From positions 992,001 to 1,056,000 of the forward strand of contig NZ_JANLCM010000002.1 in the NCBI RefSeq assembly GCF_024979235.1: 64,000 nt of DNA, in the 5' to 3' direction. A program made the position numbers and the translations under genes. Below are positions 1-64,000 of the stretch, piece after piece (position 1 is the first letter of the stretch; each line of letters begins with the position of its first letter). The notes beneath the pieces were generated by a model. That model ran no database searches. It had not been told where the DNA came from and saw only the letters and a program-made list of their open reading frames with translations. This stretch comes from Herbiconiux aconitum. Its GTDB lineage: Bacteria > Actinomycetota > Actinomycetes > Actinomycetales > Microbacteriaceae.

Positions 1-305
1 GCGAAACCGAGGTTCGAGGTGACGGCCGCCATCGCCGGCACGAGCAGGAACGGGTCGTTGTTCGGCGTCTGCACCCCGCGAACGACCGCCGGGTCGCGGC
101 TGCCGTCGTAGACGTTGTAGGTGCCCACGACGTCGGCGAGGAAGATCGCGTCGAAGAGCCCGCGCTCGAGCAGCTTCGCCGTCTCGGTCCAGTACGACAG
201 CTCGGTGTAGCGGTGTCGGTTGTTCTCCGGATGCCGCCAGAGACCGTGATTGATGTGGCTCGGCGTGTTCATCTCGAAGCCGTTGAAGTGCAGCTCTTTC
301 GTCAT
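1..305 (-). CDS. LLM-class flavin-dependent monooxygenase, N-terminal part (truncated by window edge)
   Basis: The reverse strand encodes 101 residues beginning MTKELHFNGFEMNTPSHINH and runs off the left edge without a stop. The opening, with its segment LLERGLFDAIFLADVVGTYN and the following DPAVVRGVQTPNNDP, is typical of the NtaA/SnaA/DszA branch of bacterial luciferase-like monooxygenases. These use reduced FMN from a partner reductase to oxidise small organic substrates such as chelators or sulfur compounds. It is transcribed away from the ABC transporter/FAD oxidoreductase operon, so the two units probably serve the same catabolic pathway. The substrate cannot be read from this fragment. 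The family call is firm; the pathway is inference. Confidence 0.85.
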   Translation of the reverse strand, partial: MTKELHFNGFEMNTPSHINHGLWRHPENNRHRYTELSYWTETAKLLERGLFDAIFLADVVGTYNVYDGSRDPAVVRGVQTPNNDPFLLVPAMAAVTSNLGF

Positions 306-347
306 TCCGCCACTCTCGATGCCCTTCTCGCGCGGGCGCAAGCCGCA

Positions 348-372
348 CGTAACACGGCGCAAAACAGTTACG
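348..372. promoter_or_regulatory. Dyad in the divergent promoter region of the monooxygenase and transporter operons
   Basis: CGTAAC (348-353) and GTTACG (367-372) form a perfect 6-bp inverted repeat with a 13-nt spacer. It sits in the 171-nt gap between the two divergent starts (305 and 477). This is the size and place expected of an operator controlling both units. No regulator gene is present in the window at this end, and no clear -35/-10 pair was recognised. Confidence 0.3.
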
Positions 373-476
373 CCAGGCGTCGTCATGTGACGGCGGCGGC
401 TATCGGTCGCGCCGTGCCGCCCCCTACCGTCTGAGCATCCCCCGACCACCGACCTCCCGTTCAGGAGAACAGCTCG

Positions 477-2117
477 ATGTCCAATCACTTCCGAGTCCTG
501 CCGATCGTGGCCCTCGCCACCGCAGCAGCCTTGACGCTCGCCGGATGCTCCGCGGGCGCCTCGGCCGGACCCGCCGCCGATGCGCAGCGCGTCGAGGGCG
601 GCACCATCGTCTACGGCCACCAGCAGGAACCCGCGTGCGTGTTCGGCGGCTGGATCGAGCAGGCCTACCTCTCCACCCAGGTGCTCGACAGCCTGGTCTC
701 ACTCGACGAGAACTCCCAGGTCGTGCCGTGGCTCGCGGAGTCGTGGGAGGAATCCGACGACCAGCTCACCTGGACCTTCCACCTCAAGCCCGGTGTGACC
801 TTCACCGACGGCACGCCCGTGAACGCCGAGGCCATCGCCTACAACTTCGACTACTGGGTCGGCGGCGGCAACAGCACCGCGAAGGTGTGGCTGCAGGGCT
901 ACTACCAGTCGGCCGAGGCGATCGACGACACCACGGTCGCCATCCATCTGCAGAAGCCCTACGCGCTGCTGCCCGAGACGCTCACCCAGGGCTATTTCGG
1001 CATCCAGTCGGAGCAGGCGCTGAAGACGCGCTCCGACGAGGACAACTGCAACAGCCCCATCGGCTCCGGAGCCTTCGTCGTGAAGCAGTGGAACCGTGGG
1101 CAGGACATCGTGCTCACCCGCAACGACGACTACACCTCACCGCCTGCGAACGCGAAGCACACGGGGCCCGCCTACGTCGACGAGATCGACTGGAGGTTCG
1201 TGCCCGACCCCACCACCAGGGTCGCCTCGCTCCGCGCCGATGAGACGAACGCCATCTACGACGTGCCGGCGATCGAGTGGTCGACCCTCGAGGGTCAGGG
1301 TTACCAGCTCGAGAAGTACGTGACCCACGGCCGCCCGCAGCAGCTGACCTTCAACACCGCCGAGGGGCCATTCACCGACGAGAACGTGCGCAAGGCCTTC
1401 GCCTACAGCCTCGATCGCGAGCCGCTGGTCGAGACCATCGGGCACGGCGTCATCCCCTACGAGGGCAACGGCGGCGTCAGCCAGACCACGCCGGGCTACA
1501 GCCAGGCAGCGGCCGACACCTACTCCTTCGACGCCGACAAGGCGAACGAGCTGCTGGATGCCGCCGGCTGGACAGGCCACGACGCCGACGGCTACCGCAC
1601 GAAAGACGGTCAGACCCTCGAGGTCGTGCTGCCGTACGGCGCCGGCTCGATCATCAATGCCGACGGCGCCTCGATCCTCCAGGGCGTGCAGGAGCAGGTG
1701 AAGGCCACCGGCTTCAAGGTGAAGCTCATCCCCGTGCCGCAGAGCGAGTTCTTCTCCGGCGCCTACTCCAAGCCCTCGGAGAAGGACATCAGCGCGGGCT
1801 ACTGGACGAGCGTCGGCTCCGGCATCCTGCTGATCAACTGGGGTCAGAGCACTCCGGATGCCCCGAACTACAACAACGCGGCGTTCTACAACAGCCCCGA
1901 GCTCGAGAACGACATCCTGCAGGCCAATTCCACGGCCGACCCGGATGCGCGGAACGCCCTCTACGCCCAGGCGCAGCAGTACATCGCCGACCACGCCCTG
2001 GCCATCGGCCTCTACGACCGGCTGAGCACCCTCGCGGTCTCGCCGTATCTGAAAGACGTGTGGCAGGAGAACGCACAGGGAGGCCCGGTGTTCTATGACG
2101 CCTACTTCGTCAAGTGA
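477..2117 (+). CDS. ABC transporter substrate-binding lipoprotein, family 5 (peptide/nickel/opine type)
   Basis: This 546-residue exported lipoprotein captures the substrate of the adjacent ABC importer. A type II signal peptide is visible, with a hydrophobic core at residues 7-20 and lipobox LAGC with the lipidated cysteine at residue 24. The mature part shows the family-5 pattern: an early YGHQQEP strand, then WTFHLKPGVTFTDGTPV and, later, FTDENVRKAFAYSLDR. Length is usual for the DppA/OppA family. AGGAGA at 463-468 supports the ATG at 477. It is the first gene of a five-gene chain with overlapping ends. The ligand is unknown; family-5 binders take oligopeptides, metals with chelators, opines or sugars, and the FAD oxidoreductase at the operon end hints at an amine or amino-acid derivative. 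Confidence 0.93.
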   Translation: MSNHFRVLPIVALATAAALTLAGCSAGASAGPAADAQRVEGGTIVYGHQQEPACVFGGWIEQAYLSTQVLDSLVSLDENSQVVPWLAESWEESDDQLTWTFHLKPGVTFTDGTPVNAEAIAYNFDYWVGGGNSTAKVWLQGYYQSAEAIDDTTVAIHLQKPYALLPETLTQGYFGIQSEQALKTRSDEDNCNSPIGSGAFVVKQWNRGQDIVLTRNDDYTSPPANAKHTGPAYVDEIDWRFVPDPTTRVASLRADETNAIYDVPAIEWSTLEGQGYQLEKYVTHGRPQQLTFNTAEGPFTDENVRKAFAYSLDREPLVETIGHGVIPYEGNGGVSQTTPGYSQAAADTYSFDADKANELLDAAGWTGHDADGYRTKDGQTLEVVLPYGAGSIINADGASILQGVQEQVKATGFKVKLIPVPQSEFFSGAYSKPSEKDISAGYWTSVGSGILLINWGQSTPDAPNYNNAAFYNSPELENDILQANSTADPDARNALYAQAQQYIADHALAIGLYDRLSTLAVSPYLKDVWQENAQGGPVFYDAYFVK

Positions 2118-3126
2118 CACGCTGACCCCGCCCGCCGCGCCGGCCCCCTCCGGGCCGGCCGGCGGCGGGGCCCGCGCCCCCCGCCGCTTTCCGTGGCGGA
2201 TGATCGCCGGCAAGCTCGCCGGCGCCGTCGTGGTGCTCTGGGGCGCCGCCACCGCCGCGTTCCTGGCGCAGACCGCCCTACCGGGTGACCGCGCCACCAT
2301 CATCCTCAACATCCGGGCCGGCCAGGCGATCGAGCGCACCCCCGCCGAGCTCGCCGCCATCAACCAGGAGTACGGCCTGCAGAACCCCCTGCTGGTGCAG
2401 TATCTCGAGTACCTGCGCGGCATCGTCACCGGAGATCTCGGAACCTCCTACCAGCAGCACCGCCCGGTCGCCGCCATCATCGGCGAGCAGATGTGGCCCA
2501 CCATCGTGCTGACGCTCACCGCGGTCCTTCTCGCCTGGGTGATCATGGTGGTCTGGGTCACCCTGACGGCCGGCCGCGGCACGAAGGTCAGCTCGGTCGG
2601 CGCGGTGCTCGACACCGCAGTGGCGGGACTGCCCCACTACTGGCTCGGCATCATCCTGCTGCTCGTGTTCGCCCTCACGCTGGGCTGGTTCCCCGTGATC
2701 AGCGGCACCAGTCCGAACGGGCTGTTCCTCCCCGCGCTCACCCTCGCCATCCCGCTCGCCGGATTCATGGGGCAGGCCACGAGGGCGGAGTTCGAGCGCT
2801 CGCTCGACCAGCCCTTCGTGATCACCGCCCGGATGCGCGGCATGGGCGACTGGGCCGTGCGGCTCAAACACGTGCTGCGACACTCGGTGCTGCCCGCGGT
2901 CACCCTCTCGGGCTGGGCGCTCGGCGCCACCATCTCGGGTGCCGTGATCGTGGAGTCGATCTTCACCCGCTCGGGCATCGGATCGGTGCTCGTCACGGCC
3001 GTGAACACCCAGGACCTGCCCGTCGTCACAGGCATCGTCATCCTGATCGCCGCGCTCTACGTCGTCGCGAACATCCTCGTCGACATCGCCTACGTCCTCA
3101 TCGATCCGAGGTTGAAGAAATCATGA
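2095..3126 (+). CDS. ABC transporter permease, DppB type
   Basis: This 343-residue inner-membrane permease is the first of the pair forming the importer channel. After a Pro/Ala-rich cytoplasmic start of about 35 residues come a membrane helix, the conserved periplasmic loop ending GDLGTSYQQHRPV, and five further helices. The EAA-type loop that docks the ATPase reads roughly ITARMRGMGDWAVRLKHVLR. The first ATG overlaps the end of the binding-protein gene by 23 nt. A later ATG at the start of MIAGKLAG would remove the low-complexity leader and cannot be excluded. The end overlaps the next gene by four bases (ATGA), indicating translational coupling. Confidence 0.92.
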   Translation: MTPTSSSDTLTPPAAPAPSGPAGGGARAPRRFPWRMIAGKLAGAVVVLWGAATAAFLAQTALPGDRATIILNIRAGQAIERTPAELAAINQEYGLQNPLLVQYLEYLRGIVTGDLGTSYQQHRPVAAIIGEQMWPTIVLTLTAVLLAWVIMVVWVTLTAGRGTKVSSVGAVLDTAVAGLPHYWLGIILLLVFALTLGWFPVISGTSPNGLFLPALTLAIPLAGFMGQATRAEFERSLDQPFVITARMRGMGDWAVRLKHVLRHSVLPAVTLSGWALGATISGAVIVESIFTRSGIGSVLVTAVNTQDLPVVTGIVILIAALYVVANILVDIAYVLIDPRLKKS

Positions 3127-3980
3127 CCGCATTGGGCCAGCCGCTCCTCACCAAGCCCGTCTCCGCGAAGCTCGCCGCGACGCCGTGGGGCTTCTTCCTC
3201 TCGATCGCGGTGCTGCTGTTCTTCGTGGTGGCCGCCGTCTTCCCGGCGGCGCTCGCCACCCACGATCCGTATGCCATGGATTTCGCGAACGCCCTGCATC
3301 CGCCGTCGTTCGTGTTCTGGTTCGGCACCGACGAGTCGGGCCGCGATCTCTACAGCCGCGTGATCTACGGCACCCGCGAGTCGCTCCTGATCGGCGTCGG
3401 CGCGACGGCCGTGAGCCTCAGCCTCGCGCTCGTGCTGGGCTCGCTCGCCGCCCTGTCGGGGCGTTTCGCCTCTGCCGCCGTGAACCGCATCATCGAGGTG
3501 CTGTTCGCCTTCCCCACCCTGCTGTTCGCCCTGCTCCTGGTGGCGGTCATCGGCCCGTCGGCGATGTCGCAGGTGGTGGCCGTCGGCGTCGGCACGGCGC
3601 CGGGGTACGCCCGCATCATCCGCGGCCAGATCCTGAAGGCGAAGGACTCCGGATACGTCGAAGCGGCGGTCGCGCTCGGTCACCCCCGCGCGTGGATCCT
3701 CCGCAACCACGTGCTGCCGAACGCGCTGCGGCCCCTGGTGGCGATCTTCGCGCTCTCGGTCGGCCAGTCGATCGTGTGGGCGTCGAGCCTGTCGTTCCTC
3801 GGGCTCGGAGTCGCACCGCCGTCGCCGGAGTGGGGCGCGCTGCTCGACGCCGGCAAGCAGTACATCACCCAGGCGGGCTGGCTGACCGTGCTGCCCGGCC
3901 TCGTGATCGTGGTGCTCGCGCTGGCCGCGACCACGCTCGGCAAGCACATCCAGAACATCCTCGAGAAGGACGAGAAATGA
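3123..3980 (+). CDS. ABC transporter permease, DppC type
   Basis: This 285-residue second permease has six predicted membrane helices. It carries the DppC signature loop FVFWFGTDESGRDLYSRVIY after the first helix and an EAA loop around VEAAVALGHPRAWILRNHVLPN that contacts the ATP-binding domains. The ATG at 3123 overlaps the previous stop (ATGA). The reading frame is open much further upstream, but that extension is Arg/His-rich read-through of the neighbouring gene in another frame, so the overlapping ATG is chosen. Its own end again overlaps the following ATG. The chain of four-base overlaps implies stoichiometric translation of the importer. Confidence 0.92.
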   Translation: MTALGQPLLTKPVSAKLAATPWGFFLSIAVLLFFVVAAVFPAALATHDPYAMDFANALHPPSFVFWFGTDESGRDLYSRVIYGTRESLLIGVGATAVSLSLALVLGSLAALSGRFASAAVNRIIEVLFAFPTLLFALLLVAVIGPSAMSQVVAVGVGTAPGYARIIRGQILKAKDSGYVEAAVALGHPRAWILRNHVLPNALRPLVAIFALSVGQSIVWASSLSFLGLGVAPPSPEWGALLDAGKQYITQAGWLTVLPGLVIVVLALAATTLGKHIQNILEKDEK

Positions 3981-5704
3981 CGACCGCGGCTGCCTCTGCG
4001 AATCCTCTTCTGCGCGTCGACCACCTGAACGTCGGCTTCACCCGGGGCGGCGAGACCCGTTCCGTGGTGAAAGACGTCTCGTTCACACTGCAGGCCGGCG
4101 AATGCCTCGCGATCGTGGGTGAATCCGGGTCGGGCAAGAGCGTCACGGCCCGCACCATCGTGGGCCTCACCGGGGCGAACGCCGTGGTCGAGGCGGAGAC
4201 GCTCGAACTCGACGGGATCGATCTCGCGACCGTGCCCGAGAAGGCGTGGCGCGGCATCCGCGGCCGCCGAGTGGGCTTCATCCTGCAGGATGCGCTGGTC
4301 TCGCTCGACCCGCTGCGGCCGGTCGGCAAGGAGATCGAGGAGGCGCTGGCACTGCACGGGTGGGGCTCGCGCGCGGCGCGCAAGCGCAAGGTCGTCGACC
4401 TGCTCGAGTCGGTCGGCGTGCCGAACGCGGCCGTGCGGGCGCGGCAGCGGCCCGACGAGCTCTCCGGAGGTCTGCGCCAGCGCGCGCTGATCGCCTCGGC
4501 ACTCGCGCTCGGCCCCGAACTGGTGATCGCCGACGAACCCACCACGGCGCTCGACGTCACGGTGCAGGCGCAGGTGCTCGACCTCATCGCGGGCATGAAG
4601 AAGCGCGGCGTCTCGGTCATCCTGATCAGCCACGACCTGTCGGTGGTCGCCCGGCTCGCCGACCACATCCTCGTGATGAAGGGCGGATCGGTTCTCGAGA
4701 GCGGGTCGGCGCACCAGGTGCTCACCGCGCCGGAGCACGAGTACACGCAGGCTCTGATCGACGCCGTGCCCGGGGGGCACACCCGGGGCGAGCGGCTCGG
4801 ACCGGCGCTCGACGTCGCGCTGCCGGCGCCCGATTCCCGGGTGCCGCTGGATGCGTCGGAGGGTCCGGTGCTCGAGGCCCGCGACCTGGTGAAGCGGTTC
4901 CGCGGCCCCGGCGGCGTGCCGAGCACGGCGGTCGATCACGTGTCGTTCACGCTCGAGCGCGGGGCCACGCTCGGCATCGTCGGCGAATCCGGATCGGGCA
5001 AGAGCACCACCGCGCGCATCGCGCTCGCGCTCACGGGCGCCGACGAGGGCTGGGTGAAGCTGGTCGGCCAGGACTGGTCGAGCGTGAAGGAGTCGAAGCG
5101 GCGCCACCTGCGCAACCGCATCGCGGTGGTCTACCAAGACCCTCTCAGCTCCTTCGATCCGCGCTGGACCGTAGAGCGCATCCTCGTCGACGCGGTGGGG
5201 CAGGCCGACCGGGTGTCACCGGATGCGCATGCCCGGGCCCGCGATCTGCTGCGGCAGGTGGGACTGACCGACGAGGTGCTGCCTCGGCTTCCGCTCAAGC
5301 TCTCGGGCGGCCAACGCCAGCGCGTGGCGATCGCGCGGGCGCTCGCCACCGAGCCCTCGATCATCGTGCTCGATGAGGCGGTGTCGGCGCTCGACGTGTC
5401 GGTGCAGGCGCAGATCCTCGACCTGCTGGTCGAGCTGCAGGACCGCATCGGCCTCAGCTACCTCTTCATCTCGCACGACCTCGGCGTGATCCACCACATG
5501 AGCGACACGGTGCTCGTGATGAAGGACGGCGCGGTCGTGGAGCGCGGAACGGCGGATGACGTGTTCCTGCGGCCGCAGCATCCGTACACGCAGGAGCTCG
5601 TGCGGTCGCTGCCGACGCTGGAGGAGCCGCGCGGGGCAGGGGCGGCGTCTGCATCATCGACCGGCTCCCTTCCGACCCGAGCCACGGAGGCGGCCGCACG
5701 GTGA
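3977..5704 (+). CDS. ABC transporter ATP-binding protein with two fused ATPase domains (DppD-DppF type)
   Basis: This 575-residue protein contains both nucleotide-binding domains of the importer. Walker A motifs GESGSGKS lie at residues 48-55 and 336-343. The first signature motif reads LSGGLRQRA, a slight departure from the canonical LSGGQ found in the second domain (LSGGQRQRV). Walker B strands read LVIADEP and IIVLDEA, and each is followed by a switch histidine (LISHDLSVV, FISHDLGVI). Each half ends with the oligopeptide-type C-terminal segment (HEYTQALIDAVPG, HPYTQELVRSLPT). The fusion is common in actinobacteria. The ATG overlaps the permease stop by four bases, and the last bases overlap the GTG of the next gene. 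Confidence 0.93.
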   Translation: MTTAAASANPLLRVDHLNVGFTRGGETRSVVKDVSFTLQAGECLAIVGESGSGKSVTARTIVGLTGANAVVEAETLELDGIDLATVPEKAWRGIRGRRVGFILQDALVSLDPLRPVGKEIEEALALHGWGSRAARKRKVVDLLESVGVPNAAVRARQRPDELSGGLRQRALIASALALGPELVIADEPTTALDVTVQAQVLDLIAGMKKRGVSVILISHDLSVVARLADHILVMKGGSVLESGSAHQVLTAPEHEYTQALIDAVPGGHTRGERLGPALDVALPAPDSRVPLDASEGPVLEARDLVKRFRGPGGVPSTAVDHVSFTLERGATLGIVGESGSGKSTTARIALALTGADEGWVKLVGQDWSSVKESKRRHLRNRIAVVYQDPLSSFDPRWTVERILVDAVGQADRVSPDAHARARDLLRQVGLTDEVLPRLPLKLSGGQRQRVAIARALATEPSIIVLDEAVSALDVSVQAQILDLLVELQDRIGLSYLFISHDLGVIHHMSDTVLVMKDGAVVERGTADDVFLRPQHPYTQELVRSLPTLEEPRGAGAASASSTGSLPTRATEAAAR

Positions 5705-6903
5705 CCGAGTTCGTCGACACGATCGTCGCCGGAGGAGGCACCGCCGGTTCGGCCGCCGCCTGGCAGCTCGCCCGGCGCGGCGCCGAGGTGCTGCTGCTGG
5801 AGACGTGCCCAGCCGTCGACGACAGCCCCGGCCGGGCCTTCGAACTTGCGTACGCCGATCCGGTGTATCAGGCGCTCGCGACGGAGTCGGCGGAGCTGTG
5901 GGACTCGGTGTCGGCGGCGGGCCAGGGCGGCTCGGCGCCGGTGCTCGATCGCACCGGTGCCGTGCTGCACGGCCACGCTCCTCGGCTCGAGGTGGCCGCC
6001 GAGGCGCTCGTCCGGGCCCGGCTCGCTCACGAGATCCTCTCGGCGGCCGACGCCGAGTCACGGTGGCCGGGGCTGCGGTTCGGCGGAAGCGTGCTGTTCA
6101 CCCCGCAAGGTGGACGGCTGCGGGAGGGCGCGGCGATCACGGCGCTGCGAGGGGCCGCGGTGGCTGAGGGGGCGCGGGTCGTCGCCGGCGCGACCATCAC
6201 GCGCATCCGCATTCTCGGCGACGACCTCGCGCGGCTCGAGGTGCGCAGGGCCGCGGCGGGCGACGACCCGACGCCCCCGCACGGATCGACATTCGGCGAG
6301 GTGCAGGAGATCGACTGCCGGCGGCTCGTGGTGGCGCTCGGCGCGTCGACGGCGAAGCTGCTGCGCGGGCTCGTGGCGCTCCCCAGGATCACGTCGACGC
6401 GGGACTCGTCGATCGTTCTCCCGACCTCGCGGGGAACCGCTCCGGCCGTGCTGCACCTCCCCGATCCCACCGCTCCCGGGCAGCGCTACTGGCGCGGTGA
6501 CGCCGCTGTGCTCGGCGGTGAAGGCAGCGTGTCAGTGGGCTGGCGCGACATCCGGTCGTCCGGGGAGTCGTCTGCGCGCTCGGGCGCGGTGCCGCCCCGC
6601 GAGCTCGCCGCGCTGCTGCGCTACGCGCGCGAATGGGCGCCAGGCGCCGATGCCACGGTGCCGACGCTGACCTCCCGGGTGCGCACCTCGGCGCACCACG
6701 GCGATTTCGTGATCGACCGGATCGGCCCCGTGATCGTGGGTGCCGGCTTCGGAGCCGCCGGTGCCGGCCTCGCGCCGGCTGTCGGGAGGCTCCTCGCCGG
6801 GCTGGTGGAGGGTACGGCTGCTCCCGGCCGCTTCGCCCTGCGCCCCGATCGCCGTCGCGCCTTCGATCCGGCCGCACCCGGGAGATCAGTTCGTCGCGCC
6901 TGA
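5701..6903 (+). CDS. NAD(P)/FAD-dependent oxidoreductase of the DAO / sarcosine oxidase type
   Basis: This 400-residue flavoenzyme is probably an amine or amino-acid oxidase or dehydrogenase. The N-terminal Rossmann motif reads GGGTAGSAAAWQLARRG followed by the acidic strand end LLLE, which binds the FAD ribose. The C-terminal FAD segment is IVGAGFGAAGAGLAPAVGRL. Layout and length match the DadA/SoxA/N-methyltryptophan-oxidase family. Translation starts at GTG 5701, four bases inside the ATPase gene, so it is co-translated with the importer. The natural reading is that the operon imports an amine-containing compound and oxidises it. The exact substrate is unknown. Confidence 0.82.
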   Translation: MTEFVDTIVAGGGTAGSAAAWQLARRGAEVLLLETCPAVDDSPGRAFELAYADPVYQALATESAELWDSVSAAGQGGSAPVLDRTGAVLHGHAPRLEVAAEALVRARLAHEILSAADAESRWPGLRFGGSVLFTPQGGRLREGAAITALRGAAVAEGARVVAGATITRIRILGDDLARLEVRRAAAGDDPTPPHGSTFGEVQEIDCRRLVVALGASTAKLLRGLVALPRITSTRDSSIVLPTSRGTAPAVLHLPDPTAPGQRYWRGDAAVLGGEGSVSVGWRDIRSSGESSARSGAVPPRELAALLRYAREWAPGADATVPTLTSRVRTSAHHGDFVIDRIGPVIVGAGFGAAGAGLAPAVGRLLAGLVEGTAAPGRFALRPDRRRAFDPAAPGRSVRRA

Positions 6904-6957
6904 CGCACGTCGCCCCCACCCGGCCCGCCGGCCGCCGCCCGCAGCAAGCGCTTGCCG

Positions 6958-7773
6958 TCACCACTCGTGGCGTGCACCGGCCGACCGCGCACGCTGCAGC
7001 ACCGTGTTGACCCACACCGGCTCGTCGTTGGCCGACTCCGCGAGGCGCACCATGCCGGGCCAGCCCGCGTAGAACCCGTCACCGAGATCACTCGCGATCA
7101 CTCCGGCGCCCTTCGCCGCCAGCGCTCCGACGAAGCTCCGCAGCTCGCGCGCATCCTGTGCAGCCGACGGCGGATCGAGCACGACCACGTCGTCCTCTCC
7201 CACCTCACGAAGCACCTCGAACAGGCTGCCCACCGAGAGGGAGACGTCGCGCGAACGCAGCAGAGTCGCGAGTTCACGGAGTCCGGCCGCGTCGAAGGCG
7301 ACGGCGTCCCGCCCGTAGTGGGCGTCGCCGAACTCCTGCAACGGTTCGCCGGCGGCATCCGGGCGCGCCGTGCCCCGCAGGTACACGAATCGGGCTGCCC
7401 GCGTGACCGACGGCATCCGCTCCACCGTCTCGGCCGGTTGATCGCGCACAGCAGCGAACCGGGCCGGGTCGTGGGCGGCGGCGAGATCCTGGATGCCCGC
7501 GACCAGCCCGCCGACGTCGTCGCGCACGCTCTCCCACACCGCCATGACATCGGGGTTCGGGCTGCTGAATCCGAACCAGCCCTCCGGATGGCGCTGCAGG
7601 AGCGCGATGGCCGCCGCCCCGCCGTCGAGGAGAGGCAGGAAGCATCCGCGGATCTCCTCCGGCGCCGCCGCCGCGAGGAAGCCCGAGACGCGGCGCCGAC
7701 GCGGACTTTCGAGATAGGGCGACGGGATGCGCCGGGATCGGGTCACCCCTCCATCATCCCGCGCCCTGGTCAT
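6958..7773 (-). CDS. Degenerate D12-class adenine-specific DNA methyltransferase-like protein (probable pseudoenzyme)
   Basis: This 271-residue soluble protein has the segment order of Dam/D12-class N6-adenine methyltransferases. A motif-I-like FLPLLDGGAAAIALL is at 45-59 (family form near PFVGGGA). SSPNPDVMAVWESVRDD is at 70-86 (family form D-x-N-x-D/L-...-VRDD). RAARFVYLRGT is at 125-135. GSLFEVLREVGEDDVVVLDPPS ends at 203, where active enzymes have DPPY. The catalytic Tyr is Ser, and motif I lacks its usual first Gly and aromatic residue, so methylation is unlikely. The start may be the ATG at 7773 or the GTG at 7746. No restriction gene is adjacent. Fold assignment is by motif reading only. 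Confidence 0.55.
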   Translation of the reverse strand: MTRARDDGGVTRSRRIPSPYLESPRRRRVSGFLAAAAPEEIRGCFLPLLDGGAAAIALLQRHPEGWFGFSSPNPDVMAVWESVRDDVGGLVAGIQDLAAAHDPARFAAVRDQPAETVERMPSVTRAARFVYLRGTARPDAAGEPLQEFGDAHYGRDAVAFDAAGLRELATLLRSRDVSLSVGSLFEVLREVGEDDVVVLDPPSAAQDARELRSFVGALAAKGAGVIASDLGDGFYAGWPGMVRLAESANDEPVWVNTVLQRARSAGARHEW

Positions 7774-7794
7774 AGCCGGGCCCGTTCGCAGACA

Positions 7795-7859
7795 TGTAAA
7801 GAATCATTGACATCAAGTCGACTCTTCTTTACTCTGGCAGATGTCAACATTCTTTTACA
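7795..7859 (+). promoter_or_regulatory. Promoter inside a large inverted repeat, probable auto-operator of the XRE regulator
   Basis: The segment 7795-7814 recurs inverted at 7840-7859, with perfect 8-bp inner arms TTGACATC (7807-7814) and GATGTCAA (7840-7847) and outer arms TGTAAA-GAAT / ATTC-TTTTACA that differ by one inserted A. A -35 TTGACA (7807-7812) and a -10-like TACTCT (7830-7835) 17 nt later lie inside it. Bound regulator would therefore cover the promoter. The dyad precedes the membrane protein/XRE pair. It also covers the ATG at 7841, which argues for translation from 7877. Confidence 0.6.
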
Positions 7860-7876
7860 TTCAGATCGGAGTTCGC

Positions 7877-8305
7877 ATGTCGTTCGAAGAGAGGAACACG
7901 TGGGCGTTCCTGTTCATCGCCGTCGCGGCCTACCTCTGCTATGTCGTGATCGTGCTGGTCGTGGCAGGCGGTCGCCCGCTCGTGGAGGTCGACTACGGGC
8001 CGATCATGCTCTCGACCATCGGAGCGGCGATCGTCGCCGGCATCCTCGCGAACATCGTGATCTCGACCATCTGGCGCAAAGGCGCCGGCAAGGCCGACCA
8101 GCGCGACAAGGAGATCAGCCGATTCGGCGACCACGTGGGTCAGGCTTTCGTGGTGATCGGCGCGGTGGTCGCGATGCTGCTGGCCATCGTGCAGTTCGAC
8201 TACTTCTGGATCGCGAACGCCGTCTACCTGGCCTTCGTGCTCTCCGCCCTGCTCGGCTCGATCGCGAAACTCGTCGCCTACCGTCGGGGGTTCCAGCCGT
8301 GGTGA
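7877..8305 (+). CDS. Small four-helix integral membrane protein, partner of an XRE regulator
   Basis: This 142-residue protein of unknown function has four hydrophobic helices, at about residues 8-30, 42-65, 89-108 and 112-134. A charged cytoplasmic loop (RKGAGKADQRDKEISRFGDH) lies between helices 2 and 3. It ends YRRGFQPW. The start is set at ATG 7877 because GGAG sits at 7868-7871; an in-frame ATG at 7841 lies within the operator dyad and would add 12 residues. Its stop overlaps the GTG of the XRE gene by four bases. Membrane protein plus tiny XRE regulator pairs are widespread in Firmicutes and actinobacteria, but the trigger sensed is unknown. Confidence 0.7.
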   Translation: MSFEERNTWAFLFIAVAAYLCYVVIVLVVAGGRPLVEVDYGPIMLSTIGAAIVAGILANIVISTIWRKGAGKADQRDKEISRFGDHVGQAFVVIGAVVAMLLAIVQFDYFWIANAVYLAFVLSALLGSIAKLVAYRRGFQPW

Positions 8306-8520
8306 AGCCCACTCGCGTCACCAACAGCATCCGCTCGCTCCGCTTCAGCCAGGGCGAAATGACCCAGGCAGCCCTCGCCGACCGCATCGGCGTCACCCGT
8401 CAGACCGTGATCGCCATCGAGCAGGGGCGCTACTCCCCCTCCCTCGAGATGGCGTTCCAGATCGCCCACGTCTTCGGGGTGCCCCTCGACGACGTGTTCC
8501 ACTACCCCGAACCGCACTAG
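8302..8520 (+). CDS. Small XRE-family helix-turn-helix regulator
   Basis: This 72-residue protein is almost entirely one HTH_3 domain. The helix-turn-helix reads TQAALADRIGVTRQTVIAIE with the recognition helix around residues 33-45, followed by the typical GRYSPSLEMAFQIAHVFGVPLDDVF. The tail HYPEPH is short and no ligand domain is present. It starts at GTG 8302 and overlaps the membrane-protein stop (GTGA), so the two are made together. It is probably a repressor of its own operon acting at the dyad 7795-7859, possibly held or inactivated by the membrane partner. The control model is inference. Confidence 0.85.
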   Translation: MKPTRVTNSIRSLRFSQGEMTQAALADRIGVTRQTVIAIEQGRYSPSLEMAFQIAHVFGVPLDDVFHYPEPH

Positions 8521-8548
8521 AGTCCTGCTCCGGCAGGGAGAGGTCATC

Positions 8549-9610
8549 ATGACACGCTCCGGCACGAACGACAGCAACCCCGTCCACCCGGCCACCACCG
8601 CAGGTGCGCCCGCACCCACACCCACGCCCGCACCGACAATGCGCGCCGTCACCCAACCGCGATACGGGTCTCCGGATGCGCTCCGCGTGACCCTGGTTCC
8701 CGTTCCGTCGCCCGGCCCGAACGAGGTGCGGGTGCGCATCCGGGCCGCGGGCGTCGACGCGGGCACCTGGCATCTGGTCACCGGCAAGCCCTACCTGATG
8801 CGTCTTCTGGGCTTCGGCGTGCGCGGGCCGCGCTCGGGCACGCTCGGCCTCGCCTTCGCGGGCGAGGTGGATGCTGTCGGTTCGGCCGTCACCGCATTCC
8901 AACCGGGCGACCGCGTGTTCGGCTCGCACGGCGGTGCTTTCGCTGAATTCGTCTGTGCCCCCGAGTCGATGCTGGCGCGGATGCCGTCCGACGCGGGATT
9001 CGACGCCGCTGCGACGCTTCCGGTCTCGGGCGTGACCGCCCTCCAAGCCGTGCGTGACGCGGGCGAGGTGCACGCCGGTCAGAGCGTGCTGGTGATCGGT
9101 GCGGGTGGCGGGGTCGGCAGCTTCGCTGTTCAGCTCGCGGTAGCCGCCGGCGCGACGGTGACCGCGGTGTGCAGCGGTTCGAAGGAGTCGTTGGTGCGCT
9201 CGCTCGGCGCATCCGAGGTCGTGGACTACACGCAGACCGATGTGACGGCACTCGACCGCCGCTGGGACGTCATCATCGACATCGCCGGCAACCGCCGCCT
9301 GTCGCGGCTGCGCCGCATCCTCGGCAAGCGCGGCACGCTCGTGCTCGTCGGCGGCGAGAACGGCGGACCGGTGCTCGGCGGGATGGAGCGGATGCTCGGG
9401 GCCACGGTGCTGAACGCATTCACGTCGCAGCGGCTGCGCGGCTTGATCTCGCGCGAGAACGCGGCCGACTTCGACGTTCTGGCGGCCGCAGTGACGTCGG
9501 GCGCGATCGTTCCGGCGATCGACACCCCCTACCCCTTGGCCGAGGCGGGTGCGGCGGTCACCCACGTCGCCGCCGGTCGCGCCCGCGGCAAGGTCATCCT
9601 GGTGCCGTGA
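8549..9610 (+). CDS. NAD(P)-dependent zinc-free alcohol dehydrogenase / quinone oxidoreductase (MDR superfamily)
   Basis: This 353-residue medium-chain dehydrogenase/reductase lacks structural and catalytic zinc ligands, as in the quinone oxidoreductase group. The GroES-like N-terminal domain contains GEVDAVGSAVTAFQPGDRVFG. The Rossmann domain shows VIGAGGGVGSFAVQLAVAAG. It likely reduces quinones or enals with NADPH in the cytoplasm. AGGGAGAGG at 8535-8543 supports ATG 8549, which gives an unusual Pro/Thr/Ala-rich leader of about 30 residues before the typical family start MRAVTQPRYGSPDALRV; an internal ATG there is an alternative. It lies 28 nt downstream of the XRE gene and may belong to that transcript. 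Confidence 0.85.
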   Translation: MTRSGTNDSNPVHPATTAGAPAPTPTPAPTMRAVTQPRYGSPDALRVTLVPVPSPGPNEVRVRIRAAGVDAGTWHLVTGKPYLMRLLGFGVRGPRSGTLGLAFAGEVDAVGSAVTAFQPGDRVFGSHGGAFAEFVCAPESMLARMPSDAGFDAAATLPVSGVTALQAVRDAGEVHAGQSVLVIGAGGGVGSFAVQLAVAAGATVTAVCSGSKESLVRSLGASEVVDYTQTDVTALDRRWDVIIDIAGNRRLSRLRRILGKRGTLVLVGGENGGPVLGGMERMLGATVLNAFTSQRLRGLISRENAADFDVLAAAVTSGAIVPAIDTPYPLAEAGAAVTHVAAGRARGKVILVP

Positions 9611-9637
9611 CCCCCGGAGACGCTCGGCGCAAACCGA

Positions 9638-10294
9638 TCAGTCGCGGGCTGCCAGACCGTCTTCCCAGGCATGCAGCGAGCGCCGAACCGAGGCGAGGTA
9701 GGCAGCCCGGTCGTCGACCCAGATGCGCAGCACGCGCACCGATTGCGGCTTCCTGTTCACCGGCACCACGATCGGATGCTCGAGCTCGATCTCGACGTTC
9801 GTCTCCTGTTGCACCGAGATGGCGAGCAGCTCGCCGTCGATCCGGAACGTCTTGGCGCCCTCGATGTGTTCGTGGAGCGGCGCCACTGACGCGACGTCGT
9901 CCCAGCCGACCACGATCTCGGTCTCATCGCCGTGACGGATGCGCAGCCCGGCCGGGCCGACCGCGTGCGGACGCGTGAGATAACCGAGTAGCAGCCCGAT
10001 CATCCAGGTGAGACCCCAGATTCCGAGCACGAGCAACGGGATGCGCACGGCCGCCCAGGAGTGCACGATCAGGTCGATGATGGGGATCTCGATCGCCGAC
10101 AAGACGATGAAGACGATCAAGACCGGCCGGATCGGTTTGTCGTAGCTGAAAGCGTCGGCGCCTCGGGGAACGCGGGGTCGCAGGGTGGCCCAGCGGAAGA
10201 GGCTCCTCCAGACGCCGAGCTCCATCCGCCAGACGACGCCGGCGATCCGGCCGACCCGGTGCGCGATCGTCATTCGCCCTTCTCCCGTGGTCAT
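9638..10294 (-). CDS. Uncharacterised membrane protein with two helices
   Basis: This is a 218-residue protein of unknown function. Two hydrophobic helices at about residues 57-77 and 83-106 are preceded by a basic cytoplasmic start. They are followed by a soluble C-terminal domain rich in beta-strand patterns (GLRIRHGDETEIVVGWDDVASV and a later Val/Ile-rich strand set) that resembles a PH-like or YdbS-type membrane-associated fold, though this is only an impression. It starts seven bases downstream of the MarR gene on the same strand, so the pair is one operon. An internal ATG seven codons in is an alternative start. Confidence 0.6.
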   Translation of the reverse strand: MTTGEGRMTIAHRVGRIAGVVWRMELGVWRSLFRWATLRPRVPRGADAFSYDKPIRPVLIVFIVLSAIEIPIIDLIVHSWAAVRIPLLVLGIWGLTWMIGLLLGYLTRPHAVGPAGLRIRHGDETEIVVGWDDVASVAPLHEHIEGAKTFRIDGELLAISVQQETNVEIELEHPIVVPVNRKPQSVRVLRIWVDDRAAYLASVRRSLHAWEDGLAARD

Positions 10295-10301
10295 GGCTCA
10301 C

Positions 10302-10796
10302 TCATCCTCCGTCGACTCCGCCGTGCTCGTGAGAAGCGACCGGGCCGGCAGCGGCGGACTCATCCGCTTCGACAAGGGCCTCGAGACGTTCGATCGTGGC
10401 GCCGAGCCCCCGGATGAGCGCCTGGCGGTCATCCGGGGCGACAGCCCCGAGCAGCTCGGCGGAAAGCTGGTGGTAGTCGCGTTCGGTGCGCTCCATCGTC
10501 GACGTGCCGTATTCGGTGAGGGTGACGAGAATGGCACGGCGATCACTGGGATGCGGCTGCCGGGTCACGAACCCTCCGTCGGTCAAGGCGTCCACGAGAC
10601 CGGTGACGTTGCGTGGAGTGACCCGCAAGCTTTCTGCGAGTTGCTGCTGGGTCAGAGGACCCCGGCCGTGCACCAGCCAAAGCAGGTGCATCCGCGACGG
10701 GCTCAGGCCGATCGCTCCGAGGTTTCGTGACATGTCGCGCTGCAGCAGCTCGTTGGCCATGAGCAGCAGATCGAGCAGGCGATGCGCATCTGTCAT
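10302..10796 (-). CDS. MarR-family transcriptional regulator
   Basis: This 164-residue winged-helix regulator has the HTH segment LTQQQLAESLRVTPRNVTGLVDALTDGGFV at about residues 48-77. The wing that follows contains the conserved DRRAILVTLTEYG (Asp-Arg pair before the beta wing). Flanking helices at both ends give the usual dimerisation domain. The Ala/Gly/His-rich tail after residue 145 looks disordered. It is first in a two-gene operon with the membrane protein. MarR proteins usually repress their own operon and are released by phenolic or oxidative ligands; the dyad at 10810-10820 directly upstream is the obvious operator candidate. Confidence 0.88.
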   Translation of the reverse strand: MTDAHRLLDLLLMANELLQRDMSRNLGAIGLSPSRMHLLWLVHGRGPLTQQQLAESLRVTPRNVTGLVDALTDGGFVTRQPHPSDRRAILVTLTEYGTSTMERTERDYHQLSAELLGAVAPDDRQALIRGLGATIERLEALVEADESAAAGPVASHEHGGVDGG

Positions 10797-10809
10797 ACCG
10801 TGATAGTAC

Positions 10810-10820
10810 TACATTATGTA
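10810..10820. promoter_or_regulatory. Palindrome upstream of the MarR gene, candidate MarR operator
   Basis: TACAT-T-ATGTA is a perfect 5-bp dyad 14 nt upstream of the MarR start codon. It lies within an AT-rich island that is exceptional in this GC-rich window, and ATAGT/ACTAT arms lie further out. It sits between the divergent MarR operon and the membrane protein gene at 10879, where an autoregulatory MarR site would be expected. Confidence 0.45.
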
Positions 10821-10878
10821 TGTCATTCACTATGATATTGCGCGCTGCAATCGCTGACGCACGAGGGGCCGAAACCGT

Positions 10879-11307
10879 ATGATCGGCCTCATGGATGCCG
10901 TGGCGCCGCTCAGACGACCGGGGCTCGTCACGTTCTCGGTCGTGCTGATCTACATTGCCGGAATCGTCGACGTGCTCCTCGGCATCGCCGCGATCTTCGT
11001 TCGCTACCTCCCCGAGGCGGAGGCCGACGGTCTGGTGTTCCCGGTGACGGTGGTGGGCGCCGCCATGATCATCATCGGCCTCGCGATCGTCTCGCTGGCC
11101 TCGGGCGTCGCGCGCGGCAGTCGCTTCGCACGCGGCGCGATCACGATCCTGCTCCTGGTCGGCCTCGTCCTCGGCATCGTGGAACTCGTGCTCGATCCCG
11201 ACGACGGCCCCTCCGGCCTCATCGGCCAGGCGGTCGCGTGTGTCGTCGTCGCACTCCCCCTGTGGATCGGCCCGGGCGGGCGCTTCTTCGGCCGCTCACG
11301 CTCCTGA
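10879..11307 (+). CDS. Four-helix membrane protein of unknown function (DUF7144-like)
   Basis: This 142-residue integral membrane protein has four helices at about residues 18-40, 54-76, 86-106 and 115-134, and short loops. The opening RPGLVTFSVVLIYIAGIVDVLLGIAA resembles the actinobacterial DUF7144 membrane family, but I cannot confirm this without a profile search. Two ATGs (10879 and 10891) are possible starts; both precede the arginine pair that would mark the cytoplasmic edge. It is divergent from the MarR operon and converges on the P-type ATPase gene. No function is proposed. Confidence 0.6.
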   Translation: MIGLMDAVAPLRRPGLVTFSVVLIYIAGIVDVLLGIAAIFVRYLPEAEADGLVFPVTVVGAAMIIIGLAIVSLASGVARGSRFARGAITILLLVGLVLGIVELVLDPDDGPSGLIGQAVACVVVALPLWIGPGGRFFGRSRS

Positions 11308-11322
11308 GGCGCCGCGCTTCGG

Positions 11323-13728
11323 TCACGCCTCCGATCGATCGATCGCCGCCGCCCGTGCCGCGGTGGCCCGAGCCGAGTCCCGCGCCGCAACACGACGATG
11401 CACGAACCGCACGATCTCGATCAGCCCGATCGATCCGGCCGAGACCACGAGCACCAGCACCGCCGTCGGCAGCGTCGGGTCGACGAGCTGGAGGAAATCG
11501 CGCACCAGAGGTATGGAGAACACCAGCACCAAGCCGATCATCATCGCCCCGATCACGAACGACTTGAACCGGGTCACCGGCCGGGACAGCACCACGAGAA
11601 TCCACAGCCCCACGATGGTGAGGATGAGCGTCGCTCCCGTGCGGATCTCGGCCTCGGGGATCTTCCACGCCGATGCGGCGAGCGCGTACAGCGCCAACCC
11701 GAGCGTCACCACGGCGCCCGCCGGGATGGCGAAGGTCAGCGACCGTCGAAGGAATCCGGGCACGTAGCGCTGTTTGTTGGGGAGGAGTGCGAGGAAGAAC
11801 GCCGGCAGTCCGATCGTCAGCCCGTCGATGACCGAGAGCTGCCGGGGCAGAAAGGGGAACGGGAGCATCAGCGCACCGAAGACCACGGCGAGGAACGTCG
11901 CATACGCCGTCTTGGTGAGGAACAGCATCGACACCCGTTCGATGTTCGCAATCACCTGCCGCCCCTCGGCGACGACGCGTGGCAGATGCGAGAACTTTCC
12001 GTCGAGCAGCACCAGTCGTGCCACGGCCTTCGTGGCGGCGGCACCGGAGTTCATCGCCACCCCGATGTCGGCCTCCTTGATGGCGAGTGCGTCGTTCACC
12101 CCGTCGCCCGTCATCGCCACCACGTGCCCCGCCGTCTTCAGGGCGATGACGATGCGCTTCTTCTGATCGGGCGTCACCCGCCCGAACACCACGTTCTCGT
12201 CGAGCACGCGGATGAGGTCGCCTTGGTCGTCGGGCAGGTTGCGGGCGTCGAATCCGGTCGGTGCATCCAGGCCCACGTCGCGGGCGATGGCGGCCACCGT
12301 CTGCGGATTGTCGCCGGAGATCACCCGCACCCCCACTCCCTGCTCGGCGAAGTACTCGAGGGTCTCCCGCGCATCCGGCCGGATGTTCTCACGGAAAGTC
12401 AGCAGAACGACGGCCTCGGCGTCGGGCGGCACCGTCTCGTCGAGCGTCGGCGAGCCCTGCGCGAGAACCAAGGTGCGGCGCCCGGATGCCGCGAGCTCCG
12501 ACGCGCGGGAGAGGAGCGCAGTGCTTCCCTGCGGGAACACCATCTCCGGCGCGCCGAGTATCCACATCTCGTCGTCGAACACGACGGCGCTCCACTTGCG
12601 GGCCGAGGAGAACGCGACACGATCCGACGGCGCCACGGCGGGCTGCGCCGTGAACGAATCGGAGAGACTGCGCGCCGTGGCATTCGCGTCGTTCTGCACG
12701 CCGTACCAGGCCAGAACGCCCTCCCAGCCCGATCGCTCGACGAGCGGATGCGCGCCGTCGAACACGATGTCGCCCTGCGTGAGCGTGCCGGTCTTGTCGA
12801 GGCAGATGAGATCGACCCGGGCGAGCCCCTCCACCGCCGGCAACTCCTGCACCAGCACCTGCTGCCGGGACAGTTTCACGGCCCCCACGGCGAAGGTGAT
12901 GCTCGTCATGAGCACCAGGCCGAGCGGAATCATGGCGACCACCGAGGCGATCGTTGCCACTGCGGCGTCACGCCAAGCGCCGCTCTCGATCGCCGGCCCC
13001 CAACCGCCCTGCGCCACCATCTGTGCGTTCAGCACGAGCAAGAAGATGGGCCCGATGATCCAGGCCACCCACCGCAGCACCCGGTTGATCGACGACCGGA
13101 GTTCGGATGCCACGAGCGAAAACCGCTTCGCCTCTTGGGCGAGCGTGTTGGCGAACGACGCGGCCCCCACGCGCACGACCACCGCTCGGCCTTCACCGCC
13201 CACCACGATCGAGCCGGAGAGCACCTCGTCGCCGGGCGTCTTCTCGACCGGCTCGGACTCCCCCGTGAGCATCGACTCGTCGACCTGCAAGCCGAGCGAG
13301 GAGAACACCGCTCCGTCGGCCGGGATCTGGTCGCCGGCTCGCAGCACGGCGACGTCGCCCTCGACGACCGTTCCGATGGCGATCTCCTGCTCTTCCCCAT
13401 CACGCACCACCCGAGCGCTCGGCGCGTTCACCAGCGCCAGCCGGTCGAGAGCGCGCTTCGCGCGGTATTCCTGCACCGTGCCGATGACGGCGTTGGCGAG
13501 CGCACTCACCCCGAAGAGCGCATCCTGCCAGCGGCCGATGACGAGCAGCACCAGAAAACACGCCACCACGATGCCGTTGAAGAGGGTGAGCACATTGGCC
13601 CGCAGGATGCTCCAGATGCTGCGGCTGCTGTCGGGCACGAAGGCATTCGTGCGCCCCTCCGCGGTGCGGGTTGCGACCTCGGCGGCGGTCAGCCCCGAAA
13701 CCGGCGCGACCGTGTCGGCTGCACTCAC
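11323..13728 (-). CDS. Cation-translocating P-type ATPase (HAD-IC family, CtpE-like)
   Basis: This 801-residue P-type pump has the actuator motif LTGES near residue 160, phosphorylation motif DKTGT with Asp311, and hinge motif GDGVNDALAIKEADIGVAM, with four N-terminal and several C-terminal helices. There is no N-terminal metal-binding domain and no CPx motif. The helix-4 motif reads IPLGL where Ca2+/Na+-type pumps usually have PEGL. The arrangement resembles mycobacterial CtpE, reported to take up calcium, but the ion is not proven here. The start is GTG 13728, preceded by a GGGGGAG ribosome site and overlapping the DUF1801 stop. The frame is open further upstream, but that extension is an Arg-rich shadow. 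Confidence 0.88.
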   Translation of the reverse strand: MSAADTVAPVSGLTAAEVATRTAEGRTNAFVPDSSRSIWSILRANVLTLFNGIVVACFLVLLVIGRWQDALFGVSALANAVIGTVQEYRAKRALDRLALVNAPSARVVRDGEEQEIAIGTVVEGDVAVLRAGDQIPADGAVFSSLGLQVDESMLTGESEPVEKTPGDEVLSGSIVVGGEGRAVVVRVGAASFANTLAQEAKRFSLVASELRSSINRVLRWVAWIIGPIFLLVLNAQMVAQGGWGPAIESGAWRDAAVATIASVVAMIPLGLVLMTSITFAVGAVKLSRQQVLVQELPAVEGLARVDLICLDKTGTLTQGDIVFDGAHPLVERSGWEGVLAWYGVQNDANATARSLSDSFTAQPAVAPSDRVAFSSARKWSAVVFDDEMWILGAPEMVFPQGSTALLSRASELAASGRRTLVLAQGSPTLDETVPPDAEAVVLLTFRENIRPDARETLEYFAEQGVGVRVISGDNPQTVAAIARDVGLDAPTGFDARNLPDDQGDLIRVLDENVVFGRVTPDQKKRIVIALKTAGHVVAMTGDGVNDALAIKEADIGVAMNSGAAATKAVARLVLLDGKFSHLPRVVAEGRQVIANIERVSMLFLTKTAYATFLAVVFGALMLPFPFLPRQLSVIDGLTIGLPAFFLALLPNKQRYVPGFLRRSLTFAIPAGAVVTLGLALYALAASAWKIPEAEIRTGATLILTIVGLWILVVLSRPVTRFKSFVIGAMMIGLVLVFSIPLVRDFLQLVDPTLPTAVLVLVVSAGSIGLIEIVRFVHRRVAARDSARATAARAAAIDRSEA

Positions 13729-14084
13729 GCGCTCCCCCTCGTCTCGACGAGCTCGCCCACCACCCGTGCGACCAGCGGAAAGGGAACGGGTTGCCTGAGC
13801 GAGAACTTCAGGGTGTCTTTCGCCGCACGGTAGGGCGCCAGCTCGGCCTCGAGCTCCCCGTCGAACGCCGGGACGGCGTAGAGCGCGACATGCGTCTTCC
13901 ACCCCGCGAAGAAGATCAACGGCCGATCACCCGTCGCATAGGTGGGCATGTGGTAGCTGATGCTCTCGCCCGCACCGGGTGCCGCCTGCTGAATCGTCTG
14001 ACGCAGTTGCGACAGCACGAGCTGCACCTCATCCGGGAACGAATCGATGTAGTCGTCGACTGTGGCGAACTGCTGCTCGACCAT
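13725..14084 (-). CDS. DUF1801-family protein (YdhG-like)
   Basis: This 119-residue cytoplasmic protein shows the DUF1801 hallmarks: FATVDDYIDSFPDEVQLVLSQLRQ at the start, ISYHMPTYATGDRPLIFFAGWKTHVALY in the centre, and a C-terminal KDTLKFSLRQPVPFPLVARVV helix. These small proteins are of unknown biochemical function. Its ATG overlaps the SDR stop by one base (TGATG), and its TGA overlaps the GTG of the P-type ATPase by four, so three functionally unlike products are translationally coupled. The reading frame continues upstream only as a shadow of the SDR gene. Confidence 0.85.
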   Translation of the reverse strand: MVEQQFATVDDYIDSFPDEVQLVLSQLRQTIQQAAPGAGESISYHMPTYATGDRPLIFFAGWKTHVALYAVPAFDGELEAELAPYRAAKDTLKFSLRQPVPFPLVARVVGELVETRGSA

Positions 14085-14872
14085 CAGAGTCCCTGCACCA
14101 GACCGCCGTCGATCGTGATGTTCGTGCCGGTGAGGTTCGCCGCCCGGTCGCTGGCCAGGAACACGACCACGTCGGCCACCTCCTCCGGATGCGTGAACCG
14201 TTGCGTGGCCGAACCGGCGACCGCAGCGCTCGCCACCTCGGACGGTGCGAGTCCGCTCGCCCGCGACACCGTCTCGGCGACTCCCCCTCCGCCGAGCCAC
14301 AGATCGGTCTCCACCGGCCCGGGGCTCACGCAATTCACCCGGATGCCGCGACCCCCGAACTCCTTCGACAGCGACTTCATGGCGTTCAGCAGCCCGGCTT
14401 TGCTCGCGCTGTAGTCGATGACCGCCGGGTCGGGCAGCAGGGCGTTGACGGATGCGACAGTGACGATGGTGCCGTGGCCCGCGGTGAGCATGCCGGGCAG
14501 CACGGCACGGGTCGTCCGCACGGCGGCCAGGAGGTTGAGGGTGAGCGAGTTCAACCACTCCTCGTCGGTGACCGAGAGGAATCCCCCCACCCTCGATGTG
14601 GCAGCACCGACGTTGTTGACCAGGATGTCGACACCACCGGCCGCCGTCGCGAGCGCGGCGGGAGCGTCGGCGGATGAGAGGTCGGCCGGCACGAATCGCA
14701 CGGCGCCCGTGGCGACCAGTGCGTCGAGCTCGGGCGACGACGATCGCGACGCCGCGACCACGACGGCGCCCGCGTCGACCAGCCCGCGCGTGATCGCCAG
14801 CCCGATCCCCTTGCTCGCCCCCGTCACGAGAGCGGTCTTGCCCTCGAGCTGTCGGTCAGCGCTGTCACGCAT
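14084..14872 (-). CDS. SDR-family NAD(P)-dependent oxidoreductase
   Basis: This is a 262-residue classical short-chain dehydrogenase. The cofactor motif TGASKGIG lies at about residues 18-25, NNVG at about 90, the catalytic Ser in VTVASVNALL, and YSASK with the catalytic Tyr/Lys. RVNCVSPGPVETDLW follows. The C-terminal segment ASDRAANLTGTNITIDGG is that of the FabG-like group. The start is ATG 14872, because a GGGAG site precedes it and a further upstream ATG would add a 37-residue unrelated leader. It is first gene of the SDR-DUF1801-ATPase operon. The substrate is unknown; a 3-oxoacyl or sugar alcohol substrate is possible. Confidence 0.9.
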   Translation of the reverse strand: MRDSADRQLEGKTALVTGASKGIGLAITRGLVDAGAVVVAASRSSSPELDALVATGAVRFVPADLSSADAPAALATAAGGVDILVNNVGAATSRVGGFLSVTDEEWLNSLTLNLLAAVRTTRAVLPGMLTAGHGTIVTVASVNALLPDPAVIDYSASKAGLLNAMKSLSKEFGGRGIRVNCVSPGPVETDLWLGGGGVAETVSRASGLAPSEVASAAVAGSATQRFTHPEEVADVVVFLASDRAANLTGTNITIDGGLVQGL

Positions 14873-15012
14873 ACGATCTCCCTCGTCTCGGTCACCAACG
14901 GTGCGCGTTGGCTCTGAAGGTATCGGAGGCGCCGCCATCGTGCCAGAGTCGATGGCGAATGTGGACGATTCAGGGAATTGCACAGCCTCGTGCTGCAGGG
15001 GATGCTAGACGC

Positions 15013-15360
15013 ATGGCTACCGAAACTGCGATCAAACCCGAGGTCCCGCCGTCCGGCACCGGCTGCGTCGAGTGCATGGAGAACAGCGGTTGGTGGTTCC
15101 ATCTCCGCCGCTGCGCCGAATGCGGTCATGTCGGATGCTGCGACTCCTCCGTCGAGCAGCACGCGCGTCGGCACGCGGAAGAGACCGGGCATCCGGTCAT
15201 CCAGTCCTTCGAGCCGGGTGAGGACTGGTTCTGGGACTACGAGACCGCCGACTACGCCGAAGGGCCGCGCTTGGCCGCTCCGGATTCGCATCCCGAGAAC
15301 CAGCCCGCGCCCGGTCCTGACGGCGCGGTGCCGCCCGACTGGCGCGAAAAGCTCCACTGA
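15013..15360 (+). CDS. UBP-type zinc-finger protein
   Basis: This 115-residue protein is made of one zf-UBP domain. Cysteines of C-V-E-C, the pair in RRCAECGHVGCCD and the histidines of EQHARRHAEETGHP give the usual set of zinc ligands. FEPGEDWFWDYETADY closes the domain. In eukaryotes this domain binds ubiquitin tails; actinobacterial stand-alone versions have no known role. The Pro/Asp-rich tail is likely flexible. The start is ATG 15013 with AGGGG 12 nt upstream. The 140-nt gap before it, shared with the divergent SDR operon, shows no further recognisable signal. Confidence 0.85.
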   Translation: MATETAIKPEVPPSGTGCVECMENSGWWFHLRRCAECGHVGCCDSSVEQHARRHAEETGHPVIQSFEPGEDWFWDYETADYAEGPRLAAPDSHPENQPAPGPDGAVPPDWREKLH

Positions 15361-15363
15361 CCA

Positions 15364-15389
15364 GGGCTGCCGCGCCGAACGCGGCACCC
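15364..15389. terminator. GC hairpin between convergent genes
   Basis: TGCCGCG (15368-15374) pairs with CGCGGCA (15380-15386) around a 5-nt loop, with two more G-C pairs outside. It lies in the 36-nt gap between the zinc-finger gene and the convergent gene at 15397, so it can serve both strands. There is no T tract, so termination strength is uncertain. Confidence 0.45.
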
Positions 15390-15396
15390 GCCCGGA

Positions 15397-15789
15397 TCAG
15401 ACCCCGGGCTCGTCGAAGTACGAGACGTTGACCTCGTTGCGCTCCCGAGCGGCCGCGGCGCGCTCCTGACGCAGGCGCTCGGCCCGCTCCTGGCGCTCGC
15501 GCAGCGCATCCGGGTCGACCTCGACCTTGCGCACCGTGAGCGACCCCTTGGTGGCGGGGCTCGACCTCTTCGCGGCCGACGAACCGGCCGACGTCGAGGT
15601 GCCGGACGACGGCCGGCCACCGCTGCGGCTCGCCGCTGCAGCGCGAGCTGCGGAGACCACGGGAGCCTGGCTGCTACCGGCGCACCGCTGCCCCGTCTTG
15701 TCCTCGTGCTGGATCAGGGTCTGCGACACCAGCCCCACGGCGATCGATCTTCCACACACCGGGCATTTCGTTCCTGCACTGCTGGCCAT
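15397..15789 (-). CDS. Zinc-ribbon-bearing hypothetical protein
   Basis: This is a 130-residue protein of unknown function. The N-terminus holds one CPVCG knuckle (residues 9-13), followed by a His and a single Cys (HEDKTGQRC), enough for one small zinc site. The middle is Ser/Ala/Gly-rich and probably disordered. Residues 93-120 (DALRERQERAERLRQERAAA) predict a charged helix or short coiled coil, and the protein ends SYFDEPGV. Codon usage matches its neighbours, and the start ATG has AAGGGT upstream. Similar small zinc-ribbon proteins occur in Microbacteriaceae, from general knowledge rather than a search. Confidence 0.6.
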   Translation of the reverse strand: MASSAGTKCPVCGRSIAVGLVSQTLIQHEDKTGQRCAGSSQAPVVSAARAAAASRSGGRPSSGTSTSAGSSAAKRSSPATKGSLTVRKVEVDPDALRERQERAERLRQERAAAARERNEVNVSYFDEPGV

Positions 15790-15895
15790 GGTGGCGTTCG
15801 ACCCTTTCGATCGGCTGATTGCGACATCCCCCGAGATTCGATTTTCGCACGGATCGGAGGCGCATTGAACCGCCCACCGGCGGCCTGCACAAACG

Positions 15896-15923
15896 TGCGG
15901 TGATGCATTTCTGCATCACCGCA
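15896..15923. promoter_or_regulatory. Perfect 12-bp inverted repeat upstream of the TetR-MFS operon
   Basis: TGCGGTGATGCA (15896-15907) and TGCATCACCGCA (15912-15923) are exact inverted complements separated by TTTC. No T tract follows on either strand, so an operator or RNA leader element is more likely than a terminator. It lies 10 nt upstream of a second dyad (15933-15957) and 45 nt upstream of the TetR start. Confidence 0.5.
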
Positions 15924-15932
15924 TGTTTGCAC

Positions 15933-15957
15933 TTGCGCAATTATGCATAGTGCGCAA
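15933..15957. promoter_or_regulatory. TTGCGCA/TGCGCAA dyad, candidate TetR operator
   Basis: TTGCGCA (15933-15939) and TGCGCAA (15951-15957) form a perfect 7-bp inverted repeat with an 11-nt AT-rich spacer. It ends 10 nt before the GTG start of the TetR gene. The overall span of 25 bp and the position fit a TetR dimer site that would block transcription of tetR-MFS. Confidence 0.55.
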
Positions 15958-15967
15958 TAATTAGCGA

Positions 15968-16606
15968 GTGCCATCCACTCCTCTCGGTCTCCGCGATCGC
16001 AAGCGTCAGGAGACCCGCGCCCGCATCGAACGGGCGGCCGCCGAACTCGTACTCGCGCACGGCTTGGAGGGCGTGACCGTCGACGCGATCAGCGGGGCGG
16101 CCGAGGTCTCCCCCCGCACCTTCTTCAACTATTTCGAGAGCAAAGAGGATGCGATCGTCGGCCTGCGAGGGCTCGACGAGACGCGCGAGACCATCGACGC
16201 CCACCTCGCCCGCGCCGACGAGGAGCAGAGCGATCTGGTCACCTCGATCGTGCGACTGCTCTTCGAGGTCTGGGGAGCTGCTCTGCCCGACTCCGGGCTG
16301 CGCGAGACACGCATGGAGATCCTGCGTCGGAATCCCGAGCTGCTCGAGCGCCACCTGGCGCAGATGGGCCGGATGATGCAGCAGCTCTCCGAGGCCGTGC
16401 GCACGATGGCCGACCGCACCACCACCACCGACTCCCGCCCCCTCCCCGATTCCCCCTCCTGGGCCGAACCCGTCCTCGCCCTCTGCGGGATGGCCGTCCG
16501 TCTCACTATGAAGGACTGGATCGCCGGCGGCAGCACCGAATCACCCGACGTTCTCGAGTCGCGAACCATCGCGCTCGTCAGAGAGGCAATCGAAACACTC
16601 CGATGA
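15968..16606 (+). CDS. TetR/AcrR-family transcriptional regulator
   Basis: This 212-residue repressor has the TetR DNA-binding domain at residues 12-60: RIERAAAELVLAHGLEGVTVDAISGAAEVSPRTFFNYFESKEDAI, with the NYF motif ending the recognition helix. The C-terminal ligand domain is helical and shows no assignable specificity. The start GTG 15968 lies just beyond the candidate operator. The stop overlaps the ATG of the MFS gene by four bases, so regulator and pump are one autoregulated transcript. It likely responds to a toxic compound exported by the pump. Confidence 0.92.
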   Translation: MPSTPLGLRDRKRQETRARIERAAAELVLAHGLEGVTVDAISGAAEVSPRTFFNYFESKEDAIVGLRGLDETRETIDAHLARADEEQSDLVTSIVRLLFEVWGAALPDSGLRETRMEILRRNPELLERHLAQMGRMMQQLSEAVRTMADRTTTTDSRPLPDSPSWAEPVLALCGMAVRLTMKDWIAGGSTESPDVLESRTIALVREAIETLR

Positions 16607-18210
16607 CCCAGACACTCCCCGCGCCGGCGACCACCGGCACCGTCTCCGTGGCCGGCACCGCCCCACATCCCGCGAGACGCAACATCCTGCTCGTCTTCGC
16701 CGGGCTGATGGTCACCATGCTGCTCTCGTCGCTCGACCAGACGATCTTCAGCACCGCCCTGCCCACCATCGTGGGTGAACTCAACGGCGTCGACCACATG
16801 CTCTGGGTCACCACCGCCTACATCCTCGCTTCCACGATCATGCTGCCGGTCTACGGCAAGCTCGGCGACCTGATCGGCCGCAAGGGCCTGTTCATCGGGG
16901 CGATCGTGCTGTTCATGGCCGGTTCCGTCATCGGCGGCATGGCGCACGACATGACCTGGCTGATCGCCGGTCGCGCCGTGCAAGGCCTCGGCGGCGGCGG
17001 CCTGATGATCCTCTCCCAGGCGATCATCGCCGACGTCGTGCCCGCCCGCGAGCGCGGCAAGTACATGGGCATCATGGGCGGTGTCTTCGCCCTGTCGTCG
17101 GTGGCGGGTCCGCTGCTCGGCGGCTGGTTCACCGAGGGCATCGGCTGGCGCTGGGCGTTCTGGATGAACATCCCGCTCGGCATCCTGGCCATCGCCTCCG
17201 CCGTGCTGTTCCTGCGCCTGCCGAAGGGTGCGCAGCGCCGGCCGCGGCTCGATTTCGCCGGAATGGGCCTGCTCGCCATCGCGTCGACCTGCCTGGTGCT
17301 CGTCACCACCTGGGGCGGCACGACCTACGACTGGAACTCCCCCGTCATCATCGGTCTCATCGTGGGCACGATCGTGGCCGGCGTGCTGTTCGTGATGACG
17401 GAGCGCCGCGCCGTGGAGCCGATCATGCCGCTGCACCTGTTCAAAGACCGCAACTTCAACCTCACCACCATCGCCGGACTCATCATCGGCATCGCGATGT
17501 TCGGCGCCCTCGCCTACCTGCCCACCTATTTGCAGATGGTCACCGGCGTGAACGCGACGAACGCGGGCCTCCTGATGATCCCGCTGATGGCCGCGCTCCT
17601 GGTCACCTCGATCATCTCCGGCCAGCTGGTCAGCCGCACGGGCCGCTACAAGTGGTTGCCCATCACGGGCACGGCCATCGTCGCGGTGGCCCTGGTGCTG
17701 CTGTCGACCATGACACCGGCGCTGCCGATCTGGATTCTCTGCTCCTACCTCGCGATCATGGGTCTGGGGCTCGGCATGAGCATGCAGATCCTCATCCTGA
17801 TCGTGCAGAACGCCTTCCCGGTCAGCCAGGTCGGCACGGCCACCGCCTCGAACAACTACTTCCGTCAGATCGGCGCCTCCCTGGGTTCCGCGATCGTCGG
17901 CAGCCTGTTCGTGTCGCGCCTCACGACGCTGCTGGCGGAGCGGATGCCGGCAGGCGGCGGCGCCTCGGCCGGCGACAGCAACTCCTTCACCCCGGCCATG
18001 GTGAACGCGTTGCCGGATGCGGTGCGGAACGTCATCGTCGGCGCCTACAACGACGCCCTCACGCCGGTGTTCCTCTACATGGTTCCGCTGGTGCTGGTGG
18101 CGGTGGTGCTGCTGCTGTTCGTGAAGGAGAAGCCCCTGGCCACGTCCATCGAACGCGAGATCCTGCCCGAGACCCTCGAGATCGACGGCGCGACACGCAC
18201 GGTACTGTGA
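16603..18210 (+). CDS. MFS drug-efflux transporter, DHA2 family (14 helices)
   Basis: This 535-residue proton-coupled exporter has motif D1-like [20 protein letters not shown] at the first helix, motif [14 protein letters not shown] between helices 2 and 3, and motif C-like [19 protein letters not shown] after helix 5. Fourteen hydrophobic segments can be counted, the DHA2 number, as in EmrB/QacA-type multidrug pumps. It is translated from an ATG overlapping the TetR stop. The last helix is followed by a 30-residue charged tail. Substrate range is unknown; co-transcription with a TetR repressor indicates induction by an exported compound. Confidence 0.92.
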
Positions 18211-18214
18211 TTCC

Positions 18215-18658
18215 ATGCCGCTGTCAGGAGAGTACGAAGTCGGAACGTCGGATTGGGCGAACAAGCAGCTCGAGACCTACGAGGGCTCCGGCGGCACGAA
18301 GGGCACCACCCTCCGTGGCATGCCGGTCATCATCCTCACCTCGGTCGGCGCGAAGAGCGGCAAGCTGCGCAAGAATCCGCTGATGCTAGTGGAGCACGAC
18401 GGCGAATACGCGGTCGTGGCGTCGCTCGGCGGTGCCCCGAAGCATCCGGTCTGGTACTACAACCTCCTCGCCCACCCGCACGTCGAGCTGCAAGACGGCC
18501 CGGTCAAACGCGACTACCTCGCCCGTGAGGTCACGGGCGAGGAGAAGTCGCTGTGGTGGGAGCGCGCGGTCGAGGCCTACCCCGACTACGCGAACTACCA
18601 GAAGAAGACAGACCGGCAGATCCCGGTCTTCGTGCTCACTCCGGTCGACGTCGTCTGA
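18215..18658 (+). CDS. Nitroreductase-family deazaflavin (F420)-dependent oxidoreductase (Ddn-like)
   Basis: This 147-residue protein belongs to the F420H2-dependent Ddn/FDOR-A group. Diagnostic stretches are [60 protein letters not shown] and the C-terminal IPVFVLTPV. Family members are small beta-barrels that use F420H2 to reduce quinones or nitro compounds, usually near the membrane. It starts four bases after the MFS stop and so probably shares the TetR-controlled transcript, which links efflux with chemical reduction of the same class of compounds. That link is inference. Its stop codon lies in the convergent terminator. Confidence 0.88.
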
Positions 18659-18681
18659 CCCGAGCCCTCGGGCTTCGGGTC
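18657..18681. terminator. Bidirectional hairpin overlapping both convergent stop codons
   Basis: GACCCGA (18657-18663) pairs with TCGGGTC (18675-18681), with a further GCC/GGC inner stem. The hairpin includes two bases of the reductase stop (TGA 18656-18658) and two of the dhaM stop (reverse TGA 18680-18682). It is the only structure in the 21-nt gap and can serve both transcripts. There is no T tract. Confidence 0.5.
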
Positions 18682-19411
18682 AGGCCTCGCCGAACCCGGT
18701 CTCGATCAGGTCGGCCAGGGCGTCGACCGCCTCCTGCGCATCCGGACTCTCCCCCGAGACCACCACGGTCGACCCTTTGGTCAGCCCCATCGACATGATG
18801 CCGAGCAGGCTCCGTGCATTCTTGCCGTTCACCGTCACCTTCACGGGAAAGGTGTTGGCGAGTTTCACGAACTCCGCGGCGGGGCGGGCGTGCAGACCGT
18901 CCTTGTTGATGATCGTCACCGTGCGCGTCGGGTTTCCGGATGCTCCACTCGGCTCGCCCGCATCCGTTCCCGTTCCCGTTCCCGACGCGGCGTCGACATC
19001 GGATTCGGCTTCCTTCTCCACATTCGCCGACTCGGCGGCCTCGAGCACGCCGGCCAGGTCGGCCCCCGTCTCGGCGGCCACCGCCGCGGCGACGCCGCCC
19101 TCCACGAGCGGCGCCGAGGCGATCCGCACCCGGGCGCGCACGTCGTCGTCGAGGAAGTCGAGGGCGGTCTCCGTCGTGAGGATCGCCGAGCCGAGGTCGC
19201 ACAGCACCACGACCCCCGAACCTGAGTCGGCGGCGGCGATCGCCGAACTGACCTTCTCGAAGCTGGTGCCGATGCCCCCTTCGTCGGTACCGCCGGCCGC
19301 GACAAGGGTGGCGCCCTCCGCCATCTGCCGCGCGAGATCGACCAGACCATCGGCGATCAGCGAACTGTGCGAGACGAAGACGACGCCCACCTTGCCGGCT
19401 GTACCGGCCAC
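18680..19411 (-). CDS. dhaM: Dihydroxyacetone kinase phosphoryl donor subunit DhaM fused to HPr
   Basis: This 243-residue PTS protein has two domains. The N-terminal EIIA-Man-like DhaM domain (about 1-130) begins with VGVVFVSHSSLIADGLVDLA and carries the phospho-accepting His in VSHSS, GGTDEGGIGTS and VVVLCDLGSA. A Ser/Gly/Thr/Ala-rich linker of about 25 residues leads to a full HPr domain (about 157-243) with the phospho-His site KDGLHARPAAEFVK and the region KNARSLLGIMSMGL around the regulatory serine. Phosphate passes from PEP via EI to HPr, then DhaM, then ADP bound on DhaL. The GTG start follows the dhaL stop by one base; the upstream open frame is a dhaL shadow. No EI domain is attached. 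Confidence 0.92.
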   Translation of the reverse strand: MAGTAGKVGVVFVSHSSLIADGLVDLARQMAEGATLVAAGGTDEGGIGTSFEKVSSAIAAADSGSGVVVLCDLGSAILTTETALDFLDDDVRARVRIASAPLVEGGVAAAVAAETGADLAGVLEAAESANVEKEAESDVDAASGTGTGTDAGEPSGASGNPTRTVTIINKDGLHARPAAEFVKLANTFPVKVTVNGKNARSLLGIMSMGLTKGSTVVVSGESPDAQEAVDALADLIETGFGEA

Positions 19412-19412
19412 C

Positions 19413-20051
19413 CTAGGCGCCCTTCGCGGCGTCGGCCGCCGCCCGGAGGATGAGCGACGACGACTGCGCCCCGGGGTCGCGGTGCCCGATGGCCCGCTCC
19501 CCCAAGTAGCTCGCCCGGCCCTTGCGGGCCACCAGCGGCTCGGTGGCCACCGCACCCGCCTCGGCGGCGGTCGCCGCCGCATCCAGGATCTCGGCCTCGC
19601 TCTTGCCGGCAGCGAGAGCGGCGCCGGCCGCATCCACCGCGGGAGTCCAGGCGTCGATCATCGTCTTGTCACCGGGCTCCGCCTTGCCGCGCAGCACGAT
19701 GCCGTCGCGCGCCGCCGTCAGCAGAGCCACGATCGCCGCGCCGTCGAGTTCCTTCTCGGTGCCCACGGCTCCCGCGGCCTTGAGGTAGGCGGTGCCGAGC
19801 AGCGGGCCCGACGCACCGCCGACCGTCGAGATCAGCGTCGTCGCCACCATCTTGAGGGCATCACCCGGAGTGGAATCCGCCGGCAGGTCGTCGACCTTGG
19901 CCAGCACGGCCGAATACCCCCGGTCGAGGTTCTCGCCGTGGTCGCCGTCGCCGATCGCGCGATCGAGGGTGACCAATTCGACGCGGTGCTCCGAGACCAC
20001 GTTCGCGGTGCGCCGGATCCAATCCGTCGTCCAGGTGATGCCCAAACTCAT
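19413..20051 (-). CDS. dhaL: Dihydroxyacetone kinase ADP-binding subunit DhaL
   Basis: This 212-residue helical-barrel subunit holds ADP as a cofactor that is re-phosphorylated by DhaM and passes phosphate to dihydroxyacetone on DhaK. The nucleotide/Mg site is visible as DRAIGDGDHGENLDRGYSAV (residues 30-49), with the conserved Asp cluster and His, followed by GGASGPLLGTAYLKAA. KAEPGDKTMIDAWTPAVDA and the C-terminal DPGAQSSSLILRA also match the family. It lies four bases after dhaK and one base before dhaM in a compact dhaKLM operon. Confidence 0.95.
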   Translation of the reverse strand: MSLGITWTTDWIRRTANVVSEHRVELVTLDRAIGDGDHGENLDRGYSAVLAKVDDLPADSTPGDALKMVATTLISTVGGASGPLLGTAYLKAAGAVGTEKELDGAAIVALLTAARDGIVLRGKAEPGDKTMIDAWTPAVDAAGAALAAGKSEAEILDAAATAAEAGAVATEPLVARKGRASYLGERAIGHRDPGAQSSSLILRAAADAAKGA

Positions 20052-20055
20052 TCGT

Positions 20056-21057
<1,002 letters not shown>

Positions 21058-21183
21058 TGAAAAATCCCTTCGATCGGACGTTCGTCGCCCGCGACGGGAG
21101 CCCGAACCGGGCCATCCGGTGCAAATCTACGCCGTCCGGCTCGTGCTCCGGTAGACCCCTCCGCGCCACGCCCGGGCAGCAAA

Positions 21184-21213
21184 GGGATATACCTGGCAAG
21201 TTCCTGGGGATAT
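21184..21213. promoter_or_regulatory. Direct repeat in the dhaK/glpF divergent control region
   Basis: GGGATAT occurs at 21184-21190 and again at 21207-21213, a 23-nt step of about two helical turns. It sits in the 223-nt gap between the divergent dhaK and glpF starts, in a stretch less GC-rich than its surroundings. It could be a regulator binding site or contribute to a promoter. No match to a known GlpR or DhaR/DhaS site was recognised, and the rest of the gap shows nothing clear. Confidence 0.25.
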
Positions 21214-21280
21214 CGTTGGGGCAAACCCGATCACCACGGGGGTCACAGTGGGTGACCGAAAAGTGCGAAGGAAGGTCATC

Positions 21281-22051
21281 GTGGACAATCTCGGTATCGA
21301 TTTCGTTTCGGAGCTGGTGGGCACAGCCCTACTTGTCCTCCTCGGCACAGGCGTGGTCGCCAACGTCGCTCTCACGAGGACGAAAGGCTTCAACGGCGGC
21401 TTCTTGATGGTCACCATCGGATGGGGCCTCGCGGTCTTCTCCGGTGTCATCGTCGCGTACGCGTCAGGAGCCCACCTCAACCCGGCGGTCACCCTGGGGC
21501 TCGTCGCCAACGGAGCGACATCCTTCGGCTCGGAGGCGACAGCGGTCGACGTCAACTTCGTGACCGTCATCGTCTACATCCTGGCGCAGATGATCGGTGC
21601 GATCATCGGTGCGGTCTTCGTCTGGCTGGCTTACAAGCAGCACTTCGACGAGGAGCCGGAGCCGGCGGCCAAGCTCGGCGTCTTCTCGACCGGACCGGCC
21701 ATCCGCTCCTACGCGTGGAACCTCATCACCGAGATCATCGGCACCTTCGTGCTGGTGTTCGTGGTGATCGCCTTCGGCGGCGGCCGTCAAGGTGAAGGCG
21801 GTCTGGCGGCCCTCGGGGCACTGCCCGTGGCGCTCCTCGTGATCGCGATCGGTGCGTCTCTCGGTGGTCCGACCGGATACGCCATCAACCCGGCCCGTGA
21901 CCTCGGACCGCGCATCGCGCACGCGTTCCTGCCGATCCGCGGAAAGGGAACCTCCGACTGGTCGTACGCCTGGGTGCCGGTGGTCGGCCCGATCATCGGT
22001 GGTCTGATCGCCGGCTGGTCGGCGCTGGTGCTGCTTCCGATCCTCACCTAG
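21281..22051 (+). CDS. glpF: Glycerol facilitator (aquaglyceroporin, MIP family)
   Basis: This 256-residue channel for glycerol and related polyols has two half-helix motifs: SGAHLNPAVTLGL and YAINPARDLGPR. The Asp after the second NPA is the mark of glycerol-conducting rather than water-selective members. Six membrane helices are evident. GTG 21281 is chosen because GAAGGAAGG ends 5 nt upstream and the protein then begins VDNLGIDFVSEL like other family members. A GTG at 21248 would add 11 charged residues and also has a G-rich site, so it remains possible. The gene is followed by a strong hairpin and then glpK. Confidence 0.92.
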   Translation: MDNLGIDFVSELVGTALLVLLGTGVVANVALTRTKGFNGGFLMVTIGWGLAVFSGVIVAYASGAHLNPAVTLGLVANGATSFGSEATAVDVNFVTVIVYILAQMIGAIIGAVFVWLAYKQHFDEEPEPAAKLGVFSTGPAIRSYAWNLITEIIGTFVLVFVVIAFGGGRQGEGGLAALGALPVALLVIAIGASLGGPTGYAINPARDLGPRIAHAFLPIRGKGTSDWSYAWVPVVGPIIGGLIAGWSALVLLPILT

Positions 22052-22058
22052 AACACAC

Positions 22059-22097
22059 AGAGGGCCGGTCCACAGTGAAGTGGACCGGCCCTCTTTT
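22059..22097 (+). terminator. Intrinsic terminator-type hairpin between glpF and glpK
   Basis: The 15-base arm at 22059-22073 pairs perfectly with 22080-22094 around the loop AGTGAA, and a four-T run (22094-22097) follows. It starts 8 nt after the glpF stop and ends 27 nt before the glpK ATG. It can act as a terminator that lowers glpK expression relative to glpF, or as a 3'-end stabiliser after processing. Confidence 0.85.
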
Positions 22098-22123
22098 CGT
22101 GCCGTGCCACCGAAGGAGTTGTC

Positions 22124-23638
22124 ATGACGGACTACATCATCGCGATCGACCAGGGAACCACGAGCACGAGGGCGATCGTCTTCGACCACTCCGGCTCGAT
22201 CGTGAGTCAAGGGCAACTGGAGCACAAGCAGATCTTCCCGAAGGCGGGATGGGTCGAACACGACCCGAAGGAGATCTGGGACAACACCCGGGAGGTCATC
22301 GGGCAGGCGCTCTCCCGAGCCAACATCACGCGGCACAACGTCAGAGCCGTCGGCATCACGAATCAGCGCGAGACCACCGTCGTGTGGGACAAGAACACCG
22401 GCGAACCCGTCTACAACGCCATCGTCTGGCAGGACACCCGCACCCAGGAGATCGTCGACCGCCTTTCCGCCGACGGGGGCGCCGAGCGGTTCAAGGACAT
22501 CGTGGGGCTGCCGCTGTCGACCTACTTCGCCGGCACCAAGATCGTCTGGATTTTGGAGAACGTGGAGGGCGCCCGCGAGAAGGCGGACAACGGCGATCTG
22601 CTCTTCGGCACCACCGACTCCTGGGTCACCTGGAACCTCACGGGCGGAGTCGACGGGGGCGTGCACATCACCGATGTGACGAACGCCTCCCGAACCCTGT
22701 TCATGGATCTGAAGACCCTCACCTGGCGCGACGACATCCTCGAGGTCTTCGGGGTGCCCCGCTCGATGCTCCCCACCATCAAGTCGTCCTCCGAGGTCTA
22801 CGGCACCGTGCACACCTCGTCGCTCCTCCGCGAGGTGCCGGTCGCCGGCATCCTCGGCGACCAGCAGGCCGCCACCTTCGGCCAGGCGGCCTTCGATGCC
22901 GGGGAGGCGAAGAACACCTACGGCACCGGCAACTTCCTCATCTTCAACACGGGCACCGAGATCGTGCACTCGAAGAACGGATTGCTGACGACCCTCGGCT
23001 ACCAACTGGGCGACGACGTGCCCCACTACGCGCTCGAGGGATCGATCGCGGTCACGGGTTCGCTCGTGCAGTGGTTGCGCGACAATCTGGGCCTCATCGC
23101 CGCCGCCCCTGAGATCGAGGAGCTCGCGGCATCCGTCGACGACAACGGCGGCGCCTACTTCGTGCCGGCGTTCTCCGGGCTCTTCGCGCCGCACTGGCGA
23201 TCGGATGCGCGTGGTGCGCTGGTGGGCCTCACCCGTTACGTGAACAAGGGCCACATCGCACGAGCGGCCCTCGAAGCGACGGCATTCCAGACACGCGAGG
23301 TGCTCGACGCCGTGAACGCGGACTCCGGTGTGCCGTTGACAGAGCTGAAGGTCGACGGCGGGATGATCGCGAACAACCTGCTCATGCAGTTCCAGGCCGA
23401 CATCCTCGACGTTCCGGTGGTGCGGCCGGTGGTCGCCGAGACGACCGCCGTCGGCGCGGCCTACGCTGCGGGGCTCGCGGTCGGCTTCTGGGCCGACCTC
23501 GACGAGCTCCGTGCGAACTGGCAGGAGGACTCCCGCTGGGAGCCGCACCTGGACGATGCGGAGCGGGCCCGCCTCTACCGCAACTGGAAGAAGGCGGTCA
23601 CGAAGACCCTGAATTGGGTCGACGACGACGTGCTGTAG
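22124..23638 (+). CDS. glpK: Glycerol kinase
   Basis: This 504-residue FGGY-family kinase converts glycerol plus ATP to sn-glycerol 3-phosphate. The N-terminal phosphate loop reads [40 protein letters not shown] and the substrate segment AIVWQDTRT are diagnostic of GlpK. The second domain has [21 protein letters not shown] and [19 protein letters not shown]. Length is the family standard. An AAGGAG site at 22111-22116 precedes ATG 22124. With glpF it forms the uptake and trapping pair; no glycerol-3-phosphate dehydrogenase is present nearby. Confidence 0.97.
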
Positions 23639-23722
23639 CCCGCGATGGAAAGCCGGGGGCCGCGCTCAGACGACCCAGGGTGAGCGCGCGGCCGCGTCAG
23701 CGACCGCTCGCGAACATGTCGC

Positions 23723-23749
23723 CTCGCGCCGCAGTAGCGGCGGCGCGAG
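23723..23749. other. Stem-loop downstream of glpK, possible terminator
   Basis: CTCGCGCCGC (23723-23732) pairs perfectly with GCGGCGCGAG (23740-23749) around AGTAGCG. It lies 85 nt after the glpK stop, directly next to the trpD terminator. No T tract follows on the plus strand, so it may be a Rho-independent terminator with a weak tail or part of a two-hairpin barrier between convergent genes. Confidence 0.4.
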
Positions 23750-23750
23750 C

Positions 23751-23785
23751 AAAAGGGCCCGCCCAGCCGAAGGCCGGGCGAGCCC
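23751..23785 (-). terminator. Intrinsic terminator of trpD
   Basis: On the minus strand, 14-nt arms at 23785-23772 and 23768-23755 pair with two G-U wobbles around a three-base loop, followed by TTTTG (23754-23750). The wobbles are mismatches when read on the plus strand, so the structure is directed at the trpD transcript, which ends 31 nt upstream. Confidence 0.7.
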
Positions 23786-23815
23786 GGGAAGCGGCGAGGC
23801 GGTACTCAAGAATGC

Positions 23816-24871
23816 CTACGCCCTCTGGGTGGCCGCGATCCAGGCGTCGAGCTTTGCCGCCGCCGCACCGGAGTCGATCGCCTCCGAGGCGATCGACATC
23901 TTCTCGGCCAGGCGTTCCACGATGCCGCGGTCGAGCTCCGTGGGATCGGAGACCAGCTCGAACGCCACGAGTCCGGCGGCCGCGTTCAGCACCACCATGT
24001 CGCGCACCGCGCCCTGCTCCCCGCCCATCACACGACGCACGATGTCGGCGTTGTGTGCCGCGTCGCCGCCCTGCAGCTCCTCGATGGAGGCGCGCCGGAT
24101 GCCGAGGTCACGCGGGTTGAGATCGTGCTCCTTGACCGATCCCCGCGACACCTCCCAGATGTGGCTGTGCCCGGTGGTGGTCAGTTCGTCGAGCCCGTCG
24201 TCACCGCGGAACACCAGGGCGGTGGCGCCACGGGTCTGGAAGACACCGACGATGAGCGGAACCCGATCCAGATGCGCCACACCCACGGCGGATGCCTCGG
24301 CTCGCGCAGGGTTGCACAGCGGCCCGAGGAAGTTGAACACCGTCGGCACACCCAGATCGGCCCGCACCACTCCCGCGTTCTTGAAACCGGGGTGGAATTT
24401 CGAGGCGAAAGCGAACGAGATCCCGGTCTCCAGGAACACTTCGGCGACCCGCGACGGCTCGAGGTCGATGTCCAGGCCGAGCGCCCGCAGCACGTCCGAC
24501 GAGCCAGAGAGCGAGCTCGCCGCCTTGTTGCCGTGCTTGATGACGGGAACGCCGCTCGCCGAGGCCACGATCGACGCCATCGTCGACACGTTCACCGTGC
24601 CGAAGGCGTCGCCGCCGGTGCCCACGATGTCGAGCGCGAACGGATCGATGTCGAGGGGCAGCGAGTGCTCGAGGATGGCGTCGCGGAAGCCGACGATCTC
24701 GTCGACGGTCTCGCCTTTCGCCCGCAGCGCCACGAGGAATCCGGCCAGTTGCGCCTCGGTCACGTCGCCCTCCATGACCTTGTTCATCGACCAGGTCGCC
24801 TCCGAGATCGACAGATCCTCGCCAGCGAGAAGCTGGGCGATCATTCCGGGCCAGGATTGCGTGTGCGCCAT
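23816..24871 (-). CDS. trpD: Anthranilate phosphoribosyltransferase
   Basis: This 351-residue enzyme of tryptophan biosynthesis transfers phosphoribose from PRPP to anthranilate. The PRPP-binding motif is [19 protein letters not shown] (about residues 79-97). [17 protein letters not shown] binds anthranilate and phosphate, and [21 protein letters not shown] is the conserved central segment. It stands alone here, away from other trp genes, next to the cytochrome oxidase/bc1 operon; this trpD-ctaE neighbourhood is common in actinobacteria. It is divergent from ctaE with 126 nt between the starts. Confidence 0.96.
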
Positions 24872-24985
24872 AGCAGCGATCTTATGGGGCGTCGCTCGGC
24901 GAACACCGACGTGTATCCCTGCACGGACACGCCGATGACCTCGCCCCCTACCCCCCTAAATGCAAAATCAGCTGACGATTTCGGA

Positions 24986-24991
24986 CATAAT
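24986..24991 (+). promoter_or_regulatory. -10 hexamer of ctaE, implying a leaderless transcript
   Basis: CATAAT at 24986-24991 is one base from the TATAAT consensus and ends 6 nt before the GTG start of ctaE. Transcription normally begins about 7 nt downstream, which is the start codon itself. No Shine-Dalgarno sequence precedes this GTG. No good -35 was found at 16-18 nt spacing. Confidence 0.45.
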
Positions 24992-24997
24992 GGATCT

Positions 24998-25627
24998 GTG
25001 ACGAGCAGCTCATTGACCCATTCTCAGAGTGCCCCAATGGTCCAGCGCCCCAACATCGTGGCGGTGGGCACCATCGTGTGGCTGGGCAGCGAGGTCATGT
25101 TCTTCGCGGGCCTGTTCGCGATCTACTTCACCCTGCGGTCGACGAACCCCGGAGCGTGGGCCGAACAGGCCAACACGCTGAACGTTCCGTTCGCTCTCGT
25201 GAACACGATCATCCTGGTTATCTCGTCGTTCTGGTGCCAGTTCGCGGTGTTCGCCGCCGAGCGCGGGCAGACCAAGCGCACCAGCTGGAAGCCGGTCGAC
25301 TGGGGAATCACCGAGTGGATGTTCCTGGCCTACGCTTTCGGCGCCATCTTCGTCAGCGGCCAGGTGCTCGAGTACGCGACGCTCGTCTCCGAAGGCATCA
25401 CGATCGACGGCAGCGCTTACGGTTCCGCCTTCTACCTCACCACCGGTTTCCACGCCCTGCACGTCACCGGCGGCCTCATCGCGATGCTCCTCATGCTGGG
25501 GCGCGTGTTCGCGGTCAAGAACTTCGGTCACAAAGAGGCGACGAGCATCATCGTCGTCTCCTATTACTGGCACTTCGTCGACGTGGTCTGGATCGGCCTG
25601 TTCCTGGTGATCTACGTGCTGAAGTAG
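24998..25627 (+). CDS. ctaE: Cytochrome c oxidase subunit III
   Basis: This 209-residue integral membrane subunit of the aa3-type terminal oxidase has five helices, the short actinobacterial form lacking the first two helices of mitochondrial COX3. Recognisable segments are [67 protein letters not shown] and the C-terminal [24 protein letters not shown] 24998 is chosen since the protein then starts [19 protein letters not shown]; the frame stays open upstream across the trpD region only as shadow. It is first in ctaE-qcrC-qcrA-qcrB, encoding parts of the bcc-aa3 supercomplex. Confidence 0.95.
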
Positions 25628-25676
25628 CGCAGTGATCACTGTCCACCGACGTCATCCCGAACAGAGAGTAGAGAGA

Positions 25677-26471
25677 ATGGCCCGCAAGAGCAGGAAAGCC
25701 AACAGACGCCACCCCCTGGCGACTGTCGTGCTGATTGCTATCGGCCTGGTCGTCACAGGCGGCGGGTACGCGCTTCTCAGCAGCACGACCACCGCTACCG
25801 CCGACACCAGCGCTACCAGCCAGGAGACGATCGAGGAGGGGCAGAAGCTCTTCGCAGCGAACTGCGCCACCTGCCACGGCATGAGCCTCCAGGGCACCGC
25901 CGACGGGCCGAGCCTCATCGGCGTCGGCGCTGCTTCGGTCAACTTCCAGGTCGGAACGGGCCGGATGCCGATGGCCATGCAGGGCCCTCAGGCCATGCAG
26001 AAGCCGCCGCAGTTCACCGATGAGCAGACCGCGGCACTCGCGGCTTACGTCGCCTCCATCTCCCCCGGCCCGGCGATCCCCGACCCGAGCCTCTTGCAGG
26101 GCGACGGCGACGCCACGAACGGTGGCGAACTGTTCCGCATCAACTGCGCCATGTGCCACAACGTGCACGGTGCCGGCGGTGCCCTCACCGAGGGCAAGTT
26201 CGCGCCCGAGCTCACCGGTGTCGCGGCAACGCACATCTACGAGGCGATGCTCACGGGCCCGCAGAACATGCCCGTGTTCAACGACGACAACCTCACGCCA
26301 GAAGACAAGCGCGACATCATCACCTACCTGAAGTACCTCGAGAACAACCCTTCCCCGGGCGGTGTCGAGCTCGGTTCGCTCGGACCGGTCGCCGAGGGTC
26401 TGTTCGCCTGGATCTTCGGGCTCGGCGCGATCGTCGCACTGATGGTCTGGCTCACCGCCAAATCGAACTAG
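25677..26471 (+). CDS. qcrC: Cytochrome bc1 complex diheme cytochrome c subunit
   Basis: This 264-residue diheme cytochrome replaces a soluble cytochrome c by passing electrons from the bc1 part directly to CtaC. An N-terminal membrane helix lies at about residues 14-36. There are two CXXCH haem sites, CATCH (about residue 62) in the first domain and CAMCH (about 160) in the second, with Met-containing axial-ligand regions (GRMPMAMQGPQAMQ; GPQNMPVF). A C-terminal helix ends the protein (AEGLFAWIFGLGAIVALMVWLTA). ATG 25677 is preceded by purine-rich AGAGAG; an upstream in-frame start would add 15 non-conserved residues. Confidence 0.96.
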   Translation: MARKSRKANRRHPLATVVLIAIGLVVTGGGYALLSSTTTATADTSATSQETIEEGQKLFAANCATCHGMSLQGTADGPSLIGVGAASVNFQVGTGRMPMAMQGPQAMQKPPQFTDEQTAALAAYVASISPGPAIPDPSLLQGDGDATNGGELFRINCAMCHNVHGAGGALTEGKFAPELTGVAATHIYEAMLTGPQNMPVFNDDNLTPEDKRDIITYLKYLENNPSPGGVELGSLGPVAEGLFAWIFGLGAIVALMVWLTAKSN

Positions 26472-26535
26472 CCCGCCCGGATCTCGTGAACACCGGCACA
26501 GCAGCACACACCAGCACAGCTCGAAAGGGACAACA

Positions 26536-27606
26536 ATGGCACATGACGAGGTGAGCGGAGCAGAGTCCTCCGCCTCCGATTCGTCGGCCGTCGAGACGAG
26601 TCGAACGGCATCGACCAGCACCGCGGTCATTGCGTCCGACGTCGAGAACCCGGGCGAGCCCACCCACCGCCAGCGCGTCACCGACACCGACCCGAAGGCC
26701 GCCCGTCGGGCGCAGCGGTCGATCTACACGCTCTTCTACCTCTCGATCGCAGGCAGTGTCTTCGCGCTCGCTGCGTACATGGCGTTCCCCATCGAGAACG
26801 AGGACGTCGGCTCCGTCCGGCTGAACACGTTGTTCATGGGCATCGGCATCGCGCTGGCCCTGTTCGGAATCGGCCTCGGCGCCGTGCACTGGGCCAAGGC
26901 CCTGATGTACGACAAAGAGGGCATCGACATCCGCCACCCCGTCCAGGGATCGGATGAGACCCGCGCCCGCGCCGTCGAGATCTTCGACGAGGCCGACAGG
27001 GAGTCGGGCTTCGGTCGCCGCACGCTCATCCGCAACAGCCTGATCGGTGCGCTGATCGCGTTCCCGTTGCCCGGAATCGTGCTCTTCCGCGGTCTCGCTC
27101 CGCAAGACGAAGACCCGGCCGAACTGCTCAGCCACACGATGTGGAAGAAGGGTGCGCGTCTCACGCTCGACCCCTCCGGCATCCCGGTCAGGGCATCCGA
27201 CATCACCATCGGATCGGTGTTCCACATCATCCCCGAAGGTCTGAACGACGCGCCCGACCGCCTGGAGCAGAAGGCCAAGGCCGCCGTGCTGCTCATGCGT
27301 CTGAACCCGGCCGACCTCAACATCAGCCCCGGGCGTGAGAACTGGTCGTACGACGGCATCGTCGCGTACTCCAAGATCTGCACCCACGTCGGCTGCCCTG
27401 TCGCTCTCTACGAGCAGCAGACGCACCACCTGCTCTGCCCGTGCCACCAGTCGACGTTCGACGTGGTGAACGAGTGCCAGGTCATCTTCGGACCGGCGAA
27501 GAGGCCCCTTCCCCAGCTGCCGATCGAGGTAGACTCCGAGGGATACTTGGTGGCCCAGAGCGACTTCAACGAGCCCGTCGGCCCTAGTTTCTGGGAGCGT
27601 TCATGA
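26536..27606 (+). CDS. qcrA: Cytochrome bc1 complex Rieske iron-sulfur subunit
   Basis: This 356-residue Rieske protein is of the long actinobacterial type with three N-terminal membrane helices (about residues 68-88, 100-122 and 165-185) instead of one. The [2Fe-2S] cluster boxes are CTHVGCPV (box 1) and CPCHQSTF (box 2), each supplying a Cys and a His. It oxidises menaquinol together with QcrB and passes electrons to QcrC. An AAAGGGACA site precedes ATG 26536. The stop overlaps the qcrB ATG by four bases. Confidence 0.97.
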   Translation: MAHDEVSGAESSASDSSAVETSRTASTSTAVIASDVENPGEPTHRQRVTDTDPKAARRAQRSIYTLFYLSIAGSVFALAAYMAFPIENEDVGSVRLNTLFMGIGIALALFGIGLGAVHWAKALMYDKEGIDIRHPVQGSDETRARAVEIFDEADRESGFGRRTLIRNSLIGALIAFPLPGIVLFRGLAPQDEDPAELLSHTMWKKGARLTLDPSGIPVRASDITIGSVFHIIPEGLNDAPDRLEQKAKAAVLLMRLNPADLNISPGRENWSYDGIVAYSKICTHVGCPVALYEQQTHHLLCPCHQSTFDVVNECQVIFGPAKRPLPQLPIEVDSEGYLVAQSDFNEPVGPSFWERS

Positions 27607-29303
27607 CCAGCACAATCGAAAGATCGGATGCCCCGGCCGACGTCACGACCCCGGCGCCGGCGAAGAGCGGCGGCTTCACGGCCGCGGCAGCGAACTACAT
27701 CGATGAGCGCACGAGCATCTCGGGTGTCGTCAAGGAGTTCGGCCGCAAGATCTTCCCCGACCACTGGTCGTTCATGCTCGGTGAGGTGGCGCTCTACAGC
27801 TTCGTCGTCATCATCCTCTCCGGTACCTTCCTGACCTTCTTCTTCCAGGCCTCGATGGCCGAGGTGACCTACAACGGCTCCTGGGCTCCGCTGAAGGGCA
27901 TGGAGATGTCGGCGGCCATGGATTCGGCGCTGAAGATCTCGTTCGACATCCGCGGCGGTCTCCTGGTTCGCCAGATCCACCACTGGGCGGCTCTGCTGTT
28001 CATCGCGGCCATCGGCATCCACATGCTGCGCATCTACTTCACGGGTGCGTTCCGCAAGCCGCGTGAGCTCAACTGGGTCATCGGCTTCACGCTCTTCGTG
28101 CTCGCGATGGCCGAGGGCTTCACCGGATACTCGCTCCCCGACGACCTGCTCTCGGGCAACGGCCTCCGCATCATCGACGGCCTGATCAAGGGCATCCCCT
28201 TCATCGGCACCTGGATCTCGTTCCTCCTGTTCGGTGGCGAGTTCCCCGGCACGGCGATCATCGGGCGTCTGTACACCTTGCACATCCTCTTGCTGCCGGC
28301 GCTCGTCGTCGCGTTCATCGCGCTGCACCTGGTGTTCGTCGTGGTGCACAAGCACACGCAGTTCGCCGGTGGTGGCCGCACAGAGAAGAACGTGATGGGC
28401 TACCCGATCCTCCCGGTGTACGCCGCGAAGGCCGGTGGCTTCTTCTTCCTGGTGTTCGGTGTCATCGCTCTGATGGCCGCGTTCTTCACGATCAACCCGA
28501 TCTGGAACTACGGTCCATACGACCCCTCCCCCGTTTCGGCGGGTACGCAACCGGACTGGTACATCGGATTCGCCGACGGCGCTCTCCGATTGATTCCACC
28601 GGGCTGGGAGTTCGTCTGGCTCGACCACACCTGGTCGTTCAACATCATCGTGCCCGTCGTGGCTCTGGTGCTGCTTCTCGCCCTCGTCGCGATCTATCCC
28701 TTCGTCGAAGGCTGGGTCACCGGCGACAAGCGAGAGCACCACATCCTCGACCGCCCGCGCAACGCTCCGACCCGCACGGGTATCGGCGCCGCCGGTGTCA
28801 CCTTCTACGCCGGCCTCTGGGCGGCGGCGAGTTCCGACATCATCGCGACGCATTTCCAGCTGTCGCTGGAGAGCGTGACGCATGCCATCCAGGCCTGGGT
28901 CGTGCTCGGCCCGTTCCTGGCCTACTTCGTCGCCAAGCGCGTCTGCATCGGTCTGATGAAGAAAGACCGCGAGATCGTGATGCACGGCTATGAGTCCGGC
29001 CGCATCGTTCGTCTGCCCGGTGGCGAGTACATCGAGGTGCACGAGCAGGTCGACGACTACGAGCGCTGGAAGCTGCTCGACTACGAGGTCTACGAACCGC
29101 TGATGCTCCGCCCGAACAGCCAGGGCAAGATCACGGCGGGTGCGCGTCTGCGGGTGCGTATGTCGAAGTGGTTCTTCGAAGACCGCATCGCCCCGGCCAC
29201 CCGCACCGAGCTCGAGGCCGGTCACGGCCACGGTCATGCCCCCCAGGGCCTGCACGGCGACGGCACCGATCACTCCCTCGAGGAGGGCCCGGGCCTCAAG
29301 TAG
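27603..29303 (+). CDS. qcrB: Cytochrome bc1 complex cytochrome b subunit
   Basis: This 566-residue multi-helix subunit holds the two b haems and the menaquinol sites. Haem-ligating histidines occur in QIHHWAALLFIAAIGIHMLR (helix II) and in LLPALVVAFIALHLVFVVVHKH (helix IV). Between them lies EGFTGYSLPDDLLSG, corresponding to the conserved Qo-side segment. As in other actinobacteria, it carries a long soluble C-terminal extension (about 140 residues) ending in a His/Gly-rich tail. Translation is coupled to qcrA by an ATGA overlap. A hairpin at 29325-29360 ends the operon. Confidence 0.96.
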   Translation: MTSTIERSDAPADVTTPAPAKSGGFTAAAANYIDERTSISGVVKEFGRKIFPDHWSFMLGEVALYSFVVIILSGTFLTFFFQASMAEVTYNGSWAPLKGMEMSAAMDSALKISFDIRGGLLVRQIHHWAALLFIAAIGIHMLRIYFTGAFRKPRELNWVIGFTLFVLAMAEGFTGYSLPDDLLSGNGLRIIDGLIKGIPFIGTWISFLLFGGEFPGTAIIGRLYTLHILLLPALVVAFIALHLVFVVVHKHTQFAGGGRTEKNVMGYPILPVYAAKAGGFFFLVFGVIALMAAFFTINPIWNYGPYDPSPVSAGTQPDWYIGFADGALRLIPPGWEFVWLDHTWSFNIIVPVVALVLLLALVAIYPFVEGWVTGDKREHHILDRPRNAPTRTGIGAAGVTFYAGLWAAASSDIIATHFQLSLESVTHAIQAWVVLGPFLAYFVAKRVCIGLMKKDREIVMHGYESGRIVRLPGGEYIEVHEQVDDYERWKLLDYEVYEPLMLRPNSQGKITAGARLRVRMSKWFFEDRIAPATRTELEAGHGHGHAPQGLHGDGTDHSLEEGPGLK

Positions 29304-29324
29304 CCTCGTCCCCTCCCCCGACTC

Positions 29325-29360
29325 AGGGCCCAGCACCGCACTTTTGCGGAGCCGGGCCCT
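29325..29360 (+). terminator. Terminator of the ctaE-qcrCAB operon
   Basis: AGGGCCC (29325-29331) pairs with GGGCCCT (29354-29360); inside, GC and CCGC pair with GC and GCGG across two single mismatches, leaving an ACTTTT loop. It begins 22 nt after the qcrB stop. No T tract follows. Confidence 0.6.
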
Positions 29361-29366
29361 TCGTCG

Positions 29367-29838
29367 TTGAGTACCAACCCGAACCACCCGAGCCGGTCGA
29401 GCAGGGCTGCTCGCCGCCACCACTGTGTCACTCGGCGTCGTCGTCGCCACCGTGCTCGCCGCTCCCTTCGCGGCCTTCACCTGACCTCAAGGCGACGACG
29501 GGCAAGACGGTGCTTCGCATCGAGGGCGACGACCGCTTCATCGTCTCCGCCAACGTCAGTGCGGAGTATTACACCGGCCCGATCGACACAATCTTCGTCG
29601 CGACCGGCGCCAACTTCCCTGATGCCTTGGCTGGCGGCGTGCTGGCTGGCACCGCGAAGTCATCGATCCTCCTGGTGCAGAAGTGCTGCGTGGCGGCTGA
29701 AGTGGCGGCTCATCCGGGCCACTACAGCCGAAGCGCATCGTGCCCCTGGGCGGCCCGAACAGCCTCGACGCCTACCTCGAGCGCCTGCCCCTCTGCGCCT
29801 CGAAGCTGGCGTGCCGGCGGAGGGCCCAGCTGACCTAG
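29367..29838 (+). pseudogene. Remnant of a secreted cell-wall-binding (CWB2) repeat protein, several frameshifts
   Basis: The pieces of one protein lie in three frames in the right order. A TTG start with MSTNPNHPSRSS is followed, after a shift, by a signal-peptide core (LLAATTVSLGVVVATVLAAP) at 29407 onward, which stops at 29482. Another frame then carries IEGDDRFIVSANVS and IFVATGANFPDALAGGVLAG, the hallmark of cell-wall-binding repeat 2. A further shift gives RIVPLGGPNSLDAYLERLP and a stop at 29836-29838. Only about one repeat remains. The intact protein at 48805-50559 has three such repeats with the same NFPDAL and GGP cores. The gene is clearly inactive. Confidence 0.8.
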
Positions 29839-29892
29839 TTTGGCGGGCCCTCCTCTGTCGTCGGTGCCCGCACGACGGGGGCCAGGAGCGGT

Positions 29893-30026
29893 CCGCGCTC
29901 ACGAGGAGCACGGGTCCAATCGGGCGGAGTAGCCCCGGTAGTACTCGAAGACCCAGCCGACGATCGCAACGAGCAACACGGCACCGGCGATGACGGACAT
30001 CCTGGACCCGACCGCGAGGCCGAACG
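29893..30026. repeat. Direct repeat copy A: duplicated 3' end of ctaF with its terminator
   Basis: This stretch matches 30851-31011 closely over the shared terminator arm (CCGCGCTC...GAGCACGGGTCCAATCGGGC) and the last codons of ctaF (AGCCCCGGTAGTACTCGAAG and onward). It lacks a 28-nt segment present in copy B that includes the ctaF stop, and it diverges beyond about 30026. The two copies lie in the same orientation about 960 nt apart and bracket the gene at 30147. Confidence 0.85.
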
Positions 30027-30090
30027 GCAAAATCGTCCCTGCTACCCACCACCGACACCGCTGATCTGGGTAGGAATTGCTCATGTCCAA
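29899..30090 (-). pseudogene. Truncated, decaying copy of ctaF (C-terminal part)
   Basis: The reverse strand encodes 63 residues in which GLAVG and IAGAVLLVAIVGWVFEYYRGY repeat the last transmembrane helix and tail of the intact CtaF at 30904-31323 (where the residues read IAGAVLLIAIVGWVFEYYRGYFAR). Upstream similarity fades after about 40 residues, and the original stop is deleted so the frame runs on to RLDPCSS. It lacks the first two thirds of CtaF, including the first two helices. Translation is unlikely to give a working subunit. Confidence 0.8.
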
Positions 30091-30146
30091 TCACACGATT
30101 CCCGCGCGAAGCTTGACCTGTCTTTGGATTCTCATTGGAGTGTGCG

Positions 30147-30710
30147 TTGGTTGCTCAGCCTTCGGCTTCGGCCCTCCTCGATCGGGCGACCCGTTACGCG
30201 CTGTACGAATCCTTGGATGACGCCCACTCGGGCGACCGCGCGTGGAGCGAGTTCCAGCGTGCGGGCGCCCGCATGGAGGGAGATTCGAGCGAGTTCCGCG
30301 ACCTCGTCGCGGCTATCGTCATCGACGGCCGAGAGGATGTACTCGAGGTGGTCGTCATGAATCCGCGAGTGCCCTTCGCGTCGATGCTCGCACTCGCCGA
30401 AAGTGGGCTCGCGGTCATGGCTATCGCTCACGTCAATCGCGGGTACGAAATTGCTCGCGTTCTGGCCGACAAGTTCGGTGCGCGCGAGGCCGTCACCACC
30501 GTTGCCGTCACTCTCTACTGCTCGCCACAACACAGCGACGAGGAGTTCCGGCGCTACCTGAATCGATATGCCGACGACGACATGGTCATGTACAACCTCG
30601 ATGTTCGGCAATCTGAGGCCAGTTCGCCGGCAAAACGCGCCATTCTGCAGCCGCACCTCGACGCCTGGTTGCTCGACGTCGAGCAGGACGACGGCGGTCC
30701 CGACGACTGA
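30147..30710 (+). CDS. Hypothetical protein, unknown family, between direct repeats
   Basis: This is a 187-residue soluble protein not recognised as any known family. It is acidic and mostly helical by pattern (ALLDRATRYALYESLDDA, then a series of short amphipathic helices through VMNPRVPFASMLALAESGLAVMA and YEIARVLADKFGAREAV), suggesting a small helical-repeat or HEAT-like bundle. No signal peptide or membrane helix is seen. The start is placed at TTG 30147 because GGAG (30137-30140) lies six bases upstream. Its codon use is visibly less GC-extreme than that of its neighbours. It lies alone between the ctaF copies in a region with pseudogenes and may have arrived with the duplication. Confidence 0.6.
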   Translation: MVAQPSASALLDRATRYALYESLDDAHSGDRAWSEFQRAGARMEGDSSEFRDLVAAIVIDGREDVLEVVVMNPRVPFASMLALAESGLAVMAIAHVNRGYEIARVLADKFGAREAVTTVAVTLYCSPQHSDEEFRRYLNRYADDDMVMYNLDVRQSEASSPAKRAILQPHLDAWLLDVEQDDGGPDD

Positions 30711-30774
30711 CAGAGCCTACGCGGCAAAGTCCCGCCTGCCTGCGTCCGACCTCCCCGGCGTGTTGACTCCGTTC

Positions 30775-30827
30775 GATCGGCGCCGATCGGTGCCGATCGG
30801 GTACGGATGGGTGCGGATGGGTGCGGA
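30775..30827. repeat. Minisatellite of five 10-bp units
   Basis: Five consecutive 10-base units read GATCGGcgcc, GATCGGtgcc, GATCGGgtac, GGATGGgtgc and GGATGGgtgc, followed by GGA. The 141-nt gap between the hypothetical gene and copy B of the ctaF repeat otherwise holds only the end of the ctaF terminator. The period of one helical turn may reflect replication slippage or a protein-binding array. Confidence 0.7.
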
Positions 30828-30843
30828 GGCCGTCGGCCTAACG

Positions 30844-30874
30844 AAAAGACCCGCGCTCTCGAGGAGCACGGGTC
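30844..30874 (-). terminator. Intrinsic terminator of the ctaC-ctaD-ctaF operon
   Basis: On the minus strand GACCCGTGCTC (30874-30864) pairs with GAGCGCGGGTC (30858-30848), with one U-G wobble, around loop CTCGA, followed by TTTT (30847-30844). It lies 30 nt beyond the ctaF stop. A damaged copy of the same stem occurs at the duplicated site near 29893-29920. Confidence 0.8.
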
Positions 30875-31011
30875 CAATCGGGCAAGCCGAGGGGTCAGGG
30901 AGCCTAGCGGGCGAAGTAGCCCCGGTAGTACTCGAAGACCCAGCCGACGATCGCGATGAGCAACACGGCACCCGCGATGAAGGAGATCCAAAACCCGACC
31001 GCGAGGCCGAG
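30851..31011. repeat. Direct repeat copy B: original 3' end of ctaF
   Basis: This copy contains the working ctaF C-terminus and stop, a 28-nt segment absent from copy A, and the terminator. Together with copy A (29893-30026) it flanks about 820 nt holding an unknown gene and a minisatellite. Confidence 0.85.
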
Positions 31012-31323
31012 CACCATGAGCGCTCCACCACCGGCGAGGATGATCGGCCACCAGCTCCACGGGCTGTAGAAGCCCATCTCGGGATCCCCGTCGTCGATGT
31101 TGGAGTCGAGGCGGTCTTCAGGCAGCTCAGCACCCTGTGCCTTGTGCACGCGGCCCAGGTAGAAGGCCAAGAACGCCGACAGGATCGCAGCCAGACCGAT
31201 GCCGACCGTGCCGACCCACTCGACCTGCCCGCCGTACCAGATCAGCGACCAGATGGTGTAAGCCGCATCGGCCACCACCATGAAGGCAAAGAGGATCCAG
31301 AAGAGATTGGTATTCGCCCTCAT
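30904..31323 (-). CDS. ctaF: Cytochrome c oxidase subunit IV (actinobacterial CtaF)
   Basis: This 139-residue small membrane subunit is specific to actinobacterial aa3 oxidases. It begins MRANTNLFWILFAFMVVADAAYTIW and has two N-terminal helices and two closely spaced C-terminal helices, with the conserved soluble stretch DGDPEMGFYSPWSWWPIILAG between them and the end FEYYRGYFAR. It follows ctaD by four bases and is last in the ctaC-ctaD-ctaF operon. Its 3' end is duplicated about 960 nt downstream. Confidence 0.95.
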   Translation of the reverse strand: MRANTNLFWILFAFMVVADAAYTIWSLIWYGGQVEWVGTVGIGLAAILSAFLAFYLGRVHKAQGAELPEDRLDSNIDDGDPEMGFYSPWSWWPIILAGGGALMVLGLAVGFWISFIAGAVLLIAIVGWVFEYYRGYFAR

Positions 31324-31327
31324 TGCG

Positions 31328-33064
31328 TTACTTCACCTTGCCCTGTGAGAGGTCGTACGTGGGAGCATCCGGCGCGTCTTTCGCCGGCCCGACGCCGACG
31401 GGGATGCCGGCCTCCGGGTGGTTCAGGTCGAACGCCGGCGATTCCGAACGGATGCGCGGGATCGACGTGAAGTTGTGCCGCGGCGGCGGGCACGACGTCG
31501 CCCACTCGAGCGAACGGCCGTAGCCCCACGGGTCGTTCACCGTGACCTTGGCCCCCTTGCGGGCGGTGATGTAGACGTTGAGGAAGAACGGGATCATCGA
31601 CGCGGCGAGGATGAACGCACCGATCGTCGAGAGCTGGTTCATCCACGTGAATCCGTCTTCGGGCTGATACGTCGCATAACGACGCGGCATTCCGATGACG
31701 CCCAGCCAGTGCTGGATGAGGAACGTGGTGTGGAAGCCGATGAACAGCAGCCAGAAGTGCCAATAGCCGAGCCGCTCGTTGAGCATCTTGCCCGTCCACT
31801 TCGGCCACCAGAAGTAGAAGCCGGAGAACATGGCGAACACGACGGTACCGAAGACCACGTAGTGGAAGTGCGCCACCACGAAGTAGGTGTCGGACACATG
31901 GAAGTCGAGCGGCGGCGACGCGAGGATGACACCGGTCAGACCACCGAAGGTGAAGGTGATCAAGAAGCCGATGGCCCAGATCATCGGTGTTTCGAAGGTC
32001 ACTGACCCTCGCCACATCGTGCCGATCCAGTTGAAGATCTTCACACCCGTCGGCACTGCGATGAGCATCGTCATCAAGGCGAAGAACGGCAGCAGCACCG
32101 ATCCGGTGACGTACATGTGGTGCGCCCAGACCGTCACCGACAGCGCGGCGATCGCGATCGTCGCGTAGATCAGGGTCTTGTAGCCGAAGATCGGCTTACG
32201 ACTGAAGACAGGGAACACCTCGGAGACGATGCCGAAGAACGGCAGCGCGATGATGTAGACCTCCGGATGCCCGAAGAACCAGAACAGATGCTGCCAGAGC
32301 AGCACACCGCCGTTCGCCGCGTCGTAGATGTGAGCGCCGAAGACGCGGTCGGCGCCGAGTGCGAAGAGCGCGGCAGCCAGCACCGGGAAGGCCATCAGCA
32401 CGAGGATCGACGTCACCAGGATGTTCCAGGTGAAGATCGGCATGCGGAACATGGTCATGCCCGGCGCGCGCAGCGTGATGATCGTGGTGATGAAGTTCAC
32501 GGCACCGAGGATCGTTCCGAAGCCCGAGAGCCCCAGCCCGAACACCCACATGTTTCCGCCGTCACCGGGTGTGAACGTCGTCGACGACAGCGGCGCATAG
32601 GCGAACCAGCCGAACGACGCGGCACCCTGCGGGGTGAGGAAGCCGGAGACCGCGATGAGGGAACCGAACAGGAACAGCCAGAAGGCGAACGCGTTCAGAC
32701 GCGGGAACGCGACATCCGGTGCCCCGATCTGCAGCGGCATGATGACGTTGGCGAAGCCCGCGAACAGCGGCGTCGCGAACATCAGCAGCATGATCGTGCC
32801 GTGCATCGTGAAGAGCTGGTTGTACTGGTCTTTCGTCTGCAGCAGTTCGAGACCCGGCTCGAACAGCTGCGCGCGGATGACGAGAGCCATCACGCCACCG
32901 AGGCAGAAGAAGAGGAACGAGGCGATCAGGTACATGTACCCGATGGTCTTGTGGTCGGTGGAGGTGATCCACTTGATGAAGATGTTGCCCTTGCGGCCCA
33001 CCGACTTCGACGGAGTCGGAATGGGGGTCGCGGTGCCGGGCGATACCGCCACTGTTGCTGTCAT
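31328..33064 (-). CDS. ctaD: Cytochrome c oxidase subunit I
   Basis: This 578-residue catalytic subunit of the aa3 terminal oxidase has twelve helices. The CuB ligand and cross-linked Tyr motif is [19 protein letters not shown]. The haem a ligand His lies in [16 protein letters not shown], and the haem a3/a ligand pair in [15 protein letters not shown]. It begins with a short Thr/Pro-rich leader followed by [20 protein letters not shown], typical of CtaD. It reduces oxygen to water and pumps protons. It lies between ctaC (9-nt gap) and ctaF on the minus strand, facing the qcr operon. Confidence 0.97.
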
Positions 33065-33073
33065 GGCGCGCTC

Positions 33074-33949
33074 CTACTCTTCTTCGTGCGCGGGCGTGCC
33101 GATGCCCGGGAGGTTCTGGTTGCGGTTGTACTCCGGGCCCAGTTGACCCTCTTGACCGGCGTCTTTCAAGGACTGGATGTAGTCGTCGTACTCCTGCTGC
33201 GAGACGACCTTCACGTTGAAGAGCATCAGCGAGTGGTATTCACCACAGAGCTCGGCGCACTTACCGCTGAACGTGCCTTCACGTTCCGGCGTGACGTACA
33301 TGAAGTTCGTCTTGCCGGGCAGCATGTCTTTCTTGTAGAGGAAGTCGATGACCCAGAAGGAGTGGATGACGTCGCGCGACTGAAGCTCGATCTCCACCTT
33401 CTTGCCGACGGGCAGGTAGAGCACCGGGATCTCGGACTCCACGAGCGATCCGTTCGCGTCATCCGGGTCGTCTTGGCCCTGGATGCCGGGCGAGTAGACG
33501 TTCTCGTCGACGTAGTTGAAGTCCCAGGCCCACTGCTTGCCGAAGACCTGGATCTTCACATCGGGGCTGTCGTACTTCGCCTCGATCTCGCTCTGGTCGC
33601 GGGCGGTGAAGGCGAAGAAGCCGAGCACCAGGATGAGCGGAACGATCGTGTAGAAGATCTCGATCGGCAGGTTGTAGCGCAGCTGCACCGGCAGACCGGT
33701 CTGCCCCTTGCGGCGGCGGTAGACCACGATCGCCCAGATGGTGAGGCCCCAGGTGATGACACCCACGATGAGCAAGACGATCCACGACGTGACCCAGAGG
33801 CCGATGACGCGGTCGACGTTGTTGGTGGTGCCGGGCTCCGTCGGAAGCCAGCCTTGCAGCTGGTCTTGGGTGCACCCGGCCAAGACAACGGACAGTAGCG
33901 CCGCGATAGGAATCGCGACCCATCGGAGACGTCGGTTAGAGCGCACCAC
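33074..33949 (-). CDS. ctaC: Cytochrome c oxidase subunit II (lipoprotein, CuA-binding)
   Basis: This 291-residue electron-entry subunit has a type II signal with lipobox LAGC (Cys at about residue 26), two membrane helices (about 45-70 and 90-112) and an extracytoplasmic cupredoxin domain. The CuA site is visible as VIHSFWV (first His ligand) and CAELCGEYHSLM, which supplies two Cys, one His and the Met. Electrons arrive from QcrC. Two adjacent GTG codons (33949, 33946) are possible starts. It is the promoter-proximal gene of ctaC-ctaD-ctaF; the 160-nt gap upstream to the erpA terminator shows no clear promoter. Confidence 0.96.
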   Translation of the reverse strand: MVRSNRRLRWVAIPIAALLSVVLAGCTQDQLQGWLPTEPGTTNNVDRVIGLWVTSWIVLLIVGVITWGLTIWAIVVYRRRKGQTGLPVQLRYNLPIEIFYTIVPLILVLGFFAFTARDQSEIEAKYDSPDVKIQVFGKQWAWDFNYVDENVYSPGIQGQDDPDDANGSLVESEIPVLYLPVGKKVEIELQSRDVIHSFWVIDFLYKKDMLPGKTNFMYVTPEREGTFSGKCAELCGEYHSLMLFNVKVVSQQEYDDYIQSLKDAGQEGQLGPEYNRNQNLPGIGTPAHEEE

Positions 33950-34058
33950 AGACCTTTCGGGAAGCTACACCACAGTGTATTTGACCTCCTCATAGCCTAC
34001 TGGGTCGAGGTCGCCGCCGTTGCCACAGGCACACCGGATGCGGTCGCTTCGGATACGA

Positions 34059-34090
34059 AAAAGGGGCCGTTCCCGAAGGAACGGCCCCTG
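34059..34090 (-). terminator. Intrinsic terminator of erpA with a UUCG tetraloop
   Basis: A perfect 12-bp stem (34090-34079 with 34074-34063 on the minus strand) is closed by the exceptionally stable loop TTCG and followed by a run of five T. It starts about 20 nt after the erpA stop and is a textbook intrinsic terminator, one of the clearest in the window. Confidence 0.9.
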
Positions 34091-34111
34091 AATCCGTAGA
34101 TTCGCATTGCT

Positions 34112-34477
34112 CTAGTGGAATGAGTCTCCGCAGGCGCAGCTTCCGGAGGCATTCGGGTTGTCGATCGTGAAGCCCTGCTTCTGGATCGTGTCTTCGAAGT
34201 CGATGGTGGCGCCCTCGAGGTAGGGAACGCTCATCTTGTCGACGATGACCTCGACGCCGTCGAAGTCGACGACGCCGTCTCCGTCGAGCATCCGCTCGTC
34301 GAAGTAGAGCTGGTAGATGAGACCCGAGCATCCGCCCGGCTGCACGGCGACGCGAAGACGCAGGTCATCGCGGCCCTCCTGCTCGAGCAGGCTCCGCACC
34401 TTGTCGCCCGCGGCGGGCGTGATGCCCACCTTGTGCGCCGGCGCCTCGACCCCGGCGGTCAGCGTTGTTTCGCTCAT
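34112..34477 (-). CDS. erpA: Iron-sulfur cluster insertion protein ErpA
   Basis: This 121-residue A-type carrier receives and delivers Fe-S clusters to target proteins. The three conserved cysteines are present, one in QPGGCSGLIYQLYFDE and two in the C-terminal GSCACGDSF. The fold segments VGITPAAGDKVRSLLEQEG and EGATIDFEDTIQKQGFTIDNPNA are typical. It sits just upstream (in map order) of the ctaC operon on the same strand but is separated from it by its own strong terminator. Clients nearby could include QcrA, but that is only proximity. Confidence 0.95.
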   Translation of the reverse strand: MSETTLTAGVEAPAHKVGITPAAGDKVRSLLEQEGRDDLRLRVAVQPGGCSGLIYQLYFDERMLDGDGVVDFDGVEVIVDKMSVPYLEGATIDFEDTIQKQGFTIDNPNASGSCACGDSFH

Positions 34478-34541
34478 GTGCGATCCCTTCGTTCGGAAGT
34501 ATGCAGAAAGTCTAACTCGGGCAACTGGGGGGTCGCCGCAT

Positions 34542-35963
34542 CTATTCCCGGGAGTTCAGGCGCAGGAGGAGCAGAGCCTCCGCGGCGATGGCACGCTTGA
34601 AGACGCCGAGGTGCAGGGACTCGTTCGGGCTGTGGGCACGGGTGTGCGGGTCTTCGACACCCGTGACGAGAATCTGGGCCTCCGGGAAAACGCGCACCAG
34701 GTCGGCGATGAACGGGATCGATCCGCCGACACCGGCCTCGACCGGCTCCGCCCCCCAGGCGTCGCGCATCGCATCCTTCGCCGCAGCGACGGCCCAGCCC
34801 GAGGTGTCGACGAGGAACGGGCTGCCCGTGTTGACGTCGCTGATCTCCACCTGCGCTCCGAACGGTGTGTGCGAACGGATGTGCTCCTCGAGCGCCACCA
34901 GGGCCTCGCCCGCATCCTTCCCCGGCGCGATCCGCGCGCTCACGCGCACCGACACGCTCGGGAGGAGGGTGTTCGACGCGTTCGCGACCGTCGGGGCATC
35001 GATGCCCGTCACCGTGACGGAGGGCCCGGCCCACAGTCGCGACAGGATCGTGCCGGTGCCGATCGGCTGCACGCCGTCGAGCAGCCCGGTCTCGGCGCGG
35101 AGTGTCTCCTCCGTGTACTCCGGTGTCGGCATCTCGCGCGAGGTGAGGCCGGCGACCGCCACGGAGCCGTTCTCGTCGTGGAAGGTGCTGAGCAGTCGGA
35201 TGGCGGCCAGCATCGCATCCGGAACCGCCCCGCCGTACATGCCGGAGTGCGAGGCGTGGTCGAGGGTCGAGACCGTCAACTTCAGGGTGACATTGCCACG
35301 GAGGCTGATGGTGAGCGAGGGGGTCTCCGTGTCCCAATTGTCGGAATCGGCCACCACGATGACATCGGCCGCCAACCGTTCCCGGTTGGTCTCGAGGAAG
35401 TTCGCGAACGACTGCGAGCCGAACTCCTCCTCGCCCTCGATGAACACCACAAGGCCCAGGTCGAAGTCGGCACCGGCCACTGCCGACAGCGCCCGCACCG
35501 ACGCCAGGTGCGAGACAACGCCCGCCTTGTCGTCGGCCGCACCGCGGCCGTAGAGGCGGTCGCCGCGCACAGTGGGCTCATAGGGCGGTGAATCCCAGTC
35601 CGCATCCTGCCCGGGAGGCTGCACGTCGTGGTGCGCGTAGAGCAACACAGTGGGCTTGCCGTTCTTGGCCGGCCGCGTGGCGAGCACCGCCGGCTGGCCG
35701 AGCTCCCCCGACTCGGTGGAAGCGCGCAGCACGTCGACCGAGTCGAACGCCCCGGTCGCGCGGAACAGCTCCGCCACGGCATTCGCGCTGGCCGCCACGT
35801 GCGCCGGATCGAACGCCGCCCACGAGACGGAGGGGATACGCACCAGATCGCTGAGATCGGCGATGCTCACCGGGAGCCCGAGCTCGACGGCCTCGGCGAG
35901 AGCCTCTTCGAGAGCGATCTGCGGCGGATTCTGGGCGAACGAGGAGCCATTGCTGTCTGTCAT
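34542..35963 (-). CDS. M20-family dipeptidase
   Basis: This 473-residue zinc metallopeptidase is of the ArgE/DapE/CNDP type. Metal ligands and catalytic residues are recognisable in LLYAHHDVQPPG (His-x-Asp), LYGRGAADDKAGVV (bridging Asp), FIEGEEEFGSQS (catalytic Glu and ligand Glu) and the late VTGVEDPHTRAHSPNE (final His). The lid/dimerisation domain is the segment around LDHASHSGMYGGAVPDAM. It most likely cleaves cytoplasmic dipeptides. The ATG 35963 start is chosen because the longer open frame upstream reads through the divergent DUF3043 gene. Gap to the next start is 36 nt, so the two divergent promoters overlap. Confidence 0.92.
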   Translation of the reverse strand: MTDSNGSSFAQNPPQIALEEALAEAVELGLPVSIADLSDLVRIPSVSWAAFDPAHVAASANAVAELFRATGAFDSVDVLRASTESGELGQPAVLATRPAKNGKPTVLLYAHHDVQPPGQDADWDSPPYEPTVRGDRLYGRGAADDKAGVVSHLASVRALSAVAGADFDLGLVVFIEGEEEFGSQSFANFLETNRERLAADVIVVADSDNWDTETPSLTISLRGNVTLKLTVSTLDHASHSGMYGGAVPDAMLAAIRLLSTFHDENGSVAVAGLTSREMPTPEYTEETLRAETGLLDGVQPIGTGTILSRLWAGPSVTVTGIDAPTVANASNTLLPSVSVRVSARIAPGKDAGEALVALEEHIRSHTPFGAQVEISDVNTGSPFLVDTSGWAVAAAKDAMRDAWGAEPVEAGVGGSIPFIADLVRVFPEAQILVTGVEDPHTRAHSPNESLHLGVFKRAIAAEALLLLRLNSRE

Positions 35964-35999
35964 GCAGGTAATCTTAAGAGACGAACGAACGAGGACACC

Positions 36000-36569
36000 G
36001 TGGCAAAGAAATCCAGCACGACCGAAGCGCCCATCGAGGCTCCTGTGGAGGAGCAGTCGGGTAAGGGTCACGCGACCCCCACCCGCAAGGAGCGTGAGGC
36101 GGCCAACAAGCGACCCCTCGTTCCCACCGATCGCAAAGAAGCCGGCCGGGATTACAAGCGTCGTCAGCAGGAGATGCGCGACAAGGCGCGGGTCGGCATG
36201 GCCAACGGCGACGAGAAATACCTCCCCGCGCGCGACAAGGGCGTTCAGCGCCGCTACGTGCGCGACTACGTGGATGCCCGCTTCAACCTGGGTGAGTTCC
36301 TCATCCCCGTGATGTTCGTCGTCATCCTGCTCACCCTCGTGCCGATGCCCGAGATGCAGGCCGCCGTGATGCTCGGCCTCTACGCCTTCGTGGTGATCGT
36401 GATCGCCGACAGCCTTTTCCTCGGCCTCCGTCTCATGAAGAAGATGCGGGAGAAGTTCGGGGCCGACAAGGTCGAGAAGGTGCGCTGGTACGCCACGATG
36501 CGCGCCCTGCAGTTCCGTCGGCTGCGCCTGCCGAAGCCGCAGGTGAAGCGCGGCCAGTACCCGAGCTGA
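36000..36569 (+). CDS. DUF3043-domain membrane protein
   Basis: This 189-residue actinobacterial protein of unknown function starts VAKKSSTTEAP (GTG 36000). A charged cytoplasmic domain follows with TPTRKEREAANKRPLVPTDRKEA and KARVGMANGDEKYLPARDKGVQRRYVRDYVDARF, the DUF3043 signature. Two membrane helices (about residues 100-120 and 123-143) and a basic C-terminal tail complete it. The distribution in actinobacteria and its conserved basic motif suggest a housekeeping envelope role, but none has been assigned to my knowledge. Confidence 0.9.
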   Translation: MAKKSSTTEAPIEAPVEEQSGKGHATPTRKEREAANKRPLVPTDRKEAGRDYKRRQQEMRDKARVGMANGDEKYLPARDKGVQRRYVRDYVDARFNLGEFLIPVMFVVILLTLVPMPEMQAAVMLGLYAFVVIVIADSLFLGLRLMKKMREKFGADKVEKVRWYATMRALQFRRLRLPKPQVKRGQYPS

Positions 36570-36619
36570 TCTTCGGCGCCGCACTCGGCGATCGGATGCC
36601 GCGGGTCAACCCGCGCGGG

Positions 36620-37666
36620 TCACTCCCCCTGGCGGGTACGCCGTAGCCGGGCCAGACCGATGTTGATGCTGCGCACCCAGAACGGGCCGCGATAGAGGAA
36701 CGCCGTGTAGCCCTGCACGAGCGTCGCTCCAGCGGCGAGCCGCTGGTCGACGTCGTAGGCGGAGTCGACTCCCCCGACCGAGATGACGCACAGCGACTCC
36801 GGCACCACCGAGCGGATGAGCTTCAGCACTTCGAGCGAGCGCGCCACGAGGGGCGTGCCCGACAACCCGCCGGCGCCCGCTGCCTCGACGACTGCCGCCT
36901 CGGTTTTCAGTCCTTCGCGGGAGATGGTGGTGTTCGTGGCGATGATGCCATCGAGGCCGAGCGACACCGCGAGCCGCGAGATCGCCAGCACCTCCTCGTC
37001 GCTGAGATCGGGTGCGATCTTCACGAGCAGCGGCGTCGCTCCGGCCTCGGCCTTCACGGCGGACAGCAGGGGTGAGAGCTTCTCGAGCTCCTGCAGCCCC
37101 CGGAGTCCGGGCGTGTTGGGCGAGCTGACGTTCACCACGAGGTAGTCGGCCATCGGGGCGAGGGCACGTGCGCTCTGCCGGTAGTCGTCGATCGCGTCAT
37201 CCACCTCGACCACGCGGCTCTTGCCGATGTTCACGCCGATGACGGGTCGAGGATGCGTGAGCGAGCGCACCCGGGCCAGTCGCAGCGAGGCGCTGGCGGC
37301 CCCGGCGTTATTGAAGCCCATGCGGTTGATGACGGCGCGATCCGGGATCAGGCGGAACAGCCGCGGGCGCGGGTTGCCGGGCTGAGGCCGCGCGGTGATG
37401 GTGCCCACTTCGACGTGCCCGAACCCGAGCGCCCCGAACCCGCGGATGGCCTTGCCGTCTTTGTCGAAGCCCGCCGCGAGCCCGAACGGGGTCGGGAAGT
37501 GCAGGCCCAGGGTGTGCACCGAGAGGTCGACCGGACTCTTCGTGAACCGGGAGACGACGCCGTCGAGTTTCAGGAACGGGATCGCCCGGATGACGTCGAA
37601 GGCGAGGTGGTGCGCCCGCTCCGGATCCATCTTCGACAGCACGTGCCGGAAGAGAAGGTCGTACAT
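36620..37666 (-). CDS. pyrD: Quinone-dependent dihydroorotate dehydrogenase (class 2)
   Basis: This 348-residue membrane-associated FMN enzyme carries out the fourth step of pyrimidine synthesis, reducing menaquinone. The class 2 N-terminal amphipathic helices begin MYDLLFRHVLSKMDPERAHHLAF. FMN and substrate motifs are GLAAGFDKDGKAI, VINRMGFNNAGA, YLVVNVSSPNTPGLRGLQ with the serine base of class 2, VKIAPDLSDEE, and ISVGGVDSAYD. ATG 37666 is chosen because it opens the canonical sequence, 4 nt after the nrdR stop. The upstream open frame is nrdR shadow. Confidence 0.96.
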   Translation of the reverse strand: MYDLLFRHVLSKMDPERAHHLAFDVIRAIPFLKLDGVVSRFTKSPVDLSVHTLGLHFPTPFGLAAGFDKDGKAIRGFGALGFGHVEVGTITARPQPGNPRPRLFRLIPDRAVINRMGFNNAGAASASLRLARVRSLTHPRPVIGVNIGKSRVVEVDDAIDDYRQSARALAPMADYLVVNVSSPNTPGLRGLQELEKLSPLLSAVKAEAGATPLLVKIAPDLSDEEVLAISRLAVSLGLDGIIATNTTISREGLKTEAAVVEAAGAGGLSGTPLVARSLEVLKLIRSVVPESLCVISVGGVDSAYDVDQRLAAGATLVQGYTAFLYRGPFWVRSINIGLARLRRTRQGE

Positions 37667-37670
37667 CCCG

Positions 37671-38180
37671 CTACTCAGGAGTGGCGGAGCCGTCGGCGGC
37701 GGCCCCATCGGCACCGACACCGGAGGCGGCCTGGTCGTGCTCCACTCTGAGCAGGGTGATCGCGGTCTCGAAATCGTCGAGCGAGTCGAAGCCCTGATAG
37801 ACGCTCGCGAAGCGGAGGTAGGCCACCTCGTCGAGTTCGCGCAGCGGCTGCAGGATGGCGAGACCGATGTCGTTGGCCTCGATCTGCGCGGCACCACTCA
37901 GGCGTACGGTCTCCTCGACCCTCTGGGCGAGCACGGCGAGATCACTGTCGGTGACCGGCCGGCCCTGGCAGGCCTTGCGCACGCCCGACACGATCTTCTC
38001 GCGGCTGAACGGTTCGACGACGCCCGAGCGCTTGATGACGCTGAGCGACGCGGTCTCGGTGGTGCTGAAGCGCCGGCCGCAGTCGGGGCACTGGCGGCGT
38101 CGGCGAATGGCGAGACCGTCGTCGGTCGTGCGCGAGTCGACGACGCGGGAGTCGGGGTAGCGGCAGTACGGGCAGAACAT
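37671..38180 (-). CDS. nrdR: Ribonucleotide reductase transcriptional repressor NrdR
   Basis: This 169-residue repressor has an N-terminal zinc ribbon [17 protein letters not shown]...[14 protein letters not shown] (four Cys) and an ATP-cone (about residues 49-139) that senses dATP/ATP, with the typical [24 protein letters not shown]. The tail after residue 145 is Ala/Gly-rich. It represses nrd operons by binding paired NrdR boxes. It shares an operon with pyrD, linking two nucleotide functions. The 129-nt gap upstream, divergent from the cNMP/oxidoreductase gene, shows no obvious NrdR box pair. Confidence 0.96.
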
Positions 38181-38309
38181 GTCGCGTCAATGCTAGCCGT
38201 CGTTTGCGGTGGGGAGGTGCGTCTGCGGCATCCTCGCGTGCCGTAGGTCGATCAGGGTGGACCGGGCGCAGAAATTCGGGACTCCCGCTCGGCGTCTCGA
38301 ACGCTTAGC

Positions 38310-39947
38310 ATGATGGCGATGGAATCAAGCCGGCTCGACGCCCAGCAACTCCCTCCGCTCACGGATGCCCAGTGGGCGCGACTGCTCGCGTACGGAACCG
38401 AGCACGACGTCGCCGCGGGCGACTACCTCTTTCGCTCCGGTGACCGCGACTACGACCTGATCCTTGTGGAGTCGGGCGAAGTCGAGGTCGTGCGGGACCC
38501 CCTGGGCTGGGTCGACGAGAGCGTGATCGCCCGGATGGGCCCACGATCCTTCGTGGGCGAGCTCGGCCTCCTGCAGGGTCAGGGCGCTTTCCTGTCCGCG
38601 CGGATGAGTGAACCAGGGCGCATCCTCCGGGTGTCGCGCGGCGAGCTGCGGACGCTCATGGCCGACGACGACGAGCTGGGCGACATCGTGCTCCACGCGC
38701 TCTGGGCCCGGCGCGAAAACCTTCGGCGCGGGCCGGCGGCGCTCACCCTCAAGTTCGTGGGTGCGGGTTCCGATCGCGACTTCCTGGCGCTCCGCCGCTT
38801 CGCCGAACGGCTCGACCTCGTGCACGTCGCCGTCGAGCTGCCGCCCGGCGAGCTGGGCGCGTTGACGGGCCACAACATCACCGCCGACGACCTTCCCGTC
38901 GCCTTCGTGCAGGGCGAGCCGATCGCCCGCGCCACTCCCGGCATCGTCTCGGAGCGCCTGGGCCTCAGCTACCGGGGCCAGGCCGACGAGATCGCGGATC
39001 TCGTGGTGATCGGCGGCGGACCGGCCGGGCTCGCCGCGGCGATCTACGGCGCATCCGAGGGTCTCAGTACCGTGCTGGTCGACGCGATCGCCCCGGGCGG
39101 GCAGGCGGCTGCGACCTCCCGCATCGAGAACTTCCTCGGGTTCCCGTTCGGGGTGAGCGGCCGCGACCTCATCGGACAGGCCTGCCTGCAAGCCCTCAAG
39201 TTCGGGGTGCGGGTCTATGCCCCGTGCGAAGCGAAAAGCCTCGAGACCGTGGGTGACCTGCTCGAAGTGACGCTGATGGACGGCGCTGTCGTGCGGGCGC
39301 GCACCGCGATCGTGACCGCGGGGGCGGCCTATCGCACTCTCGATCTCGACCGTTGGGCTGACTTCGAACGCTCGGGCATCTACTACGCCGCGACCCAGCT
39401 CGAGCTGCGCCAGGTCAACGACTCCCCGGTCGTGGTGGTGGGCGGCGCCAACTCGGCCGGTCAAGCATCCCTCTATCTCGCGGCGAACGGGTGTTCGGTG
39501 CGACTCGTCGTGCGCGGCGCCGACCTGGGGGGCCGGATGTCGGCCTACCTCGTCGATCGCCTCCTCGAGGATGCGAGAGTCGAAGTGCACACCGGGTCGC
39601 GAGTCGTCGGGCTCGATGGCGGCGACTCCCTCGAGCGCGTGCGCATCGACAGCGTGGGCGAGGTGGATGCGCGAGGGCTGTTCTGCTTCATCGGCGCCGA
39701 TCCCGCCACGGGGTGGCTCGCGACCCTCGATCGCGACTCGGACGGCTTTCTGCGAACCGGCACCGATCTCGCCGCTCAGTCGCTGCTGTGGCAGAAGCTG
39801 GGGCGCGAACCTCTTCCGTTCGAGACATCGATTCCGCGCGTCTTCGCCGCGGGCGACGTGCGCCGAGGCTCGATGAAGCGGGTCGCCGCCGCCGTGGGCG
39901 AGGGGTCGAGCGCGGTCGCCTCGGTGCACCGGGCGCTGGCTGGCTAG
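38310..39947 (+). CDS. Cyclic-nucleotide-binding-domain / thioredoxin-reductase-like FAD oxidoreductase lacking the CxxC
   Basis: This 545-residue protein has three parts. Residues about 18-135 form a cNMP-binding domain (AGDYLFRSGDRDYDLILVESGEVEVV, FVGELGLLQGQGAFLSARM). Residues about 145-220 look like a cysteine-free thioredoxin fold (LTLKFVGAGSDRDFLALRRFAE, then LPVAFVQGEPI). Residues about 228-545 form a TrxR-type FAD/NADPH module (DLVVIGGGPAGLAAAIYGASEG; VVVVGGANSAGQASLYLA; the closing FAAGDVRRGSMKRVAAAVGEG). Where active thioredoxin reductases carry a redox CxxC, this protein reads IYYAATQLELR with no cysteine. It is probably a flavin reductase or sensor rather than a disulfide reductase. 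The partner is unknown. Confidence 0.85.
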   Translation: MMAMESSRLDAQQLPPLTDAQWARLLAYGTEHDVAAGDYLFRSGDRDYDLILVESGEVEVVRDPLGWVDESVIARMGPRSFVGELGLLQGQGAFLSARMSEPGRILRVSRGELRTLMADDDELGDIVLHALWARRENLRRGPAALTLKFVGAGSDRDFLALRRFAERLDLVHVAVELPPGELGALTGHNITADDLPVAFVQGEPIARATPGIVSERLGLSYRGQADEIADLVVIGGGPAGLAAAIYGASEGLSTVLVDAIAPGGQAAATSRIENFLGFPFGVSGRDLIGQACLQALKFGVRVYAPCEAKSLETVGDLLEVTLMDGAVVRARTAIVTAGAAYRTLDLDRWADFERSGIYYAATQLELRQVNDSPVVVVGGANSAGQASLYLAANGCSVRLVVRGADLGGRMSAYLVDRLLEDARVEVHTGSRVVGLDGGDSLERVRIDSVGEVDARGLFCFIGADPATGWLATLDRDSDGFLRTGTDLAAQSLLWQKLGREPLPFETSIPRVFAAGDVRRGSMKRVAAAVGEGSSAVASVHRALAG

Positions 39948-41252
39948 CTAGCTGAACCGCGCCGTGACGGCATCACCGTGGGCCGGGAGGTTCTCGGCGG
40001 AGGAGAGCGCCACGATACGCTCGGCCACCTGCTCGAGCGCCGCGCGGTCGTAGCGGATCACCTGTTGCGGGCGCAGGAAGGTGTATGCGCCGAGGCCCGA
40101 CGCGAAGCGCGATTGACCGCCCGTCGGAAGCACGTGGTTCGAGCCCGCCAGGTAGTCGCCGAGGCTCACGGGCGAGTAGGGGCCGAGGAAGATGGCGCCG
40201 GCGTCGTGGATGTCGCGGAGCGTCGCATCCGGTTCGGCCGTCTGGATCTCGAGGTGCTCGGGCCCGTAGGCGTTACTGAAAGCCGCCGCCGTGGCCATCG
40301 AGTCGACCAGCACGATCGCCGACTGGGGTCCGTCGAGTGCGACCGCCACCCGGTCGGCGTGCCGGGTCGAGGATGCCACCCCGGCCAGTTCGGCCACGAC
40401 AGCCTCCGCCAGGGCCACGGAATCGGTGACGAGCACCGCGGCGGCGAGCTCGTCGTGCTCGGCCTGGCTCACCAGGTCGGCGGCGACGAAGGACGGGTCG
40501 GCGGCGGCATCCGCGATGACGAGGATCTCGGTCGGCCCGGCCTCGGAGTCGATGCCCACGGTTCCGCGCACCACTCGCTTGGCGGCGGCGACGAAGACGT
40601 TGCCGGGGCCGGTGATGACGTCGACCGGGTCGAGGCCGATCTCGTCGACGCCGAACGCCAGGGCGCCGATCGCACCTGCTCCCCCGATGGCGTAGACCTC
40701 GTCGATGCCGAGCAGCCCCGCGGCGCCGAGGACGGTGGGGTGCACGCGGCCGCCGAACTCCTTCTGCGGCGGCGAGGAGATGGCGATCGATCCGACACCG
40801 GCCGATTGCGCCGGCACCACGTTCATCACGACGCTCGAGGGGTAGACGGCCTTGCCGCCCGGCACGTAGAGGCCGACCCGCTGCACGGGGTGCCAGCGCT
40901 GCTCGACGACCGCACCGTCGGCGAGCGTCGTGAGTCGCGCATCCGGGATCTGCGCCGCCGTCGCCTGACGCACGCGCCGGATGGCCTCTTCGAGCGCCGC
41001 TCGCACGTCGGTGTCGAGCCCCGCGACGGCCTCGGCGATGTGCCCGGCCGGCACCCGCACGTGCTCCGGCACGACACCGTCGAAGCGTTCGGACTGGTCG
41101 CGCAGGGCGACGAGTCCGTCGGTGCGCACCGCCTCGACGATCGCGGCCGCGACCGCGGCGGCGACGGCCACGTCGGTGTCGGCGCGCGGCACGACGGCGG
41201 CGAGTTCGGAGCGGGAAAGGGTGCGGCCGCGGAGGTCAATCGTCTGGATCAT
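39948..41252 (-). CDS. hisD: Histidinol dehydrogenase
   Basis: This 434-residue zinc enzyme catalyses the last two oxidations of histidine biosynthesis. Recognisable motifs are GLYVPGGKAVYPSSVVMNVVPA, VITGPGNVFVAAAKRVV, IDSEAGPTEILVIAD, DLVSQAEHDELA (metal-binding Gln and His) and the C-terminal YSPVSLGDYLAGSNHVLPTGG with the active-site His. It stands alone without other his genes in the 134 nt upstream, which contain a large palindrome instead. Its stop directly abuts the stop of the convergent oxidoreductase gene (TAG|CTA), so there is no room for a terminator. Confidence 0.97.
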   Translation of the reverse strand: MIQTIDLRGRTLSRSELAAVVPRADTDVAVAAAVAAAIVEAVRTDGLVALRDQSERFDGVVPEHVRVPAGHIAEAVAGLDTDVRAALEEAIRRVRQATAAQIPDARLTTLADGAVVEQRWHPVQRVGLYVPGGKAVYPSSVVMNVVPAQSAGVGSIAISSPPQKEFGGRVHPTVLGAAGLLGIDEVYAIGGAGAIGALAFGVDEIGLDPVDVITGPGNVFVAAAKRVVRGTVGIDSEAGPTEILVIADAAADPSFVAADLVSQAEHDELAAAVLVTDSVALAEAVVAELAGVASSTRHADRVAVALDGPQSAIVLVDSMATAAAFSNAYGPEHLEIQTAEPDATLRDIHDAGAIFLGPYSPVSLGDYLAGSNHVLPTGGQSRFASGLGAYTFLRPQQVIRYDRAALEQVAERIVALSSAENLPAHGDAVTARFS

Positions 41253-41305
41253 GGCCCGTCAAGCCTACCGACCCGGCATCCCGGCTGTTCCAGCGCCCGA
41301 ACCCT

Positions 41306-41377
41306 CGGACTTCTCCAAACGAGACGCCAACCTGCGGCACAGGGCGTCGCGGTTGGCCGCTCGTTTGGAGTTGTCCG
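41306..41377. repeat. Long interrupted palindrome (23 paired bases) between an epimerase gene and hisD
   Basis: Three nested arms pair exactly: CGGAC/GTCCG (41306-41310 with 41373-41377), CTCCAAACGAG/CTCGTTTGGAG (41313-41323 with 41360-41370) and GCCAACC/GGTTGGC (41326-41332 with 41351-41357). Symmetric 2-nt internal loops lie between the arms, and an 18-nt apical loop is at 41333-41350. It occupies most of the 134-nt gap upstream of hisD. It ends 10 nt from the end of the upstream gene on the same strand. No T run follows, so its role (processing site, terminator, leader or mobile palindrome) is open. Confidence 0.85.
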
Positions 41378-41386
41378 CAAACAGGG

Positions 41387-42361
41387 TCAGACGAGGTCCT
41401 TCGCGAGCATGCTCTCGGCGGCCGCCACGATCGCCTCGGAGGCGGGGCGCGGCTCCCAGCCGAGCACCCGGCGCGCCTTCTCGTTCGAGGTCAGCTTGGG
41501 CAGGCCGGGCTCGCCGGACATCGACTCGGTCGGCACCTTCGCCGCCGCGACGCCGAGTCGGTCGTGCAGCAGCGCGCCGATCTGCGACAGTTCCATCGCC
41601 GGTCCGTCGGAGAGCAGCAGGCGCTGACCGGCCGCCTCGGGCGCCGTCGTGGCAAGGATGTGGGCGGCCGCGACATCCCGCACGTCCACGACCGGAATCC
41701 ACAGGTGCGGGAAGGCCGGGAACGCGCCGGCGAGCATCCGCTGCACGATCTGATTCGCGCCCGAGATGTCGGAGCCCATGACGGGGCCCATCACCGCCAC
41801 CGGGAGCATCGTGGTGAGCTCCATCGAACCGCCCTCGGCGGCCATGAAGTCCCAGGCCGCGCGCTCCGCGAGAGTCTTGCTCTTGCCGTAGGCGTCGACG
41901 TCCGGGCCGTCGAGGATGGTCCAGTCGTCTTCGGTGAACACGTGGTCGCTCGCCGGGTGACCCCAGCTCACGGCGTGGAACGCCGAGGTCAGCACCACCC
42001 GCGACACACCGGCGTCGCGCGCCGCGCGAAGCACTCGCAGTGCACCGTCGACGGCGGGGCGGATGAGGTCGTCGTCGTTCTCCACGTGCCCCGGCTGCAC
42101 GGGGGAAGCCACGTGCAGCACCGTGTCGACACCGTCCACCGCTTCGGCCCAGCCCGCATCGCTCGTGAGGTCGGCGGCGGCGAAGCTGAGCGCATCCGGA
42201 TGCACCATGCCCGCGTCGGTGAGCACCGCGCGAACCGCCCCTTCCCGGCCCGGCGACCGCACGGTGGTGCGCACGCGCTGCCCCTGCTCGAGCAGCTGCA
42301 GGATGATGTGTCCGGCGATGAATCCCGATCCGCCGGTGACGAGAACGTGGTGCGCAGTCAT
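41387..42361 (-). CDS. NAD(P)-dependent epimerase/dehydratase-family reductase (extended SDR)
   Basis: This 324-residue extended SDR is closest in pattern to dihydroflavonol-reductase or cinnamoyl-CoA-reductase-like bacterial proteins. The cofactor loop VLVTGGSGFIAGHIILQLLEQG is at the N-terminus. VDTVLHVASPVQPGHVEND, the catalytic VDAYGKSKTLAE (Tyr-x-x-x-Lys) and LHDRLGVAAAKVPTE follow. ATG 42361 is preceded by AAGGAG eight bases upstream; an in-frame GTG at 42370 overlaps that site and is rejected. It is divergent from an XRE regulator with a symmetric GTCC operator between them, so it is the probable regulated target. The substrate is unknown. Confidence 0.88.
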   Translation of the reverse strand: MTAHHVLVTGGSGFIAGHIILQLLEQGQRVRTTVRSPGREGAVRAVLTDAGMVHPDALSFAAADLTSDAGWAEAVDGVDTVLHVASPVQPGHVENDDDLIRPAVDGALRVLRAARDAGVSRVVLTSAFHAVSWGHPASDHVFTEDDWTILDGPDVDAYGKSKTLAERAAWDFMAAEGGSMELTTMLPVAVMGPVMGSDISGANQIVQRMLAGAFPAFPHLWIPVVDVRDVAAAHILATTAPEAAGQRLLLSDGPAMELSQIGALLHDRLGVAAAKVPTESMSGEPGLPKLTSNEKARRVLGWEPRPASEAIVAAAESMLAKDLV

Positions 42362-42440
42362 GATGGTCACTCCTTGGTGGGCCGCGGCCGGCCCCTTGTC
42401 GTTCCTCGAGTCTCGGTCGCGGGTGCGCGCACAACCAGTC

Positions 42441-42466
42441 GTCCGGATGTCCTAGGACTGGCGGAC
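42441..42466. promoter_or_regulatory. Symmetric GTCC/GGAC operator between the SDR and XRE genes
   Basis: The boxes read GTCC-N4-GTCC-TA-GGAC-N4-GGAC with the dyad centre at 42453/42454; the core GTCCTAGGAC (42449-42458) is a perfect 10-bp palindrome. It lies 38 nt from the regulator start and 80 nt from the SDR start. The spacing of two half-sites per arm suggests cooperative dimers of the adjacent regulator. A further GGAC follows at 42471. Confidence 0.6.
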
Positions 42467-42503
42467 ACAGGACAAGAACGTCGTCGGCGCGCAGACTGGA
42501 CCC

Positions 42504-43349
42504 ATGGAATCGTGGGAATTCGGCCGGATGCTGCGCCATCGGCGGGACGGAGTGGCGCCCGAGACCGTGGGGCTGTCCACCGGCGGGCATCGGCGGGCGA
42601 CCGGATTGCGCCGCGAGGAACTGGCCGCACTCACCGGCATCTCGGCCGACTACCTGACCCGGCTCGAACAGGGCCGTGCGACGTCGCCGTCGGCCCAGGT
42701 GGTCGAGGCGCTCGCCCGTGCCCTGCGCCTCAGCGATGCCGACCGCGAACTGTTCTACCGCCTGGCCGGGCTCACGGTTCCAGGCGTCGACGTCGTGCCT
42801 TCGCGCATCTCGCCGAGCGTGCAGCGCCTGCTCGATCGCTTCGCGAACACCCCGCTCGCCGTCTACGACGCCGCGATGACCCTTCTCGTCGCGAACGCGC
42901 CCTACGAGGCACTCCTGGGGGTGAACGCGAAAGCCCGCGGGATCGAGCGCAACGCGATCTGGCGCAACCTCGTCGGGCCTGGAACCAGAACCGTGATGAC
43001 CGCCGCCGAGAAGGCCGCGTTCGAGGCCGGAATCGTTGCCGAGCTGCGGCTGACCGCCGCCCGCTATCCCGCCGACCGGGCACTCCGGCGGCTCGTGCGC
43101 GAACTCGCTGCCCAGAGCCCCCGGTTCGCCTCCCTCTGGGAGTCCGACGAGGTGACCCCGCGCCATGACCCGGCCCGGCGCAAAGTGATCGAGCACCCGA
43201 CGGTGGGCCGCATCACCCTCGACTGCGACACGCTCGTGGTGGCCGGCGACGACCTCCGCGTCATGATCTACACGGCCGAGCCGGGAACCGAGGATGCCGA
43301 GCGCCTGGCTCTCGCGATCGTGCTCGGCACCCAGACACTGGTCGAGTAG
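42504..43349 (+). CDS. XRE-family regulator with MmyB-type ligand-binding domain
   Basis: This 281-residue regulator has an N-terminal HTH (about residues 8-72), including the characteristic family stretch RRATGLRREELAALTGISADYLTRLEQGRA. An MmyB-like/PAS-related ligand domain follows, with LLDRFANTPLAVYDAAMTLLVANAPYEAL and the C-terminal HPTVGRITLDCDTLVVAGDDLRVMIYTAEPGTEDAERL. Such proteins commonly control a divergently transcribed short-chain reductase or epimerase, exactly the arrangement here. The ligand may be a fatty acid or aromatic; this is from family knowledge and not proven. ATG 42504 leaves a 142-nt divergent control region. Confidence 0.92.
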   Translation: MESWEFGRMLRHRRDGVAPETVGLSTGGHRRATGLRREELAALTGISADYLTRLEQGRATSPSAQVVEALARALRLSDADRELFYRLAGLTVPGVDVVPSRISPSVQRLLDRFANTPLAVYDAAMTLLVANAPYEALLGVNAKARGIERNAIWRNLVGPGTRTVMTAAEKAAFEAGIVAELRLTAARYPADRALRRLVRELAAQSPRFASLWESDEVTPRHDPARRKVIEHPTVGRITLDCDTLVVAGDDLRVMIYTAEPGTEDAERLALAIVLGTQTLVE

Positions 43350-43398
43350 CCACCCGCCGCTCTGCCCTGACGGTCGCCCGAGCGAGGAGCCCCCGTGG

Positions 43399-44115
43399 CT
43401 AACGTCCGGCGATCGCCCGGTCGAGCCACTCCAGGAGGAGCTGTCGTTCGGCCTCGCTCAGCGAATCGAGGCCGGGCGCGATGGCCCGGAACGCGACGGT
43501 CGTGGCGATCGCGGCTCCATCGGCGGGCTCGGGTGCATCAGTGAGGATCTGACGCAGAACCGCCTCGTAGAGGTCGTCGGCGAGACCGAGGTCCCGCTGC
43601 TCGGGCGGCGTGCCCAGCATCGTCTGAACGGCCCCGGTGCCGGCCGCCTGAATGATCCCGACCGCCCGCTGTTCGCTCACGCGGAGACGCCCGGTTTCCG
43701 CGACCCGATGCACCCGGGCTTCCAGAACGCGCTTGCCCGACGCCAGCGCGGGCGAATCCCGCACCCGATTCGATTCGCTCACGAGTCGGAAGAGGTCGGG
43801 GTTGTTCAGGCCGAAGTCGATCTGTGTCTGCCATCCGGCCCGCAGGTCGACGAGCGGATCGACGCCGTCGACGGATGCCGCCTCGACGACGGCCGCCTTC
43901 TTGGACACGTAGCTCGCCATCACGTGCTCGGCCACCGCCTCGAGCAAACCGTCTTTGTCGCCGAAGAGTCGATAGATCGTCGGCGCCTGAACCCCCGCGC
44001 CCTGGGCGACGCCGCGGGTCGTGACCGCCGCAGGGCCGTGATGCTGGAGCAGTAGCGCAGCGACCTCGATGATCTTGTCGCGCGTGCCGACTCGTGTGCT
44101 GATCGCATCCGTCAT
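43399..44115 (-). CDS. TetR/AcrR-family transcriptional regulator
   Basis: This 238-residue repressor has the HTH domain at residues 11-57 (RDKIIEVAALLLQHHGPAAVTTRGVAQGAGVQAPTIYRLFGDKDGLLEAV). Its helical C-terminal ligand domain contains ALASGKRVLEARVHRVAETGRLR. It is divergent from the NmrA-like reductase gene at 44203, with an AT-rich 87-nt control region containing two dyads, and is likely the repressor of that reductase and of itself. The inducer is probably a quinone or aldehyde, if the target is a QorB-type enzyme. Confidence 0.92.
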   Translation of the reverse strand: MTDAISTRVGTRDKIIEVAALLLQHHGPAAVTTRGVAQGAGVQAPTIYRLFGDKDGLLEAVAEHVMASYVSKKAAVVEAASVDGVDPLVDLRAGWQTQIDFGLNNPDLFRLVSESNRVRDSPALASGKRVLEARVHRVAETGRLRVSEQRAVGIIQAAGTGAVQTMLGTPPEQRDLGLADDLYEAVLRQILTDAPEPADGAAIATTVAFRAIAPGLDSLSEAERQLLLEWLDRAIAGR

Positions 44116-44130
44116 TTTTCAATGCTAACG

Positions 44131-44185
44131 CACTGGTGATATCAACGGAAATTCCAGTGATACGCTTTCGTTGTTTCCATTGTTA
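44131..44185. promoter_or_regulatory. Dyads in the TetR / NmrA-reductase divergent control region
   Basis: CACTGG (44131-44136) and CCAGTG (44154-44159) form one inverted repeat. TATCAACGGAAA (44140-44151) and TTTCCATTGTTA (44174-44185) form a second with 10 of 12 positions matching. TGATATCA (44137-44144) is a perfect palindrome. The stretch is far richer in A and T than the surrounding DNA and lies entirely between the divergent start codons, as expected for overlapping promoters under TetR control. Confidence 0.45.
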
Positions 44186-44202
44186 ACACGAAAGGACGAA
44201 CC

Positions 44203-45075
44203 ATGATCATCGTCACCGGAGCCACCGGTTCCCTCAACGGAGCCACCGCCGACCACCTGCTGCGGCGGATGTCGGCGAGCGAGATCGTCGTCGTCGCCCG
44301 CGACGTCGCCAAAGCCCAGCGTTTCGCCGACGCCGGCATCGCGGTGCGGCGCGGTGACTACGCCGATCCGGACTCGTTGCCGTTCGCGTTCGACGGCGCC
44401 GACCAGCTGCTGCTCGTCTCGGCGAGTGACCCGAGCGCCGACGCCGTGAGCCTGCACCGGGCCGCGATCGATGCGGCCGTGACCGCCGGAGTGGGTCGCG
44501 TGCTCTACACGAGCCATCAGGGCGCCTCGCTCGAGAACCCCTTCCGGCCCGCGGTCGACCATGCCGTGACCGAGCGTCTGCTCGCCGAGTCGGGTCTGCC
44601 CTGGACATCGTTGCGCAACGGCTTCTATGCGCACAGCCTCCTCTGGTTCGCCGGCCCGTGGCGCGAGACCGGCGTGATCGCCGTGCCGGCGAACGGGCCG
44701 GTGTCGTGGACAGCGCGCGAGGACGCGGCCGAAGCGGCAGCCGTCATCCTGGCTTCCGATGGTGCGCACGAGGGCCCGATCACCCTCACCGCCGGTGCCG
44801 CACCGACGTTCGAGCAGGTGGCCGCCATCGCGTCGGAGTCGACCGGACGGACGGTCGAGTGCGCGGCGCTGAGCGAGGAGGAGTGGATGGCCGCTCAACT
44901 CACCGCGGGGCAGCACGAGGTGCAGGCGCGATTCCTGCTCGGCGTGTTCCAGGCCGCCGAACGGGGCTACTTCGCCGGGGTCGACCCGCTGCTCGGCACG
45001 CTTCTGGGCCGCGAACCGCGCACGGTGCGTGAGCTGCTGGCAACGGCCGAGGAGCCCTCCGTGCGGGCCGCGTAG
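44203..45075 (+). CDS. NmrA-like / QorB-type NAD(P)H-dependent reductase (atypical SDR)
   Basis: This 290-residue atypical short-chain protein has Rossmann motif IIVTGATGSLNGATADHLL at the very N-terminus, then ADAGIAVRRGDYADPDSL and ADQLLLVSASDPS, as in quinone oxidoreductase 2 (QorB) and NmrA-like proteins. GRVLYTSHQGASLENPF and GLPWTSLRNGFYAHSL continue the fit. It lacks the Tyr-x3-Lys of classical SDRs. It probably binds NADPH and reduces quinones or acts as a redox sensor. AAAGGA lies 7 nt before the ATG. Control by the divergent TetR protein is inferred. Confidence 0.88.
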   Translation: MIIVTGATGSLNGATADHLLRRMSASEIVVVARDVAKAQRFADAGIAVRRGDYADPDSLPFAFDGADQLLLVSASDPSADAVSLHRAAIDAAVTAGVGRVLYTSHQGASLENPFRPAVDHAVTERLLAESGLPWTSLRNGFYAHSLLWFAGPWRETGVIAVPANGPVSWTAREDAAEAAAVILASDGAHEGPITLTAGAAPTFEQVAAIASESTGRTVECAALSEEEWMAAQLTAGQHEVQARFLLGVFQAAERGYFAGVDPLLGTLLGREPRTVRELLATAEEPSVRAA

Positions 45076-45091
45076 GGCGGGTGGCCGCGGG

Positions 45092-48000
45092 CTACACCAG
45101 GCAGTTCGGCCCGAGCAGCGACTTCAGCTCGCCATACAGATCAGCCGTCACGTTCACGCCGAACGGCACCTCGAAGATGCGCACGTTGTCGTTCTTGATG
45201 AGCTTCAGTCGCACCTCGGTGTCGCCGGCGTGACGGATGAGCACATCGTTCAGCGCCTGCACGGTATCGGTGGTGGCGCGCGTCTCGGCGAGCGAGATCT
45301 GGAGTGGGCCCGCGGTTCCCACCTGCCCGAGATCGGGCTGGAACATGCTGAAGGCGTGGAGGTTCATGCCGTCGTCGCGGAGCGACACGCGACCGCGCAC
45401 CACCACGATGGCGTCGTTCGTGAGTGCCGGCCCGAACTCCTGATAGGTCTTGCCCATGAACATGGCGGTGATCTCGCCGTTGAAGTCCTCGACGGTGATC
45501 ATGCCGTACTGATTGCCCGAGTTCTTCGCCACGCGATGCTGCACGCTCGTGATGAGCCCCGCCACGGTGACCTGGTCGCCGTCTTGCGTGTGCTCGCTCT
45601 CGAGAAGATCGAGGATGGACGTCGACGCCACCTTCGCGAGCGGGATCTCGAGCCCCGCGAGCGGGTGATCCGACACGTAGAGCCCCAGCATGTCGCGCTC
45701 GAACGCCAGCTTGTCGCGCTTGGCCCACTCGGGGCGCACCGGGATGTCGTGAACCTCTTCGGGCGCATCCCACAGCGAGTCGAAGTCGAAGCCCACCTGG
45801 CCGTTGGCTTCGTTGCGTTTCTCTGAGACCGCGTTGTCGATCATCGCCTCGTGCACCTCGATGAGGGCACGCCGGGTCGATCCGAGGGAGTCGAAGGCGC
45901 CGGCCTTGATGAGCGATTCGATGGTGCGCTTGTTGGTGGCCTGCAACGGGATCTTCTTCAAGAAGTCGCCGAAGGAGGTGAAGGCGCCCTTCTCTTCGCG
46001 GGCGGAGCGGATCAACTCGACCACGTTCATCCCGACGTTCCGCACCGCACCCATGCCGAAGCGGATGTCGGTGTCGACGGCGGTGAAGAACCCGATCGAC
46101 TCGTTCACATCCGGCGGCAACACCTTGATGCCCATGCGACGACACTCGCTCAAGTAGAGCGCCATCTTGTCTTTGGAGTCGCCGACGCTCGTCAGCAGCG
46201 CCGCCATGTACTCGGCCGGGTAGTGCGCCTTCAGGTAAGCGGTCCAGTAGGAGATGACTCCGTAGGCGGCCGAGTGCGCCTTGTTGAACGCGTAGTCGGA
46301 GAAGGGAAGCAGGATGTCCCACAGAGTCTTGACCGCGGCCTCGGAGTAGCCGTTGTCGTGCATGCCCTTCGAGAAGCCCTCGTACTGCTTGTCGAGCTCC
46401 GACTTCTTCTTCTTGCCCATCGCGCGGCGCAGCAGGTCGGCCTGGGCGAGCGTGAAGCCGGCGAGTTTCTGCGCGATCGACATCACCTGCTCCTGGTAGA
46501 CGATGAGGCCGTAGGTGCCGCCGAGCACCTCCTTCAGCGGCTCTTCGAGCGAGGGGTGGATGGGGGTGATCGGCTGCAGCCCGTTCTTGCGCAGCGCGTA
46601 GTTGGTGTGCGAGTCGGCACCCATCGGCCCTGGTCGGTAGAGAGCCAGAACGGCCGAGATGTCTTCGAAGTTGTCGGGCTTCATCAGCCGGAGGAGACCG
46701 CGCATCGGGCCACCGTCGAGCTGGAAGACGCCGAGCGTGTCGCCGCGCGCGAGCAGATCGTAGGACGCCTTGTCGTCGAGGTCGAGGTCTTCGAGCACGA
46801 GCTTCTCGCCGCGGTTCGACTGGATGTTGTCGAGGGCGTCGTCGATGATGGTGAGGTTTCTGAGCCCCAGGAAGTCCATCTTGATGAGGCCGAGCGATTC
46901 GGCCGCCGGGTAGTCGAACTGGGTGACGATCTGGCCATCCTGCTCGCGCTTCATGATGGGGATGATGTCGATCAGCGGATCGCTCGACATGATGACGCCG
47001 GCCGCGTGCACGCCCCACTGGCGCTTGAGGTTCTCGATGCCGAGCGCCGTGTCGAAGACCGTGCGGGCCTCGGGGTCCATCTCGATGACGGTGCGGATGT
47101 CGACGGCCTCTTTGTAGCGCGGGTGCGCCTTGTCGAAGATGCCGGAGAGCGGGATGTCTTTGCCCATGATGGGCGGTGGCATCGCCTTCGTGAGCTTCTC
47201 GCCCATGCTGAACGGGAAGCCGAGCACGCGCCCCGAGTCTTTCAGCGCCTGCTTGGCCTTGATGGTGCCGTAGGTGACGATCTGCGCCACCCGCTCGTCG
47301 CCGTATTTCTCCGTGACGTACTTGATGACCTCACCGCGCCGCCGGTCGTCGAAGTCGACGTCGAAGTCGGGCATGCTCACCCGGTCGGGGTTCAGGAATC
47401 GTTCGAAGATGAGGCCGTGCACGAGCGGATCGAGGTCGGTGATCTTCATGGCATAGGCGGCCATCGATCCGGCGCCCGAGCCACGCCCGGGGCCGACGCG
47501 GATGCCGTTGCGCTTGGACCAGTTGATGAAGTCGGCGACCACGAGGAAGTAGCCGGGGAATCCCATGCCCTTGATGACGCCCACCTCGTAGTCGGCGCGC
47601 TCGCGCACCTCCTGGGTCACGCCGTTCGGGTAGCGCTCCTCGAGGCCCTTCTCGACCTCTTTCTCGAACCAGGTGGCCTCGGTCTCGCCCGCGGGAACCG
47701 GATAGCGCGGCATGTAGTTCGCCTTCGTGTCGAAGGCGACCTCGCACCGCTCGGCGATGAGCAGGGTGTTGTCGCAGGCATCCGGGTAGTCGCGGAACAG
47801 CTGCCGCATCTCCTGGGCCGACTTCAGATAGAACTCGTCGGCGTCGAACTTGAACCGGTTGGGATCGGAGAGGGTCGAACCCGACTGCACGCAGAGCAGC
47901 GCGGCGTGGGATGTCGCGTCATGGGCGTGCGTGTAGTGCAGGTCGTTCGTGGCGACGAGCTTGAGGTCGAGCTGCTTGGCCAGCCGCAGGAGGTCGGGCA

Positions 48001-48604
48001 TGATGCGGCGCTCGATCTCGAGCCCGTGATCCATGATCTCGGCGAAGAAGTTCTCTTTGCCGAAGATGTCGCGGAAGTCGGAGGCGGCTTTGACGGCTTC
48101 GTCGTACTGACCGAGCCGCAGGCGGGTCTGGATCTCGCCCGACGGGCATCCTGTGGTCGCGATGAGGCCCTTGCCGTAGGTGGAGAGGAGCTCGCGGTCC
48201 ATGCGCGGCTTGAAGTAGTAGCCCTCGATGCTCGCTTTCGACGACAGCCGGAAGAGGTTGTGCATGCCCTCGGTGGTCTCGGACAGCAGCGTCATGTGGG
48301 TGTACGCGCCGGCGCCCGACACGTCGTCGCCACCGCCGTTGCCCCAGCGCACCCGCGTCTTGTCGCCCCGATGGGTGCCGGGAGTGAGGTAGGCCTCGGT
48401 GCCGATGATGGGCTTGATGCCCGCTTCGGTGGCCGTCTTCCAGAAGTCGAAAGCACCGAAGACGTTGCCGTGGTCGGTGACGGCGACGGCCGGCATCCCC
48501 TGCTCTTTGGCCGCCTCAATCAGGGGTTTGACTCGCGCCGCGCCGTCCAGCATCGAGTATTCGCTGTGGACGTGCAGGTGCACGAAGGAGTCGTTCGAGG
48601 GCAC
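45092..48604 (-). CDS. dnaE: DNA polymerase III alpha subunit
   Basis: This 1170-residue replicative polymerase is of the DnaE1 type. The PHP domain opens with FVHLHVHSEYSMLDGAARVKPLIEAA, containing the metal-binding histidines of the proofreading-like exonuclease. The catalytic palm shows GPGRGSGAGSMAAYAMKITDLDP and RVSMPDFDVDFDDRRRGEVIKY (aspartates at about residue 410). The GRRAMGKKKK-like finger segment reads LLRRAMGKKKKSELD. The C-terminus holds an OB-fold region (DQVTVAGLITSVQHR) and a terminal domain ending LLGPNCLV. The start is GTG 48604; the frame stays open for 69 more codons, but those are non-conserved. Confidence 0.97.
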   Translation of the reverse strand: MPSNDSFVHLHVHSEYSMLDGAARVKPLIEAAKEQGMPAVAVTDHGNVFGAFDFWKTATEAGIKPIIGTEAYLTPGTHRGDKTRVRWGNGGGDDVSGAGAYTHMTLLSETTEGMHNLFRLSSKASIEGYYFKPRMDRELLSTYGKGLIATTGCPSGEIQTRLRLGQYDEAVKAASDFRDIFGKENFFAEIMDHGLEIERRIMPDLLRLAKQLDLKLVATNDLHYTHAHDATSHAALLCVQSGSTLSDPNRFKFDADEFYLKSAQEMRQLFRDYPDACDNTLLIAERCEVAFDTKANYMPRYPVPAGETEATWFEKEVEKGLEERYPNGVTQEVRERADYEVGVIKGMGFPGYFLVVADFINWSKRNGIRVGPGRGSGAGSMAAYAMKITDLDPLVHGLIFERFLNPDRVSMPDFDVDFDDRRRGEVIKYVTEKYGDERVAQIVTYGTIKAKQALKDSGRVLGFPFSMGEKLTKAMPPPIMGKDIPLSGIFDKAHPRYKEAVDIRTVIEMDPEARTVFDTALGIENLKRQWGVHAAGVIMSSDPLIDIIPIMKREQDGQIVTQFDYPAAESLGLIKMDFLGLRNLTIIDDALDNIQSNRGEKLVLEDLDLDDKASYDLLARGDTLGVFQLDGGPMRGLLRLMKPDNFEDISAVLALYRPGPMGADSHTNYALRKNGLQPITPIHPSLEEPLKEVLGGTYGLIVYQEQVMSIAQKLAGFTLAQADLLRRAMGKKKKSELDKQYEGFSKGMHDNGYSEAAVKTLWDILLPFSDYAFNKAHSAAYGVISYWTAYLKAHYPAEYMAALLTSVGDSKDKMALYLSECRRMGIKVLPPDVNESIGFFTAVDTDIRFGMGAVRNVGMNVVELIRSAREEKGAFTSFGDFLKKIPLQATNKRTIESLIKAGAFDSLGSTRRALIEVHEAMIDNAVSEKRNEANGQVGFDFDSLWDAPEEVHDIPVRPEWAKRDKLAFERDMLGLYVSDHPLAGLEIPLAKVASTSILDLLESEHTQDGDQVTVAGLITSVQHRVAKNSGNQYGMITVEDFNGEITAMFMGKTYQEFGPALTNDAIVVVRGRVSLRDDGMNLHAFSMFQPDLGQVGTAGPLQISLAETRATTDTVQALNDVLIRHAGDTEVRLKLIKNDNVRIFEVPFGVNVTADLYGELKSLLGPNCLV

Positions 48605-48804
48605 TGATTCTCCGGCTGTCTCGGCTTGGGTACCAAGTCTAAACGCCGGGTGGATGCGCCGTCCGGCGTGTCGTGCCGCCCGACGCATGCCGTGTCGGCC
48701 CAGCCCGTTCGATCGGAGGTCACAGGCGGGCACTACGCTGAGCACGCCACCGGCTCCGGCGGCATCCAGGGCCGCTTGCAATGCGGCTTGCAGTGGGGGA
48801 AGAA

Positions 48805-50559
48805 ATGACATTCACCGCGCGCACCAGCGCTTACATCATCGTCGCAGCAGCACTGGCAGCGGCCTTCGGGGCGGGAGGCACCGGGGCGTCAGCCACCGAT
48901 CTCGTGCCGGCCCCCTCGACTGCCACCGTCCATCAATTGGGCAGGTCGCTTTCCGGCACCTGGCGCGCGCCCTTCTCCGTTCCTGACACCCGCACCCTGC
49001 ACGTCGACCTGCCCCCCGAACTTGCCGGATACGACATCGACGGTCTGAACTGGTCGCTGAGCGGATACTCCGAGGACGTGACAGGATCGATCCCTGCCAC
49101 GGTCACCTCCTTCGACATCGCTGTGCCGCAAGAATTCCCGAGGAGCTCCCTCGTCGAGGTGACGATCACAAGCGCAGCCGGGTCGTCTTCCGACCACGTG
49201 CGACTCGAAGCCATGCTGGACAACTCTGTCGGTCCTATCGGCGTCCCGCCGCGCACCGTCGCCGACGTGGACTTCTCACTCACGAAGGCGCTGCAAAGCC
49301 AGGTCGACTACTCATACTCCGCATTCCCTTCGCCCGCATTCATCTCACCCGGCGGCACACTGACGCTCGCGGGCACGTATGACCTGTGGGGCAAAGGTCC
49401 GAACGGAGACTGGAGCGACCCAGACAGTCTGTTCGTCGAAGCCGACCTCATCGACGCCGCCTCCGAATCCAGCATCCAGCTTGACTACGACATCGCCGAC
49501 GATGGTGATTCTTTGCAGTTGACCGTCCCGGCCACTCTGCCGGCAGGATTCGAGGAGTCGAACGATCTGAGAGTGAGTGTGACGATCATCCCGGACGCGT
49601 CCGGTTCGGCGCTCACCACGCGCCTGAGCTTCAGCGTGCGCGTCCTCTTCGACCAGGACCCGGTGATCGACCGGATCACGGGCGCCGATCGCACTGCCGT
49701 GGCCGTGGCCGTCTCCGAGCAGGCCTACCCCGACGGAGCGCCGGTCGTCTACGTCGTGACGGGCTCGAACTTCCCGGATGCGCTGAGCGCCGGCCCCGCG
49801 GCGGCAAAAGAGGGCGGGCCCCTGTTACTGACGACGGGTGCGAGCCTTGCGCCCGCCGTAGCGGACGAGCTGCACCGGTTGCATCCGTCGAAGATCGTTG
49901 TCGTCGGCGGGCCGGCGTCCGTTCCTCAAAGCGTCTTTGCCCAGTTGAACCAGATCGCGGCCACCGATCGAGTGTCGGGAGCGGATCGCTACGAGGTGTC
50001 GCGCAACCTGCTCGCCTACGCGTTCCCGAACGGCAGCTCGTTCGCCTACGTGGCCACCGGCGCAACCTTCCCGGACGCCCTGAGCGCAGGCGCACCAGCC
50101 GGCAAAGCGGGAGCGCCGGTCGTGCTCGTGAACGGCGCCTCCGATGCCGTCGACGCCCCGACAGCGGAAGCGCTGCGCTCGCTGCACCCGGAATCGCTGA
50201 CCGTGGCCGGTGGACCGGCCTCCGTGTCGCCTGGCATGGAGAAGTCGCTCGCCTCGATCGTGATCACGAACAGGATCGGAGGCGCAGACCGCTACGCGGT
50301 CTCGACGGCGATCATCGACAGCGCCTACGCCTTCGTGAATCGCGCCTTCTTGGTTACCGGGTCGAACTTCCCCGACGCGCTGTCCGGCGCGGCGTGGGCT
50401 GGGGTGCTCGGCGCACCGCTCTATGTGGTGCACACCGACTGCGTGCCGCCCGCGGACCTCGCGGCGATGCGCCTCCGTGGAGTGCAGGAGGTCACGCTGA
50501 TCGGAGGCCCGGTGTCGCTCACAGAAGATGTCTTCGAACTCACACCGTGTGCTTCCTGA
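48805..50559 (+). CDS. Secreted cell-wall-binding (CWB2) repeat protein
   Basis: This 584-residue exported protein has a signal peptide at residues 1-33 (MTFTARTSAYIIVAAALAAA, probable cleavage after GASA). About 255 residues of beta-rich, Ig-like sequence follow. Three cell-wall-binding repeats 2 (about 290-390, 390-485 and 485-584) then each start with a GADR box and carry FPDALS, a VVGGP-type strand and VS. These repeats bind anionic wall polymers non-covalently, so the N-terminal part is presented outside. The first ATG would add eight residues, but GGGGGA upstream of 48805 favours the start used. It precedes the convergent giant-protein operon and is divergent from dnaE across a 200-nt gap with no clear signal. 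Confidence 0.92.
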   Translation: MTFTARTSAYIIVAAALAAAFGAGGTGASATDLVPAPSTATVHQLGRSLSGTWRAPFSVPDTRTLHVDLPPELAGYDIDGLNWSLSGYSEDVTGSIPATVTSFDIAVPQEFPRSSLVEVTITSAAGSSSDHVRLEAMLDNSVGPIGVPPRTVADVDFSLTKALQSQVDYSYSAFPSPAFISPGGTLTLAGTYDLWGKGPNGDWSDPDSLFVEADLIDAASESSIQLDYDIADDGDSLQLTVPATLPAGFEESNDLRVSVTIIPDASGSALTTRLSFSVRVLFDQDPVIDRITGADRTAVAVAVSEQAYPDGAPVVYVVTGSNFPDALSAGPAAAKEGGPLLLTTGASLAPAVADELHRLHPSKIVVVGGPASVPQSVFAQLNQIAATDRVSGADRYEVSRNLLAYAFPNGSSFAYVATGATFPDALSAGAPAGKAGAPVVLVNGASDAVDAPTAEALRSLHPESLTVAGGPASVSPGMEKSLASIVITNRIGGADRYAVSTAIIDSAYAFVNRAFLVTGSNFPDALSGAAWAGVLGAPLYVVHTDCVPPADLAAMRLRGVQEVTLIGGPVSLTEDVFELTPCAS

Positions 50560-50604
50560 TGCGCCGCGCGCTGTCCGGGGTGCGGTGAACGCGAGCCGCC
50601 GTCG

Positions 50605-53600
50605 TCAGAGCAGGAGTTCGTCGGTGTAGACCAGGCGACGCTCCCAGACCGCGTTCCCGGGATGCCCGGCCTCGTCTCCCGGGATGTCCGGGTCGCCCGC
50701 GAACTCCTCCCATTCGCGCACCCGGACCCGCCAGAGCGAGGCCGGTGGGTCGGCGGGCTCCGATCCCCCACCCGCGAGCGGACGTCGCAGCGGCAGCACC
50801 TCGGGCGAGACGAGTTCGGCGCCCCAGATGAGATCGGCGGGTGGCTGCCGATCCGCCGACCGGGCACCCCACTCGCCCATCGGGGTGTGTGCCACGGTCG
50901 TCCAGCCGAGGTCTCCCCCGATTGCCGCATCGAAGCGTTCGAGCGACGCCGACATCGCGCGGCGCCTCTCGCGCGCCACCGTGGGGTCGTACTGCTCCGC
51001 CGCACCCGAGACGAGAACCCGGATGCCGCGCTCGTCGGTGCGCAACACCGTGAGCGCGCGTTCTGGCGGCAGCTGCGCGAAATCGGCGCGCACCGCAGTG
51101 GAGAGGTGGAGCCCGGCCAGGCTGACCGGCTGGTACCGCGCCACCGCCAGCCGCACGAACGGCCACAGCGCCGGCGTCTTCTCGAATGCGATGTCGACGA
51201 ACCACAGACCTCGCGACGCGCTGAAGGCCGGGGCGTAGGCGACCGCCTCGACCGAGACCATCTCGGGCACCGCATCCGTCGACAGCGGAAGGGAAAGCCG
51301 CAGCTGCCCGGTGGCGGGATGACCACCTGCGGCGTCGCCGAGCGCGAGATCGGGCGCTTCGAGGGTGATGGGCCGGATGCGGCGGGCCGGCAGGGTACGG
51401 CCGGCCCACACTGGGTCGCGACCCCACTGGCTCACCCAGTCCACGTCGTCGGCGGCCGACGCACGCGAAGGCTCCGCCGCCATCAGCACGGCGAGCAGCT
51501 CGCCCTCCCCCGTGGCGAACCAGGGCCGTTCGAGGTAGACACGCAGACCCGACCGCCGTTCCCGTCGGCGGGCGAACGGCTGATCGGCGGCCGGCTCGTC
51601 GAACCAGCGGAACAGCGGCACGACCGAGTGCACCGCCGGCGCGGGCGGACGGGCCGACGACGGGATGTCGAGCACGATCGGATCGCTCAGCACGCTCTTG
51701 CCGTCGTCGCGCGGCCAGACGGCATCGGATCGGGGGTCGGATGCCGGCAACTCCGCCGGGTCGCCCCCCGCCTCCGGTCCAGCCCCCACCGGAGAAGGCG
51801 GCGCGGGCAGCGGAACCGGGGCGATCGCATCCGGGCCGAAGTATTCACGGAACCGTGTGGTCGCCCGCAGCCGGTAGGTCACGCGGCGAAAGCGGGTGTC
51901 GGCGAACTGGTGGTTCGCCTCGGCGAGCGCCCACCCGTCGTCGTTTGCTCCGCCCGGCAGGATGCGGCCGTTGAGTTCGGCGACCGTCTGACGCGGGTCG
52001 ATGCCGGCGGTGAACCCGATGTCGGTCATCCATCGGAACACCGGACCGAGCGCCGCCGGGTCGTCGACCGTCTCCCGCCAGCGCGCCTCGGCGGTGAGGG
52101 ATTCGGTGCTCGATCCGTGCACCACGACGGTGCCGCGGAGGGTCGCCACGGCGGCCGCGACGTTCCGCAGCACGAACAGGCCGCCCGCGCGGGGTGCGGC
52201 GACGGGGCGGGGTACCGCGTGCACCAGACGCAGTTCTTCGGCCGGTGTGAGTGCCCACAGCGCGCCGTCACGGGCCGCGGCGGAGGCGACCGAGGTGAAC
52301 GACCACGGGAGCGCCCGCCACACCCCGAAGAGGTCGAGCGAACGCCCTTCGAGCGACGACGACAGCGCGAACCGCTGCTCGGAGCCGGCCGGCAATCCGA
52401 ACACGATGCGACGGCCGTCGACCCGGGCGTCGAGCACGTCGGCGGCGGCGAGCTCCAATCGGAACGGCTCGGCGAACGGCCACGTGCCGAGATAGGGAGC
52501 CGTCACCGCGGCCTCGCTGAGCACCGGCCGATACCGCTCGTCGCGCCGTGGCGGGAACGACAGCGAGAGTCCGGCGGCGAGCGGATCGGGCAGATACGGC
52601 AGTTCGGCGAACTCGGTGTCGTGCACCACGTACTGCCCCGGTGCGAGAACATCGTTCGGTCCGGGCAGCGTGGTGGGAACGTCTTTGTCGCGGAGCGCTC
52701 CCGGCTCGGTGTGGAGCGACACGTAGCCGAGCGGATGCGGGGGTGCGGCCGGATCTGCGGCATCCGAGACCTCGTCGTCGAAGAACGAGCCGCTCTCGCG
52801 GAACGACCAGGCGAGCATCGTCGACCGCGCGGCCGCCGCACCGGCGCCCGTGGTGTCGAGTGCCTCGTCGAAACGGCCGTGCAGCTCGCACTGCAGCTGA
52901 CTCGTCTTCGGCGGCGCCAGATGGCGAGCGGATGCCGGCACCACCGGGTCGTGGACGGTCACCGCCCCGGTCGCGCGATCCTGGGTCACCTCGGAACGCA
53001 GCACCACCACGCGCAGCGACTCGCCCTCGGTGTAGGGCTTCTCGGGAACGATGGCGGGCGGCGGCACCGGGTCCCAGCGCAGGAAGGGCGCGGGCGGGGT
53101 GACGGCGCGGAGGGTCTCGGCGTCGGCGACCCCTGGGTCGAGCGGGCCCCGCGGGTCGGCGGTCCAGTCGTCGAGCAGATGCTCGCGCGTGTTGCCCGCG
53201 AGGTCGACGCCCCAGGCACGGAACGCGTAGTCGCGGCCGAACCGCAGTCGCGGCAGCGATCCCGGCTCGACCCGGTGGTCGAAGCGGAACGGGTCGGGCG
53301 GTGCCTCGGCGGGCTCGGGCGGCTCGGCGTCGACTTTCTCGTCGATCGTGTAGCCGCCGTCGGCGTCGCGGCTGAGCTCGTCGCGCAGCCACCGCCCGGG
53401 CCGCGGGGCGGAGAGACTCCAGCCGTCCCAGCCGAACAGGGTCTCGTGCACGTGCAGGGTCGCATCCGGGGCGTCGGAGTTCTGACGCGCGGCCGTGCCC
53501 TGCGTGAAGCCCTCGAGCGGCACGTCGTCGAGGATCAATTCGCCCGCTCCCGGTCCCCCGCGGCCACCGGTGTCGTCGAGGCGGAGCGTCGTGCGGCGCC

Positions 53601-54930
53601 GGTGCAGCGAGTGCCAGAGGCCCGTCGTGAGGTCGAGCGCCTCGACCCGGTATCCCCGGGTGACGTCGGTGGCACCGACGGTCGGAGCGGTCGTGACGTC
53701 GGGGTTCGCCTCGAGCTCGACGACGAGCGCGCGCTGCCGCTCGGCCTGCGGGGCCGTCTTCTGATCCTGGCGCAGCCGCGCGACCGCGAACCCGGTCGCG
53801 CGGAGGGCGGGCGGGGCGCCGGTGACGTCGTCGCCGTTGCGCTCGAGGCGCGCCATCCGGGGCAGCGCCATCACGAAGCGCTCGGTCTTGAGCGCCGACC
53901 CGTCGGGATCGACCGTCATCAGCGCGAAGGCCTCCGAGTTGCCGACCGCCAGGCGCCCCTCGCTCCACTCGGCGGCCCGCGACGGGTCGGGCTCGGCGAT
54001 GAGCGATCGGTCGTCGAGCATCCGCACGAGGGTGCGCGGCGATCGCGACAGGCTCTCGTCGCCCGCCACCGCGACCACGGCGGCGATCCATTGCGACCCC
54101 GCCAAGCGCCCGGGGTCGGAAACGCGCAGGTCGAGTACGAGCCCGAGTCGTCGGAGGAGCTCAGGATGATCGCCGGCCGAGCCGACCCGGCGGTGGAACT
54201 CGGCACCCGGCACCGGGAGGGGCTGGGGCGGGATGTCGATCGCCGCCGACCGGTCGTCTTCGTAGAACCTTCGCGCCTTGTAGGAATCGGCGACGAGCGC
54301 GTGCACCCACTCCGCGGAGTAGACGGGTGCTCCCTGCTCGTCGGTCTGCCACTCCACCCGGTCGAGACTCGGGTTGTCGCCCTGACGACGCGCGATGGCC
54401 TCGGTGATTCCGGGTTCGTTCACCGGCGGAGCCGTGCGCGAATACTCCGACTCGTCGACGAAGGGCACGTCGAGCCGGCGCAGCACCTCGCGGAGCGGTT
54501 CGAACAACGGATGCCGCGAGGGCGCGGGCGGCACGCTCGGCCCGGCCAGGGTCGACGCCACGACAATGCTCTTCGACGCCTCCGACAGGCCGGCCGCCGG
54601 AAAGCTCGCCCACTCGCGGGCCGACCAGTCGGGCGGGTCGTTCGACTCGACCGGCAGTTCGGGCGGGAACACCCGTGCCCACAGCGAGGAGTCGCCGTTC
54701 GGCACCAGCTCGCACTCGATCGGTCCGTCCTGATCGAGGAGGGTCACCGTGATCTCGCCCTGGCCGAGCAGCTCACCCCAGCGTGCGAAGACTCCGAAGT
54801 CACCGAGGGGCTCGCCCGCGACATCCGGAACCAGTCGCGGGGTCACGAACAGCGACACGTGAAATCCGGACGCGGGTGCGTCGGCCGCCGAATGCGGCAG
54901 GGCGGTGGCGATGAACGACTCAGACGGCAC
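50605..54930 (-). CDS. Giant uncharacterised protein (1441 aa), second gene of a two-gene operon
   Basis: I do not recognise a named family. The protein has no signal peptide or membrane helix, is poor in lysine, rich in Asp, Arg and Pro, and is dominated by beta-strand patterns. Noted segments are VTRGYRVEALDLTTGLWHSLHRR near residue 430, FGRDYAFRAWGVDLAGNTRE near residue 570 (a fibronectin-III-like closing pattern), and near residue 1270 VRLAVARYQPVSLAGLHLS followed by RADFAQLPPER. The end, REWEEFAGDPDIPG...RRLVYTDELLL, looks like a conserved terminus. It starts 28 nt downstream of the 1311-residue partner on the same strand and must be co-transcribed. No enzymatic motif was found. Confidence 0.7.
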   Translation of the reverse strand: MPSESFIATALPHSAADAPASGFHVSLFVTPRLVPDVAGEPLGDFGVFARWGELLGQGEITVTLLDQDGPIECELVPNGDSSLWARVFPPELPVESNDPPDWSAREWASFPAAGLSEASKSIVVASTLAGPSVPPAPSRHPLFEPLREVLRRLDVPFVDESEYSRTAPPVNEPGITEAIARRQGDNPSLDRVEWQTDEQGAPVYSAEWVHALVADSYKARRFYEDDRSAAIDIPPQPLPVPGAEFHRRVGSAGDHPELLRRLGLVLDLRVSDPGRLAGSQWIAAVVAVAGDESLSRSPRTLVRMLDDRSLIAEPDPSRAAEWSEGRLAVGNSEAFALMTVDPDGSALKTERFVMALPRMARLERNGDDVTGAPPALRATGFAVARLRQDQKTAPQAERQRALVVELEANPDVTTAPTVGATDVTRGYRVEALDLTTGLWHSLHRRRTTLRLDDTGGRGGPGAGELILDDVPLEGFTQGTAARQNSDAPDATLHVHETLFGWDGWSLSAPRPGRWLRDELSRDADGGYTIDEKVDAEPPEPAEAPPDPFRFDHRVEPGSLPRLRFGRDYAFRAWGVDLAGNTREHLLDDWTADPRGPLDPGVADAETLRAVTPPAPFLRWDPVPPPAIVPEKPYTEGESLRVVVLRSEVTQDRATGAVTVHDPVVPASARHLAPPKTSQLQCELHGRFDEALDTTGAGAAAARSTMLAWSFRESGSFFDDEVSDAADPAAPPHPLGYVSLHTEPGALRDKDVPTTLPGPNDVLAPGQYVVHDTEFAELPYLPDPLAAGLSLSFPPRRDERYRPVLSEAAVTAPYLGTWPFAEPFRLELAAADVLDARVDGRRIVFGLPAGSEQRFALSSSLEGRSLDLFGVWRALPWSFTSVASAAARDGALWALTPAEELRLVHAVPRPVAAPRAGGLFVLRNVAAAVATLRGTVVVHGSSTESLTAEARWRETVDDPAALGPVFRWMTDIGFTAGIDPRQTVAELNGRILPGGANDDGWALAEANHQFADTRFRRVTYRLRATTRFREYFGPDAIAPVPLPAPPSPVGAGPEAGGDPAELPASDPRSDAVWPRDDGKSVLSDPIVLDIPSSARPPAPAVHSVVPLFRWFDEPAADQPFARRRERRSGLRVYLERPWFATGEGELLAVLMAAEPSRASAADDVDWVSQWGRDPVWAGRTLPARRIRPITLEAPDLALGDAAGGHPATGQLRLSLPLSTDAVPEMVSVEAVAYAPAFSASRGLWFVDIAFEKTPALWPFVRLAVARYQPVSLAGLHLSTAVRADFAQLPPERALTVLRTDERGIRVLVSGAAEQYDPTVARERRRAMSASLERFDAAIGGDLGWTTVAHTPMGEWGARSADRQPPADLIWGAELVSPEVLPLRRPLAGGGSEPADPPASLWRVRVREWEEFAGDPDIPGDEAGHPGNAVWERRLVYTDELLL

Positions 54931-54958
54931 GGCGGGCTCCTTCGCTTCTCGACCGCTG

Positions 54959-57900
54959 CTATTCGACGGCGAACGCGTCGAGGTACTCGTCCCAGGCGCT
55001 CGTCGAGCCGTCGGGTGCGGTGATCATCTCGCGGAAACTGGGGTCACCACCCGAGCCGGCGAAGCGCCGTTCGGCGTGGAAGCTGACGGACTTGCTGAAG
55101 CCGAACACCTCGATCGTCAAGGTCACCGTTGCCGAACCGATCATCTTGCCGGTCGAGAACTCGTAGGTGAGCACGATCGAGAGTTCGAGCGATGCCGAGG
55201 CGATGCCGAGCACGTCGACCTCGCCGCGCATCCGGAAGTATCCGGTGAGCGATCCGGCGTCGCCCTCCAACCGCAGGTAGATGCCGATCGCGACCGAGAT
55301 CGAGCCGGAGGCGACCCCGAGGTCGACCGACAGATAGGCGCCGGCCTCGAGACCGAGTTCGAGCAGCTCGAGCCGCTTCGGCGACATCCTGAGGCCGAAC
55401 CAGCCCCCTCCTCCGATGCAGAGCACGGTCAACGTGAACGGCCGTTCGCGACTGCAGAAGTCGAAGCCCACGCTCACCGATTCGCCGAGGAACGGCACGC
55501 GCACGTACGCACCGAGCGAGATGTTCGCCAGCGCGAAGATGCCCACGGCGAGGTTCGGCAGGGCGAGCGTGAACCCGGCCTTCAGCTCCGATGGCGAGAT
55601 GTCGGTGTAAGGCGGATCGGAGAATCCGTCGAAGGGAATGAGGTCTTTCAGGGTCTGCACGAACGAGAGCACGCCGACGAACTCGATGTCGCGGAACACC
55701 ACGTCGACCTCGGTCTTGCCGCTCGATCCGGAGTGGAACGAGAAACGATCGAACAGCACCACCACCATGTCGGCCCCCGGCATCAGGTGCAGCTCGAAGT
55801 CGACCAGCTCGGCCAGGATCTCGACGGAGGCGTGCCCGGTGCCGCTGGCCCGACCGGTGACCGAGAGAGTGAGGTTGCGGCCACGGTTCGGCCCGGCCAG
55901 CACGAAGACGGGGCTTCCGGCGGGCCAGTCGGTGATCTCGGGCTGCCAGTCGTAGCGGTAGACCAGCTCCGCTTTCGCGAGGTCGCCGGAGGTGAGAGCG
56001 CGGTAGGCGGCACGGATGTCGCCGATGAGGCTCGTGAGCGACGCCGCATGTTCGAGGGCCTCTCCGACGTCGGCGAGCTGGTGGCGGATGAGCGGTGGCA
56101 GCTTCGCTCCGAGAGCACGGATGTCGGCCGCCACCCGCGCGAGCCCCTCGCGGAGCTGCTGCTCGGCAGCCACGGCGGCAGCGTCGTCGGCACCGACGGC
56201 GGCCGTCACGATGTCGGGCAGGGCGGCGGCCAGCGACGCGGCGTCGGTGGCCAGGGTCTCGGCGGCCGCCAGGGTCGCCTTCGCGTCGTCGATCATGGAC
56301 TGCGCCGCGTTCGTGAGGCCGGCGACCTGCTGCTGCGCCTGCTGCACCGCGTGTTCGGCGGCGGCTTTCGCGCGCTCCACGTCATCGGCGAGTTTCTGCA
56401 GAGCATCCATCGTCTGCGACACGACGGCCGGCGCCGACGAGAAGTCGTGGCCGATGATCTCTTCGAGGGGAATCAGCCCGAAGAGCTTCGGCAGAGCGCC
56501 GGCCAGCGCCGCCGACGGGTCGAACTGCTGCGTCATCGCGCCGTCGGGGTCGCCGACGATGCCGGTGAGCGCCGACAAGCCGGCGAGCGGCTGGCTCGGC
56601 TGCACGAATCCGCCGCCCGACTCGCTGCTGTGATCGGGGTCGCCGAACGAAAGGATCGGCACCTGCTGCAGGGTCGCTTCGCCGTCGAGCACGACATCGA
56701 CGTAGTCGACGTTCGTGATGTGCTCCTCGGTCAGGGCGATGGCCCAGACCTTGCCGGTGTTCGCGGCCGAGAACCCCTCGGTGCGATAAGTCGAGTGGTA
56801 GGCGATGGTGAGCGAGTCGACCCCCGCGATCTGTTTCGCAGCGGTCACCACCACATCCGCGGAACTCACGCGCGGAGTGGCGGTGCCGAGGCCCGCCTTG
56901 CCCCGGAAGCGCAGGAGCCTGGTCTCGACGATAGGGTCACCGCCGCCCGGCGGCGAGACCGGGCCCGATCGCGGCAGCGGTGGGGCGAAGGCGATGCGCT
57001 GCCCGCGGGCGGGCACTGAGCGAAGCGGGCTCGCGTCGTACTCCGCGTCGATGGCCGCCTGTTGGGCCGCAGCCGACGCGTGCTCGGCGACCCAGAGCAG
57101 GGGCATGTCGAGGTGAGTGGTCTTTCCCGACTTGTCGATCCCCTCGACGTGGAACGGAAACGGCATCCCGCCCACGGTGGGCCAGAACTTGTCGCCATTC
57201 GTCGCCCCCTCGTCGAGGTCGGGGGTGATGACCGGCGACAGACGAATGCTCACGAAGGGGAACTCGTTCGAGTCATAGCTGTTGACCGGCTGGGTGACCG
57301 CCAGGAAGCGGTGCTGCACGAGCTCGGCGACCGGATCGTCGGAGGGCCGGATGACACGTTGCGTGACCTTCACCAGCACGGTGCGGTGCCCGAGCGGGTA
57401 GAGGTAGCCGGGGTAGACGACGCGCACGTACTGGTCGCGACCCCCGGTGGCGACGTGATCCCAGGCGAGGATCGACGCGATGCCCGCCGCGGAGTAGGGC
57501 TTCGTGTTCCATTGGCCGTGCAGGTCGAGTGCTGCGCCGTAGGCCGAGAGCCAGAGACGGCGCGCGGCGACGGGAACCGGCGGAATGGGGGTGGCACGAC
57601 GGTTCGGAGCCCACGACTCGCTCGACTGCCGCACGAGTCTCTGGCGATCGGAGCGGTTGAGGCTGCCGAGGAAGGGCTTCTCGTCGGCGGGTGTGGCGTC
57701 GAAGAGGGCGCCACCGGCCTGGTCGGCTTTCGGATCGGTCCACTGCTGGTCGAGCAGGCCGTCGCGATCGCGGGTCCAGACGGCGCGCACGATGCGCCGA
57801 CGGTCGTCGGGATCGTCGACACCCTCCGGATCGCGCACGAGGCGGGTGTGCCACAGCTCGACCAGCTCGGGTCGCCCCGTCTCGGGCGGGTCGTCGCCGT

Positions 57901-58894
57901 GCACGGGCTCTGCGGCGTGCATCCAGCGTGCGTCGGCAGCGGGCGAGACGGCGAGGCGGAAAGGGGCCTCGATCGAGGTCTCGCCGGCCTCGGGGGGTCG
58001 ACTCAGCGTCGATGGGTCGAGCTCGACGCCCGGAAAGAGCTGCCCACCCGGAAACACCGGGCGCAACCAGTTCGGGTTGCGGTCGATCGTGAATCCGCGA
58101 GCGGGCTGCAGCGGGTTGGTCTGCAGGGCGTCGAGCACACTGCTGCGGTTCTGTGCGAAGAGGTCGCGCGTGGCGCTGCGAGACAGCTTCTCGAGGCGGG
58201 CCTTCTCCGTCGTGGTCGTGGCGGCGAGCTCGACGACGCCGTCGCGGAGGCGCGCCCGCATGCCGGTGTCGACGATGATCCAGGGCCAGATGAGGATCGG
58301 CGGGAAGTCGGGATACGCGACCGGCGCCTCACCGGGTGTGGCGAGCGGATGCACCCGCATCGTCAGAGAGGGCAGCAGCGCCAGGATGCCTGCCGTGCTG
58401 AGCGGCACCGCCAGGTCGGCGGGCAGCGCGAAGACGAGACGGGATGCGCGGGCGGGGCGGAACCGGGTCGGCCCGCCGGGCACCACCACGTCGGGTGCCG
58501 GTTCGGCCGCGCTCGTCGAGGGCAGCATTGGAGGTTGGGGGGCGCCGGCCGCCTCGTAGCGCGCGCTCTCGTGCGCGTGCTGGAACGGGAAGTGCACGGC
58601 CAGGGTCGGAGGATCGGCCGCGACATCCACGCCCCCTGCTGCGCGTAATTCGGGGCCGGTCGCGCCGTCGACGGCTTCGACCCCGTGCCAGACGGTGACG
58701 AGGGAGACGAGATCGCTCGCCCGCGTGACCGGCACGACCAGGTCTCCGTCGCCGATGGGCGGGAGGGCCACGCCATCAGACCGCGGCGCGATCGCCTTCC
58801 ATTCGGCCGCGGCCCACACTCGCACGCGTTCGTCGACAGATCCTGGCATCGCTGCCCCCACCGGATAAGGCTCGCAACGCGTGAGCGTCTGCAC
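54959..58894 (-). CDS. Giant uncharacterised protein (1311 aa) with coiled coil and repetitive beta C-terminus, first gene of the operon
   Basis: No named family is recognised. Residues 1-780 are mixed and rich in Pro, Asp and Arg. About 820-950 form a long Ala/Gln/Glu coiled coil (VERAKAAAEHAVQQAQQQVA, DDAKATLAAAETLATDAASL). About 970-1290 are a run of amphipathic beta strands with alternating hydrophobic residues and Gly turns (AYLSVDLGVASGSISVAIGI, YFRMRGEVDVLGIASASLEL, IGSATVTLTIEVFGFSKSVS), like a beta-barrel or lipid-binding groove. No signal peptide is seen. GTG 58894 has GGTGGAG five bases upstream; an ATG at 58849 is an alternative. A structural or envelope-transport role is possible but unproven. 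Confidence 0.7.
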   Translation of the reverse strand: MQTLTRCEPYPVGAAMPGSVDERVRVWAAAEWKAIAPRSDGVALPPIGDGDLVVPVTRASDLVSLVTVWHGVEAVDGATGPELRAAGGVDVAADPPTLAVHFPFQHAHESARYEAAGAPQPPMLPSTSAAEPAPDVVVPGGPTRFRPARASRLVFALPADLAVPLSTAGILALLPSLTMRVHPLATPGEAPVAYPDFPPILIWPWIIVDTGMRARLRDGVVELAATTTTEKARLEKLSRSATRDLFAQNRSSVLDALQTNPLQPARGFTIDRNPNWLRPVFPGGQLFPGVELDPSTLSRPPEAGETSIEAPFRLAVSPAADARWMHAAEPVHGDDPPETGRPELVELWHTRLVRDPEGVDDPDDRRRIVRAVWTRDRDGLLDQQWTDPKADQAGGALFDATPADEKPFLGSLNRSDRQRLVRQSSESWAPNRRATPIPPVPVAARRLWLSAYGAALDLHGQWNTKPYSAAGIASILAWDHVATGGRDQYVRVVYPGYLYPLGHRTVLVKVTQRVIRPSDDPVAELVQHRFLAVTQPVNSYDSNEFPFVSIRLSPVITPDLDEGATNGDKFWPTVGGMPFPFHVEGIDKSGKTTHLDMPLLWVAEHASAAAQQAAIDAEYDASPLRSVPARGQRIAFAPPLPRSGPVSPPGGGDPIVETRLLRFRGKAGLGTATPRVSSADVVVTAAKQIAGVDSLTIAYHSTYRTEGFSAANTGKVWAIALTEEHITNVDYVDVVLDGEATLQQVPILSFGDPDHSSESGGGFVQPSQPLAGLSALTGIVGDPDGAMTQQFDPSAALAGALPKLFGLIPLEEIIGHDFSSAPAVVSQTMDALQKLADDVERAKAAAEHAVQQAQQQVAGLTNAAQSMIDDAKATLAAAETLATDAASLAAALPDIVTAAVGADDAAAVAAEQQLREGLARVAADIRALGAKLPPLIRHQLADVGEALEHAASLTSLIGDIRAAYRALTSGDLAKAELVYRYDWQPEITDWPAGSPVFVLAGPNRGRNLTLSVTGRASGTGHASVEILAELVDFELHLMPGADMVVVLFDRFSFHSGSSGKTEVDVVFRDIEFVGVLSFVQTLKDLIPFDGFSDPPYTDISPSELKAGFTLALPNLAVGIFALANISLGAYVRVPFLGESVSVGFDFCSRERPFTLTVLCIGGGGWFGLRMSPKRLELLELGLEAGAYLSVDLGVASGSISVAIGIYLRLEGDAGSLTGYFRMRGEVDVLGIASASLELSIVLTYEFSTGKMIGSATVTLTIEVFGFSKSVSFHAERRFAGSGGDPSFREMITAPDGSTSAWDEYLDAFAVE

Positions 58895-59010
58895 ATCCGC
58901 TCCACCGCGTCAGCCAGATTTTAGGGACTTGGCAATTCCACGACAAGGCTTTCGGGTCAATTCGCCTCGCTTCCCTCGCGCCGGCATTCGCGGCGATACC
59001 GCTGGGGCGC

Positions 59011-59229
59011 TCACCACGGCAGCATCCCCAGCTCGTCCTGGAACGTGCCCGTCGGGCCGACCCCACTCCCGTCAGCACCGCGCGTCGCCAGCCGCACCAC
59101 GATTCGAGCACTCTCCTCGGGCGACCGCCCACCCTCGAACCCGGCGGTCATGTCGGTCGTGGTGTAACCGGGCTCGAGAGCGTTGAACGTGATGCCCGGC
59201 TGCGACTTGGCGTAGTGGACGGTCAAATC
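59011..59229 (-). pseudogene. C-terminal fragment of a short-chain dehydrogenase
   Basis: The fragment begins LTVHYAKSQPGITFNALEPGYTTTDMT, the catalytic-Lys helix and following strand of classical SDRs, and ends naturally at LGMLPW. The whole N-terminal Rossmann half with the glycine-rich loop, the catalytic Ser and the Tyr is missing. Upstream DNA is immediately occupied by the 3' end of the DUF389 gene on the same strand, so a deletion or rearrangement has fused the two. About 70 residues could be translated from TTG 59226 but would lack cofactor binding. The 116-nt gap to the giant gene start shows nothing else clear. Confidence 0.8.
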
Positions 59230-59233
59230 AGTC

Positions 59234-60244
59234 TCAACGCCGACCGGATGCGCCGGGCGGCGTGTCGCGACCGGGTCGCGCCGATGAGGACATCGAGCGA
59301 CGACGTTGCCGCGATCGGGTGATACGAAGTCCGACGCTGCGACCCACGTGCAACTGGATCACCAGAGTGATCGTTCCGGCCACGATCAGCCCGACCACGT
59401 TGATCCCGAGTTGCACGAGCGACGCTAGAGCCTCGTCCCAGGCTCCGACGGCCGCGGTGAGACCGATCGTGCCGACCGCGGGAACGGTCGTGATGGAGAT
59501 GAACACGCCGACGAGCGCGGACGATTTGGAGCTCGTCATCGAGAGCACGCCGGCGACACCCGCCAGCAACGCGATGACCAGAGACCACCCGTCAGGCTTG
59601 ACGATGAATTCCGTCAACGGGCCCGTCGTCGCGGCGACCCGATCGACCAGGCCGATGAGATTCGCAACGGCCCAGAAGAAGTACGAAACGACCGCCGCGA
59701 GCAGGAAACCACTCACGAGCGTGAAGCCGGCCGGAGCGAGGATCGCCTTTCGACGCCTTGCGAGCGCGTAGCAGATGGCCGCGATCGGTGCGAACTCGGG
59801 CCCCACGACCATCGCCCCGATGATCAGGATCGGCTGATCGAGATAGCGCCCCACCCCCGCGATCAGCGCGGCGAGCACCAAGAACACGTAGAACGCCCAC
59901 GAGGGCCGCGCGTCCTCGCGCGACCGGTCGGCCAACTGGGCCCACACCACGCCGTCGCCGGGGTGTCCTGGCGCCGCCTGCTCAGCTCGATCCGCCGCAT
60001 CCGACAACACCGCCATCGGCTCACTGATCGTCACCGACCCGACGGCCGGCACTCCGAGATGACGGAGCATCCGGTTGACGTTGTTGGCATTCTCTCGTGC
60101 CATCTCGAACGAGATCAGATCGCCCGCACCGTCGTCGACAGCACCCCTCACGACGGCGAGGTTCGCGATCGTCGGGTCTGCCCGCAGCTCCTGGAGAACC
60201 TGTTGGGAGAGTTCACGGGGAGCGGTCACCCGAACCGACAGCAT
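59234..60244 (-). CDS. DUF389-family membrane protein
   Basis: This 336-residue protein has an N-terminal ferredoxin-like domain (about 1-80: LSVRVTAPRELSQQVLQELRADPTIANLAVVRG...RMLRHLGV). It is followed by six or seven membrane helices containing the DUF389 signature YLDQPILIIGAMVVGPEFAPIAAICYAL. The C-terminal tail is basic and rich in Ser, Pro and Arg, and looks altered relative to the helix end; its last residues run into the SDR remnant, so the true C-terminus may have been replaced. DUF389 proteins lack an agreed function. ATG 60244 matches the family start; the upstream open frame is Arg-rich shadow. No Shine-Dalgarno site is seen. Confidence 0.85.
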   Translation of the reverse strand: MLSVRVTAPRELSQQVLQELRADPTIANLAVVRGAVDDGAGDLISFEMARENANNVNRMLRHLGVPAVGSVTISEPMAVLSDAADRAEQAAPGHPGDGVVWAQLADRSREDARPSWAFYVFLVLAALIAGVGRYLDQPILIIGAMVVGPEFAPIAAICYALARRRKAILAPAGFTLVSGFLLAAVVSYFFWAVANLIGLVDRVAATTGPLTEFIVKPDGWSLVIALLAGVAGVLSMTSSKSSALVGVFISITTVPAVGTIGLTAAVGAWDEALASLVQLGINVVGLIVAGTITLVIQLHVGRSVGLRITRSRQRRRSMSSSARPGRDTPPGASGRR

Positions 60245-60288
60245 CTGATCAGTGTGCCATGACGTGACCTGTCGCTGCCCCCGACCCG

Positions 60289-60948
60289 CTAGGTGGGAGG
60301 TGCCGCCCGACGGCGACGCAGGATGAATGCCAGCGCGGCTGCAACGACCACCACGACTCCGATCGACGCACCGATCAGCCACGGAGCGAGGTCGCCACCG
60401 GTCTGCTGCGGGGCGGCCGCGGCCTCTTCGGCCGCGACGCCCGCCGGCAGGATGTCGGAGTCCGAGGCACACACGATGGGTGGATCGGTGGGGCTGACGA
60501 GGGCGCAGGCGACCGTCGCCAGCCGCAGCAGCTCAACGGGGGTCTCTCCGACGGTCATGGTGGTGCGGAGGGTGGCCGTCTCGGCCGCCTTCACCTCGAT
60601 CGTCCAGCTGACCGTCGACGCGCTGAGCGTTCCGCCGTTGTCGGCGGTCGAGAAGGTGAGTCCTTCGGGCACGGTCTGGGTCAGGGTCAGATCGAACGCA
60701 TCCGCCGTGCCGAGGTTCTCGACGACGACCGTGTACACCAGCTCGTCGCCGGAGGCTGCCGCGTCCACGTCGTCGCTGAGCGAGATGCTCAACTGAGGCG
60801 GCGTCGGGGCGGGGTCGCGCGGCACACCGAACGCCGGCGCCGACCCGCCCAGAACCCCGGCCAGCAGCACCAGGCCGGCGCCCGCTACCGAGGCGGCGCG
60901 GTGGAGCTCAAGTCCCGTCCGTCCGCGGTGTGGTTGGTTCGCTGTCAT
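60289..60948 (-). CDS. Small membrane-anchored surface protein with one DUF11-type domain
   Basis: This 219-residue exported protein has a signal peptide with hydrophobic core at about residues 20-42. A single DUF11/CARDB-like beta domain spans about 50-170 (LSISLSDDVDAAASGDELVYTVVVENLGTADAFDLTLTQTVPEG). An Ala-rich stalk, a membrane helix (about 190-211) and the basic stop RRRRAAPPT follow. The anchor resembles a sortase substrate without a clear LPxTG (QQTGGDLAP precedes the helix). It follows the giant DUF11-repeat gene by 15 nt with AAGGAG in the gap, so the two are co-translated and probably act together at the cell surface. Confidence 0.85.
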   Translation of the reverse strand: MTANQPHRGRTGLELHRAASVAGAGLVLLAGVLGGSAPAFGVPRDPAPTPPQLSISLSDDVDAAASGDELVYTVVVENLGTADAFDLTLTQTVPEGLTFSTADNGGTLSASTVSWTIEVKAAETATLRTTMTVGETPVELLRLATVACALVSPTDPPIVCASDSDILPAGVAAEEAAAAPQQTGGDLAPWLIGASIGVVVVVAAALAFILRRRRAAPPT

Positions 60949-60963
60949 TATTCCTGCTCCTTG

Positions 60964-63900
60964 CTACTGCGCACTCACGATGTAGTCGAGCGTGCCGGTG
61001 TAGGTGTCGCCGCTGACGAACGGAATGTCGACCCGGAAGTCGTTGCTCACCGCATCACCCGACGGCGGGGTTGCCGAGTTCTGGTTCCCCACGACGATCG
61101 GGGCGGGCGACAACGGCACGAACACCGTGTCACCGCTCCCCCGCACGGCGAGGTCGGTGATCGGGATGATGTCGGGGTTCGCCGGATCGGCACCGGTCAG
61201 CGCGGAGCCTTGCGATTGCACCGACACGACGTATCCGCCGGCGCTGTTGGTGGTGACGGTCATCGTCACTGCCCCGTTCGACGTGACGGTGGTGTTCGGC
61301 ATGCCGGAGAGGGTGAAGCCTTCCGTCAATCCGGAGAGGCTGATGGTTCGCGCCGCGACCGGCACCGACACGGAGCAGGGGGCGGTGGCCTCGCCACCGA
61401 GGCAGGTACTGCCGAGCGAAGTCGACGACACGGAGTTCACGAGCACCGCGGTGTCGCTGGCGCTCAGGTCGGCGGTGACCGAGTAAGTGATGGTCACCGT
61501 CGCGCCGCGCACGAGCAGTCCGCTCCATTTCAGTGTCGAACCGTCGAGGCTCAGCGAGCCGAGGCTGCTTGTCGCGTCAGCGTTGTAGACGGCGTTCGTC
61601 AGTACACCGCTGAGGTCGTCGGCGAGTTCGGCCGCCGGGTAGTCGACCTCCCCGGTGTTGGTCGCTTGAATCGTGTAGCGCAGCTCGCCACCGGCGACGA
61701 CCGCGCTGCTGTCGGCCGTCTTGCTCACCGATAATGCCGGAACGAGCACGGTGACGGTCGTGGAGCATCCGGGCTCCGTCGTGGTGGCACAGGAGGCACC
61801 CGGCGCCGCTGATGCGACGGCATTCGTCAAGGTGCGGTCGCCGCCAGCCGGGAAGAGCGCGGTCACCGAGTAGGAGACTGTCACAGTGTCGCCCATCGCG
61901 ACGGCTCCCGTCCAACTGAGCGCCTGGGCACCTCCGGAGTACGCGACGTCGCCGCTGGTGGCCACCGCATCGCCGTTGTAGCTCGCGTCATCGAGCACCT
62001 CGGTGAGCGAGTCGACGAAGGTGGCCGGCGCGTAATCGGTCTCGCCGGTGTTCGTGAGCGTGACCGTGTAGGTCACGATCTCTCCGGCGGCGACGCTCGT
62101 CACGTCGGAGGCCTTCGTGATGGCCAGAGCGGGCACGAGAACCTGCACCACGGTCAGGCAGGCCGAGGTCGTGCTGCCGGGCGGGCAGGTGCTGCCGGGT
62201 GCCGACGACTCCACGGAGTTCGTCATCGCCTTGTCTCCGAGGTCGGGGTCGTCGACCGTGATGCTGTAGCGGATGGTCGCGCTCGCTCCGATCGCCAGGT
62301 CGCCGGTCCAGCTGAGTACGGGCGATGCGAACTGGAGCGTGCCGCTCGAGGCCGTCGCGTCGCCGCCGTAGACGGCGTCCGTCAACACGCCGGCGAGGGA
62401 GTCCGAGACGACCGCGGCCGTGTAGAACGTCTCGCCGGTGTTGGTGATCACGATCGTGTAGCCCATCGACTCCCCCGGGGTGACGGTCGCTGCATCCGCT
62501 GTCTTGATGATCGTGAGCTGCGGCACCAGCACGGCGACGGACACGGTGCACGACGGGTCGGTGCTGCTCGGGGAGCACGTGCTGCCGGCATCCTCGCCGA
62601 CGACGGCGCTCGTGAGCACCCGGTCGCCCTCGTCCGGATCGTCGACGATGGCCGCAAAGGTGATGACGGCGGTCTGACCCACGAGGAGGCCTCCGGTCCA
62701 GGTCACGTCGCCATCGACGACCTGGGCCACACCGACCGTCGCGTTCGTGGCTCCATCGATGCGCCCGTCGTCGACAACGCCGGCGAGCGAGGCGTGCACG
62801 GTCGCGGCCGGGTAGGCGGTCTGCCCCACGTTCGCCACCGTGATGGTGAACACGACGCGACTGCCCGGCGCGGTGGTGGTCTCGGATGCGGCGATGTCGA
62901 TGGCGAGCCCCGGCACGAGCACGGCGACGGTGCTGGTGCAGCCGTCGACGCTGCAGACTGTCCCGGGTTCGGCCGAAGCGACCGTGGTGGTGAGGGTGAG
63001 GTTGCCGAGGTCGGGGTCGTCGACGACGAGGGCATAGACGATCGTGGCGGACTGCCCCACAGCGAGGTTGCCGGTCCACGCCAGGGTGGATTCGGCCGCC
63101 ACGAACACCACGGTCCCCCTGCTGGCGGTGGTGCTCGCCGTCGACGGAGCGGCGGTGTCGTCGAGCGCCCCGGCGAGCAGCACCGCGACCTCTGCGCCCA
63201 CGTAGTCGGTCTGACCCGTGTTGCTGATGGTGACGGTGTAGCCGACGGATGCGCCCGGCATCGTCGTGGTCATATCGGCCACCACGGAGAGCTCGAGCCC
63301 CGGCACCAGCACGGTCACGATGTTCGAGCACGTCGCGCCGCCGCCACCGGGTCGACAGGTATTGCCGAGCTCCGTGGAGCTCACCGAGGTCACCATCTCC
63401 CGGTCGCCCGGGTCGGGGTCGTCGACCCGGATGACGTGTGTGATGACGACCTCGTCGCCGACTCCGAGATCGCCCGTCCAGCGCAGGGTCGGGCCGGTCA
63501 GCACCAGGGCGCCCCGATCGGCGGTGCCCGACTCGTAGATGCCGTCGTCGAGCGCCCCGTTGAGCGCGATGGTGACGGATGCCGCGGTGTACGGCGTCTG
63601 CCCCGTGTTGCGGGCGGTGGTCGTGTACGTCACGAGCGACCCGGGCGCAGCGGTGGAGGTGTCGGCGGTCGTGCTGATGGTGAGCGCCGGCAGCAGCACG
63701 GTTACCGAGGTGGTGCACCGCGCATCCGCCGAACCCACCGGGCAGTTGTTCGCGATGGCGTCGGTGCTGAAGACCGTGCTCACGACGCCGTCGCCGGCCG
63801 GCGGATCGATGACCGTCACCGATCCGGTGACCGTCACCGTCTGCCCCACGTCGATGGTGCCCGTCCACACGACCTTTCCCGAGCCGGCAACCAGGATCAG

Positions 63901-64000
63901 GCTGCCGGAGTCGGCCGTGGCGTCTCCGTTGTAGACCGCGTCGTCGAGGGCGCCGACGAAACTGTCGCTGATCGTAACGTCGGTGTAAGGCACCTGGCCG
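60964..64000 (-). CDS. Giant DUF11-repeat surface protein, C-terminal part (5' end beyond the window)
   Basis: The open frame covers the whole right end: about 1012 residues are visible and the start lies outside. Six complete and one partial repeat of about 130 residues are present. Each opens like LTISTTADTSTAAPGSLVTY, carries NTGQTPY or NTGETDY, then GALDD or GVLTDAVYGGDATAS, LSWTGDLAVG, VDDPD and a Cys pair (NTC...C), and ends VTVLVPA. The two Cys per repeat may form a disulfide. A different C-terminal domain (about 130 residues) ends SGDTYTGTLDYIVSAQ and has no anchor. It is likely a long adhesin or stalk on the cell surface. The downstream small protein may supply the membrane anchor. 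Confidence 0.88.
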   Translation of the reverse strand, partial: GQVPYTDVTISDSFVGALDDAVYNGDATADSGSLILVAGSGKVVWTGTIDVGQTVTVTGSVTVIDPPAGDGVVSTVFSTDAIANNCPVGSADARCTTSVTVLLPALTISTTADTSTAAPGSLVTYTTTARNTGQTPYTAASVTIALNGALDDGIYESGTADRGALVLTGPTLRWTGDLGVGDEVVITHVIRVDDPDPGDREMVTSVSSTELGNTCRPGGGGATCSNIVTVLVPGLELSVVADMTTTMPGASVGYTVTISNTGQTDYVGAEVAVLLAGALDDTAAPSTASTTASRGTVVFVAAESTLAWTGNLAVGQSATIVYALVVDDPDLGNLTLTTTVASAEPGTVCSVDGCTSTVAVLVPGLAIDIAASETTTAPGSRVVFTITVANVGQTAYPAATVHASLAGVVDDGRIDGATNATVGVAQVVDGDVTWTGGLLVGQTAVITFAAIVDDPDEGDRVLTSAVVGEDAGSTCSPSSTDPSCTVSVAVLVPQLTIIKTADAATVTPGESMGYTIVITNTGETFYTAAVVSDSLAGVLTDAVYGGDATASSGTLQFASPVLSWTGDLAIGASATIRYSITVDDPDLGDKAMTNSVESSAPGSTCPPGSTTSACLTVVQVLVPALAITKASDVTSVAAGEIVTYTVTLTNTGETDYAPATFVDSLTEVLDDASYNGDAVATSGDVAYSGGAQALSWTGAVAMGDTVTVSYSVTALFPAGGDRTLTNAVASAAPGASCATTTEPGCSTTVTVLVPALSVSKTADSSAVVAGGELRYTIQATNTGEVDYPAAELADDLSGVLTNAVYNADATSSLGSLSLDGSTLKWSGLLVRGATVTITYSVTADLSASDTAVLVNSVSSTSLGSTCLGGEATAPCSVSVPVAARTISLSGLTEGFTLSGMPNTTVTSNGAVTMTVTTNSAGGYVVSVQSQGSALTGADPANPDIIPITDLAVRGSGDTVFVPLSPAPIVVGNQNSATPPSGDAVSNDFRVDIPFVSGDTYTGTLDYIVSAQ
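61370..64000. repeat. Tandem coding repeats of about 390 bp (DUF11 units)
   Basis: The linker codons for VLVP recur at about 61740, 62130, 62521, 62911, 63302 and 63688, a step of 385-392 nt. Units are similar but not identical at DNA level, so they are old duplications rather than recent copies. The array continues past the window edge. Confidence 0.85.

Follow-up and report, generated by a model that had tools for sequence, protein, structure and literature searches.

A two-gene cassette of giant proteins in Herbiconiux aconitum and bacteria of other phyla, with Tat signals on some relatives of one partner

In twin-arginine (Tat) hitchhiker complexes such as PaoABC, one of the operon partners carries the Tat signal and the other travels without one (PMC4273604). 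A pair of adjacent genes in the window, a 64,000-nucleotide stretch of Herbiconiux aconitum contig NZ_JANLCM010000002.1 (positions 992,001 to 1,056,000), resembles these complexes in that the proteins it encodes, which we call A and B, are operon partners with a Tat signal on 11 of 82 A proteins of the family and on none of 69 B proteins. Compared with such hitchhikers, A and B are much larger, the window's copy has no signal, and both the interaction and the joint export of A and B are predictions.

Like outer-membrane beta-barrels (OmpG and others), A contains a curved, long-stranded antiparallel meander, with the likeness extending over about 190 residues. Unlike them, A joins its meander to roughly 1000 residues of soluble protein, and conservation of the strand faces is mixed. 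To our knowledge, Microbacteriaceae and similar carriers have no outer membrane. In the models, at least the last third of B folds into beta sandwiches of the kind known from fibronectin type III (FN3) surface proteins, but B has no FN3 Pfam match, signal peptide, or anchor. Tc toxin TcA is named in the database label of one A relative, which Pfam did not support; its gene layout and partner differ from those of the A/B pair. The TANFOR polymorphic toxins of Bacteroidetes are also large proteins near FN3-containing secreted proteins (PMC7073777). However, neither the neighbors examined nor the A and B proteins of one Bacteroidota locus had an NCBIfam match.

The A and B genes and their inheritance as a pair

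The first-pass annotation had described two full-length frames on one strand separated by 28 nt, with strong third-position GC bias and under selection, and each of these points held. The genes lie on the minus strand, with 28 nt between the stop of A and the start of B:

54959..58894, minus strand: gene A, 1311 aa, GTG start, transcribed first of the pair
50605..54930, minus strand: gene B, 1441 aa, GTG start, second of the pair
58918..58946, minus strand: sigma-70-like promoter match (TTGTCG-N17-TAAAAT), 23 nt 5′ of the A start; a consensus match only
58900..58906, minus strand: GGTGGAG, putative ribosome-binding site read from the sequence, 5 nt 5′ of A's GTG
54937..54942, minus strand: AAGGAG, putative ribosome-binding site read from the sequence, 6 nt 5′ of B's GTG

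GC content at codon positions 1, 2, and 3 was 0.71, 0.51, and 0.88 in A and 0.76, 0.55, and 0.88 in B. Comparison with Herbiconiux daphne gave dN/dS values of 0.139 for A (1306 codons) and 0.146 for B (1441 codons). Both are real genes under purifying selection. The promoter match was the only one within 9 kb (mean in shuffled sequence, 0.2). An ATG at residue 16 of A is a possible alternative start. Homologue P0001 of A is 1296 aa long. Since hundreds of homologues were found for the minus-strand frames, a long antisense frame that overlaps the pair (50662-55023, plus strand) was attributed to the high GC content. The Kyte-Doolittle mean of 19-residue windows never exceeded 1.75 in A or 1.50 in B; thus, as previously noted, no membrane helix is evident.

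Scoring the 8000 candidates that shared most words with each protein (best 120 listed) yielded 739 homologues of A and 1387 of B, and a further search, started from a remote relative in R. leguminosarum, recovered eight proteins, none carrying a name. Apart from weak chance or helix-only matches, searches of Pfam, NCBIfam, and PADLOC assigned A and B to no family, and no PDB chain matched either by sequence. PADLOC in particular gave no family for A, B, and four neighbors at E values up to 0.01. The annotation's view that the pair belongs to no described system therefore stands, as neither protein was placed in a characterised family by profile search.

B lay directly after A on the same strand at all 78 loci whose contig continues, among loci fetched by A. 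With the window added to the 79 fetched, the loci numbered 80; two of them stop within A, both genes of L043 are fragmented, and so is B of L025. The gap between the genes had a median of 4 nt and ranged from -14 to +99 nt (62 loci scored). Of 396 genomes of the phylum, 11 had A and 12 had B, with all 11 among the 12; in the twelfth, a wider profile revealed A adjoining B, so that both occurred in 12/12 positive genomes. Distances among A proteins and among B proteins were tightly correlated across 64 loci (Mantel r 0.957); none of 1000 permutations was as high, the maximum being 0.095. The A sets used for distances, gaps, and Tat scans leave out L043 and L073, in which A is fragmented, and a second partial pair of L022; the B sets leave out L025 and short or cut B proteins. 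Gene order, co-occurrence, and shared divergence all bear out the claim that A and B form one unit.

Carriers of the pair belong to nine phyla, in which its spread is patchy: two of 16 genomes of the genus were positive, as were about 3% of the sampled genomes of the phylum (12/396, including the window's own). Phyla were intermixed in the tree (nine changes against a minimum of six), and 12 plasmid records carry relatives. No copies were found in phages or viral contigs. Among Pfam matches to the flanking genes, nucleotidyltransferase and methyltransferase models were each found in 2 of 50 upstream ORFs and the others in one (25 of 35 families listed), while each listed family occurred in one of 52 downstream ORFs (25 of 44 listed). 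These ORFs came from the 72 and 67 loci having one (L013 was sampled twice upstream); their selection combined a greedy length rule with manual choice, so the set may include ORFs that are not genes. No third gene of at least 90 aa was common to most loci, making the pair a clean genetic unit. The pair is a mobile, standalone two-gene module: large, unnamed, and passed around as a unit among bacteria of several phyla.

Predicted folds of A and B

Alignments and structure models, the latter built without residues 1-111 of A and 1-241 of B, divided the proteins into the following parts:

57335..58009, minus strand: A residues 296-520, a well conserved piece of the N-terminal half with invariant alignment columns
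55988..56404, minus strand: A residues 831-969, a helical bundle in AlphaFold model m13af8ce4eea5
55061..55873, minus strand: A residues 1008-1278, a long-stranded antiparallel beta meander in the model
54962..55054, minus strand: A residues 1281-1311, a conserved C-terminal tail, from alignments and the model
54511..54930, minus strand: B residues 1-140, a conserved N-terminal segment (ALPHS...FHVSLFV.PRL...) seen in the alignment, outside the modelled stretch
50608..52218, minus strand: B residues 905-1441, predicted fibronectin/Ig-like beta sandwiches

The signature of A residues 296-520 (EAPFRL.SP; RAVW.RDR; GRDQYVRV.YPGYL.P.GH...KVTER) recurs in two remote giants, and most structural-aligner matches to A do not cover this piece. 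Where the first-pass annotation had placed a long coiled coil, the model instead has the bundle of shorter helices. The repetitive beta-strand region that it reported next is present as the meander, where from about residue 1062 onward column entropy falls to its minimum for the modelled portion of A. The GDPSF motif also exists, but it opens a conserved tail of ~31 residues that ends in WDEYLDAFAVE and does not form the very end of the protein. In many relatives this tail reads GDP[ST]...W..YC.AFA; it is part helical, with a block pLDDT of about 52-68, and could be a docking peptide. As for B, its fibronectin-like character is suggested by the modelled fold, but not by sequence: Pfam gave no family in B and no FN3 match in 24 B relatives.

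Foldseek gave no PDB match to the A model under E 0.001. The likeness of the meander to outer-membrane barrels therefore comes from a second-look aligner. In a transmembrane barrel, the face turned to lipid would be hydrophobic and less conserved than the inner one. The two strand faces of the meander differed along its length. In strands 1213-1263 the hydrophobic face was the more conserved (entropy 0.60-0.90 versus 1.29-1.69), whereas in strands 1160-1210 it was the polar face (0.67-1.24 versus 1.11-1.52); over all strands, the hydrophobic face had an entropy of 1.26 versus 1.48 (p 0.12, calculated without a control barrel family).

Export signals and competing explanations

The 11 Tat-positive A proteins came from a set of 82, of which 76 had their N-terminus inside the contig; shuffled A N-termini gave a mean of 0.6 matches and a maximum of 4. 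An initial scan covered residues 1-120 of the longest frame, a region that in some B proteins precedes the real start, and found no signal in 70 B proteins; a repeat scan around the real start gave the same result for A and the count of 0/69 for B. Among the alphaproteobacterial giants, each of the five in the set (2277-3311 aa; a broken Paraburkholderia relative, L115, and unannotated plasmid hits were excluded) was Tat positive, and the other six were from Bacteroidota, Balneolota, Chlorobiota, and Myxococcota. Tat signals occur in three lineages of the family. The remaining 71 A proteins had no Tat motif (six are cut at a contig edge); these include the window's A, whose N-terminus lacks a twin arginine with a hydrophobic stretch behind it. 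Reading the A N-termini by eye revealed no conspicuous Sec-like one. The earlier statement that the pair lacks signal peptides holds for the window's A and B but not for the family. LysM domains were found in two Williamsia A proteins and one Mycobacterium A protein (E values 4e-27, 9e-26, and 1e-25). From these sequences, the N-terminus of A seems to be exchangeable: it can hold a Tat signal or LysM domains, or be a stretch of variable sequence.

Sinorhizobium meliloti LMB1 has a tatA gene on plasmid pC, 49 nt downstream of B. It was seen at one of the five giant loci, with no second copy among the loci examined. There A has 3052 aa and B 1766 aa, each far larger than the Tat cargo size of about 150 kDa quoted in PMC6708511. 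The Tat signals and the plasmid tatA turn these giants into a testable question, namely whether a complex of such size can cross a membrane while folded. If it can, current views of the Tat limit would change; if it cannot, the Tat signals on A must have another meaning.

In some relatives one partner bears an export tag of the kind used for folded proteins, so a place of work beyond the cell membrane is probable for the pair. We tentatively favor a model, plausible but short of probable, in which A and B are obligatory partners of one giant complex, inherited and transferred as a two-gene cassette, that in at least several lineages would work beyond the cytoplasmic membrane. A would be the carrier subunit, combining its exchangeable N-terminus with a conserved beta-rich core, the helical bundle, and the C-terminal meander, which may form a lumen or groove or pack against B. 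B would be an elongated scaffold of fibronectin-like sandwiches without a signal of its own. Where A is Tat positive, the two would likely fold and assemble in the cytoplasm and then leave jointly, with B hitchhiking. We infer that A and B form a physical complex, are co-exported, and bind a hydrophobic or surface ligand. As the signal is absent in the window's bacterium, the pair there would take another route or work inside the cell. A stronger form of this model, in which a new kind of two-part giant complex is assembled in the cytoplasm and then crosses the membrane intact through the Tat machinery (with its own TatA in one Sinorhizobium) and the actinobacterial export route is different or lost, is doubtful. 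If proven, it would redraw the size limit of folded-protein export and add an envelope system common to nine phyla. The first-pass annotation had proposed a large structural, secretion, or lipid-handling assembly; what survives of this is a single, undescribed unit with a link to export in relatives, through the Tat signals and the tatA neighbor.

The many proteins without a Tat signal (71/82 A, 69/69 B) could belong to a giant complex that is cytoplasmic in most bacteria, such as a scaffold, storage body, or defense device, to which Tat signals and LysM domains were late additions in a few lineages. Several plasmid-borne relatives do lie near restriction or DNA-modification genes (dpdE/dpdF; an N-6 methylase with a WYL protein and a nuclease; an HsdR-like gene; an AAA ATPase with an endonuclease). 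However, PADLOC found no defense family, the flanks of 79 loci were ordinary and varied from locus to locus, Tat signals occur in three lineages, and FN3-like domains are typical of surface or secreted proteins. We regard this explanation as somewhat improbable. Transport or bridging of lipids or other hydrophobic molecules is unlikely as the role of the pair. In this reading the meander would fold into a lumen or groove lined by its hydrophobic face, and B would hold it between surfaces. The reading draws on the strong conservation of the hydrophobic face in A 1213-1263 and on Foldseek, whose first two PDB matches for A were microsomal triglyceride transfer protein, with vitellogenin and P47 within the first seven. 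Yet these matches were weak (E 0.001-0.02, probability 0.08-0.20) and had porins ranked among them, the polar face was the more conserved in strands 1160-1210, and no lipid gene steadily adjoined the pair in the flanks sampled. Lipid handling is a possibility.

The patchy, mobile distribution, two giant subunits, and barrel-like fold match would also suit a two-part secreted weapon or pore former in which B binds targets through its FN3-like domains and A inserts its amphipathic meander into membranes. A UniRef label on one A relative, P0004 ("Tc toxin complex TcA C-terminal TcB-binding"), points the same way, but Pfam gave no family for P0004 and no TcB-binding or other Tc match in 25 A relatives (both at E up to 0.1). 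Moreover, no widely common third gene of at least 90 aa could serve as an immunity gene, and the hydrophobic face in strands 1213-1263 is not the variable one. Such a weapon is distinctly unlikely. Least probable by far is a place for the pair in a contractile injection system or phage tail, whether as a component or as cargo. Coils and LysM domains are common in such machines, PHROG gave weak tail-protein matches on helices (E 1.5e-4) and, separately, there was one weak viral tail-protein match; a Williamsia A also combines LysM with a below-cut-off Phage_tail_X match. Against this, the sheath gene (PF04984) was not found in the window's genome and was present in 3 of 12 pair-bearing genomes, no copy of the pair was found in phages or viral contigs, and no tail family was among the flank matches listed. 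Membership in a contractile system is unlikely for the window's genome.

Also in favor of export, in Bacteroidota, Balneolota, and Chlorobiota B is followed by a barrel-like protein of 650-713 aa at all four loci with sequence there. This protein has a C-terminal tryptophan and, by eye, a signal-like N-terminal stretch.

Two intact genes outside named families

The pair lies within contig C2 of a 4.16-Mb genome in five contigs, which holds one copy of A, and its genes are 28 nt apart.

54959-58894, minus strand: gene A, 1311 aa, intact frame
50605-54930, minus strand: gene B, 1441 aa, intact frame

Both genes have a purine-rich site ahead of a GTG start, and a promoter-like match 23 nt before A is the sole one in the 9 kb scanned. 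Third-position GC is 0.88 in A and 0.88 in B. Among the matches listed, Herbiconiux are the closest relatives judged by the A and B proteins, and dN/dS against Herbiconiux daphne is 0.139 for A and 0.146 for B.

Pfam, NCBIfam and PADLOC returned weak rows at most for either protein, and a PDB sequence search up to E 1 matched neither. When the PDB was searched with profiles of 25 A relatives, additions were nearly all helix matches; profiles of 24 B relatives gave no rows below E 0.1. PHROG had none for B and weak tail rows on the helices of A (best E 1.5e-4). With 8000 candidates scored per search for A and B each, at least 739 homologues of A and at least 1387 of B were recovered at E up to 0.001. 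Names among the matches listed (120 each) read "hypothetical" or "uncharacterized", the exceptions being stray labels: TolA-binding, Tc toxin domain and gas vesicle. By the tests run, we rate the family as outside any known kind, though its domain folds are common. The first-pass annotation, which described a real, large pair with no named system, is borne out.

Pairing and spread across bacteria

Scanning species genomes with A yielded 79 loci, or 80 with the window. B directly follows A on the same strand in 78 of the 80; the contigs of the remaining two stop inside A. The median gap is 4 nt (n=62 loci), and pairwise distances of A and B are correlated (0.957, 64 loci). A survey of 396 genomes across the phylum found A in 11 and B in 12, with all 11 A-positives within the 12. 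The twelfth B-positive genome was negative with a narrower A profile even at E 0.01 and has a divergent A adjoining B by a wider profile (E 7e-40). Counting that A, the proteins that had been proposed at first pass to form one assembly co-occur in 12 of 12 positive genomes. Nocardia abscessus (L022, 18649-22894) carries a tandem duplication: downstream of the first pair lie another A, of reduced length, and the beginning of another B.

The loci span nine phyla, the window's row being given no phylum in this tally: Actinomycetota (51), Pseudomonadota (19), Bacteroidota (2), Balneolota (2), and Acidobacteriota, Cyanobacteriota, Chlorobiota, Rhodothermota and Myxococcota (one each). A tree of 64 A rows divides deeply into two, with several phyla on either side; for example, the Phycicoccus copy has a Lysobacterales copy as sister. 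Presence is patchy within the genus (2 of 16 genomes), and at family level 5 of 299 genomes matched, three convincingly and two by weak helix-only matches. The 1.5 kb before the neighboring DnaE-type polymerase extends into B in one further genome of the genus (L092) and lacks a B match in 12 other loci (L091, L093-L103). Matches among plasmid records number twelve for A and ten for B; phages and viral contigs gave none. Flanking genes are ordinary and vary between loci.

Giant plasmid versions and possible export

Plasmids of Alphaproteobacteria hold five versions with far larger A proteins.

Sizes of A and B in the giant versions
Agrobacterium vitis: A 3039 aa; B split over two genes
Ruegeria: A 3311 aa; B 1899 aa
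S. meliloti LMB1: A 3052 aa; B 1766 aa
R. ruizarguesonis: A 3106 aa; B 1780 aa
S. meliloti HM006: A 2277 aa; B 1560 aa

In the A. vitis and Ruegeria giants, alignments reach significance for both the core signature of A (conserved motifs in its N-terminal half) and its C-terminal beta meander. Similarity to the Ruegeria core brought up the other three, whose second gene is called B from position and size. On a Paraburkholderia sabiae plasmid (L115, 13887-16333), the annotation splits an A-like region into three short genes; the region appears broken or else differently annotated. Four plasmid-borne relatives (L083, L084, L116, L117) lie near dpdE/dpdF, an AAA ATPase and endonuclease, an HsdR-like protein, or an N-6 methylase accompanied by nuclease and helicase genes; these surroundings are possibly defense islands.

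All five giant A proteins begin with a twin-arginine (Tat) export signal, as do six from Bacteroidota, Balneolota, Chlorobiota and Myxococcota. The totals are 11 of 82 A (six of the 82 cut at a contig edge) against 0 of 69 B, with a shuffled control averaging 0.6 (maximum 4). In LMB1, a 55-aa TatA/TatE gene starts 49 nt past B; among the five giants it was seen at this locus alone, and tblastn with it over the collected loci found no second copy. LysM domains occur on A from two Williamsia and one Mycobacterium. The window's A has neither Tat signal nor LysM domains. Since some A carry such signals or domains, the N-terminus of A is exchangeable, and in a minority of relatives it is tied to export or the envelope. 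An assembly with an export link, as first suggested, would fit the Tat signals and the LMB1 tatA, both features of relatives rather than of the window's A. The Mycolicibacterium agri A (L021, 7904-9403) has an N-terminal tryptophan-rich repeat run, lectin-propeller-like by eye, with no Pfam family.

Most likely, A and B would both fold in the cytoplasm and assemble there. Where A bears a Tat signal, both might exit together, B as a signal-less hitchhiker, a known Tat habit (PMC4273604). Outside, B's sandwiches could act in scaffolding or binding, and a ligand, perhaps hydrophobic, could bind to the core and meander of A. The main objection to export, or else the main discovery, is size: A and B exceed the 150 kDa given for Tat cargo in PMC6708511. 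Rival readings are a complex that stays cytoplasmic, a lipid carrier, a two-part weapon and a contractile part; catalytic or lipid roles for the pair are guesses.

Neighboring genes

45092-48811, minus strand: DnaE-type polymerase, close to the pair
48781-50559, plus strand: cell-wall-binding repeat protein (PF04122, E 2e-48), between B and dnaE
59011-59226, minus strand: 71 codons, then stop, directly upstream of A
60964-63993, minus strand: large repeat protein (DUF7927/DUF11 domains) that runs off the window end

The 71-codon frame, apparently what is left of a gene, resembles the C-terminal portion of a short-chain dehydrogenase, and the DUF7927/DUF11 protein is a probable surface protein. 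Another DnaE-type gene in the genome shares about 32% identity with this polymerase, so DnaE2/ImuC is the probable identity of one or the other. In H. daphne, 58 nt separate the end of B from the start of the dnaE match, leaving no space for the cell-wall-binding gene. An error-prone polymerase and ImuA lie within about 10 kb of the giant pair on R. ruizarguesonis p3 (L116).

In four loci (L030, L034, L048, L050), B is followed by a protein of 650-713 aa with a C-terminal tryptophan and, judged by eye, a signal-like stretch close to its N-terminus. Nearby is an ORF from a second family common to these loci (369, 359, 332 and, cut, 167 codons). Williamsia and Micropruina have a tyrosinase (PF00264) in or near the pair (L027, 17569-19344; L028, 17569-19308; L031, 368-2128; L012, 1855-3282), with a DUF7868 end when tested in L027. 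In these loci an ORF of another shared family comes after the tyrosinase; by eye it resembles a DUF2182 membrane protein.
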